Assembly: GCA_030679985.1 (NCBI GenBank)
Contig: JAUXSI010000036.1
Location: 1-43,411 of the forward strand
DNA length: 43,411 bases
Source of the DNA: Candidatus Moraniibacteriota bacterium
GTDB lineage: Bacteria > Patescibacteriota > Minisyncoccia > Moranbacterales > UBA2206
Reading direction: 5' to 3'
This document shows, in pieces, positions 1 through 43,411 of the stretch. Made by a program: the position numbers and the translations under genes. The notes below the pieces were generated by a model, which worked only from the letters and a program-made list of their open reading frames with translations, was not told the origin of the DNA and did no database searches. Numbering within the stretch: position 1 is the stretch's first letter; each line of letters begins with the position of its first letter.

Positions 1-467
1 TCGACCTTTTCTTGGGAAGGCATTTTCTTGGTGGTTTTGTAATCGATGATTTCATAGCCGTCATCGGTCTTGTCGATGCGGTCGATGATACCGGAAATTA
101 TATGTTTATTATCAGCGGTCCCGATCTCAATTTGGAAACGCGATTCCAAATCGACGATATTGAAATTGGCCGGATTATTTTTTTGATAGTAATCCTGGAT
201 GATCCGTACGCCTTGAGAAAACGCAGCACGCTCTTCGTCCGCACTGTCAAAAACCGCCGGGTTCCAGGAATTGGAAAAATGTTCCATTGCTTGATCAAGG
301 GTGGGGGAGAGGATACCGGGCGTGTGGATGAATTTCATCGTCTCATGGATCGTGGAACCGAAAACCGCCTCCTTGGATTTGGGAGTCTTGATATGGTCGA
401 TATTTTGGAATTTATATTTCAGCGAACAATTCTGGTAAGTATCGAACGCCGAGTAGGATATTCTCAT
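1..467 (-). CDS. PD-(D/E)XK nuclease superfamily (RecB-like) protein, N-terminal part, runs off window edge
   Basis: Minus-strand reading MRISYSAFDTYQNCSLKYKFQNIDHIKTPKSKEAVFGSTIHETMKF...IISGIIDRIDKTDDGYEIIDYKTTKKMPSQEKV; SxSxxxxYxxCxxxYKF start and GIIDRID...YEIIDYKT motif; absent from the ORF track because it is open at the edge. Confidence 0.85.
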   Translation of the reverse strand, partial: MRISYSAFDTYQNCSLKYKFQNIDHIKTPKSKEAVFGSTIHETMKFIHTPGILSPTLDQAMEHFSNSWNPAVFDSADEERAAFSQGVRIIQDYYQKNNPANFNIVDLESRFQIEIGTADNKHIISGIIDRIDKTDDGYEIIDYKTTKKMPSQEKV

Positions 468-523
468 AGATTATGACCTAATTGTAATCCAGGGCGGCGG
501 CGCGGTCAAACCGGAAAATTCCG

Positions 524-567
524 ACGCAAAAAAATAAGCGCCCGGACAACAAGTGTCCAGGGCGCTT
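524..567 (-). terminator. Rho-independent terminator of the 588..797 gene
   Basis: GCGCCCTGGACA...TGTCCGGGCGC stem followed by TTATTTTTTT on the minus strand. Confidence 0.75.
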
Positions 568-587
568 TCTCCGGAATGGGAATGATT

Positions 588-797
588 TCATTCCCCAGCA
601 GGCCTCCGGAGGAAATCGTGCAGGAGCTTCAGCACTTGGCCGATTGCTAAAGCTCCTACCGTGACCGGCAAATAGAATTTGTCGACCACGGCAATGATTG
701 TTCCGGCGATTATAATGATAGTCGCCAAAACAACCAACCAATTTTCCTGGAGTCCTTGTAAGAACAGGGCCCCAGTCATTCTTTTCTGTTTCTTCAT
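588..797 (-). CDS. Small membrane protein, function unknown
   Basis: 69 aa, two hydrophobic segments, followed by a good terminator. Confidence 0.6.
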   Translation of the reverse strand: MKKQKRMTGALFLQGLQENWLVVLATIIIIAGTIIAVVDKFYLPVTVGALAIGQVLKLLHDFLRRPAGE

Positions 798-972
798 TTT
801 TCCCCGCCTCCCCGGGTTTTTCGTTTTTTTTCATTCGATAGGTACGTTTTGTTATAGCAGATAAATCTGAAAAAGTCAAGGATTCCCTCCTGACGAGCCC
901 TATTTTACGCCCAAGATGACAAATTCCTTGTTTATGGTAAAATAAAAGTATATTAAAAATAACAAAAAAACG

Positions 973-1095
973 ATGTTCAAAGACGTGAAAAATCCGAAAT
1001 CCGATGAAGCGCTCAAATTCGCCTTTACGATCATCGCCTCGGTATTTTTGATAATCACTATCGCCATTTCCTATGAAATAACGCAGTGGATATAG
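973..1095 (+). CDS. 40-aa single-TM protein (below the ORF-track cutoff)
   Basis: MFKDVKNPKSDEALKFAFTIIASVFLIITIAISYEITQWI*; charged N-terminus plus one TM helix. Confidence 0.45.
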   Translation: MFKDVKNPKSDEALKFAFTIIASVFLIITIAISYEITQWI

Positions 1096-1129
1096 GAATA
1101 ATCCGGAATCCGGCCAAAAAAAACAAAAG

Positions 1130-1180
1130 ACTTGACGCGGTTCAAGTTTTTTTGTAATATTAAAGCATACTAAATTAGTA
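1130..1180 (+). promoter_or_regulatory. Sigma70-type promoter and palindromic operator of the Rrf2-isc operon
   Basis: TTGACG (1132-1137), 17-bp spacer, TAATAT (1155-1160); perfect palindrome TACTAAATTAGTA (1168-1180); ACTTGA/TCAAGT inverted repeat around the -35 box. Confidence 0.7.
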
Positions 1181-1192
1181 GGATATCGGATT

Positions 1193-1582
1193 ATGAAATT
1201 TTCCAGCAAAGCCGAGTACGGCCTCAAAGCTATGGTCAATCTGGCCAAGGACGAAACCCGGACCAAAAATATCAAATTAATCGCCAAGGAAGAAACGATC
1301 TCCGTCAAATATCTGGAACGGCTTTTGAATGATTTGCGCAAATACGACTTAGTCGAAAGCTTCAAGGGAGCCAATGGGGGATATGCCTTGAAAAGACCCG
1401 CCAAAAAAATCAGCGTGGCCGATGTCGTCATCGCCCTGGAGGGACCGATCGCGCCGATGAAATGCGTCGGCAAGACCTGCCGGATGGAACACCAATGTTC
1501 CTCGAAAATCGTCTGGCAGATCCTCGGCACGCAGATTGAAAAAACATTATCCCACATAAAATTAAGCGATCTAACCAAATAA
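1193..1582 (+). CDS. Rrf2 family (IscR-like) transcriptional regulator
   Basis: MKFSSKAEYGLKAMVNLA...ANGGYALKRPAKKISVADVV.ALEG with cysteine cluster CVGKTCRMEHQC; adjacent to iscS. Confidence 0.9.
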   Translation: MKFSSKAEYGLKAMVNLAKDETRTKNIKLIAKEETISVKYLERLLNDLRKYDLVESFKGANGGYALKRPAKKISVADVVIALEGPIAPMKCVGKTCRMEHQCSSKIVWQILGTQIEKTLSHIKLSDLTK

Positions 1583-1591
1583 AATAAAATT

Positions 1592-2824
1592 ATGCCGAAC
1601 AAAAAAATATATCTGGACTACGCCGCTACCACGCCCGTAGATAAAGAAGTTCTCAAAGAAATGCTGCCGTATTTTTCGGAAAAATTCGGCAACGCGATGT
1701 CGATCCATTCTTTCGGACAAGAGGCCTTGCAGGCGGTTGACGCGGCCCGCGGAAAAATCGCCGATTTCTTCGGATGCGCGCCGACTGAAATAGTCTTTAC
1801 CAGCGGCGCGACCGAATCGAACAACCTGACGGTCAAAGGCGTTTTGAAGTCATATTACTCCAAAGCGGAAAATGCCGAAATAAAACCGCATATCATCACC
1901 TCGGCTTTTGAACATCATTGCATCCTGGATTCATGCAAGGCGGTGGAAAAAGACGGACTGGCCGAAGTGTCCTATATCAATCCTGGCAAAGACGGCGTAG
2001 TGAGGGTTTCCGAAATTGCGAAAGCTATCCGGCCGAACACGGTTTTGATTTCCATAATGTATGTCAACAACGAAATCGGCACGGTACAACCGATCGGAAA
2101 AATCGCTAAATTGGTCAGAAAAACCAACCAAGCCAAGGCGGAAAATGAATTCAAGACGGTTTTCCACACCGACGCGACGCAAGCCGTCAATTATTTCGAC
2201 TGCGACGTGGAAAAATTGGGCGTGGACCTGCTTTCAATGTCGGCGCATAAGATTTACGGACCCAAAGGCATCGGGATGTTGTATGTCAGGAAGGGGACCG
2301 CGATCAGGAAAATCCAAGACGGAGGCGACCAGGAATACAAACTGCGCGCCGGCACGCATAACGTCACTGGCATCGTCGGCTTCGGAAAAGCGATGGAAGT
2401 TTTGAAAAAAAGTATGCCGAAGGATTCAAAAAAAATCCAGGACTTGCGCGATCACCTGATCGGGAAGGTCTTGCGCGAAATACCGAATGCCCGGCTTAAT
2501 GGATCAAAAACGAAGCGTTCGCCCAATAATGCCAATTTTTCATTCAAGGATATCGAAGGAGAAGGGTTATTGCTATCCCTGGATATGGAAGGTATCGCTT
2601 GCTCGACCGGTTCAGCTTGTTCGTCCGGCGCGCTTTCGCCTTCGCACGTCCTCTTGTCGATCGGCTTGAAAGCCGAACAGGCGCACGGATCATTGCGGAT
2701 GACATTGGGAAAATATACGACTAAAAACGAGATCGATGTGGCGGTAAAAAAATTAAAGGCCATTGCCGAAAGATTGCGGAAAATTTCCGGCTCGGTCCTG
2801 GCGGATTACTATTCTAAAAAATAA
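1592..2824 (+). CDS. iscS: Cysteine desulfurase (IscS/NifS)
   Basis: YLDYAATTPVD, FTSGATESNN, SAHKIYGPKGIG, CSTGSACSSG. Confidence 0.95.
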   Translation: MPNKKIYLDYAATTPVDKEVLKEMLPYFSEKFGNAMSIHSFGQEALQAVDAARGKIADFFGCAPTEIVFTSGATESNNLTVKGVLKSYYSKAENAEIKPHIITSAFEHHCILDSCKAVEKDGLAEVSYINPGKDGVVRVSEIAKAIRPNTVLISIMYVNNEIGTVQPIGKIAKLVRKTNQAKAENEFKTVFHTDATQAVNYFDCDVEKLGVDLLSMSAHKIYGPKGIGMLYVRKGTAIRKIQDGGDQEYKLRAGTHNVTGIVGFGKAMEVLKKSMPKDSKKIQDLRDHLIGKVLREIPNARLNGSKTKRSPNNANFSFKDIEGEGLLLSLDMEGIACSTGSACSSGALSPSHVLLSIGLKAEQAHGSLRMTLGKYTTKNEIDVAVKKLKAIAERLRKISGSVLADYYSKK

Positions 2825-2908
2825 TTTAACTAAATGATATGCGTAACGCGATATCATCGGTTCGTAGATTCGAATCCTATCGGTAGTTTCGCATCGGTAT
2901 AAAAAAAT

Positions 2909-3295
2909 ATGCAATATTCAAAAAAAGTCTTAGAACATTTTACGCGGCCCCATAACCAGGGAGTGATCAGGAACGCTTCGGGCGTCGGCATGGTCGGCAA
3001 TCCGGTTTGTGGCGATCTGATGAAAATCTATATCAAAGTCAAAAAAGACCGGAAGCGGGGAGAGGTAATCAGCAAAATCGGCTTTGAGACGTTGGGTTGC
3101 GCTTCAGCCATTGCGACTTCTTCAATGATAACCGATCTGGCCAAAGACAAGACACTGGAGGAAGCGATGAAGATAACCCGGCAAGACGTGGCTGACGCAT
3201 TGGAAGGGCTTCCGCCGATCAAGATGCATTGTTCGAATCTGGCCGATGACGCGCTTCATGAAGCTATCAAGGATTACCAAAATAAGCATAAATAA
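2909..3295 (+). CDS. iscU: Fe-S cluster assembly scaffold IscU/NifU-like
   Basis: GNPVCGDLM, GCASAIATSSM, MHCSNLA conserved cysteines. Confidence 0.93.
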   Translation: MQYSKKVLEHFTRPHNQGVIRNASGVGMVGNPVCGDLMKIYIKVKKDRKRGEVISKIGFETLGCASAIATSSMITDLAKDKTLEEAMKITRQDVADALEGLPPIKMHCSNLADDALHEAIKDYQNKHK

Positions 3296-3352
3296 AGAAT
3301 CTGGGTCGGGCTCCGGAAATCATCCGAAACTCGGCCTGGAAGCATCATCGCT

Positions 3353-3910
3353 ATGGCATACCGCATTACGCCTAATTTGATTTTCCCGATCGGAAATTTC
3401 AAAAACATTTCTTCAGGATTCGGAGAGATGAACGTGTATGACAAGACGCTGTGGGGCAAGCATTTGGGCATCGACATATCCGTGCCGCATGACACCAAGG
3501 TTTTTTCAGCCGGACGGGGCGTAGTCGTGTATTCAAGGCTGCACCCGGGGGAATTTTCCGAAGATGGCCAAGTTGAAAAAAGGAATTGGGGCGGAATCGT
3601 GATCATTGCCCACAAAAAACCGAAGTCCAAGGAGATTTTCTATTCATTATACGGCCATCTGGGCAAACGCTATGTCAAAAGAGGCGATACGATTGAGATG
3701 GGCGGAATCATCGGCACGATCGGAAAGGCTATGAGCGAGTCAAATGGAGCTTGGGAGGAAGAACATCTGCATTTTGGAATATATACCGGACCATATCACG
3801 GAAAAGTATTGCCGGGTTATTACAAGGAGAACGGCCTGACGGAGACGGAGTACTGGAAAGAACCGGTCAGTTTCATTAAAAATTATAACGCGAAAAATAC
3901 TCTTATTTAG
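3353..3910 (+). CDS. M23 family metallopeptidase-like protein
   Basis: HLGIDISVPHDTKVFSAGRG...SLYGHL...GD.I..G..IG..G....EEHLHFGI. Confidence 0.85.
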   Translation: MAYRITPNLIFPIGNFKNISSGFGEMNVYDKTLWGKHLGIDISVPHDTKVFSAGRGVVVYSRLHPGEFSEDGQVEKRNWGGIVIIAHKKPKSKEIFYSLYGHLGKRYVKRGDTIEMGGIIGTIGKAMSESNGAWEEEHLHFGIYTGPYHGKVLPGYYKENGLTETEYWKEPVSFIKNYNAKNTLI

Positions 3911-4284
3911 GGCGGATTGACAGAGAGAAGCCCGTTCCGGAAATATATCGAGTGTCGCACAATGTATCTTTTGCGACATTGCATTGATTTTAAAACATCC
4001 TTACCATCCGATATATTTATCCCTATAAATGAATCAGCTCTACCACCCCTCCCTTCCTTAATAAACAACCCTTCTGTTTGATGATTGATATTTTTAAAAA
4101 ATAAAATTCATATCCATACACATATATCATTCCACCTTGATTAATTATTTGATTTCTCATTTGTTCGCAATAGATTCTTGACCAGAGTCCGATTGGCTGG
4201 CTATACGGTATACATCTATGTATGCCAAATTGCCTAAAAACCTTTTTTTATTTGCGCCTCACAGATACTTCTGCTCTACGGATC

Positions 4285-4323
4285 AAAAAAACAACCCCCT
4301 TCATATTGAGGGTCGTTTTTATA
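4285..4323. terminator. Stem-loop terminator
   Basis: AAAAACAACCCCCTTCATATTGAGGGTCGTTTTT. Confidence 0.6.
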
Positions 4324-4338
4324 TTTATGCGAAAACGC

Positions 4339-5613
4339 TTATAGATATTTTTTCGGATTGACCGGCGCGCCGGTCGGAATCATCAATCCGTTGACGTAGG
4401 ATGATTCGACCGTTTTGAATGTTTCCGATGCGAAAACTGAAAAATGGATATGCGGTCCGGTTGAATTTCCGGTGTTGCCACTTACGCCGATTTTTTGCCC
4501 TTCTTTGACTTTCTCTCCCCGGGAAACGTCCTTTTTGCTCAAGTGTCCGTAGAGCGTCACCAGGCCATCCCCGTGGTCGATAGCGATCCATCTTCCATAG
4601 GCGTATTTGCCGTTGTCTCCCGATCCGACCACCTTTCCTCCCCTGGCGGCAAAAACGTTTTTATAACTGATTCCGAAATCAAGCCCGTTATGGAAATTAT
4701 TCTTATACATCCCGGATGTCTTGGCGAAGCTTGTCTTGCCGTAGCCCTGGGTCTGGATATGCGGGTTGACCGGCCAGGTGAAATAACCGTCTTTGTCAGG
4801 CGGCAGATTGGCCATATTGACCGAGTTCGAAAGCCCTTCCTCTAGCTCGTTGATTTCATTGTCAATACTCGCTAAAAGCTCCTTGTATTTAGCGATTTCG
4901 GCTTGTGTCTGGCCGAGCAGGTTCTGCTTTTGGTTTTCGCTGTATTGCAGATCCAAATTCTTATCCTCCAGCTCACTTTTCAATTCCTCGCTTTCCTGTT
5001 TTTTATCTTTCAAATCGTCATATTCATCCTGCAATTCCGCCCTTGTTTCGCGGATAGTTTTCAAGACCTCGCTTACGCGCCCGCTGGATTGTTCAATGCG
5101 ATCTGATTGGCTAAAAATATCGGAAAAATCCTGATTGATCAGAACGATATTTAAGAGCCCGCCCTGGTTATATTCATAGTACGATTGGATTAATCCGCCA
5201 AGGACCAATTGCTGGTATTTCAGTAAGCTTTCCTTATCCTTGATTTCCCGTTCTAGATCAGCGACCTGTTGTGCAAGGTCTTGGGCTTTTTCCTTAGTCT
5301 TAAGCAATTCAACTTGGTTTTTTTGCTGTTGGGTTTCGATATAGGACAATTGGTTTTTGATCGTCAGTTGGGTCTTGTTTTTAATGTCGATCAATTCCTG
5401 CGTGTTTTTGCGTTCTTTCTCCAAACATTTGACCTTATCATTGGCTGAATCGCAATCAGTGGCGCCGTACGTCCGGTCTTTGGATGATGTGAAAAACAAC
5501 AGGCCGAAAACCGCCAAAAACACGGCGGATGTCCGGATGAGGTGCTTGTTTGTGTGTGGATTTTGTTTTTTAACCATAAAGGGAATGCCGTTTATCCAGG
5601 GCTTCTGATACAT
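4339..5613 (-). CDS. Coiled-coil M23 family peptidase (EnvC-like murein hydrolase or activator)
   Basis: N-terminal TM, long coiled coil, C-terminal HNGLDFGI...DHGDGLVTLYGHLSK...G..IG.SGNTGNSTGPHIHF. Confidence 0.9.
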   Translation of the reverse strand: MYQKPWINGIPFMVKKQNPHTNKHLIRTSAVFLAVFGLLFFTSSKDRTYGATDCDSANDKVKCLEKERKNTQELIDIKNKTQLTIKNQLSYIETQQQKNQVELLKTKEKAQDLAQQVADLEREIKDKESLLKYQQLVLGGLIQSYYEYNQGGLLNIVLINQDFSDIFSQSDRIEQSSGRVSEVLKTIRETRAELQDEYDDLKDKKQESEELKSELEDKNLDLQYSENQKQNLLGQTQAEIAKYKELLASIDNEINELEEGLSNSVNMANLPPDKDGYFTWPVNPHIQTQGYGKTSFAKTSGMYKNNFHNGLDFGISYKNVFAARGGKVVGSGDNGKYAYGRWIAIDHGDGLVTLYGHLSKKDVSRGEKVKEGQKIGVSGNTGNSTGPHIHFSVFASETFKTVESSYVNGLMIPTGAPVNPKKYL

Positions 5614-5643
5614 TGCCCATTATACCATAAAATCAGTTTATTT

Positions 5644-7182
5644 TCAACCAAGCTTTCCTAGGGCATTTTTTAGCCTAAGCAAGCTCTCCTCTTTGCCCAA
5701 AACCCAGGCCAGCTCCATCGGCGACGGGGATTTCTGCGCGCCAGAAAGCGCTACACGGAGCGGCCAGAGCAAGTCGCCTTTTTTGTCCCCTGCCGCCGCG
5801 AAAAGTTTTTCTTCAATGTTTTTTACTTGCCAGTCTTGCCCGTCGATCCCCCCCAGAACCGTTACGGATTTTTCCAATGAATCCTTCAGGGCTTCGTCAG
5901 ACATATCTTTCCAGCGCAACATTTCCCTGCCATACTCGATGTCCATAAAAAAGAATCTGTTATTCTCCCCCACTTCAGAAAAATTATTGAGGCGTTCCCG
6001 TTCGATGGTCAAAACTTTTTTTAAATATTCTTCAGATTTTTTTTCAGAGCTTGCGTTGATATAAAAATCCTTTTGTTCAAAAAACGGCAAGGCTTTTTCA
6101 TACAGCTCATCCGAAGAAAGTTTTTTGATGTATTGCGCGTTCAACCAATCCAATTTTTTCAAATCGAAAACCGCGCCGGCTTTGTGCACCCTCTTGATAT
6201 CGAATATTTTTTCCAATTCGTCCAGCGAATATATCTCCTGGGTCTCCCCTTCGCCCGGATGCCATCCCAAAAGAGCTACGAAATTTATTATCGCTTCCTT
6301 CAAGTACCCATTTTTTATATAATCTTCCACCGCCACATCCCCCATGCGTTTGGAAAGTTTTTTCTTGTCAGTGCTGAGCAGGAGTGGCAGATGTGCGAAC
6401 TCAGGGATTTCCCATCCGAACGCCCGATAAAGCAGGATATGTTTCGGCGTGCTTGGCAACCATTCTTCGCCGCGGATGACATGCGTCGTCCGCATCAGAT
6501 GATCATCTATCACACTGGCCAAATGGTAAGTCGGAAAACCGTCGGATTTCATCAAGACCTGATCATCGATGGTATTGGAATTGATGGAAACTTTTCCGCG
6601 GACCAGATCTTCAAATTCGATGATTTCATCATTGGGAACTTTGAGCCTGATCGTGTAGGCGCAATTCGATTTCAATTTTTCATTGATTTCTTCCGGAGTG
6701 ACGTTTTTCAAACAATAGCGGTCATACATCGGAGCCTGTTTGCTCGCGATCTTTTCTTCCTTGATCTTGTCTAACCGATCCTGTTCGCAAAAACAATAAT
6801 AAGCTTTGCCGCTGCCGACCAATTCTTCGGCATATTTTTTATACAGGTCCAATCTTTCCGATTGTATATACGGCCCGAAGTTTCCTGCCTCTATGACTCC
6901 CGGGTAATTCTCAGATTCAGTTGTTTTTAGAGATTCCGGGCTCGGACTATGGTTTTTCATAAACACGCCTTCATCCCGATCCAATCCCGCCCAATCCAAA
7001 GAGCTGATAAGGCTTTCCACCGCGCCCTCGACGAATCTTTTGCGGTCGGTGTCTTCTATTTTCAAGATGAAAATCCCGCCGTTTTTCTTGGCGAACAGAT
7101 AGTTATATAGGGCGCTCCGCAAGCCGCCGATATGCAAATAGCCGGTCGGCGACGGCGGAAATCTGACTCTGACTTTATCCAT
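5644..7182 (-). CDS. gltX: Glutamate--tRNA ligase
   Basis: RFPPSPTGYLHIGGLRSALYNYLFAKK...IEDTDRKR, KKLSKRMGD. Confidence 0.97.
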   Translation of the reverse strand: MDKVRVRFPPSPTGYLHIGGLRSALYNYLFAKKNGGIFILKIEDTDRKRFVEGAVESLISSLDWAGLDRDEGVFMKNHSPSPESLKTTESENYPGVIEAGNFGPYIQSERLDLYKKYAEELVGSGKAYYCFCEQDRLDKIKEEKIASKQAPMYDRYCLKNVTPEEINEKLKSNCAYTIRLKVPNDEIIEFEDLVRGKVSINSNTIDDQVLMKSDGFPTYHLASVIDDHLMRTTHVIRGEEWLPSTPKHILLYRAFGWEIPEFAHLPLLLSTDKKKLSKRMGDVAVEDYIKNGYLKEAIINFVALLGWHPGEGETQEIYSLDELEKIFDIKRVHKAGAVFDLKKLDWLNAQYIKKLSSDELYEKALPFFEQKDFYINASSEKKSEEYLKKVLTIERERLNNFSEVGENNRFFFMDIEYGREMLRWKDMSDEALKDSLEKSVTVLGGIDGQDWQVKNIEEKLFAAAGDKKGDLLWPLRVALSGAQKSPSPMELAWVLGKEESLLRLKNALGKLG

Positions 7183-7201
7183 AAATTTTTTTATATATGA
7201 T

Positions 7202-7660
7202 TTAATTATTGATCACTTCCAAAACGGCTTGGGCCGCTTCGGCGCCTTTATTGTGCCGGCCGCTGGAACGTTCCTGGGCTTGTTTCAAATTGGCGGTCGT
7301 AATTATGCCTAATCCGATCGGCAAATCGGTTTTAAGCATTACATCCATCACGCCGCGGATCGATCCGCTGGATACGTAATGGTAATGATCGGTGTCGCCT
7401 TTGATGACGCAACCCAGCGCGATTATCCCGTCATACTTTTTTGTTTGGGCCAATTTCTGGCAAGCCAAAGGGATTTCGAACGCTCCCGGCACCCAGACCG
7501 TCCGGATATTTTTTTCCAGAACGCCGCTTTTCCGCAAAATCTCAACCGCACCCACAAACATTTTTCCGGTGATATCCGGATTGAATTTTGAAGCTACGAT
7601 CGCAATTTTCAATCTTGACCCATCGATTGTTTCCGGTTCCGCCTGTTTTTTCCTGTCCAT
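7202..7660 (-). CDS. ribH: 6,7-dimethyl-8-ribityllumazine synthase
   Basis: IVASKFNPDIT, VPGAFEIPLACQKL, GCVIKGDTDHYHYV. Confidence 0.97.
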   Translation of the reverse strand: MDRKKQAEPETIDGSRLKIAIVASKFNPDITGKMFVGAVEILRKSGVLEKNIRTVWVPGAFEIPLACQKLAQTKKYDGIIALGCVIKGDTDHYHYVSSGSIRGVMDVMLKTDLPIGLGIITTANLKQAQERSSGRHNKGAEAAQAVLEVINN

Positions 7661-7661
7661 A

Positions 7662-8246
7662 TTATTTTCTTAACAATTTATCGATATATTTTGCCAGGAC
7701 ATCCGTTTCGACATTGACCCTATCCCCCACCTTGAGCGTCCCGAGATTGGTATTGCCCAAAGTATACCCGACCAAAGACACACTGAACCAGTCCTTGCCG
7801 GTAGCGACGACCGTGAGGCTCGTGCCGTTCACCGTCACCGAGCCCTTGTCCGCCACCAAGCGCATAAATCCGGCTGGAATTTTTATTTTTATGACTTTTG
7901 ATTCTTGAACTTTTTCGATGCCCGTGATTTTTCCGGTCGTGTCCACATGGCCCTGGACCAGATGCCCGTCCAGCAAGTCATCAAGCCGGAGGCTCTTTTC
8001 CAGATTTACCCGCGTGCCTTTGATGAAATTTTCCACCGTGGTTTTTCGGATCGTCTCAGGCATATATTCAACCGTAAAATATCCTTTGCTGATGCCCATC
8101 ACGGTCGAACACACCCCATCCACCGCCACACTCTCCCCTTTCCGGATTTTCCATCCCGCAGGAATTTTTATGGCTACGAAAAGGCTGTCGCCCTCCTGGG
8201 AAACTTTTTCGACGCTTGATATTTTTTTTATGATTCCGGTAAACAT
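7662..8246 (-). CDS. ribE: Riboflavin synthase alpha chain
   Basis: MFTGII..., ESVAVDGVCSTV, LDGHLVQGHVDTTG, GSVTVNGTSLTV. Confidence 0.96.
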   Translation of the reverse strand: MFTGIIKKISSVEKVSQEGDSLFVAIKIPAGWKIRKGESVAVDGVCSTVMGISKGYFTVEYMPETIRKTTVENFIKGTRVNLEKSLRLDDLLDGHLVQGHVDTTGKITGIEKVQESKVIKIKIPAGFMRLVADKGSVTVNGTSLTVVATGKDWFSVSLVGYTLGNTNLGTLKVGDRVNVETDVLAKYIDKLLRK

Positions 8247-8256
8247 ATCTTACGGG

Positions 8257-8598
8257 TTACGGATTGGCCTTTCTGACTGACGCCAAGTCCTTCAGCACTT
8301 GGTTGATTAACTGTTTCTCGCTTTCGAATTTTACAGCTTCGCGCAATTTCTGGCCGACTTCGACTTCGATTTTTTTGCCATACAGATCGCCTTCGAAATC
8401 CAGGATGTGCGCTTCCAATACATCGCGATCCATGCCGACAAAAACCGCAGCCGCATATTCATTGCCTTCAAAAAAAGCTTTTCCGACATAAACCCCGCTT
8501 TCCATTTCAGATTTGCCCAGGGCTAAATTAGCAGTCGGAAAGCCCAATGTCTGCGCCTTGCGCTTGCCTCTTATGACGATACTAGCGATCTTTTCCAT
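8257..8598 (-). CDS. Stand-alone riboflavin kinase (RibF C-terminal domain only)
   Basis: GKRKAQTLGFPTANL, GVYVG.AFFEG..YAAAVFVG, HILDFEGDLYGK. Confidence 0.88.
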   Translation of the reverse strand: MEKIASIVIRGKRKAQTLGFPTANLALGKSEMESGVYVGKAFFEGNEYAAAVFVGMDRDVLEAHILDFEGDLYGKKIEVEVGQKLREAVKFESEKQLINQVLKDLASVRKANP

Positions 8599-8625
8599 AT
8601 TGTTTTTTCTCTTGTTTTATCTTTT

Positions 8626-8706
8626 TTATCCATCATCCTTGCCGAAAATTATCCACGCGCTTCCGGCGATGAAAATAAGGATTGCGATTATGATCAACAT
8701 CATCAT
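8626..8706 (-). CDS. 26-aa single-TM micro-protein, ATGA-coupled to the upstream gene
   Basis: MMMLIIIAILIFIAGSAWIIFGKDDG*; its ATG overlaps the TGA of the 8703..9113 gene. Confidence 0.45.
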   Translation of the reverse strand: MMMLIIIAILIFIAGSAWIIFGKDDG

Positions 8707-9113
8707 GCGCTTTTTTCAGATTTCTCCCTTTTGATTATCCTCCAATGGACCAGCAATATAGGCAAAGCCACTACGATCATCGTCAGGGCATCTACGACAT
8801 TGGACTGCCGCTGCGCGCTATAGCATTCTTCGCCGGTATTGTTCGATTTCCACTGCTCGTAATCCCGCAAAAGGTTTTCCAATTGCGCCTTCTGGTCTGC
8901 CGTAGCGACCCCGGCGAAACTGTTCTTATCCAAGGCATAAACCGGCGGCTGTTGGTTGCACTGGTTATAACCGCCCTTCTCCGCCTTCGGAAACAGATAG
9001 TATTTAAGTCCGGTGTTCAGCAAGGTTCCCGCTCCGATACCGGTAAAAATAAGGCTGACCGCCACAGCCAGATAAAGATAGATAGTGCGGATTAATTTCA
9101 CCTTGTCACCCAT
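8703..9113 (-). CDS. Membrane protein, function unknown
   Basis: 136 aa, two TM segments flanking a soluble loop. Confidence 0.65.
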   Translation of the reverse strand: MGDKVKLIRTIYLYLAVAVSLIFTGIGAGTLLNTGLKYYLFPKAEKGGYNQCNQQPPVYALDKNSFAGVATADQKAQLENLLRDYEQWKSNNTGEECYSAQRQSNVVDALTMIVVALPILLVHWRIIKREKSEKSA

Positions 9114-9180
9114 ATTTTTTTACGCAAAACGGCCGACGCGTGGCGTGGGGCAGCTTCGCATTTTAAAGATTAAAAAGAAA

Positions 9181-9912
9181 TCATTTATCCAATACCACCC
9201 TGACTGGAAAAACCACCAGGGCTTTAAAAATCCTCTTGGCGCGATAGCCTGGCTCTTGCAAAAACCGCCACAGCCATTCCAGCCCCGCCATCCTAATACA
9301 TTCCGGCGCCCGCTTTATTCTGCCAGTCAAAAAATCGAAGCTGCCGCCGACACCCATAGCTAATCTTATTTTACTATTTTCCAGCGTTTTTAGCGAATGC
9401 AGGAATTTCTCCTGATCCGGAGCGCCGAAATTGCAAAAAACGACCTCGTAATTTCCTATCGGTTGCCCTGTCGGGCATTCGATGGGACGTTTGCCATCCA
9501 TCGTCGCTCCGCTGATTTCCACGTCCGGATATTTTTTTAAAATAGCATCACGGGCTTCCTGCCAACTGCTCAAGGCGCCTCCGTAACCCGCTAAAAAAAC
9601 TCTGTATTTTCCGGTATCCGCGATTTTCAAGATTTCTTCCATCAGGTCGGTTCCGGCCATCCGGTTTTTCAAATATTTGCCGAAACGCAAGAAAGCGAAC
9701 CAGATGCCGACACCGTCGGCGACATTCAAATCACACCTGCTCAAAATATCTTTGAATTCCCCATCTTGTTGCGCTTGCAGGATAAATTCCGGATTGACCG
9801 TGGCGATTTGGTGGAAACCGCCTTCTTGTAAAAAAACCGATATTTTATCCAAAATTTCTTGGCGGCTGAGATTGTCTATTTTGACTCCTAAAATATCCAT
9901 ACTGGATCTCAA
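9181..9912 (-). CDS. WecG/TagA/CpsF family glycosyltransferase
   Basis: DILGVKIDNLSRQEIL...ATVNPEFILQAQQD..F..IL...DLN.ADGVGI...GTDLM; GAPDQEKFL; GVGGSFDFLTG. Confidence 0.93.
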   Translation of the reverse strand: MRSSMDILGVKIDNLSRQEILDKISVFLQEGGFHQIATVNPEFILQAQQDGEFKDILSRCDLNVADGVGIWFAFLRFGKYLKNRMAGTDLMEEILKIADTGKYRVFLAGYGGALSSWQEARDAILKKYPDVEISGATMDGKRPIECPTGQPIGNYEVVFCNFGAPDQEKFLHSLKTLENSKIRLAMGVGGSFDFLTGRIKRAPECIRMAGLEWLWRFLQEPGYRAKRIFKALVVFPVRVVLDK

Positions 9913-10451
9913 TTTAATTCGCAGCTTTCTATGACGGTATATTCCATCCCGTCCCCCTCGAAATTGCTCGCCATCACATCCGCGCTTTCCACGGTCACCA
10001 GCAATGGGAAGTCTTTTTGGATGGACGGTTTTTCGACCAATTCATCCCATTTGTTTTTGCGGATCTTTCCCAGCGTGATGTGCGGACGGAATTCTTTTTT
10101 CGAGCTGGTGAAAATGCCTAGCTCTTTTTCCAATTTTTCCACCAGGCTTTTGAGCTCCGCGCTGGCTCGGCCCGTGACCCAAACCATTCTCGGATTTTCC
10201 GCGTCCGGACCCAGTCCGATCGAATCGAATTCGACATCGAAAATATCTTCAGTCCGGGCTATTTTCAAAACCTTCTCGCACACTTCATAGGTCGAATCAT
10301 CATCCACAAAACCCAAAAAAAGCAAGGTTATGTGCAGATTCTCCTCCTTGCTCCACTTGACCGGCAAATCCTGCCACCCTTCTGTGGCCTTAATAAGCCG
10401 TTTTTTCGTCCGGCTCGGCAAATTTATGCTGATGAATATCTTTCTCTTCAT
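9909..10451 (-). CDS. thpR: RNA 2',3'-cyclic phosphodiesterase (2H phosphoesterase)
   Basis: Two HxT motifs, HITLLFLG and HITLGKI. Confidence 0.92.
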   Translation of the reverse strand: MKRKIFISINLPSRTKKRLIKATEGWQDLPVKWSKEENLHITLLFLGFVDDDSTYEVCEKVLKIARTEDIFDVEFDSIGLGPDAENPRMVWVTGRASAELKSLVEKLEKELGIFTSSKKEFRPHITLGKIRKNKWDELVEKPSIQKDFPLLVTVESADVMASNFEGDGMEYTVIESCELN

Positions 10452-10491
10452 ATCCGGATTCTAGCTTATTTGAAGCCTAAAAGCAAGAACT

Positions 10492-10932
10492 TCACAATCG
10501 GTGGCTGTTAGGATCATATATCTTTACAAATTCCTCAACATTCGGAAAAAGTTTTTCCCGCAAGGCTTCTTCTTTGGTGAAAAATCTCAGCTCCACACAT
10601 TCGTCAGATGGTTTGAAATCCAAATTTTTTACTTTAGCTTCGTAAATCACATTGGCCGTCCACCACTGACCGCTTCTGACCGGAGCCGTCAAAAAATATG
10701 CCGGCTGTTCCTTGGCAGAAACCACCTCAAGCCCCATTTCCTCTCGTATTTCCCGCGCCAGGCATTCCAACGGCTTTTCACCAAAATCCAATCCCCCGCC
10801 GGGAAGTTCCCACAATCCCTTCTCTTCAAGTACGAGCAAAAATCTCTTTTCATCATCAAGAATCAAAGCCTTGACACTGATACGATAGAAACAATCCGGA
10901 ATCCCTAAATTTTTGTTGGTTTCATCTGCCAT
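10492..10932 (-). CDS. NUDIX hydrolase (start likely MADETNKN; ORF extends to 10986)
   Basis: GGGLDFGEKPLECLAREIREEMGLEV NUDIX box. Confidence 0.9.
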   Translation of the reverse strand: MADETNKNLGIPDCFYRISVKALILDDEKRFLLVLEEKGLWELPGGGLDFGEKPLECLAREIREEMGLEVVSAKEQPAYFLTAPVRSGQWWTANVIYEAKVKNLDFKPSDECVELRFFTKEEALREKLFPNVEEFVKIYDPNSHRL

Positions 10933-10937
10933 TCTTT

Positions 10938-11402
10938 TTAAATTTGCCTTCCTAAATATTTGACATTTGGAAATCCCGCGGCGCAATCATCCCAAAATTC
11001 ATCTCTCAGTATTTCCGGAAAAACAATGACGTCTTTTAATTCTTCTTTTGAAAACCACGATGCTCCTTTGATAAAGAGTTCATCCGGCCCCTTTCCTTCT
11101 ATATTTTCCAAACCTATCTCTCCATGAAAGCTATCCGCCAGGGTAAAAATCTCCATATTCAAAATCTGTGTTTCCTTGGAATAGAATTCTCGGATATACA
11201 GAACTCTTGAAGTTTCAATTTTAAGGTTGGTTTCTTCAAAGGCTTCCCTTCTAGCACAGTCAAATATGGAACTATCAAATTCTTCAATGCCTCCTCCTGG
11301 CGGAACCCACCAAATATATCCAGTCTCAGGATGAACATGCTTGACTAACAGTATTTTGCCATCATTGATAATTATTGTTGCGACGCGGATTCGATGTTGC
11401 AT
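10938..11402 (-). CDS. NUDIX hydrolase
   Basis: PPGGGIEEFDSSIFDCARREAFEETNLK NUDIX box. Confidence 0.9.
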   Translation of the reverse strand: MQHRIRVATIIINDGKILLVKHVHPETGYIWWVPPGGGIEEFDSSIFDCARREAFEETNLKIETSRVLYIREFYSKETQILNMEIFTLADSFHGEIGLENIEGKGPDELFIKGASWFSKEELKDVIVFPEILRDEFWDDCAAGFPNVKYLGRQI

Positions 11403-11437
11403 AATTTAAAAAAAATATTGAAATATTTCGCCATATC

Positions 11438-11648
11438 GCTTAAGAATATCTGAAGTCCTGCACTTTGGTTTTTAGATACAAACCCTAATATTCCTGACCT
11501 TTTTATTAATTTCATTATACCCTAAATTACAGCGAAACGGAAAAGTGCGGGATTTGCCTGCCTGCCGGTAGGCAGGGGAGAAAAAAATTTGCCCTCCTTT
11601 TAGTTTTAACTGTGGCAAATTTTTTGAACCAGATATTCTTTGTTAAAC
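11438..11648. repeat. attC-like site 0 (211 bp, degenerate outer box)
   Basis: Ends GCTTAAG...GTTAAAC; AGAATATCTG in the left arm is matched by the reverse complement of CAGATATTCT in the right arm; internal AAATTTGCC/GGCAAATTT hairpin. Confidence 0.5.
11557..11576. repeat. Palindromic REP-like unit CCTGCCTGCCGGTAGGCAGG
   Basis: 7-bp arms CCTGCCT/AGGCAGG, located within the interior of attC-like site 0. Confidence 0.6.
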
Positions 11649-11655
11649 GATGTTC

Positions 11656-11806
11656 GTTTAACGTTTACGCATCATCTGAAGTTTTCATCCCGACTTAGCA
11701 GGCTAAACTTTTGATTTCAGACAATACTTTGTTTAATTATCTCCACCTAAAATTTCATCGGACTAAGGGATGATAATTTCCCGTAGTCAGATATGCGTTG
11801 TTAGAC
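11656..11806. repeat. attC-like site 1 (151 bp)
   Basis: GTTTAAC (RYYYAAC) ... GTTAGAC (GTTRRRY); inner arms ACGCATCATCTGA / reverse complement ACGCATATCTGA with one extra base; further CATCCC/GGGATG and TTAG/CTAA pairing. Confidence 0.7.
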
Positions 11807-11840
11807 GATGTATTTTTAAAAAATTTTATGAACTCGTTGA

Positions 11841-12101
11841 TTACAGAAACCAATAATTAATTATACCAAGCGCGGTTATGGTAGTAAAAATTATTGTCGT
11901 AATTAAAATTCCAATTTGCCCAGCCTGTTTCCAGGCCTTCCATGATGAATACATCCAAAATGGTTGGGCAAGTAAATTCAATATAAGTCCGTACTGTGGA
12001 AATTTCAAGGAAGTTGCTATTTGAGCTCCAATCGTTAATCCAGGCAGGGCAAATTGGGCTACATTATTAAATAATTTTTCTTTTTTAGATGTATCATTCA
12101 T
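11841..12101 (-). CDS. Small multi-TM membrane protein (possibly PQ-loop-like) in a putative cassette
   Basis: MNDTSKKEKLFNNVAQFALPGLTIGAQIATSLKFPQYGLILNLLAQPFWMYSSWKAWKQAGQIG...; the longer ORF start at 12173 would lie inside attC-like site 2. Confidence 0.65.
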   Translation of the reverse strand: MNDTSKKEKLFNNVAQFALPGLTIGAQIATSLKFPQYGLILNLLAQPFWMYSSWKAWKQAGQIGILITTIIFTTITALGIINYWFL

Positions 12102-12122
12102 AAAATTTTTTAAAAATATTTC

Positions 12123-12250
12123 ACATAACGTATCGGCATCATCTGAAGTTTTTGTGTAGCGATAGCGGAACAAAAATTTGGGAGAAGGAATTTTTCTTAC
12201 CTTGGATTATGAATGTGAAAAATTCCTGAACCGGATATGCCGTGTTAGCT
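12123..12250. repeat. attC-like site 2 (128 bp)
   Basis: ACATAAC...GTTAGCT boxes; core 12136-12246 matches 14745-14855 with about 3 substitutions in 111 bp; inner GGAATTTTTC/GAAAAATTCC hairpin. Confidence 0.7.
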
Positions 12251-12576
12251 GATGTATTTTTTTGTCTTCTATTTTATTGGTACAAACTTTGTTTATTCTA
12301 AAAGAAAATTTGATTTTGTTTTGTTTCAAAAAAGAGGGGTAGGGGTGAATTTTTTTAAAACAAAACTCCTCATAGATACTCAGGATTTCACGTACTTTTT
12401 CTTGCATTTCTTTCTTCTGAAAATTGATGTAATTTTTCAACTAGCTTTTTTCTAAGTTCGGATTTGGAAGAGTAAAATCTGAACGCATAATTTCAGCTTC
12501 AAATTTATCTAACGGAAGACTTTCTCTATCAGTTCATCGTCTCACAACCCGAACCTTTTATTTTTAACCAGCCAAT

Positions 12577-14427
12577 CTAAAGGCTGTCAATGATTTCACG
12601 CGCTTCTTCTTGCGTTTCTTGTTTTCTGAAGATGCGTTTTTCCAAAAGTCTTTCTCCTATTTGTTTTCTCTTTTCAGGTGGAAGTCCTGCGCGACCAGTC
12701 GCAACTTCTTCGGGAGTTAATTGTTTCCCAATTTCAACAGTTCCATCATTATTAACTCCAATATATTCATAAATCTCTCGTTCTTCAGTCATAACATAAA
12801 GAGGCATACCTCGTGTAGTCGCCACATCAAAACCAGTGCGATATTTATTCACAATCTCCATATGAGTTTCTTCCCCTATGCGAATATCTCTTTGCCATTC
12901 CTGATCGTTATTACTTACCTTTTTTGCTCGCTCTAATCGTTCTAATTGTATTTTTGTTGATAAACTGTCCGCCCAAAAACGTCCACTATCATCCCTTGCT
13001 ACATTCTTAAAAAACCCAAAAACTTCTGGGTTATTAACTACAACCTCATTTTTACCAAATGATCCCGTACTTTTATATTCTTTTGCATGTTCCTCAGTCT
13101 GGCGACCGACTATTTTATTAATATCTTCAATTGTTGCGTCAATACCACCTAGGCTTTTTCTATTTTTTATTCCAAGTGCATAAGTATTTGCGTCTCCATG
13201 TGAAGCCTCTCCAATCTGGCCTCCGCCCAATAAAAGCCCGCATGATCCTGGCCACAAAGAAGCCTTTTTCCCGGGGGTAACTGATGAAGCGGAAATCGAC
13301 GGCTCAAGCGCAAGTAGAGCATCCAAATCATCTTCGATTGTTGCTTTTTCAGAAACATTCGAATAAACATTGTGCCTAAATACGTCGTCGTCTGAAATTT
13401 TATGTACAATAAAAGCATTGTTGCGCTTCATAACATGCTCAAGTGAACGATTGAGCGTATCAAAACGCTCTCTTGCTATTGCGTCAGCTTTTGCATAATG
13501 TTCTTCGAGTTTTTCTTTGAGTGATTTAATTTTGCTACTATTATCCACTAATTGTGAAATATTCTCTCGCTCATCCTGTGCGTCTTGATCACTTAACTTC
13601 GCGGTTGAAATTCTTTCCTTTAGCACATTTGCTTCCTCACTTTGCGACTCAAGAATTCGTCCAAATTGATTGTCTTCTTGCTCACTTTCCATGTTTTCTG
13701 TAGAAATAATTGAATTCTCAGTCGTAGATTTAAGAGCTAAAAGTCTTTCCCGTTGCGCTTTTCGTTGTTCGCGAATTTCTTGTGCTAATTTTTTCCGTTC
13801 CTCGGCTAAAAATTTCTTGGATGCCTCTTTTTCACTTAATATCTCTGGATTTTCAATTGCCCGCTCTTTCATTACAGACATGCTTTCATATGAATCAAAA
13901 ATGCCTTGTTCTCCAAGTTTAGAAAAATCCGCTTCATGAAGTTGATACACAGGACCAATTGAACCATCTTTCATATATCTGATTTCATTTCCCTCCCAAT
14001 CTCCATTACTATTTTTACGCAGAGCGTATCCTGTTATCCTGCCTTCCTCATTTTCAGTTTTAACAATTACCGAACCTTTGAAATTTCGATCTCTCGTAAT
14101 ACCTACAATGCTGGCCTTTTCAGATTGGGATTTTGTAGGAGAAATTTCAGTCTCTAATTCTTTTTTTGCCTCTTCTGCCTCTACACCTAAATTTTCAAAT
14201 ATTTTTTTATCTTTACCATCAACAATTAATCCATCTTTTTCGGCCATTGTTTCAACCTGCGACAAATCATCGGCACACTCTTGTTTGAAATGGTCTGTTT
14301 GTTTTTCCGCTTCACTTGTCATTTGTTGACGCAACTCTTCAGCATCTTCAACGCTTCGCGGAGCTCCATGATTTTCTTGAGCTTCAGGTTTTTTTATTGC
14401 TTCATTTGCTGATGGTTCTTTATACAT
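12577..14427 (-). CDS. 616-aa coiled-coil protein with C-terminal globular region, function unknown
   Basis: Long ORF with charged or helical N-terminal half; C-terminal FIVHKI...RHNVYSNVSEKATIEDDLDALLALEPSISASSVTPG...GLLLGGGQIGEASHGDANTYALGIKNR. Confidence 0.8.
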   Translation of the reverse strand: MYKEPSANEAIKKPEAQENHGAPRSVEDAEELRQQMTSEAEKQTDHFKQECADDLSQVETMAEKDGLIVDGKDKKIFENLGVEAEEAKKELETEISPTKSQSEKASIVGITRDRNFKGSVIVKTENEEGRITGYALRKNSNGDWEGNEIRYMKDGSIGPVYQLHEADFSKLGEQGIFDSYESMSVMKERAIENPEILSEKEASKKFLAEERKKLAQEIREQRKAQRERLLALKSTTENSIISTENMESEQEDNQFGRILESQSEEANVLKERISTAKLSDQDAQDERENISQLVDNSSKIKSLKEKLEEHYAKADAIARERFDTLNRSLEHVMKRNNAFIVHKISDDDVFRHNVYSNVSEKATIEDDLDALLALEPSISASSVTPGKKASLWPGSCGLLLGGGQIGEASHGDANTYALGIKNRKSLGGIDATIEDINKIVGRQTEEHAKEYKSTGSFGKNEVVVNNPEVFGFFKNVARDDSGRFWADSLSTKIQLERLERAKKVSNNDQEWQRDIRIGEETHMEIVNKYRTGFDVATTRGMPLYVMTEEREIYEYIGVNNDGTVEIGKQLTPEEVATGRAGLPPEKRKQIGERLLEKRIFRKQETQEEAREIIDSL

Positions 14428-14428
14428 A

Positions 14429-14581
14429 CTATTTCAATTTTTCCCTTAAAGTCTTAATCTTTTGCTCATCGAATTTTTTAGAAATATTTTTCAAAAGCTC
14501 CAATTTCCTCCTTTTTAAAGAGTCAATTTTGTTTTGAAATTTTTTCCAGGCTTGCTCATATTTTTCCGTTTCTGCTGACAT
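14429..14581 (-). CDS. 50-aa charged helical protein immediately upstream of the 616-aa gene
   Basis: MSAETEKYEQAWKKFQNKIDSLKRRKLELLKNISKKFDEQKIKTLREKLK*; stop codon 1 nt before the next ATG; below the ORF-track cutoff. Confidence 0.6.
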   Translation of the reverse strand: MSAETEKYEQAWKKFQNKIDSLKRRKLELLKNISKKFDEQKIKTLREKLK

Positions 14582-14731
14582 AGTGTAAAAAATTTATAAG
14601 TTTAACTTTTTTGCGATCATAAGAATCAACAAACACCTTCTTCCCCTATATAAATAAATTAAAAATCAAATTTTCTGTCCTTATTTAAATCACAAATCTT
14701 AAAATTACCACCAAAGACAAAAAAATATTTC

Positions 14732-14859
14732 GTCTAACGTTTACGCATCATCTGAAGTTTTTGTGCAGCGATAGCGGAACAAAAATTTGGGAGAAAGAAT
14801 TTTTCTTACCTTGGATTATAAATGTGAAAAATTCCTGAACCGGATATGCCGTGTTCTGC
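14732..14859. repeat. attC-like site 3 (128 bp)
   Basis: GTCTAAC...GTTCTGC boxes; near-identical core to site 2. Confidence 0.7.
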
Positions 14860-14882
14860 GATGAATTGTTTGCCGTCCCTGT

Positions 14883-15329
14883 TTATACAACAACCTTTTC
14901 GAGGAGGATTCGATTATCTTTAATGAAGGGATGGGGTTGAACCTCGGCGAAATTAAATCCAGCTTTGACCAAATAGGATAACATTTCTCGACGATTATTT
15001 CTGGTTTTTATAGTTAGTTTATTATAGCCGTGGTTTTTCGCCCAATCGTTCAAATATTGCATCATACTGTTTAATAATCCAAGCCGACGAAAGAGAGGGT
15101 CAACCCCAGCCATCCAACAGTAAAAGGAGCCGTCATTATTTTTATCATATGACACCATGTAGCCAGCTGGTTGATTATCAACATACGCGACCAATATCAA
15201 ACTAACCGCATTTTTATAATGACCTTCAAAATATGCTTTATCATATGGTTTATCAAATTCGGTGATAGTCGCATTAACCTTGACGGCGACCTCAATCGAA
15301 TCCTCCTTTATCACAATGCTTTTTGTCAT
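14883..15329 (-). CDS. GNAT family N-acetyltransferase in a putative cassette
   Basis: LVAYVDNQPAGYMV...WMAGVDPLFRRLGLLNSMMQYLNDWAKNHGYNKLTIKTRNNRREML.YL.KAGFNF. Confidence 0.85.
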   Translation of the reverse strand: MTKSIVIKEDSIEVAVKVNATITEFDKPYDKAYFEGHYKNAVSLILVAYVDNQPAGYMVSYDKNNDGSFYCWMAGVDPLFRRLGLLNSMMQYLNDWAKNHGYNKLTIKTRNNRREMLSYLVKAGFNFAEVQPHPFIKDNRILLEKVVV

Positions 15330-15365
15330 AGAATTACTTTGATATTTTTGAGAGGCAAATAATTT

Positions 15366-15434
15366 TTCGCAGAACTCGTTTATATGCGAACTTATTGCTG
15401 AGTAATAACTGAAATTTGCAGGTTATGCGAACTT
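15366..15434. promoter_or_regulatory. Recombination-site-like region: R-box GCAGAAC plus direct repeats TATGCGAACTT
   Basis: GCAGAAC (15369-15375) is the exact complement of the GTTCTGC box of site 3; TTCGCA/TGCGAA inverted repeat; TATGCGAACTT at 15383-15393 and 15424-15434. Confidence 0.4.
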
Positions 15435-15547
15435 TCATTGCTAGTGCCGTTTATGATTTTGTCTATTAGTCATATAAAATCCTTCTTATATCCCTATTCT
15501 ACTCAATTTCTAGCCAAAAATCAATGATTTTAATTATAAAAATATTG

Positions 15548-15585
15548 AAGCCCCGCCGATCTGATGATCAACGGGGCTTTTTTTG
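15548..15585. terminator. Bidirectional terminator between purL and the cassette region
   Basis: AAGCCCCGCCGATCTGATGATCAACGGGGCTTTTTTT. Confidence 0.85.
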
Positions 15586-15601
15586 TCCGCCTCCTTAGGG
15601 A

Positions 15602-18600
15602 CTATTTGTTTTTATTGCACCAAATTCTGGCGTTCTGGAACATCCGAAGCCATGGTGAATTTTCATATTGCCACTCAACTGAATTGGGCAACTGGTAGCG
15701 TACGGATGTTCTTTCCGGATGTGGCATTAGCATGTTATGCCTTCCGTCGGCAGTGCACAGCCCTGCAATGCCTTCTTTCGATCCGTTCGGGCAGAATGGA
15801 TACTTTTCCGTTTCCCTTCCTTCAGGATCGACATAACTTACCATCACCAGGCCTCTGGACTTGATTTCATCCAGGACCGAGTCATCTGCGTCAAACCGAC
15901 CTTCGCCATGAGCGAGATGTACCGGCAAGATTGATCCACTCATGTCCTTGCAAAGCACTGAGGGTGAATCCTGAATCTTGATCCATGTCGGCCGGGTCTC
16001 GAACTTCTCGCTTCTGTTGTGAACAAACGCGGGTTGCTCTTCTTCCGGCATGCGATATGGCACCACGCCCAGTTCCGCCATCAGTTGGCAGCCATTGCAG
16101 ATTCCGAGGCTCAAAGTGTCGGGTCTTTCAAAAAATTCCCTAAACTCTTTACTGATAGACTCGTTGTGCTTTATGACTGCCGCCCATCCTACCGCGGATC
16201 CAAGGACATCTTTGTAGGTGAAGCCGCCAGGAAACAAGATAAATTGAAATTTCTTGAGGCTCCCTGCCACGATGTCGTTAAGGTTTATGTCGTATACATC
16301 GAAACCCGCCAGATAGAGCGAGTTTCTTGCCTCTTCGTCGCTGTTTACGCCTTCGACTCGGATGACTGCCGCTTTCGGCTTCCCGACATAATCGGTTTTG
16401 ACCGGAGCAATCAAATCGGGATTGAACGTCAGGGCGCACGACGGATTCGGTGCATCGTAAAGATTTTCCCGTTCACTTCTGACACAGGACTCGACATTCT
16501 GTTTCAGTTCCATCTGATAGGAAGTTTCCCTCCATAGCAAACGCATTTTCCGCATGTCCTCACAGAAGACCTTCTGTCCATTAACGATTACGTCAACCAC
16601 CTTGTTTGTCATGGTGTTTCCGATGTGGTGGACGAGGTGTTTCAGCCCAGCCTTCCCGAACGCTTCCATTACGGCGTCTTCATTGCCGTTTTTGCATTCG
16701 ATCACGCAACCCAGCTCCTCGTTGTACAAAACTTTGAGAGCGCTGGCCGATTGATTCGAAAGCTGGACGCTTGCGCCGCAGTTTCCTCCGAACAACATTT
16801 CCAGGAGGGTTACCATGATACCGCCACGGTCCTTGTGATGATACGCAGAGATGAGGCCTTTCTTGACGAGATTCTGCACCACATCGAAGGTATTATTGAC
16901 TGATTGCGGATCGTCAACATCCGGACATTTGTCGCCGACTTGGTTGAGGCATTGAGCCAGGACACTTCCGCCCATCCTTGTCTTGCCATTTGCCAGATCC
17001 ACGAAAATAATTGAGCTTTCACCCGGATGCTTGAAACTGGGCGTCACTCTCATTTCGTAGTCCGGACATTGGGCATAAACAGACAGGACTAACGTACTTA
17101 GCGATCTGGCGATTTCTTTCTTTTTGCCGTCGGCGCTGGCAGGCACTTGTGCTGCCATAGACATTGAATCCTTACCGCCATTGATGTCAAACTTCAAATC
17201 ATCCGTGATTTTTTTGAGTGTCATCATAGCGTCTGTCAGCCAGGCCAAACCGCCTGGCAATTTGACAGCCAGCATCCAGTTAGCTGAAGACTTGATATCC
17301 CTGCAGTTTGTTATGACCACCGGAGCAAGCTTCAGAACACCTTCAGCTGCAACAACTCTCACCATTGATTCCGGTGAGATGAGACCGATTGCCGGTCTCT
17401 GGGCAACAGCGTTTGCCTGGCCTGATTTGGAAAACGGACCAGGGGTTATGATTGAATAATCGCAGATCGGCAATTGGGTGGCGCCATCGCGCATAGACTG
17501 GACGATTTTACCAGTAACGCTTTGGTCCACCTTGTTGACCGCCCACTCCTTGGAACAAACGCCGATATGGCGCAAAACACGATCTGCTGCACCAAGAACA
17601 CTCATCTCTTCCGGGATGACCAAGGGCTGAAGATCCAGTTTTTGGCGAGTATCTGAAAACTCTTTCTGAGGATACTGGCTAAAGACATGGCTGAGATCGA
17701 GATCAAGAACGTTGTTTCCTGTTTCCTCGTCAACGATAACCACTCTGCCATCTCCGGTTATTTCGCCAATAACGGCCACTGGCACATCTTCCCTTTCGCC
17801 GATGTCCAGGACTTTTTGAAGATTTTCCGGACGGACGATTATGTGCAGGTTTTCTTGGAATTCGCAGACCAGTTTTTCCACTGGTGACAAAGTTTCGTCT
17901 CCGGTCTTGATCCTTCCGAGATAGAACTTTGCTCCGGCCGGACACACCATTTCGATAGATGCATTGGTCACTCCGCCGGCCCCTTGGTCGGTCATGGTCT
18001 CGATCGGGTTTTCATCTCCCATATCGGTGCATGTCCGCAAGTATTTATTGGTTTTGTTGGCCATCTCTCCGTCAGCCCGTTGGACTGAATTGAGATCAAG
18101 CTTGGCTTTGTTTTCGCCTGCCATCAAAGAAGAAGCAGCTCCGCCGCCGAAACCGATCCGGTATGCATCGCCACCAACTTTAACAACCAGCCAGCCTTTT
18201 TGAGGGATGTTTTTTTCGACATGCCGTGAATCCATGAAGCCGAATCCGACGGTATACATCACCGGCTTCACGTTTTCCCAGCGTTGTCCTCCGATCCTCA
18301 TACCGAACGACTCGAAAAATAGATTGATGACAGCTTCGCCGTATTCATTCCCATCATTGAAGCAGCCATTGGTCGCACGGATGAAAAAACTCAAAGGACT
18401 TTCCGTCAGTTCGTCATAGAGGAATGAAGAGTCCTCCCATGGCAATGGGTAGCCTTCAATATTGAGATTGCCACCCATAAATCCGGCTCCGCCCGCAACA
18501 ACCATTGCACCTCTTCCGGTTGCTTGGTTGTCACGACGACGTCCGCCTCCGCCGGTAGCTGCGCCCGCATACGCTTCCCAAAGACTGGGATGGTTGTGGG

Positions 18601-19549
18601 TTTCGGCTGTCAGCACCAGGTGATAGAAAATCTCGGCCATACGCATTCGCGAAGGCATGCCGGGTTTTTCAGGAATGATGACGGAAGTTTCAAATCCTCC
18701 GATCACCGACGAATTGTCATGGAAAGCGATGATACTGTTGTCCTTGTTTTTGAGCGTGCTCTGAACAAGGTTCATGAGTGTAAACGGCATAGGTTCGCCG
18801 TCGATGATGAGTCTGGCTCTGAAGATATGATGGCGGCTATGTTCCGAGTTGGCATTGTTGAGATAACAAAACTCAACGTCGGTGATATCTCGTTTCATCA
18901 CATCATTGAAAAGGTATAAGATATATTCCATGTCGGCATCATCCATCGATCCGCCATATTTTTTCTTGGCGTCGATGAGTGCCTGCTTGCCTTTTTTGAG
19001 CGTCGGAATATAAGCAAGCTTCTTCGGTTTTCTGCCTGTCCTGAATGACCGAAGACCCTTGGGATAGTAGCACTCGATCATCTTGTCATGGATCAAGGAA
19101 ATAATCTTCATTTCCTCCTCGGGAAGCAAATCCCTGTCCATGATGATCTTGTAACGACGACCTTGCTCGAGCCTATAGATGCTCTTGAGACCGCACTTTT
19201 TGCAGATTGAGACCGCATTTGTCGAATCGGATGTCGCGAAATTGAGACGCGGACCGACTTCGATTATGTTCGTGCCAGACAAGAAAGATTTTTGGGAAAA
19301 TCTTTTCTTGTTGCGCCGATCGCGCAGAAGACGGGATAATTTTTCTTTTTCTTCCGCCTTCAGCGCACCTTCCGATCCGACACAAAAGACACGTTCGGTT
19401 TCCAGACCTTGCACTTCCGGAACAATTTTTTTGATTTTTCCCAGAAGGAATGACAGTTTCTCTTGAGAGAGCAATGGCTCTCGATAAAATCGATACGTCC
19501 TTTTCAAATTTTTCTTCAACTTTTCCATTGTCATAACATCCACCTCCAT
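15602..19549 (-). CDS. purL: Phosphoribosylformylglycinamidine synthase, single-chain PurL with glutaminase domain
   Basis: TAETHNHPSLWEAYAGAATGGGGRRRDNQATGRGA..., C-terminal LSLGICNGCQLM...HGEGRF...PHPER. Confidence 0.95.
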   Translation of the reverse strand: MEVDVMTMEKLKKNLKRTYRFYREPLLSQEKLSFLLGKIKKIVPEVQGLETERVFCVGSEGALKAEEKEKLSRLLRDRRNKKRFSQKSFLSGTNIIEVGPRLNFATSDSTNAVSICKKCGLKSIYRLEQGRRYKIIMDRDLLPEEEMKIISLIHDKMIECYYPKGLRSFRTGRKPKKLAYIPTLKKGKQALIDAKKKYGGSMDDADMEYILYLFNDVMKRDITDVEFCYLNNANSEHSRHHIFRARLIIDGEPMPFTLMNLVQSTLKNKDNSIIAFHDNSSVIGGFETSVIIPEKPGMPSRMRMAEIFYHLVLTAETHNHPSLWEAYAGAATGGGGRRRDNQATGRGAMVVAGGAGFMGGNLNIEGYPLPWEDSSFLYDELTESPLSFFIRATNGCFNDGNEYGEAVINLFFESFGMRIGGQRWENVKPVMYTVGFGFMDSRHVEKNIPQKGWLVVKVGGDAYRIGFGGGAASSLMAGENKAKLDLNSVQRADGEMANKTNKYLRTCTDMGDENPIETMTDQGAGGVTNASIEMVCPAGAKFYLGRIKTGDETLSPVEKLVCEFQENLHIIVRPENLQKVLDIGEREDVPVAVIGEITGDGRVVIVDEETGNNVLDLDLSHVFSQYPQKEFSDTRQKLDLQPLVIPEEMSVLGAADRVLRHIGVCSKEWAVNKVDQSVTGKIVQSMRDGATQLPICDYSIITPGPFSKSGQANAVAQRPAIGLISPESMVRVVAAEGVLKLAPVVITNCRDIKSSANWMLAVKLPGGLAWLTDAMMTLKKITDDLKFDINGGKDSMSMAAQVPASADGKKKEIARSLSTLVLSVYAQCPDYEMRVTPSFKHPGESSIIFVDLANGKTRMGGSVLAQCLNQVGDKCPDVDDPQSVNNTFDVVQNLVKKGLISAYHHKDRGGIMVTLLEMLFGGNCGASVQLSNQSASALKVLYNEELGCVIECKNGNEDAVMEAFGKAGLKHLVHHIGNTMTNKVVDVIVNGQKVFCEDMRKMRLLWRETSYQMELKQNVESCVRSERENLYDAPNPSCALTFNPDLIAPVKTDYVGKPKAAVIRVEGVNSDEEARNSLYLAGFDVYDINLNDIVAGSLKKFQFILFPGGFTYKDVLGSAVGWAAVIKHNESISKEFREFFERPDTLSLGICNGCQLMAELGVVPYRMPEEEQPAFVHNRSEKFETRPTWIKIQDSPSVLCKDMSGSILPVHLAHGEGRFDADDSVLDEIKSRGLVMVSYVDPEGRETEKYPFCPNGSKEGIAGLCTADGRHNMLMPHPERTSVRYQLPNSVEWQYENSPWLRMFQNARIWCNKNK

Positions 19550-19706
19550 TTAAGCTAACGGGATTTAACCATTGATCAGATATTGACCATTTATATATTT
19601 ATTCACATCTTTCAATGCGTTATTCTGTTGTCAAAGTGCCAATCAGACCCACTTTCAGTGAGTCACCTATTCTATCAAAGTGACACGAAATAGCAACTTG
19701 ACACAA

Positions 19707-19735
19707 ACAAAAAAGTCTGGCGAAAATTACCAGAC
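19707..19735 (-). terminator. Terminator downstream of the DUF2238 gene
   Basis: GTCTGG...CCAGAC stem followed by TTTTTTGTTT on the minus strand. Confidence 0.65.
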
Positions 19736-19756
19736 AGTTTATATTGAAAAATATTT

Positions 19757-20359
19757 TTAGTTCTTTTTTACCCAGAAAAAAACTAAAGTCGCGAAAATCG
19801 CTCCCAATGTGTCAGCCAGCATGTCTTTTTGCGCGTCCCAGATGTCTCCCTGGCTGCCAAGATAGGCTATTCCAGCTTCCGGATTAGCCAAGTCTGCGTA
19901 AATCCATTCGACGAGTTCGTATGACATCGCGACAGTCGCGATGGCAAAAACCGGATACGTGAAAAGTAAAAATTTGTTAGCTACCAACTTTTTGACCCAA
20001 AGCCATTCGGCGATGGCAAAAGCATAGAAGCCGACGGAAAAATGCGCAATGCGGTCAAAATGATTCCTTTCAAATCCAAAAAAATCCGTCACCCGATCAA
20101 AAGGCACCATGGCGAATGTCCAATGGCCACCGATTGTGTGTAAATATATCAAAACAAACATGAAGCCATAGGCCAAATTGGAAAAACGAATCTTTGCTAC
20201 GTAGAGCCCGATTAAAACAGCTACAATTACCCAAACGGTCAGATTTTCCACAAACCAAGTCGCCCTATCGACCGGATCAAAAGCCAGCATTATAAATTCA
20301 ACCAGATAAATTCCAATGAGCCAGAAAAATAAATTCAATGGATTTTTTTGTTTTTTCAT
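19757..20359 (-). CDS. DUF2238 (YjdF-like) membrane protein
   Basis: IGGHWTFAMVP...FGFERNHFDRIAHFSVGF...SYELVEWIYA...GSQGDIWDAQKDMLADTLGAI. Confidence 0.85.
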   Translation of the reverse strand: MKKQKNPLNLFFWLIGIYLVEFIMLAFDPVDRATWFVENLTVWVIVAVLIGLYVAKIRFSNLAYGFMFVLIYLHTIGGHWTFAMVPFDRVTDFFGFERNHFDRIAHFSVGFYAFAIAEWLWVKKLVANKFLLFTYPVFAIATVAMSYELVEWIYADLANPEAGIAYLGSQGDIWDAQKDMLADTLGAIFATLVFFWVKKN

Positions 20360-20410
20360 TTTTTTATTTAAAATTAAATTTCTCGCACGATTCCGCCAAT
20401 CCTTACATCA

Positions 20411-21277
20411 CTAGGGCTTTATCTTGCCAGGAGCGCTAAAATCATAAACATCCGCCTTATCAGTGTTCACAAGCCCATAAGTTTTCTCGTATACTTCCAT
20501 TTTTTCCTTAAGTAATTCAGGATCTTTTAAAAATTTCTTTATTCCTTGAAAATGAGCCGCTCCATAAATTACCGAAATCTTCCTATGATCTTCCAACAAA
20601 TTTAAAATTTCTTTCGCCACCAATGCGTCCCTATAATCAAGAGAAACTAATAAAAAATTTTCCAGTATGCCATCTTTGTCCGTTTGAATGCTTGCTTCCC
20701 TTGCCGCTCCGGAAATTCCGTGCAAGCCGCCAGCAATCAAGATGCCCGTTGCGGCTATTCCTTTCAAAAAATCCCTGCGCGAAAAAAGATTCTTATCAGA
20801 CGAAGAACCATAGCCAAGTTCATTTCTAAATCTTCTCATTTGCATCTCATGGGCCATCTTATTTAATTTGGCTGTTATATATGTCGCAGAGCCAAACGAA
20901 GCTAATATGGGAAAAATATCCATAAGCCTATTTACGGCAGCATCTGAAATTTTTTTCTCCGGATCAGCTACTATCATTTTCTTGCCATTTTCTCGGGCTA
21001 TTTGGGTTATTGCCTTATAAAAAGTTTTAATATCAGACTGATTTTCTTTTTCTTCAAAAACAGCCAGTTCGGAAACTAAAACATCGGCATTTTCTATGTA
21101 ATTTCTAATTTCAGATCCAAATTCGTCTAAAGATTCCTTTGTATGCCTAACATTAAGAAAATCTACGCTTCTGTCATTATTTAAGCATATGGATTCTTTC
21201 CTTAAAAAAGATTTTAATCTGTCCGGCTTATTGCCGGACTCATGCCTAACGCCTGTATTTGTTATTTTTTCAAACAT
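20411..21277 (-). CDS. TraB/PrgY-like protein with an internal SRRDFLK twin-arginine-like segment
   Basis: VRHTKESLDEFGSEIRNYIENADVLVSELA, VIYGAAHFQGIKKFL, plus SRRDFLKGIAATGILIAGGLHGI. Confidence 0.65.
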   Translation of the reverse strand: MFEKITNTGVRHESGNKPDRLKSFLRKESICLNNDRSVDFLNVRHTKESLDEFGSEIRNYIENADVLVSELAVFEEKENQSDIKTFYKAITQIARENGKKMIVADPEKKISDAAVNRLMDIFPILASFGSATYITAKLNKMAHEMQMRRFRNELGYGSSSDKNLFSRRDFLKGIAATGILIAGGLHGISGAAREASIQTDKDGILENFLLVSLDYRDALVAKEILNLLEDHRKISVIYGAAHFQGIKKFLKDPELLKEKMEVYEKTYGLVNTDKADVYDFSAPGKIKP

Positions 21278-21290
21278 GCTTTTTGAATAG

Positions 21291-21632
21291 CTACCGACTT
21301 ATTGTTTTTATTGATTGTTTCAATATCTCTGCATTTACAATCCTTATTTTTTCATCGTTTTGCCTATAATCATGATCAACTCCAGGAATAATCACAAATC
21401 TTTTTGGGTTATTGGCATTATCATATATTTTTTCTACTTCTTGCGGCAAAACTATGTCATCCAGCTCACCAGCAATCAGAATCACGGGAACTTTGATTTT
21501 TTTTACGCTTTCCAAAACATTATACCGATCTTTGTCTTCAATATGAGAATATGGGACTTCGAATTTAATATCTTTATTTCTGTCTTCTGGTAAATCTCGA
21601 GCAGTTTCTATGCCATTCTCCGTACTAAATGA
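21291..21632 (-). pseudogene. 5'-truncated alpha/beta hydrolase (C-terminal part)
   Basis: Frame reads FSTENGIETARDLPEDRNKDIKFEVPYSHIEDKDRYNVLESVKKIKVPVILIAGELDDIVLPQEVEKIY...PGVDHDYRQ; nucleophile-elbow half is missing. Confidence 0.6.
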
Positions 21633-21672
21633 ATCATTTTTTTCTGTTGATTATTTTTTCAACTTTCATACA

Positions 21673-21704
21673 ATATTCTGTCTTTCTGCAGAATATAAGA
21701 ATAT
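21673..21704. promoter_or_regulatory. Operator-like repeat O2
   Basis: ATATTCTGTCTTTCTGCAGAATATAAGAATAT. Confidence 0.6.
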
Positions 21705-21718
21705 TGCCTTAATGCTTT

Positions 21719-22021
21719 TCAAAATGTTTTTATGAACTTTAAAAAGCGTTTGCCATAAGGAGACAACGAGTGACCAACCACTCTGCCACGACGAAATTTA
21801 TTTATCAGTCCGGATTGTACAAGTTTTTTAGTGTGCTCAGAAATGGTCTTGACATTGCCTTTCATAATTCCACAAATACTATCTAATGCTATTCCACTAT
21901 TTTCAGCGATAATAAAAAGAATTTCAATTCTTCTGTGGTTAGCCACACCCTTCAAATGTCGTTCCATTTGTTTCGGTGTTTTCTCGCCTGGATTTATTCT
22001 AATTCTCTTTTTTGCTAACAT
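21719..22021 (-). CDS. ArsR-like winged-helix transcriptional regulator
   Basis: HLKGVANHRRIEILFIIAENSGIALDSICGIMKGNVKTISEHTKKLVQSGLINKFRRGRVVGHSLSPYGKRFL. Confidence 0.85.
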   Translation of the reverse strand: MLAKKRIRINPGEKTPKQMERHLKGVANHRRIEILFIIAENSGIALDSICGIMKGNVKTISEHTKKLVQSGLINKFRRGRVVGHSLSPYGKRFLKFIKTF

Positions 22022-22077
22022 CTTCTTCGTTTAAATTTTTACCGGCATCAATGCAGAATTAGTATTTTCATTATATC

Positions 22078-22109
22078 ATATTCTGGGTTTCTGCAGAATG
22101 TGAGAATGT
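22078..22109. promoter_or_regulatory. Operator-like repeat O1, upstream of the ArsR-like gene
   Basis: ATATTCTGGGTTTCTGCAGAATGTGAGAATGT. Confidence 0.65.
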
Positions 22110-22139
22110 GACTTTTTTAAAATATTAAGGTAATTTAAG

Positions 22140-22388
22140 CTAATTCAATCTTACCCACCACCTTTTCATAATCGGCAAGGATAATGTCGAAAGCAAATAG
22201 CCAGCCACTGGCACGACAGCTTTGAGGAATGGAATTGTTTCCTTGATGATGACAAGCCAACAGATCGCTACTACATATGTGATGGCCGCGATGAAAATTC
22301 TTCGCGTCCAGCTGGTTTCCCAGGTCTTGTCAATTTCAACTCTTTGGTTCCGCTCTTTGATTGTTGCAATTTCTTTTTCGATATCCAT
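22140..22388 (-). CDS. Small two-TM membrane protein, function unknown
   Basis: 82 aa, charged N-terminus then two TM helices. Confidence 0.65.
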   Translation of the reverse strand: MDIEKEIATIKERNQRVEIDKTWETSWTRRIFIAAITYVVAICWLVIIKETIPFLKAVVPVAGYLLSTLSLPIMKRWWVRLN

Positions 22389-22463
22389 AGATTTTTTATT
22401 AACAGCTAGAATTTATTTTACCGTTTGCGATTCATAAATCAGCATGGCATATCCTTTGAAAAT

Positions 22464-22642
22464 CTAGCCTTCTTTATCCAATTGCTTTTTGAGCGCAAGG
22501 ATATGTTTGCCATTCTATTTCCCGATAGAACTTATAGACCTCCAAATTATCTGGAATTCGATTTCTTCCTCGTTAGAGCTTCTCTCGTGCTCGATATTTA
22601 TGATGGCCTCAGCCGGAACATTTTCTTATGAAGTTCGCGCAT
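22464..22642 (-). pseudogene. Small degraded ORF with one frameshift and one in-frame stop
   Basis: MRELHKK/(+1)NVPAEAIINIEHERSSNEEEIEFQIIWRSISSIGK*NGKHILALKKQLDKEG*. Confidence 0.3.
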
Positions 22643-22645
22643 CAC

Positions 22646-23002
22646 TTATCTGTCGGCAAAAAATCCAGCAATAAAAACCGCCATCCAAATTGCGGCAGCT
22701 GCAATCGTGTAAAGCGACGGTATTCTTTTGCCCAAGCCTTGTTTGTAGTTAATCGTGGACCAGGCTGCTTTCACACCCATCAGGACAAGAGCGGACAGGC
22801 CGGCCAAAGCATGGAAATTAAAAGACAATCCCTCGGAAATCATGGACATCAACAAAGTCCCTGCCAAGTCAAAGACAAATCCCAGCCAGAACAAAATCAA
22901 AATCTTCAAGGAAATTTCCTTCTTCGCGAATTCCTGCAAGATACTGACCGCATAAAACATCAGAGCTAAAAACACGGAGATGATGGCAAATAGAAGCAAC
23001 AT
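22646..23002 (-). CDS. HsmA/TIGR03987-like four-TM membrane protein
   Basis: LILFWLGFVFDLAGTLLMSMI...FNFHALAGLSALVLMGVKAAW. Confidence 0.65.
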   Translation of the reverse strand: MLLLFAIISVFLALMFYAVSILQEFAKKEISLKILILFWLGFVFDLAGTLLMSMISEGLSFNFHALAGLSALVLMGVKAAWSTINYKQGLGKRIPSLYTIAAAAIWMAVFIAGFFADR

Positions 23003-23101
23003 GGTTTTTTATTTTTTAATTATTTATCTGTTCCTATTATAACATATCGGCATTTTATTGCCGGGAAAATTCAGTCAAAAATTTATGTTTGATCATAGCA
23101 C

Positions 23102-23133
23102 ACATTCCGATATTCTCAAGAATGTCAGAATGT
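23102..23133. promoter_or_regulatory. Operator-like repeat O3, upstream of the HsmA-like gene
   Basis: ACATTCCGATATTCTCAAGAATGTCAGAATGT. Confidence 0.6.
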
Positions 23134-23291
23134 TATCCTGCGGCATTTTTAGCATTTCTTTCGCGGAAGCATCAAAAATGCCCCATTTGCTAGGATGGAG
23201 CCTGTGGCTAAGCGGAGCCCCAAGCGACAATGGGCATAATTGCCAATTTTAGATATTGGCGGACAGTCCGCAAACTTGGTAGAATAGGCTT

Positions 23292-25328
23292 ATGAAGAAA
23301 CCTTCTAAAATCATCATCGATGTCGTGCCGATCGCCCGGATTCCGCTGTCGCGGAACCAGAGTTTTTCGTATTTGTCGGACGCGGAAATCCCGGCCGGAT
23401 CCTTGGTTTCCGTGCCGCTTTTCCGCCGGGTGACCGAAGGCGTCGTGACCGGTCATCGGCCGGATTTTGAGAGATTGGGCAACATCGAACTCAAAAAAGT
23501 AGCTTCGGTTTTGGAAGAAAATTTCTTGGATAAAAAACAGATCGGGCTGGCGCAATTTATTTCTGATTATTATTTTTCCCCACTGGGAATCGTGCTCAAA
23601 TCGTTCATACCAAAACGCGTCAAGGCGCGGGTCAAAAAGTCAGACCCTAAACCTGTTATGGCTATCTCTGCAGCCGGACCTTTGGGCGGTGCTCGGAAAA
23701 TCATCCTTACTCCGGAGCAAAAAAACGCCATCAAAAAGATAACATCCGCTAATTTAAAATTAAAAATTAAAAATTTAAAATTCTTGCTGTATGGCCCCGC
23801 CGGTTCCGGCAAGACCGAAGTTTATATCGAAGCTGTCAAAAATCTTGAAAAAAATGAACAAGCCTTGATACTTCTGCCGGAACTGGCCCTGACCCCGCAA
23901 GCCATTGAGAGATATGGCGAACATTTTGGGATTGAAAACATCGCGGTGCTGACCAGCAAGATTTCCAAAGGCGAGTATTATCGCCAATGGCAGAAAATCA
24001 AATCCGGCGAAACCAAAATAGTCATCGGCACGCGTATGGCGGTTTTCGCGCCGTTCAAAAAACTCGGATTGATCGTGGTCGATGAAGAACAGGATATGTC
24101 ATACAAGCAGTGGGATATGAATCCGCGCTATGACGCGCGCACGGTCGCCGAAAAACTGGCCGAAATGCACCGAGGCAAAATCGTTTTCGGCTCCGCCACG
24201 CCCAGCATCGAATCATATCAAAAAACGCTTTCCGGAGAATTCGTTTTAATTGAAATCCCCCATCTGAAAATTCCGGGTGCGCCGCAGAAAGATTATGACG
24301 GACCGGAAGTCCTGATCGTGGATTTGAAAAAAGAAAAGTGGGAGAAAAACCATTCCCCCATCTCGCGCAAACTGCGTTCCGAAATCGCCTATGCCTTAAA
24401 AAATAAACTACAAACTATTTTATTTATCAACCGCCAAGGTATGAGCAGTTTTTCCATCTGCTCCGGTTGCAAGACGGTTTTGAAATGTCCGAAGTGCGAA
24501 AAAGCCTTGATTTATGACAATAGCGGAGTATATAAATGCACCAGTTGCACTTACCGGACGTCCATCACCCCGGAGTGCTCCAAGTGCCGCGGCCTCGCCT
24601 TCCAAAATATCGGCTTGGGCACGCAAAAAATCGAACGGGAGATCGCCGGAATGTTCGCGGGCGCGCGGATCGCCCGTATGGATAGCCAAACAATGAAAGT
24701 TTCCGGCGCCCAGGAAAAAATTTACCGTGATTTCGCGGAGGGGGAAATCGATATCCTGATCGGCACCCAAATGCTGACCAAAGGCTGGGACTTGCCGAAT
24801 GTGGCTTTAGTTGGTATAATTGACGCGGATAATATGCTGGCGATTCCCGATTTTTCCGTAAATTCCCGGGCTTTCCAGAACATCATCCAAGTGGCCGGAC
24901 GATCCAATCGCCCGCACGCCAAATTCCGCGGAATGGTCATTATCCAGACGTTCAATCCGCTCCAGGAACTTTTCCGCTTCGCGGCGGAGCGTGATTTCCA
25001 GCGATTTTTTGAAAAAGAAATAAAAGAAAGAAGGGATCTGTCCCTGCCGCCGTTCGGCAAATTGATCAAATTGGTTTTCCAGGATTACGACAAAAAGAAA
25101 GTTTTCCAAGAAGCCGACCGGGTGTACGGGATTTTAGCGGAAATCGACGATATGGCCATTTCCATTTCCGAACCGCAGGACTCTTTCGTTGCCAATGTAC
25201 GCGGCCGCTATCGGAAGCAAATTATCATTAAATTAAAAAATAAGGCTGTCACTGCAGGAGTCAAGGCTATATTATCAAATTTACCCGCTGGCTGGCTCAT
25301 CGATGTCGATCCGATCAGTATAATCTAA
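23292..25328 (+). CDS. priA: Primosomal protein N' (PriA helicase)
   Basis: LLYGPAGSGKTEVYIEAV, VDEEQDMSYKQ, zinc cysteines CSGCKTVLKCPKC...CTSC, GTQMLTKGWDLPNVALVGI. Confidence 0.95.
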   Translation: MKKPSKIIIDVVPIARIPLSRNQSFSYLSDAEIPAGSLVSVPLFRRVTEGVVTGHRPDFERLGNIELKKVASVLEENFLDKKQIGLAQFISDYYFSPLGIVLKSFIPKRVKARVKKSDPKPVMAISAAGPLGGARKIILTPEQKNAIKKITSANLKLKIKNLKFLLYGPAGSGKTEVYIEAVKNLEKNEQALILLPELALTPQAIERYGEHFGIENIAVLTSKISKGEYYRQWQKIKSGETKIVIGTRMAVFAPFKKLGLIVVDEEQDMSYKQWDMNPRYDARTVAEKLAEMHRGKIVFGSATPSIESYQKTLSGEFVLIEIPHLKIPGAPQKDYDGPEVLIVDLKKEKWEKNHSPISRKLRSEIAYALKNKLQTILFINRQGMSSFSICSGCKTVLKCPKCEKALIYDNSGVYKCTSCTYRTSITPECSKCRGLAFQNIGLGTQKIEREIAGMFAGARIARMDSQTMKVSGAQEKIYRDFAEGEIDILIGTQMLTKGWDLPNVALVGIIDADNMLAIPDFSVNSRAFQNIIQVAGRSNRPHAKFRGMVIIQTFNPLQELFRFAAERDFQRFFEKEIKERRDLSLPPFGKLIKLVFQDYDKKKVFQEADRVYGILAEIDDMAISISEPQDSFVANVRGRYRKQIIIKLKNKAVTAGVKAILSNLPAGWLIDVDPISII

Positions 25329-25332
25329 AACC

Positions 25333-25797
25333 ATGTCTGAGTTGAAAATAGTCAAATATCCCGATCCCCTCCTCTCAAAAAAAGCGGAGCTTATTACCGA
25401 TGTCAAAAAGCCCGCCATCCGAAAACTCATCGCCGATATGCTGGAAACTATGGAAAAAAACAGCGGCGTCGGGCTGGCCGCGCCGCAAGTCGGAAAATCC
25501 ATACGCCTGTGCGTCATCCGCGTAGACGACGAAACCTACGCTTTGATCAATCCGCGCATCACATTCAAGTCATATCTGAAAGAAGTCTGGGAGGAAGGCT
25601 GCCTTTCCTTTCCTGGCAAATTCATTCCGGTCAAACGGCATAAGAAAGTCCGCGTCAAAGCGCTCGATGAAAACGGCGCAGAGGTGACCATAAAAGCCGA
25701 GGGTCTTCTGTCGCGCGCCCTGCAACACGAAATAGACCACTTGGACGGGACCCTATACATTGAGAAAGAAGTGAAAATCAAAAAGAAAAAGCCTTAA
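25333..25797 (+). CDS. def: Peptide deformylase
   Basis: GVGLAAPQVG, EEGCLSFPG, LQHEIDHLDGTLY. Confidence 0.97.
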   Translation: MSELKIVKYPDPLLSKKAELITDVKKPAIRKLIADMLETMEKNSGVGLAAPQVGKSIRLCVIRVDDETYALINPRITFKSYLKEVWEEGCLSFPGKFIPVKRHKKVRVKALDENGAEVTIKAEGLLSRALQHEIDHLDGTLYIEKEVKIKKKKP

Positions 25798-25856
25798 AAA
25801 ATCATAAAGAGCGTTCCTGAAACTGGACTTTTGAACGGTTAACAAATTCGATTATT

Positions 25857-26819
25857 ATGCCAGAAAACAAAAAAAATCTACGCGTGGTTTTTATGGGTAC
25901 TCCGGAATTTTCCGCCACGATCCTAACCGCGCTTATCGATGACGGTTACGGCATCGTCGGCGTTTTCACCCAGTCAGACAAAAAAGTCGGCCGTAAACAG
26001 ATCTTGGAAAAATCCCCCGTGAGGATAGTGGCGGAAAAAAACGGGATTCCGGTTTTCACTCCCGCCAAACTTCACGCGGAAGCCGTCGAAGAATTGCGAT
26101 CGTTGAAGCCGGATTTGATCATATTGGTGGCTTATGGGAAAATATTGCCGCAAGCCGTGCTGGATCTGCCCAGGCTCGGCGCGATCAATATCCATCCGTC
26201 GCTTTTGCCGAAATTTCGCGGTCCCTCCCCTATCCAGAATGCATTATTAGCCGGAGAAAAAATCACCGGCACGACCATAATGCTGATGGATGCCGGCATT
26301 GATACGGGTGATATTTTGCGACAAAAAGAAATTGCGATCAATCCGGACGAGACCTATGTCGAATTAGCCGAAAAACTATCCGGTTTTTCCGCCGAATTGC
26401 TATTGGAAACCTTGGACGGGTTTTTAGCCGGCAAAATAGTCCCGCAAAAACAGGACGGGACCTCGGCCTCCTATTGCAAATTAATCAAAAAAACCGACGG
26501 GCAAATCGATTGGGAGGATACTGCGAAGAATATTTACAATAAATATCGCGCCTTTGCCGCTTGGCCGGGTATTTTCACCTCTTGGAACGCTGACGGGCAA
26601 GCCAAACGCATCCAGCTGAAAAAAATCACCCTGATCGGCGACGATCCCGCGGATCGCCGTCAGCCAGGCGAGATTTTCCGGCAGGATAATTCGATCCACG
26701 TCCGGACAGCGGACGGAGCAATCGGACTTGCGGAGATACAACTGGAAGGGAAGCCGGCCGTCAAGGCGGTCGACTTCATCAATGGCTATAAAAATTTTAT
26801 CGGCAGCAAACTAAACTGA
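25857..26819 (+). CDS. fmt: Methionyl-tRNA formyltransferase
   Basis: VVFMGTPEFSATIL, NIHPSLLPKFRGPSPIQNALLAGEKITGTTIMLMDAGIDTGDIL. Confidence 0.97.
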   Translation: MPENKKNLRVVFMGTPEFSATILTALIDDGYGIVGVFTQSDKKVGRKQILEKSPVRIVAEKNGIPVFTPAKLHAEAVEELRSLKPDLIILVAYGKILPQAVLDLPRLGAINIHPSLLPKFRGPSPIQNALLAGEKITGTTIMLMDAGIDTGDILRQKEIAINPDETYVELAEKLSGFSAELLLETLDGFLAGKIVPQKQDGTSASYCKLIKKTDGQIDWEDTAKNIYNKYRAFAAWPGIFTSWNADGQAKRIQLKKITLIGDDPADRRQPGEIFRQDNSIHVRTADGAIGLAEIQLEGKPAVKAVDFINGYKNFIGSKLN

Positions 26820-26820
26820 T

Positions 26821-27648
26821 ATGATGCAAGAAAAAGCGAGAAACAATGCCATAGCTCTGTCCATCGGATTTTTTTTGATCGCTCTGATCACCCTTGCGAC
26901 TATTTTCCGTCCGTCTCCGAAAATTAAAAGCCCCGATTCCGGAAGCGCGGCCCGGCAAAGCGACCTCATAGGAAAATTAGACGCCGCTCCGAAAATCTCC
27001 AACGGCGAACTGTCCAAAAAGATCCAGCGGAAAGAAAAGATGACGCTGATAGATATCCGCTCCGAAATCGAATATGCCCGCGAACATTTGCTGGATTCGC
27101 AAAATATCCCGCTAGCGGAGATCAATGAGGCGCTCAATATATTGGATAAGCACGCAACCTACGTATTGATCGGCGCCGATGGCATATCCGAACCGGTCGC
27201 GACGGTGCTGGACGACCTGTCGGACAATGGCTTTGAAAATATGTTTTACCTTGAAGGCGGATTTTCCGCTTGGAAAGACGGCTATTACCCGACGATTTCC
27301 GAAGGCGATCCGAACCGGTTTACCGACCAATCCAAAGTAAATTATATCCAGACTGACGCATTAAAAGAACTGGCCGGTTCGGGAAAAAACCTGCTAATTA
27401 TCGACGTCAGGAAAAGCGACCGGTTCAACGAGGGACACCTGGACGGATCTATAAACATCTTCCTGGACGATCTGGAAAAGAGAAGAAAAGATATCCCGTT
27501 CGGAAAACAAATAATCCTTTGCGATGACAACGGACTAGGAGCCTTCAAGGCGGCCGTCAGGCTGTCCGATATGGGATTTTACAACGTCCTCACGTTTTCG
27601 GACGGATTGGATAACTGGAAAAAGAAAGGCTATCCGATCGTGAAATAG
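26821..27648 (+). CDS. Membrane-anchored tandem rhodanese-domain protein
   Basis: N-terminal TM; LIDIRSEIEYAREHL...GGFSAWKDGYYP and IIDVRKSDRFNEGHLDGSINI...ILCDDNGLGAFKA...GLDNWKKKGYP. Confidence 0.85.
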   Translation: MMQEKARNNAIALSIGFFLIALITLATIFRPSPKIKSPDSGSAARQSDLIGKLDAAPKISNGELSKKIQRKEKMTLIDIRSEIEYAREHLLDSQNIPLAEINEALNILDKHATYVLIGADGISEPVATVLDDLSDNGFENMFYLEGGFSAWKDGYYPTISEGDPNRFTDQSKVNYIQTDALKELAGSGKNLLIIDVRKSDRFNEGHLDGSINIFLDDLEKRRKDIPFGKQIILCDDNGLGAFKAAVRLSDMGFYNVLTFSDGLDNWKKKGYPIVK

Positions 27649-27691
27649 GGTTTGCGAAAAAGCCAGTCCGAAGATGCTTTCGACATATCCG

Positions 27692-28396
27692 TCAACTGGT
27701 CCTGCTAACCGGGTTTTTCGCGATATACGAATACAATACCAAGGCCTGGGAAGCTAGATATTTTATTATCTCCTGGTTGTTATTATCGCGACCCTGGAAC
27801 GCGTCAAAAGACCTTATGATCAGGTAACTCTTTATGTCATCGATAGTTTCATGCGAACGGAAGACGATGTAGTCGCCCGATTGCTTTATGAAAATATTTT
27901 CCCCCATCAAAAACAGATCCGGCTTCTGTTCGGGTGAACCGCACTTGTCGTTATGGCAGACATGCTTGATGATTTCATTGGTCCTGACATTAAAAAAAAC
28001 CAGGGTGGCGCATTCCGCCTTAAGGAGAAAAGTGGCCGACTCCGTAATTGAATGATATATCTCTTTTTCGCGCTTCTCATTCAGATTCGTCCGTTCGGAC
28101 AGGCCCATTCCGATCTGCATCAAAAGATCCATCTTGCGGTTTATCTCGCCGATATAGCTGTACGATTCGATCAAATCCCGCGCTGTCTGCTGCAACCTGC
28201 GCTGTTCCCGCTTTTTTTCCTTCTCTTGGACGGCCAATTGGTGTTCCTTCAGGATAAAAAACAGGAATCCGAGCATTCCCAAGAGAAATATCGCCAGCTC
28301 TTCGATCCGTTCATGCGGTATGCCGAAATAATCCTCGCGGAAAATGTCCGGAATCATTACGGCGATTATGAATATAGCTAGATATAACCAATACAT
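27692..28396 (-). CDS. Two-TM membrane protein with GAF-like cytoplasmic domain
   Basis: Two N-terminal TMs, coiled coil, then IGMGLSERTNL...ITESATFLLKAECATLVFFN pattern. Confidence 0.55.
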   Translation of the reverse strand: MYWLYLAIFIIAVMIPDIFREDYFGIPHERIEELAIFLLGMLGFLFFILKEHQLAVQEKEKKREQRRLQQTARDLIESYSYIGEINRKMDLLMQIGMGLSERTNLNEKREKEIYHSITESATFLLKAECATLVFFNVRTNEIIKHVCHNDKCGSPEQKPDLFLMGENIFIKQSGDYIVFRSHETIDDIKSYLIIRSFDAFQGRDNNNQEIIKYLASQALVLYSYIAKNPVSRTS

Positions 28397-28410
28397 AGGT
28401 TTTTTTAAGA

Positions 28411-28638
28411 TTAACGGAAGCCTGCGTCCGGTTCCTTGCTTTTGTCGATTATGACCTTGCGCTTATTGGAGAAAAAGAAAAGGTATAATATTTCCAATAT
28501 CCCGGCCGTGTTAAGCAGTAGCAGGATGACAAACCAAATCCCTTCGCCGCGCCGCGCCGATTTCCAAAGTGCGAAACCCTTCCAAGGTATCGACCAGACG
28601 ACAATCGCGATTAAGATAAAAAACAACTTATTTTCCAT
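28411..28638 (-). CDS. DUF5652-like small membrane protein
   Basis: IPWKGFALWKSARRGEGIWFVILLLLNTAGILEILYLFFF. Confidence 0.75.
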   Translation of the reverse strand: MENKLFFILIAIVVWSIPWKGFALWKSARRGEGIWFVILLLLNTAGILEILYLFFFSNKRKVIIDKSKEPDAGFR

Positions 28639-28689
28639 TCCGATTTTTCCTTAATGGTTACGTTTATATTTTATCATTAAAAACGGTTT

Positions 28690-29655
28690 TTATGAATTTT
28701 TTCCGGCCAGCGCGAGAAAGACCTGGCGGATTTTTTGCAAACTGTCCCAATCATGGATCGAGACCGTTTCGACATCCGGATTGATCCGGCTGATCGCTTT
28801 GATTTTTTCAGCTATCGCATTTTCATCAAGCAGATCGGCCTTGGTCAAAAGAATCATTTCTTTCTTGGTCAGCAACTCCTGGTCATAATCCCCCAATTCT
28901 TTGCGGATGGTCGCATAATCCTTTTGCGGATCCTCCGACTCGAGTGAAATGCAATGCACCAAAGCCTTGGTCCGTTTGATATGCTTGAGAAATTTTATGC
29001 CTAATCCCCTGCCCTTGGACGCGCCTTCGATAAGGCCTGGTATGTCGGCGATTATGATGCCGTCCATAGCTCCCAAATTAGGCTCCAGGGTCGTAAATTC
29101 ATAATTAGCCACCTTGGCATCCGCCTTGGTCAATTCATTGAGAAGACTGGACTTGCCGATATTGGGCAACCCGACCAGTCCGATATCCGCGATCAACCGG
29201 AGCTCGATCATAAACTCAAATTCCTCCCCCAGCTTCCCATCTTCATGTTCTTCCGGGGACGTGTTTATCGGCGAACGAAAACAGAAATTTCCGCGTCCGC
29301 CGATACCGCCCTCCGCCACCCGTATCGGCTTGCCGACTTCCGACACGTCGATATCCTCGCCCGTATTCAAATTATGCAAAACCGAACCGATCGGCACAGT
29401 CAGGACTATGTCTTCGCCACTGTGGCCGTCTGAATTATCCGACCGGCCATCCTTGCCGTTGCCGGCATAATGCTTAGGCTTGTTTTTATACTTGTTTAAA
29501 GCTGACAAATTCGAAACGCCTTGGAAATAGACATCCCCGCCCTTGCCGCCGGTTCCGCCGGTCGGGCCAAGGCTCATCTTAGTCTTATTGAAAGCCACGA
29601 CACCGTTTCCGCCCCGTCCGGCAAAAATTTTGATTTTTACTTCATCAGTTAACAT
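28690..29655 (-). CDS. obgE: GTPase ObgE/CgtA
   Basis: MLTDEVKIKIFAGRGGNGVVAFNKTK...GGTGGKGGDVYF, GLPNIGKSSLLN, ADIPGLIEGAS. Confidence 0.97.
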   Translation of the reverse strand: MLTDEVKIKIFAGRGGNGVVAFNKTKMSLGPTGGTGGKGGDVYFQGVSNLSALNKYKNKPKHYAGNGKDGRSDNSDGHSGEDIVLTVPIGSVLHNLNTGEDIDVSEVGKPIRVAEGGIGGRGNFCFRSPINTSPEEHEDGKLGEEFEFMIELRLIADIGLVGLPNIGKSSLLNELTKADAKVANYEFTTLEPNLGAMDGIIIADIPGLIEGASKGRGLGIKFLKHIKRTKALVHCISLESEDPQKDYATIRKELGDYDQELLTKKEMILLTKADLLDENAIAEKIKAISRINPDVETVSIHDWDSLQKIRQVFLALAGKNS

Positions 29656-29656
29656 A

Positions 29657-29702
29657 AATTCTACGAATTACGAATAAAATACAAATTTACAAATATACGA
29701 AA
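29657..29702. repeat. Dispersed TACGAAT/TACAAAT-type repeat, copy 1
   Basis: TTCTACGAATTACGAATAAAATACAAATTTACAAATATACGAAA. Confidence 0.6.
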
Positions 29703-29706
29703 TTTT

Positions 29707-30429
29707 CTAATCATTTTTAACTCCGAGGTTTGCGAGAAATTCCTCCAGTTCATCGCCCGACAGCCGCCTTTTTTGTCCCGGACGGTTGGTCAGTTTTACG
29801 TTCATGATCCGCACCCTTTTCAGATCGAGCACCGCATAGCCCAGAGCGGTGCACATTCGGCGGATCTGGTGCTTCTTGCCTTCCGTCAGGACGATCTTGA
29901 AAATGTAGTCATCCAGCTTCTCAACGACGCACTCCTTGGTCGTAAAATCTTCCAACTTGATCCCGCGGCGCATATGTTTTAGAAATTGGTTTTTTATCGG
30001 CTTGTCCACCGCGACCACATACTCCTTCTCGTGGCCATATTCCGGACTGAGCAATTTTTCAGTGACCCGCCCGTCGTTAGTCAGGATAATCAACCCATGG
30101 GAAGCCATATCGAGCCGTCCGACCGGAAAAACATCGGCAGCGGCATCCGTGGCTTGACGGATATCTTTTTGTCCCGCTTCCGGCGTGTGCGTCACGATGC
30201 CGATAGGCTTGTAATAGGCGTAATATTCATATTTTTTAAGCGCGTTTTTCAATTTTTTATCAACCGCCACTACATCATTTTCATTGACTCTATCCCCCAA
30301 AACAGCCACTCTTCCATTGATTTTGACCATTCCTTTCCCGATCAATACATCCGCTTCACGCCGACTGCAAAAACCCCGCGTTTTAGACAGGTAACGGTTG
30401 ATGCGCATTGGATAGGTCAGATTTTCCAT
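29707..30429 (-). CDS. RsuA/RluB/RluF family rRNA pseudouridine synthase (ORF extends to 30471)
   Basis: S4 domain plus PVGRLDMASHGLIILTNDG and EGKKHQIRRMC. Confidence 0.93.
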   Translation of the reverse strand: MENLTYPMRINRYLSKTRGFCSRREADVLIGKGMVKINGRVAVLGDRVNENDVVAVDKKLKNALKKYEYYAYYKPIGIVTHTPEAGQKDIRQATDAAADVFPVGRLDMASHGLIILTNDGRVTEKLLSPEYGHEKEYVVAVDKPIKNQFLKHMRRGIKLEDFTTKECVVEKLDDYIFKIVLTEGKKHQIRRMCTALGYAVLDLKRVRIMNVKLTNRPGQKRRLSGDELEEFLANLGVKND

Positions 30430-30576
30430 AATTAAATGGCTTAGACTTTTTGGACTATAACTATACCACACTATTTTTATTTTTGCAAGGGCATTCGGCC
30501 GACCCGCCTAATTGCGTCTTTTTACGGCCGGATCGCTCTCGCTAGTAACATTTTTCCACCCGATGGTGTATAATGA

Positions 30577-31662
30577 TTGCAACCAAGTTTTGACACCCTT
30601 ATGAAAATATTTTTGCGTACATTCATCATCCTCGGATTCGCCGCCGGACTGATCGGAGGGTATTTATTGACAGTGCAGGACAAATCCTACGCCCTTTCTG
30701 ACCTGCTCGGACAAAAAACAGCCATCCTGCCCAAAGCCGGATTGCCGGCGACACCTTCGCAAACCGCGCCGGCCATCCAAACTGATTCTCCTGCAACATC
30801 CACGCCAACCGAAACTACGGACCCAAAACCTGTTCCGGCTGATCCGGCCGCGCCGACCGGTTTTTCTTTCGCTGTCATCGGCGACACGCAAAGGTTTGAT
30901 CCAAAAAATCCCACCGGCGGATTACAACAAGCTGTCCAATCCATCGCGGGAAAAAACGTTTCTTTCCTGATGACCAGCGGCGATCTGCTTTCCAGCTGCG
31001 ACGGCAAAGACAAGTGCCGGGACAATTTGCAGCAATGGAAAAACATCCTGGAACCGATCAATGCCAAAACATACGCGGTGATGGGAAACCACGACCGGAC
31101 CGGCCGCAGCAAAGCCGACCGCCTCTGGCAGGATTTTTTCGACCTGCCGAAAAACGGACCGGCTGGATTCGAGGAATTGGTCTATTCATTCGATTTTGAA
31201 AATACCCACGTCGTCGTTTTGAATTGCGAAAAACCCGACGAAAACGCTTTGGGACGGGAACAGCTCAATTGGCTCAAGTCCGACCTCGCCCGCAATAAGC
31301 AAGAGCATACTTTGGTATTTTTTCACGCACCCGCCTATCCGGTCAGCTCCAAGCAAGGCGAAAGTCTCGATACGAATCCGGACGATCGCGATGAATTGTG
31401 GCGCATCCTCCAGTCCCACCAGGTGGACGCGGTATTCAACGGACACGAGCATATCCACAGCCGCCGGAAAATCGGCACGATCCATCAATTCGTATTCGGC
31501 AATACCGACTCGTTCGACCATGACCTGCCCGAACCGGATGTGGCGGATTATTCCTATCGCGGAAAAAGTTTCGGCCTCGTGACCATCCAAGGCGCCGTCG
31601 TGAAAGTCGATGCCTACGCGGTTGACGGGACACTCCTGGATTCATTCGAACTGCCACGATAG
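30577..31662 (+). CDS. Membrane-anchored or secreted metallophosphoesterase
   Basis: N-terminal TM, Pro/Thr linker, FAVIGDTQRFD, MTSGDLLSSC, VMGNHDR, FFHAPAYP, FNGHEHIHSR. Confidence 0.9.
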   Translation: MQPSFDTLMKIFLRTFIILGFAAGLIGGYLLTVQDKSYALSDLLGQKTAILPKAGLPATPSQTAPAIQTDSPATSTPTETTDPKPVPADPAAPTGFSFAVIGDTQRFDPKNPTGGLQQAVQSIAGKNVSFLMTSGDLLSSCDGKDKCRDNLQQWKNILEPINAKTYAVMGNHDRTGRSKADRLWQDFFDLPKNGPAGFEELVYSFDFENTHVVVLNCEKPDENALGREQLNWLKSDLARNKQEHTLVFFHAPAYPVSSKQGESLDTNPDDRDELWRILQSHQVDAVFNGHEHIHSRRKIGTIHQFVFGNTDSFDHDLPEPDVADYSYRGKSFGLVTIQGAVVKVDAYAVDGTLLDSFELPR

Positions 31663-31738
31663 CCCTTTTGCTCCGTGATAAGCGCGGAGGTTGATTTTTT
31701 TGCCGGCTTGATATACGATATATAGGAATTAAACTTAT

Positions 31739-31810
31739 TGGGGAGTAGCCAAGCGGTAAGGCACAAGGTTCTGGTCCTTGGATGCGGGGGTTCGAATCCC
31801 TCCTCCCCAA
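31739..31810 (+). tRNA. tRNA-Gln (anticodon CTG)
   Basis: TGGGGAG...CTCCCCA acceptor; anticodon loop TTCTGGT; T-loop GGTTCGAATCC. Confidence 0.95.
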
Positions 31811-31825
31811 CTAATTGAATTTAAA

Positions 31826-31857
31826 AGCGCCCCTCAAATGGCGCTTTTAAATTTTAT
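31826..31857 (+). terminator. Terminator after tRNA-Gln
   Basis: TTTAAAAGCGCCCCTCAAATGGCGCTTTTAAA. Confidence 0.75.
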
Positions 31858-31866
31858 TTATTTTGA

Positions 31867-32008
31867 GAGGGATTCGAACGGGCAGAAGCAAGCTAGAAAA
31901 TTTACGAAGGAATTTTCGCAGCGAGCGTCGGCAAATTCGAGTGAGCGAGGATTTGACGCTGCCCAGGGCAACGAGTCCGAACTTGTGAGGACGAGGCGGA
32001 AATCCCTC
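31867..32008 (+). ncRNA. Candidate structured RNA or hairpin element between the tRNA-Gln-derived repeats
   Basis: Mostly nested stems GAGGGATT/AATCCCTC, GGGCAG/CTGCCC, GAAAATT/AATTTTC, GCGTC/GACGC, CAAAT/ATTTG. Confidence 0.4.
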
Positions 32009-32025
32009 CTCCCCAACTGATACAA

Positions 32026-32054
32026 AATAAGGCTATAAAAAGCCTTATTTTTTG
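32026..32054 (+). terminator. Stem-loop terminator
   Basis: AATAAGGCTATAAAAAGCCTTATTTTTTG. Confidence 0.7.
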
Positions 32055-32188
32055 TTTAAAATAGCTAACGCTATGTCACTATTTACAAAATCATAAAAGT
32101 GTGCTAATATATCAAGTCGGACCTTAACAATTCAACACCACATATTTTCCCCTTTTCACAAAACCCTACCACACAAAGGAGATGCGTA

Positions 32189-33280
32189 ATGAAAAAACTA
32201 GCCATAGCAATACTGTCAGTCTTATTGGTGAGTGCAACAGCCTATTCAGCAAGTTGGGAAATTTTAGGCGATCAAGGCTTCAATGATCATTATTCAACTA
32301 AACACAAGATAGCCGTTCACCCAAAAACTCAAGAAGTTTATGTGGCTTTCAAAGACTTTAATCATTCGAATAAGGCAACCGTAAAAAAATTCAATGGTTC
32401 GTCTTGGGAAGTTGTTGGCACCACAGGTTTCAGTATTGGAGAGATAGGAAATGGCAGGATTGGATTTACCTTCAATCCCCTAACTAATGAACCTTACTTA
32501 GCCTATGAAGACTGGTCCAATTCAAACAGGATAAGCGTCATGAGATTCAATGGCTCCTCCTGGACCAGTGTTGGTATTCCTGGATTCAGCAAGGGTCGCG
32601 TGACGGATATCAGCATCGCATTTAACCCAAAAACGAACGAACCTTATGTGGCATATGAGAGCGGGACTAAGATTACAGTCATGAAGTTCGATGGGCAATC
32701 ATGGATTAATGTTGGGAATCCAGAGTTTGGAGGAGCGGCTAATGAGTTTGTCTCAGGCGTAGACATTGCTTTCGATGCCAGTGAGCCGTATGTTACGTAT
32801 AGCATTCATAGCTCTGGAAGAATACTCGTAGTCAAGCTCCATGCGAACTCATGGATTGATTTTGGAAATACAGGGGCTAACTACGTCAATGTATTTACCC
32901 CCAGCATATTATTCCAACCCACGACCAATGTTCCATATGTGATTTACGGATATGATGGAGGCATCGAAGTAATTAAGTTCAATGGGGAATGGAAGAGTGT
33001 GGGCAAAGAAATATCTAATACCCATTCCTGGTTGGATATGTCTATGGGTTTTAATCCTAAAACCCAAGAACCCTACGTAGCGTTCCAGGACTATTCAAAA
33101 TATTTCAAGCTTACAGTGAAAAAATTTAATGGAAAATATTGGAGCCCGATAGATTTGCCAGGCTTTAGTTCAGGCGCGGTTAGCGATATAGCTATGACCT
33201 TCGACAAGAACGGCATTGCCTATATAACTTTCCACGACCATTCATTGGACAAATCTATTGTCATAAAATTAAATCCCTAA
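32189..33280 (+). CDS. Secreted repeat protein, predicted about seven-bladed beta-propeller
   Basis: Signal peptide MKKLAIAILSVLLVSATAYSA; about 7 repeats of the type (F)NPKTNEPYVAYxDxxxxxxxTVKKFNGSSWxxVGxxGFS; RBS AAAGGAG. Confidence 0.75.
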   Translation: MKKLAIAILSVLLVSATAYSASWEILGDQGFNDHYSTKHKIAVHPKTQEVYVAFKDFNHSNKATVKKFNGSSWEVVGTTGFSIGEIGNGRIGFTFNPLTNEPYLAYEDWSNSNRISVMRFNGSSWTSVGIPGFSKGRVTDISIAFNPKTNEPYVAYESGTKITVMKFDGQSWINVGNPEFGGAANEFVSGVDIAFDASEPYVTYSIHSSGRILVVKLHANSWIDFGNTGANYVNVFTPSILFQPTTNVPYVIYGYDGGIEVIKFNGEWKSVGKEISNTHSWLDMSMGFNPKTQEPYVAFQDYSKYFKLTVKKFNGKYWSPIDLPGFSSGAVSDIAMTFDKNGIAYITFHDHSLDKSIVIKLNP

Positions 33281-33309
33281 ATGCAAAGTGACTTAGCAAG
33301 TCGCGCAAC

Positions 33310-33348
33310 GAGAGTGAGCCTGAAAGCCTCACTCTTTTTTTATTTGTA
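33310..33348 (+). terminator. Terminator of the propeller gene
   Basis: GAGAGTGAGCCTGAAAGCCTCACTCTTTTTTT. Confidence 0.75.
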
Positions 33349-33506
33349 AAATTTCGATAAAAAAACAATCCGAAGACCGTTACTATGTTCATGGATTTCC
33401 GGCCATGCCCCGCTAAAAAGCAGAGTTTAGGTCAATTTAGTTGTTATTTATATTTTGCCTTATTTTAAGATAAAAATCAATACCTTAATATTCTTAGAAA
33501 ACAAAA

Positions 33507-33529
33507 AGACTGATTAACTAAATCAGTCT
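33507..33529 (-). terminator. Terminator of the nuclease/kinase operon
   Basis: AGACTGATTTAGTTAATCAGTCT followed by TTTTGTTTT on the minus strand. Confidence 0.7.
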
Positions 33530-33602
33530 AATGCGATTTTATTCAAACAATAATCAAACGCTCATACACAATTATTTATTATTTGACAAAGATAAGGGAA
33601 AG

Positions 33603-34247
33603 CTATCGTGCATATGTAGCTCTCATCATTTGCTCTGCTAAATAAGCGTGTGCCACCAAGTTGGATGGATTTTTCTTTTTAGCCTTCAAAATAATATCTA
33701 TTTTATCAGTCGACACAACAATTAAACCAATATTATGCTTTTTTAATAAATCTAAATCAACCCTATGGGAAAATTTCTCACTTATAGCCAAATAACTTTC
33801 ATGAGAATATGTTTTATATCTTAAGGCCTGATAAAATCCACCCTTCCAATCTGCCAATTTAGCTTCTATTGATATTATTTCTTTTATAGGGGAGGTGTAT
33901 GTATTTTTAACAAAAAATTCATCTTCGTTAATTTTTTCTAATATTTCATTTTTTACCAAAAGATTAATTAAATTTAATACCTGCTTTTTAGTAAGGAATG
34001 TATCTTCACAAAATTTTTTAATCTCTATTTTTTTATTTTTTCTATTAAAATATTTTAAAACCGTAAATACATCATCGTAATCCAATGCCATGGCATCCCT
34101 GTTATTTATTTTTTCAGTAACAAATACTAGATCAGCAATTCCATTTCCACTATTAAATTCACTTACAAAATGTCCGTCTGATATCTGATACTTTTCGGAT
34201 AGATATTTCCTTAATATAGGAATCATTTCTTTTTCGAAGTTAAACAT
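33603..34247 (-). CDS. PD-(D/E)XK nuclease-like protein
   Basis: SGNGIADLVFV ... IISIEAKLADWKGGFYQALRYK (D...ExK); probable winged-helix insert; overlaps the kinase stop by 8 bp. Confidence 0.6.
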   Translation of the reverse strand: MFNFEKEMIPILRKYLSEKYQISDGHFVSEFNSGNGIADLVFVTEKINNRDAMALDYDDVFTVLKYFNRKNKKIEIKKFCEDTFLTKKQVLNLINLLVKNEILEKINEDEFFVKNTYTSPIKEIISIEAKLADWKGGFYQALRYKTYSHESYLAISEKFSHRVDLDLLKKHNIGLIVVSTDKIDIILKAKKKNPSNLVAHAYLAEQMMRATYAR

Positions 34248-36318
34248 AATATTTTTCTTTTAATTTAGTAAAAACATTCTTCCACTTATTTAAGAATAAG
34301 TAGTCATCAGATTTAAAGACACTCCGAAGATTATTGTAATTTGTTAGTGCATCATCTATCCTTAGTAAAAACGCGTCTACCTTATCATTTTGGCTAAGAG
34401 ACTCCATTTTATTAATTTCACTATAAATATTCTCCAAAAAATGCAAATTGGCATTCTTATCTTTTATAATTTCAGGATTAGACTTACCATTACAATAATA
34501 ACAGCTACATGTACCAATAACATTTGCAATTTCATCAAATTTTGTTGGTGTCCTTCTATTAATAGATATTGTACTTAATAATTCTGGAAAAAAATATCTA
34601 ACATACATATTGTACGATTCACTAGTCTCACTGTATAAGCCCTCATAGAAACTTTCAAACCTAGCTGTTCCCGAAGTGAAACTACTGATGCCAAATGACA
34701 ACAATCCTATGCCTAAGCCAGCATTAACTCTTCCTGCAATAACAGGTTTTTTAGTCCACATCTGAAGTTCAATTAAAAAATCTATATAATTATACAATGT
34801 TGTCTCAGGTGTTTTATTATCAATACAATCTGCATAAATAAGAAATCCATCCGTATCAAAAGAAGATAAAACATTTAGAAAGTGTTTTTTTGAGCGTTTG
34901 TCATTGAGAAAATCAGCTCTTATACACACGCCCATATAAATCTCCTTATCAGGGGAAAAACTATCCCTATAATCTATACTTTCTTTCGCCAATTTGCAGT
35001 CAAGATCAAACCACTCAGCTATTAAATTACGATCTGGACCAAATCCAACTGATGAATTATGGATATAATGAAAAGGTGAAACTAGGCTTGTAGCATCTAA
35101 TTCAATCTGCTTGTCAATAACTTTTTTTACATATACTTTTTGATCTGAATAATGCCTCAAAGTTTCTGGAGTAATCACACTATAATCAGTAGGCGCATAA
35201 GGAAGTTCGCGAACACCTCTTGTTTCAGCATAAGCTGGATATGCCAAGCGAACAGTTGCTGGATCTATAATAATTTTAATATTTTCATCTTTTTGAATTT
35301 TTTCTTTTAGTCCTGGCTGATTTACTTCTAAATTAGCCGGGAAATCAACCCAACCAAAATCCTTATTTCTATCTGTGAATTCCTCTAGAACTGATTTATC
35401 ATTATATAACCTAAGAATAAATCTTGGTGACAAATCGTATTTTTTTATTTTACCATTTCCAGCTACAGCATCAATCGTATCTAAAACTTCCTTTATCTTA
35501 GTAAATCGTTGATATGGATTTTTTTCAAGCAACTTTAAAATTATATTTTCAATTTTATTGCTGATCTCATGATTCCTCCTCCTTGGGGGAATTGCGGGAT
35601 CATTTTTTATTTTATCAAGCAATTCTGGCTGATACTGAAAATCATATGGAAAAAATCCAGTTAGCATCTCATATAAAATAACCCCGGCTGTATATAAATC
35701 ACTTCGCTTGTCTATGTGCTTACTATCAGTAATCTGCTCTGGAGACATATATGGACCAGTTCCAAATACCTCACCAGTACTTGTAATCGAGGTAAAATCG
35801 ATAACTTTTGAAATTCCAAAATCAACTATTTTTATCCTTCCATTATTCTGCACCAAAATATTTTCAGGCTTCAAATCTCTATGAATAATTCCAATATCTT
35901 CACCATCTCCTCTTAAATTATGAAGGTAATCTAATCCCTCTAAAATTTGCTTAAACAATATCACCGCATCTTCTTCTTTCAATTTTTCATTTTCATTTAG
36001 AATTTCTCTTAAATTCTTCCCATCAATATATTCCATTACTAGAAAAAAATTCTTACCAGCCTCATCTTCAATAACAAAGTCATCTATATATCTTACAAGG
36101 AGTTCATGAGAAACAGACTTCATGATGTCAATCTCTCTTTGCAATCTATTGTCCTTCTCCCCATGCTTTTTGAATTCCCTTAATAAATAGTCTTCATTAA
36201 AAATCTTAATAGCATAAGTAAATTCATCTTTTGTAGCTTTATAAACTGCGCCAAATCCTCCCTTATTTATAAAAGAATCTATTCTGTATCCATTTATTGT
36301 TTGATTCAATAGTTGCAT
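34240..36318 (-). CDS. Ser/Thr protein kinase fused to a C-terminal TIM-barrel/TGT-like region
   Basis: Kinase motifs GGFGAVYKA, YAIKIF, HRDLKPENILVQNNGRIKIVDFG, GTGPYMSPEQ; C-terminal PVIAGRVNAGLGIGLLSFGISSFTSG and GTCSCYYC (CxCxxC) then LHFL. Confidence 0.8.
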   Translation of the reverse strand: MQLLNQTINGYRIDSFINKGGFGAVYKATKDEFTYAIKIFNEDYLLREFKKHGEKDNRLQREIDIMKSVSHELLVRYIDDFVIEDEAGKNFFLVMEYIDGKNLREILNENEKLKEEDAVILFKQILEGLDYLHNLRGDGEDIGIIHRDLKPENILVQNNGRIKIVDFGISKVIDFTSITSTGEVFGTGPYMSPEQITDSKHIDKRSDLYTAGVILYEMLTGFFPYDFQYQPELLDKIKNDPAIPPRRRNHEISNKIENIILKLLEKNPYQRFTKIKEVLDTIDAVAGNGKIKKYDLSPRFILRLYNDKSVLEEFTDRNKDFGWVDFPANLEVNQPGLKEKIQKDENIKIIIDPATVRLAYPAYAETRGVRELPYAPTDYSVITPETLRHYSDQKVYVKKVIDKQIELDATSLVSPFHYIHNSSVGFGPDRNLIAEWFDLDCKLAKESIDYRDSFSPDKEIYMGVCIRADFLNDKRSKKHFLNVLSSFDTDGFLIYADCIDNKTPETTLYNYIDFLIELQMWTKKPVIAGRVNAGLGIGLLSFGISSFTSGTARFESFYEGLYSETSESYNMYVRYFFPELLSTISINRRTPTKFDEIANVIGTCSCYYCNGKSNPEIIKDKNANLHFLENIYSEINKMESLSQNDKVDAFLLRIDDALTNYNNLRSVFKSDDYLFLNKWKNVFTKLKEKYYV

Positions 36319-36418
36319 AACAATTCTATTATTTAAATAATATGTCTACAAATTAATTATAGCATTTTTTTTATTTAATTAATATGGGGTCATTTCCTAT
36401 GGCGAAACAAGGAAAATA

Positions 36419-36528
36419 GCAAATCTCCGCCCTAGTGCCGTCAAGGTCGTTTCGCAAAGCCCCACTCTCTTGACTGCGGGCGGATCGATTTGCAAAAGGC
36501 CAGCTAAGCAAAAAATGGATTTTTTGCT
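36419..36528. repeat. Nested inverted-repeat element plus 10-bp hairpin
   Basis: GCAAATC/GATTTGC, CCGCCC/GGGCGG, GTCAAG/CTTGAC concentric; then AGCAAAAAATGGATTTTTTGCT. Confidence 0.6.
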
Positions 36529-36624
36529 ATCGCCAACAAGGTACCAAAAGAGAAGAAAAAAAGCCTAGTGATAGCAATAAGATTCGATGATATAAGTTCG
36601 GACAGCGTCCCACATGGTCAACAA

Positions 36625-36663
36625 ATTAAAAAACAAGACATCAAAAGTCTTGTTTTTTAATTT
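36625..36663 (-). terminator. Terminator of the SulP gene
   Basis: AAATTAAAAAACAAGAC...GTCTTGTTTTTTAATTT 17-bp arms. Confidence 0.8.
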
Positions 36664-36697
36664 GTATCCTACCATACCGGCACTTGGTTATAGAACA

Positions 36698-38446
36698 TTA
36701 TTTGATTTTTTCACCGCATTCGTAGAAAATTTTGTGCGGACATTCTTTGCATTTGCCGGCATCCAATTTTTCCACGATGTATTTTATCGCGTCAGGCTTG
36801 GAATTGAAGATATTGCCTTCTCCTAGCGCTTTGACCAGGCCGTATTTCTGCAACTTTTCATATACAGGCTTGTTCACGTTGCTGATGTAGAGATCTCCGC
36901 CCTTGCCGCGGTATATTTTCATCTGCTCGATCAACATATCGATGCCCGCCAAATCGATCGAACTCACCCCGCTAAAGACGATCAACAGGTTCTTCTGATC
37001 CGGGTAGCGCTTCTGGAGATTGCCTAATTCCTGCTCGATATTGCTTACCGAGCCGAAAAAGATCGCTCCGTCGATTTTTATGATCGACAGTTGCGGACAC
37101 TTGGGCAGATCGCAGGAAGCGATGAACTTATGGTTAGGATGCGACGGATCAGGCGTCAGGCAGATGACCAGGGGCTTTGAGGTGCGCCGCAGATATAGCG
37201 TGACTGACAGGAATACGCCGACAAAAATAGCGAACTCAAGCTCTAGAAACAAGGTTGAAAGAAAAGTGACCAGCAGCAATCCGATTTCCCCCTTGCTTGA
37301 TCTGGCGATATGGCGGATATGGCGGAAATCGATAAGTCCCCAAGCCACCAAAAACAAGATGCCCGCCATCACAGCTACCGGCAAAAATTTCGCCAATGAC
37401 GCGACAAACAGGATAATTATGCCTAAAAAAACAGCGGCAAAAATGGAAGCCAGCGGGGTTTTGGCTCCCGACTCATAATTCAATCCGCTCCGATTAAAAG
37501 AACCGCTGGCCGGATAGGCGGAAAAAAAGCTTCCGACCAAATTAGACATTCCCTGTCCGATGACTTCCTGGTTGCCGTCGATACGCTGGCCGGAACGCAA
37601 GGCCACCGCGCGGGAAATAGCGATCGCTTCGGTCAGGGCCAGCATCGTGATCGCGAGCGCCGGAGAAGCGATTTGCCTCAGGACCGCCGGATCGAAGCTT
37701 GGCATAGAAAGCGGCGGCAAAGCCGCCGGCAAAGCCCCGACCGTTTTGATGCCGGTCACCCCGAAACCGAAGTGATCGTTCATCAAAAGTCCGACCAGAC
37801 TGCCGACGAGCATCGCCGGGATCATATAGGGGAACTTCGGCCAAAACTTCTTTATGATGATGCCGGAAAGCAGTGTCGCCAGTCCGACGATCAATACGAA
37901 ATGGTTTATGGTATCGAATTTTGTAATGAAGATGTGGATCGTTTCATAGAAAGAACTGCCTTGTGGCACACTGATGCCGAAAAAATTCTTGATCTGGCTC
38001 GACATGATCAGGATGCTCGCGCCGGCCGTAAAACCGACCACGACGGTGTGCGAGATGAAATTGAGCAGTTTTCCGACTTTCATCCAGCCCATCAAAAGCT
38101 GGATTAGGCCGACCACGAAAGTCAGGGTCAGGGCCAATTTGACATATTCCGCCGTACCGACGCTCGCCAACGGGCTGATCGAAGCGAAAACCACGAGCGA
38201 AATGGCGGTAGTCGGTCCGGAAACCAAATGGCGGGAAGAACCCCAGAGCGCCGCGATGATCGCTGGAACGATCGCCGAATATAATCCGTATTCGGGCGGC
38301 AACCCGGCAATCGTAGCGAAGGCGACACCTTGAGGCAAAACGATCACCGCGCCGATAAACCCGGCGATGATGTCGCTTTGCAAGCTCGCGCGCGTTATCG
38401 TATTTTTCCATTTGATGAACGGGAATATCCTTTCTAATTTTGGCAT
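36698..38446 (-). CDS. SulP/SLC26 family anion transporter with C-terminal STAS domain (ORF extends to 38530)
   Basis: DIIAGFIGAVIVLPQGVAFATIAGLPPEYGLYSAIVPAI, GSSRHLVSGPTTAISLVVFA, STAS-type FSGVSSIDLAGIDML. Confidence 0.95.
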   Translation of the reverse strand: MPKLERIFPFIKWKNTITRASLQSDIIAGFIGAVIVLPQGVAFATIAGLPPEYGLYSAIVPAIIAALWGSSRHLVSGPTTAISLVVFASISPLASVGTAEYVKLALTLTFVVGLIQLLMGWMKVGKLLNFISHTVVVGFTAGASILIMSSQIKNFFGISVPQGSSFYETIHIFITKFDTINHFVLIVGLATLLSGIIIKKFWPKFPYMIPAMLVGSLVGLLMNDHFGFGVTGIKTVGALPAALPPLSMPSFDPAVLRQIASPALAITMLALTEAIAISRAVALRSGQRIDGNQEVIGQGMSNLVGSFFSAYPASGSFNRSGLNYESGAKTPLASIFAAVFLGIIILFVASLAKFLPVAVMAGILFLVAWGLIDFRHIRHIARSSKGEIGLLLVTFLSTLFLELEFAIFVGVFLSVTLYLRRTSKPLVICLTPDPSHPNHKFIASCDLPKCPQLSIIKIDGAIFFGSVSNIEQELGNLQKRYPDQKNLLIVFSGVSSIDLAGIDMLIEQMKIYRGKGGDLYISNVNKPVYEKLQKYGLVKALGEGNIFNSKPDAIKYIVEKLDAGKCKECPHKIFYECGEKIK

Positions 38447-38472
38447 ATTGTTTATTTGAATGATAAAAAAAT

Positions 38473-38500
38473 AAAAACAAGACTTAGAGGTCTTGTTTTT
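38473..38500. terminator. Stem-loop terminator between ftsX and the SulP gene
   Basis: AAAAACAAGACTTAGAGGTCTTGTTTTT. Confidence 0.7.
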
Positions 38501-38575
38501 AAATATACTCTTTCGGATAATTTTTGACAACCCCCATCAGTGCCGGCCTGTCCGGGATTTCGAGCCGAATAATCA

Positions 38576-39484
38576 TCACACCTTCAAATACTTTCTCATC
38601 GCGATCAGGCTGCCGATTACGCCCAAAAATACGCCCAGCGCCGCCTGTCCGCCCAGCAGTATCCCGAAATTATTGAAATAGAATTCAACTAGGTTGCTTG
38701 ACGGAATCGCCGAAGAAACATAAGGCGTCACGAATCTCACGGAAATAAATAGGATCAGCATCGAAAAAACCGTTCCCATCACGCCATAAATGACGCCTTC
38801 GAATATGAACGGCATCCGGATGAAATAATTCGAAGCACCGACCAGCCGCATAATCTCGATTTCCTGCTTATGGGTATAAATCGTGATTCTGACCGCATTG
38901 AAAGTGATGAGCAGGGAGATGGCGGCGAACAATATGCCCAAGCTAGTGCCGATTTTTTTGATTGTCGCGACGATACTGTTCAATCTGTCGATGATTTCCT
39001 TGTTTTTACCATAATTTATCCGGCTGATCTCACTGAAAAAAGCAGCTTGGTTGATATGGTCAGAAATCGCCTGGTACCGGGTCGGGTCGCCGGCCTTGAC
39101 GACCAGTGAAGCCAGCAGCGGATTGCCGCCTATCTCATCCAGCGATTGCAGGATGATCGGCTCGGAAGCGTTGTTTTTCTTAAAATCCTCCAAAGCCTGT
39201 TCTTTGGAAACATATCTGACGGATTGAACTTCATTGAAACCCTCCAAATCCGCCTTGACTTCCGCGATGGTCTGCTCTGACACGTCCGGCTTGAAATAGA
39301 TGCTGATATTCACTTTGCCCTGGACGTCTTTCATTATGCTGTTGGCCGTGGAAGTGACCACGAAAAAAACGCTCAAAACGTAGAGGGAAAGGATCAGAAT
39401 ACTTACGGTCGCGATCGAAAGCCAGCCATTGCGGATAAAATTTTGGATCGCTTCCCGGAATGTCCGCCTGATTGTTAAAAACAT
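38576..39484 (-). CDS. ftsX: Cell division protein FtsX (ORF extends to 39640; start likely MFLTIRRTFREA)
   Basis: FREAIQNFIRNGWLSIATVSIL, NVSIYFKPDV-like segment, EIEIMRLVGASNYFIRMPFIFEGVIYG; downstream of ftsE. Confidence 0.93.
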   Translation of the reverse strand: MFLTIRRTFREAIQNFIRNGWLSIATVSILILSLYVLSVFFVVTSTANSIMKDVQGKVNISIYFKPDVSEQTIAEVKADLEGFNEVQSVRYVSKEQALEDFKKNNASEPIILQSLDEIGGNPLLASLVVKAGDPTRYQAISDHINQAAFFSEISRINYGKNKEIIDRLNSIVATIKKIGTSLGILFAAISLLITFNAVRITIYTHKQEIEIMRLVGASNYFIRMPFIFEGVIYGVMGTVFSMLILFISVRFVTPYVSSAIPSSNLVEFYFNNFGILLGGQAALGVFLGVIGSLIAMRKYLKV

Positions 39485-39506
39485 AGGATTTTGATTGATG
39501 TTTATT

Positions 39507-40190
39507 TTATGAAGCTTTGTATTTTCCCTTGGCGCAATCGACGATGATTTTGCCATTATCCAAAACCAGCACGCGCCTGTTGACCTTGTCCACGATATCC
39601 TTATCATGGCTGGCCAAAACAACCGTCGTGCCCAACTCATTTATCCGCATCAGCAACTGGACGATCTCGAGCGAAGTGACAGGATCAAGATTGCCGGTCG
39701 GTTCATCGGCGATGATCACCATTGGCGCATGCACCAAGGCGCGTGCGATCGCCACCTTCTGCTGTTCGCCACCGCTCAATTGGTTGGGATATTTTTTCAT
39801 CTTCTCGCCCATACTGACGATATCCAAAATTTGTTGGACGTTTTCTTGTATTTCTTCGTCAGGAATGCCGGCGACCTCCAACGCGTAGGCCACGTTCTCA
39901 AAAACCGTCTTTCTCGGAAGCAGTTTGAAATCTTGGAAAATCATCCCGATATTCCTGCGGTGGTAAGGCAGCTTTCTGCGACTGAGGTTATTCAGAAGAC
40001 TGGAATTGAAATAAACCTCGCCACTGGTAGCCATCTCTTCCGCATAAATCAATTTTAACAGCGTCGATTTTCCGGAACCGCTTTGCCCCACGACCGAAAC
40101 GAATTCACCTTCGTGGATTTCCAGATTGATATCTTCAAGAGCGGGGAAATCCCCCTTATAAACTTTGGAAACTGAATCGAATTTTATCAT
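39507..40190 (-). CDS. ftsE: Cell division ATP-binding protein FtsE
   Basis: [43 protein letters not shown]. Confidence 0.95.
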
Positions 40191-40246
40191 TTTTTTTCGT
40201 TCTTCGTTTGTATTTTTATTTAACGGAAGCGCATCTGCATTCTACA

Positions 40247-41339
40247 TTATTTTTTCATATTTTTCAAATAGGCTTCCATAAACCCGGTCAAGTCCCCGTC
40301 CAGCACGCTTTCCGCGTTAGCGGTTTCGTGTTTGGTGCGATGATCTTTGACCATCTTGTCCGGATGGACCACATACGAGCGGATCTGACTCCCCCATTCC
40401 GCCGAAGTGTATTCGCCACGCAACTTCTGTTTTTCACTTTCCTGCTCAGCCAGATATTTCTGATGCAACTTGGCTTTCAGGATTTTGATCGCCTGTTCCT
40501 TGTTCTGCATCTGGCTGCGCTCGTTCTGGCAAGTCACCACGATTCCCGTCGGGATATGCGTGACGCGCACCGCGCTATCGGTCGTATTGACGCTTTGTCC
40601 TCCCGCTCCGGATGAACGGTACACATCCACCCGCAAATCCTGCGCCCCGATCACGACTTCCTTCATCGCTTCGATAACCGGCAAAACCTCCACCAATGCG
40701 AAGGATGTCTGCCGTAAATTATCCGAATTGAAAGGCGAAAGACGCACCAAGCGATGCACGCCGGCTTCGCTTTTAAGGTAGCCGAAAGCGTACGGACCGT
40801 TGACTTCAAGCGTCACGCTTTTAATGCCCGCTTCGCTTCCGCGTGCTTCATCCATAATTTTTGTCCGGAAACCGTTCTTCTCCGCCCAGCGCAGATACAT
40901 CCGCAAAAGCATCTCGGCCCAATCCTGCGCATCCACGCCGCCCGCTCCACTGTGGATGGCCAAGATCACGTCATTACGGTCATATTCTCCGCCTAGCAGG
41001 ATTTTGAACTCAAGCTTGCCGGTTTCCTTTTCCAGCCCGCCGATTTTTTCTTCCATTTCCCGCGCCTCTTCACTTTCTTCCGCGATTATTTCCGCCATTT
41101 CCAACAATTCATCGATTTCCGTCTCCAAGCGGCTCAAATCCGTGATCTCCTTGCGCAATTCCTCCAATTCCTGCATTATTCCCGAGGCTTTTTGACTATC
41201 ATTCCAAAACCCGATTTGATTCGATTGATTTTCCAAATCAACGATTTTTTCCTGTTTTTTGGGCAAGTCAAAGATAGTCGCTCAAAAGAGCGACTTTAGA
41301 TTGCAGTCCTTTCAATTTTTCCTGGATCTCTTTGATCAT
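40247..41339 (-). CDS. prfB: Peptide chain release factor 2, +1 programmed frameshift (ORF1 41339-41268; main ORF 40247-41266)
   Basis: ATG-MIKEIQEKLKGLQSKVALLSDYL then CTT TGA C frameshift site at 41273-41267; main ORF has GAGGVDAQDWAEMLLRMY and SSGAGGQSVNTTDSAVRVTHIPTG. Confidence 0.95.
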
Positions 41340-41340
41340 A

Positions 41341-41859
41341 TTACAGATAATTTTTGATCAACTCGATGTGCTCCGCTTCAACCTTCGCCAAGGCGGCAAA
41401 AAATATTTTTATTTTCTGTTCGCCGGCCTCGCTGGCGAACCTAGTATAAAGTCCGCTGGCATATTCTTCCAATTCGACGGTGCGTTTGAAATTCTCGATA
41501 TCATCATCAGAACACTGCTCCGTCAAGCCGGCCGGCATCTGCAGCCCGAGAAATTTGGTTACGATCGTCGCATGCTCCAGCTCCACTTTCGCCAAGCGCT
41601 TATACATTTTCTCCAGTTCATACGAATCCGCCTTGCCTGCCATACACAAATAAATCGCATTGGCCTTCATTTCCAAATCCAAAGTTTCCAAGAGGTTCTT
41701 TTTAGATTCTTCGGAAATATCCCCTTCCCGTCTGAAAACCGGCACAGCCTCACTTCCAGGTTTGATATACCCCCCGTCCGCCCCGCAAAAAGGGCATTTC
41801 GAAGGCGCCTCAGTCCCCAAATAGGCGTCCCCGCAAATTTCACAGATAAATGTTTTCAT
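41341..41859 (-). CDS. Reverse rubrerythrin (N-terminal rubredoxin domain plus ferritin-like domain)
   Basis: CEICGDAY...CPFCGA at N-terminus; E...H/ExxH di-iron motifs KVELEHA, KVEAEHIE. Confidence 0.88.
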   Translation of the reverse strand: MKTFICEICGDAYLGTEAPSKCPFCGADGGYIKPGSEAVPVFRREGDISEESKKNLLETLDLEMKANAIYLCMAGKADSYELEKMYKRLAKVELEHATIVTKFLGLQMPAGLTEQCSDDDIENFKRTVELEEYASGLYTRFASEAGEQKIKIFFAALAKVEAEHIELIKNYL

Positions 41860-41912
41860 AACCGGTAAAATTTAATGGATTAATTGTAAAGTAGGTTTCA
41901 TGCATCTATGTG

Positions 41913-41985
41913 AGCCGATGGCCGGAGTCGAACCGGCGACCTGCACGTTACGAGTGTGCTGCTCTACCAACTGAGCCACATCGGC
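41913..41985 (-). tRNA. tRNA-Thr (anticodon CGT)
   Basis: GCCGATG...CATCGGC acceptor; anticodon loop CTCGTAA; T-arm GCCGGTTCGACTCCGGC. Confidence 0.93.
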
Positions 41986-41991
41986 GATTTC

Positions 41992-42894
41992 CTATTCCGT
42001 TTTGTCAACCAATCTCCGCCATTCATCTTTCACGATTTTCTTCACTTCGTCAAGTACAGGCTTGTTTTTTTCAGAAAACAGATGTTTGAACCGTCCCTGG
42101 GTCTTTAAAAATTCTTCCACCGGCTTCGGATTTTCCGTCGCCCAGTTCACTTTGTATTTACCGTTCTCAATCTCAAACAGCGGCCAAAAATTCGTCTCAG
42201 TAGCTAATTTGGCGATCGCCACATACTGCGAGGTAGGGAATTTCCAATTGTTCGTGCATGGCGAAAAAACACTCAGAAACGCCGGCCCTTCCGTCTCGAA
42301 AGCTTTGCGCGCTTTCTTTTTGAGATCGGCCAGATAGGCCACGTTGGCCTGCGCCGCATATTTGATATGGTGCGCGTCCACGATTTCCATCAGATTCTTG
42401 CGCATCTCCACTTTGCCGAAAGATTCCTTGCCGACCGGAGTGGTTTCCGTATTGGCGGCATAGGGCGTCGCCGACGACCTTTGGTTGCCCGTATTCATAT
42501 AACCGCCGTTGTCATAGACCACATAGACGAAATCATGCCCCCGCTCCAGCGCGCCGGACAGGCTTTGCAACCCGATATCATAAGTGCTTCCATCACCGCC
42601 AAAAACCACGAATTTAATCTTTTTAGCCACTTTGCCTTTTTTACTTAAAATTTTATGCGCCCGCTCCACGCCGGAAATGGTCGCGGAAGCGTTTTCAAAA
42701 GCGCTGTGGATGAAAGGCACCTTCCAGGCCGTATATGGATACAGCGTCGAAGTCACCTCCAAACAGCCCGTAGCGTTGGAAACTACCACCGGATCCGGCG
42801 ACTCGCCGAGGATCGTCCGGACGATTGTCGGAAAAGCGCAGCCTGCGCACGCACTGTGTCCCGACGCGAAATTTTTAGCTAAGTCTTTATTCAT
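41992..42894 (-). CDS. porB: Pyruvate/2-oxoacid:ferredoxin oxidoreductase beta subunit
   Basis: GHSACAGCAFPTIVRTIL, ATGCLEV, FVVFGGDGSTYDIGLQSLSGALERGHDFVYVVYDNGGYMNTG. Confidence 0.93.
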   Translation of the reverse strand: MNKDLAKNFASGHSACAGCAFPTIVRTILGESPDPVVVSNATGCLEVTSTLYPYTAWKVPFIHSAFENASATISGVERAHKILSKKGKVAKKIKFVVFGGDGSTYDIGLQSLSGALERGHDFVYVVYDNGGYMNTGNQRSSATPYAANTETTPVGKESFGKVEMRKNLMEIVDAHHIKYAAQANVAYLADLKKKARKAFETEGPAFLSVFSPCTNNWKFPTSQYVAIAKLATETNFWPLFEIENGKYKVNWATENPKPVEEFLKTQGRFKHLFSEKNKPVLDEVKKIVKDEWRRLVDKTE

Positions 42895-42896
42895 AT

Positions 42897-42942
42897 CCTC
42901 TACGAATTACGAATTTGTACAAATTTACGAATATACAAATCT
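42897..42942. repeat. Dispersed TACGAAT/TACAAAT-type repeat, copy 2
   Basis: TCTACGAATTACGAATTTGTACAAATTTACGAATATACAAAT. Confidence 0.6.
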
Positions 42943-42949
42943 CTTTTTA

Positions 42950-43351
42950 TTATTTAATGCCTATGTATTTAATCTCTTTTGAAATCTTCCCCGCCCCCAA
43001 GTCTTCAAAAACTTTTTCAATATCCTTGGAGAAAATGTCGCGGCCGCCCAAGCTATAGATGATCGACTGGACTTTTTTGGTTTCACCTGATTGATAGAGT
43101 CCGTTCACGATGTCGTTATAAATCGGCGGATAGGTTCCGGAAGAAATCGCCCGCTCCATCACCGCGATACTTTTGGCATTTTTCAGGGCGCTCAAAATTT
43201 CTCGCAGCGGAAAAGGCCGGAACAAGCTTATTTTCAAAAGCCCGACTTTTTTGCCGGCTTGGCGCATCCGATCAACCACATCTTTCGTCGTGCCAGCCGT
43301 CGAACCGGCCAATATAATCACTTCTTCCGCGTCCTCGATCAAAAAAGACAC
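42950..43351 (-). CDS. Pyruvate:ferredoxin oxidoreductase alpha subunit, C-terminal part (truncated or split)
   Basis: EDAEEVIILAGSTAGTTKDVVDRMRQAGKKVGLLKISLFRPFP; apparent GTG start; in-frame stop TAA at 43381-43379. Confidence 0.75.
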   Translation of the reverse strand: MSFLIEDAEEVIILAGSTAGTTKDVVDRMRQAGKKVGLLKISLFRPFPLREILSALKNAKSIAVMERAISSGTYPPIYNDIVNGLYQSGETKKVQSIIYSLGGRDIFSKDIEKVFEDLGAGKISKEIKYIGIK

Positions 43352-43411
43352 AAAATAATCTATTATTCTAACCCTTAATTATACAAATTCCTTTGAGATT
43401 TAAAGATATTC

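Follow-up and report, generated by a model that had tools for sequence, protein, structure and literature searches.

Two overlapping genes at a variable genomic site

The window (the whole stretch of DNA that was analyzed, 43,411 nucleotides) derives from a 1.07 Mb draft genome of a Candidatus Moraniibacteriota bacterium and carries two genes, P0001 and P0002, that overlap by 8 bp (Table 1). P0001 (692 aa) encodes a kinase domain followed by a barrel related in fold to the tRNA-guanine transglycosylases (TGT), and P0002 encodes a protein with the signature of a PD-(D/E)XK nuclease. The pair is AT-rich, with a GC content of 29-32% vs 44-52% in the flanks, and a tRNA-Gln gene lies at a distance of about 1.8 kb, separated from the pair by one gene. 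The initial annotation, made without database searches, had placed the two genes at 33603-36318 and had described a complete Hanks-type kinase followed by a C-terminal region of about 400 aa; this description held, based on Pfam and on the positions of the motifs, as did the overlap, the AT-richness and the nearby tRNA-Gln. The terminator that it proposed is supported by position only. One terminator-like stem-loop was found against 1.3 expected by chance, and its placement directly 3' of the operon is the sole support.

Table 1 Features of the module and of the site that it occupies, in positions of the window
Feature	Position	Strand	Evidence or conservation
Kinase-barrel gene P0001, 692 aa	34240..36318	-	
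Hanks-type Ser/Thr kinase domain, P0001 residues 1-285	35464..36318	-	Pfam Pkinase and motifs
TGT-like TIM-barrel domain, P0001 residues 286-692 (~400 aa)	34243..35463	-	AlphaFold and Foldseek
D352, end of strand 3, aligned with the Asp of TDSGGFQ	35263..35265	-	D in 33/35 relatives
T548, aligned with the TGT nucleophile Asp (FDC motif)	34675..34677	-	Asp in 0/37 relatives
C604-x-C606-x-x-C609 (CSCYYC, 604-609), zinc-site-like	34492..34509	-	In about half of barrels
H626, aligned with the TGT zinc-ligand His (HNL)	34441..34443	-	H in 33/37
PD-(D/E)XK-like nuclease P0002, 214 aa	33603..34247	-	Invariant motif, AlphaFold, Foldseek
Winged-helix insertion between D and ExK motifs, P0002 residues about 55-118	33894..34085	-	Profile matches to MarR/SarA/Z-alpha, DSSP
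Intrinsic-terminator-like stem-loop and T tract, 3' of the nuclease gene	33507..33529	-	Sequence scan
tRNA-Gln	31739..31811		
Interval from tRNA-Gln to the SulP gene, content differs from same-genus genome	31812..36691	.	blastn synteny break and ORFs of the relative

The kinase domain matches Pfam Pkinase (3.2e-54 over residues 13-279) and its motifs are intact (GGFGAVYK at residue 20, HRDLKPEN at 146-153 with HRD at 146-148, and DFG at 166).

A genome of the same genus aligns by blastn at 83-93% identity over 27002-30557, 31679-31811 (the tRNA-Gln) and 36692-43411. The synteny on both flanks shows that the pair genuinely belongs to this genome, at a site of variable content. The same-genus genome lacks the pair at the corresponding site and has an ABC-transporter operon (MacAB-like by reading) there instead; this region (L116, G001:C27, 7254-11297) comprises a MacAB-like efflux operon and a MarR-type regulator between tRNA-Gln and SulP. 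The barrel is absent from all 54 other relatives searched. The nearest barrel among those placed in a tree is from a Campylobacterota sample genome (L104) and is 66% identical to the window copy, which points to horizontal transfer.

No recognized defense gene was found near the pair within the window. Other genes of the window include a calcineurin-like phosphoesterase just before the tRNA-Gln (30577-31662, plus strand), whose absence from the same-genus genome makes a second synteny gap, and, inside the variable interval, a 363-aa repeat protein with a signal peptide (32189-33280, plus strand) that is beta-propeller-like by eye and has no Pfam match. A 616-aa ORF without a Pfam match (12577-14427, minus strand) lies in a separate AT-rich patch (GC about 34%).

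A TGT-like barrel without the nucleophile

Residues 286-692 of P0001 have no match in Pfam, PADLOC, NCBIfam or PHROGs. An AlphaFold model computed with 16 natural sequences as input is confident (pLDDT 87.7, pTM 0.89), and in a Foldseek comparison against the PDB the first nine ranks are all TGT (best E 8e-7, probability 1.0). DpdA follows at rank 10 (1.2e-4) and the complex of Cap10 and CdnD from CBASS at rank 33 (9e-4), with other TIM barrels from 2e-4. The prediction of a C-terminal TGT-like TIM barrel thus held, as the fold matched TGT and not an unrelated fold.

At the sequence level the relationship is faint. Fold comparison alone gave a TGT match; searches of PDB sequences with single proteins or profiles gave none, and Pfam gave no TGT match (PF01702) for any of the 16 barrels tested. 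When barrels were aligned by profile (hhalign) with TGT sequences from the phylum of the source genome (17 at most), the match was weak (P 7e-5 to 3e-3), yet collinear: D352 pairs with the first Asp motif, C604, C606 and C609 with the cysteines of the zinc site, and H626 with its His. The resemblance of the CxCxxC motif and downstream His to the TGT zinc site, noted in the initial annotation, therefore held. Since CxCxxC is missing from about half of the relatives, zinc cannot be a general requirement of the barrel family. P415 is kept in 36 of 36 relatives.

The TGT nucleophile Asp is missing from the window protein and from its relatives, which makes transglycosylation by the barrel unlikely. 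The register at position 548 depends on the weak profile alignment; with this caveat, the barrel is a TGT-related domain but probably not a TGT enzyme. The source genome carries its own separate canonical TGT.

A PD-(D/E)XK-like nuclease with an inserted winged helix

P0002 contains the motifs GNGIADLVF (D39) and SIEAKL (E128 and K130). Six residues (E5, D39, E128, K130, Q140, and G174) are invariant in all 37 nuclease sequences and make up an E...D...ExK...Q signature. The AlphaFold model has a pLDDT of 90.6, and its only Foldseek match below 1e-3 is 3dnx (E 4e-4), with BsaWI and Cas4 SSO0001 weaker. This best match, 3dnx, is SPO1766, an MmcB-like protein. The weaker matches to PD-(D/E)XK folds are probably due to the inserted winged helix, which is present in most of the nucleases; four (L006, L097, L106, and L107) lack the helix and retain the motif. 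Pfam, PADLOC and NCBIfam gave no significant family for P0002, and its only PHROG match, to phrog_2776 of unknown function, is weak (2e-4). P0002 thus meets the core fold and the catalytic signature of PD-(D/E)XK proteins, as the initial annotation had proposed, with fold support weaker than motif support; nuclease activity is inferred.

The barrel and the nuclease travel together

Across all searches, we counted 38 loci with the barrel–nuclease pair. They are found in Patescibacteria, Bacillota, Bacteroidota, Campylobacterota and UBP11, on plasmids of three bacterial phyla and on one haloarchaeal plasmid, a spread that covers five or more bacterial phyla and reaches one archaeon. Its side-by-side presence in 38 loci means that the arrangement is not due to chance. 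A scan of 85,000 species genomes for the nuclease only detected 15 loci, all 15 with an adjoining barrel. HMM surveys of four phyla (about 290 genomes each, some overlapping with the larger scan) detected the nuclease with E<1e-7 in 24 genomes besides that of the window, and the barrel is adjacent in 23 of them; in the single exception the contig ends inside the neighboring kinase. The reverse search gave the same picture, as all seven barrel-positive Bacillota genomes are also nuclease-positive and the barrel-positive Patescibacteria are exactly the five nuclease-positive genomes. Co-occurrence, one of the checks named in the initial annotation, is thus almost without exception. Pairwise distances of nucleases and barrels are correlated (Mantel r 0.78, with 0 of 2000 permutations as high), to which common descent alone could contribute.

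One barrel without an adjoining nuclease was detected, on a Gordonia plasmid (L018). There the barrel (6842-8086) has as neighbors a gene of the MbcA/ParS/Xre antitoxin family and one for a type IIG enzyme. An apparent second barrel, in G232:C21, proved to be no orphan but the other half of one gene broken at contig ends. Weak nuclease matches with E>1e-7 (G255, G362, G375, G675, G719, G922, and G1118) were dropped as chance or unrelated; in three neighborhoods read among them (L072, L102, and L103) there is no barrel.

One Patescibacteria genome has two diverged copies of the module (L066 in G343:C61 and L023 in G343:C20). No recognizable relative of the barrel or the nuclease was found in the phage records and viral contigs searched, and thus nothing in them marks the module as a set of phage genes.

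The third component is exchangeable

A kinase is present in 28 of the 38 pair loci, either fused to the barrel (in the window, L003, L004, L020, L021, and others) or encoded by a separate gene (L005, L006, L030-L033, L069-L071, L094-L097, L099, and L105), and its motifs are intact in nearly all of these loci. Three loci have a PIN-domain RNase in place of the kinase (L014, L016, and L068). Four others have a Panacea-type protein (L100, L101, L106, and L107), two of them with a SIR2-like gene. In the members tested, Pfam confirmed PIN_3, SIR2_2, PP2C and, for L107, Panacea; L100, L101 and L106 were called Panacea type by likeness to L107. No third gene was found in L017, L019 or L093, the latter two at contig ends. 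In the barrel tree, the PIN type and each of two Panacea types form supported clades. The barrel and nuclease are thus the constant core of the module and the third component is exchangeable.

At least three kinase-type loci (L033, L069, and L105) have a PP2C phosphatase beside them, a pairing found in two different phyla.

The initial annotation had not anticipated this exchange of the kinase around a constant core, the missing nucleophile Asp or the winged helix inside the nuclease.

Defense genes and mobile elements near the module

PADLOC identified defense or transposition genes near several copies: type I specificity and restriction subunits and Ppl (L014), LmuB and PDC-M62A (L095), a type I methyltransferase (L097), Avs2 (L068, E 1e-265), and TnsB and TnsC, plus a TnsA-like gene (L106). 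A type IIG/DrmMI methyltransferase neighbors L005. In all, six pair loci lie beside restriction-modification, Avs2, Lamassu-like or Tn7-like genes. These neighbors were picked by eye and without a background rate, so the defense context is suggestive and is not an enrichment test. Four copies of the pair are plasmid-borne, recombinase genes occur near L021, L029, L031, L097, and L123, and prophage genes surround L033 (by eye). The complete module of L003 (7005-9674) is on a Priestia megaterium plasmid.

The PIN-type module of L068 (G523:C6, 5528-14000) is about 3 kb from the Avs2 gene. In L106 (G1149:C16, 131-6928), the Panacea-type, nuclease and barrel genes lie immediately upstream of tnsA-like, tnsB, tnsC, and tniQ-like genes that share their strand, and thus this trio is seemingly cargo of a Tn7-like transposon.

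Proposed function and alternative explanations

We propose that the pair is a copy of a mobile modular conflict system with a constant core of a remodeled TGT barrel and a winged-helix PD-(D/E)XK nuclease, a reading to which we assign a probability of roughly 0.5. Supporting it are the co-conservation of the two proteins, the invariant nuclease site, the TGT fold, the exchangeable third parts, the defense and mobile-element neighbors, the absence of the pair from the same-genus genome and the precedent of Cap10. Against it stand the weakness of the TGT similarity at the sequence level, the fact that neither the sensing nor the killing part has been shown, the selection of defense neighbors by eye without a background rate and the window itself, which has no recognized defense gene nearby. 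An anti-invader function of the module is likely; the roles of its components are inferred and no function has been assayed. If this reading is correct, the most likely target of the conflict would be a phage or plasmid, for which the support comes from context only.

In the proposed mechanism, the barrel would bind, and not exchange, a ligand that is a sign of invasion: a nucleobase, a nucleic acid with modified bases or a partner protein that carries a modification. The fused kinase would respond to this binding, perhaps by phosphorylating the nuclease or some other target, after which the nuclease, which has a winged DNA-binding helix of its own, would cut DNA. In loci without a kinase, the PIN RNase or the Panacea-type protein (with or without SIR2) may fill the regulatory or second-effector role. 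Cap10 offers, by analogy, a precedent for the barrel as a binding module, a role that is inferred.

The initial annotation had named three outcomes that would refute it (an unrelated fold of the C-terminal region, no PD-(D/E)XK fold, and no co-occurrence of homologs), and none was met. The defense-type layout that it proposed is supported by context only, and the roles that it gave to the barrel (sensor or nucleobase binder) and to the nuclease (effector) are unproven and remain inferred.

The main rival, which we regard as possible, is abortive infection, with the barrel and nuclease-fold protein as the sensor and the third protein (kinase, PIN RNase or SIR2) as the toxic effector that shuts the cell down. 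Kinases, PIN domains and SIR2 are well known as interchangeable effectors toxic to the cell. The third slot varies around a constant core, and the PP2C beside kinase versions would fit a need to reverse phosphorylation. However, the complete conservation of the nuclease active site (37 of 37 sequences) speaks for the importance of cutting, no third gene was found beside the barrel and nuclease of L017, and Panacea in the third slot is an antitoxin and not an effector. Sequence alone cannot separate our main reading from one in which the third protein is the effector. A toxin-antitoxin system, in which the nuclease (or the kinase, PIN or SIR2 protein) would be a toxin restrained by its partner, with maintenance of mobile DNA primary and defense secondary, is suggested by the Panacea antitoxin domain in four loci (with a Pfam match in L107), the overlapping or convergent gene pairs and the several plasmid-borne copies. 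We consider it unlikely, as a barrel of 400 aa is far bigger than usual antitoxins, three enzymes per module are unusual for toxin-antitoxin systems, and most loci lack Panacea.

Two further explanations fit the data poorly. The barrel could be an active, Dpd-like DNA or RNA transglycosylase that marks self, the nuclease restricting unmarked DNA; DpdA is among the structural matches, and TGT homologs occur in Dpd and BRC systems (PMC12839542). This is very unlikely given that none of 37 sequences has an Asp at the position that aligns with the nucleophile, that no QueC-, DpdB- or DpdC-like genes were recognized near the window, and that no recurrent modification partner appeared in the neighborhoods read. 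Also hard to sustain is a role outside conflict, as an accessory stress-signaling operon whose nuclease fold serves a housekeeping, MmcB-like function in DNA repair. The best fold match of the nuclease (SPO1766) and the absence of defense genes at the window are consistent with it, but the sporadic spread linked to plasmids, transposons and prophages, the exchangeable toxin-type partners and the defense neighbors speak against it.

A bolder form of our main reading is that the module is a widespread, unnamed defense system with a nucleobase-sensing core and plug-in kinase, PIN or SIR2 modules, in which a TGT barrel that has lost its transglycosylase chemistry would be the infection sensor, responding to a nucleobase, a nucleic acid with modified bases or a protein end that carries a modification, and would drive an exchangeable signaling or toxic output jointly with the nuclease. 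We lean slightly against this joint claim.

Comparison with known systems

The barrel, the nuclease and the pair are not described in Pfam, PADLOC or the open-access literature searched (main text as searched), in agreement with the initial annotation, which had recognized no named system. Neither is the module described in the main text, as searched, of the Dpd, BRC (PMC12839542), Panacea-network and DefensePredictor papers, and the module did not satisfy all the criteria of any named family or system with which it was compared. The known kind to which the module would belong is that of the modular prokaryotic conflict systems; that it represents a distinct immune principle is possible. Two of its three protein types are without a Pfam or PADLOC family and yet they co-travel across phyla with swappable kinase, PIN, Panacea, and SIR2 partners.

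The kinase resembles those of several defense systems. PADLOC models of the PD-T4-6 and MADS MAD6 kinases match the kinase domain of P0001 strongly (3e-69), but membership was rejected because the match is confined to the generic kinase domain. PD-T4-6 is a stand-alone defense Ser/Thr kinase, whereas here the kinase is fused to the barrel, or lies beside barrel and nuclease, in 28 loci. P0001 scores 153 bits vs an NCBIfam cut-off of 460 for MAD6, with no mad partners recognized beside the window pair, and its kinase scores 58 bits vs a cut-off of 990 for BREX PglW, failing that criterion as well. An annotation limited to the kinase, as current tools would give, would conceal the system.

P0002 shares the E...D...ExK...Q motif and a partial fold match with known PD-(D/E)XK nucleases (MmcB-like 3dnx, BsaWI and Cas4 SSO0001). 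Its family differs in that most members have a winged helix between the D and ExK strands, and no Pfam family fits.

The barrel shares with TGT (PF01702) and DpdA the TIM-barrel fold, the collinear CxCxxC...H zinc site and the first Asp, but it has no Pfam match, the nucleophile Asp is gone in all relatives and the Cys cluster is missing in about half of them. The Dpd partners (preQ0 pathway, DpdB, and DpdC) were not recognized among the window neighbors or in the related loci read. BRC (HerA/FtsK with BREX-like and GNAT/TGT components; PMC12839542) likewise has a TGT homolog in a defense operon; its hallmarks PglZ, DUF6079, HerA, and DUF4007 were not recognized among the genes read adjoining the pair loci. 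The Type IV CBASS partners (CD-NTase, the QueC-like Cap9, and Cap10) were not recognized beside any locus read. Cap10 itself (PDB 9ntn) is a TGT-family protein of a phage-defense operon that has been remodeled to bind a protein end modified with 7-amido-7-deazaguanine (PMC11996544), and it is a structural match to the barrel, ranking below true TGTs in Foldseek. Unlike Cap10, the barrel is joined to a kinase and has a nuclease as its partner. The module also poses the question of which ligand a TGT barrel without its nucleophile would bind. If the module is immune, it would be a further case, after Dpd and Cap10 of CBASS, of tRNA-modification machinery turned to defense.
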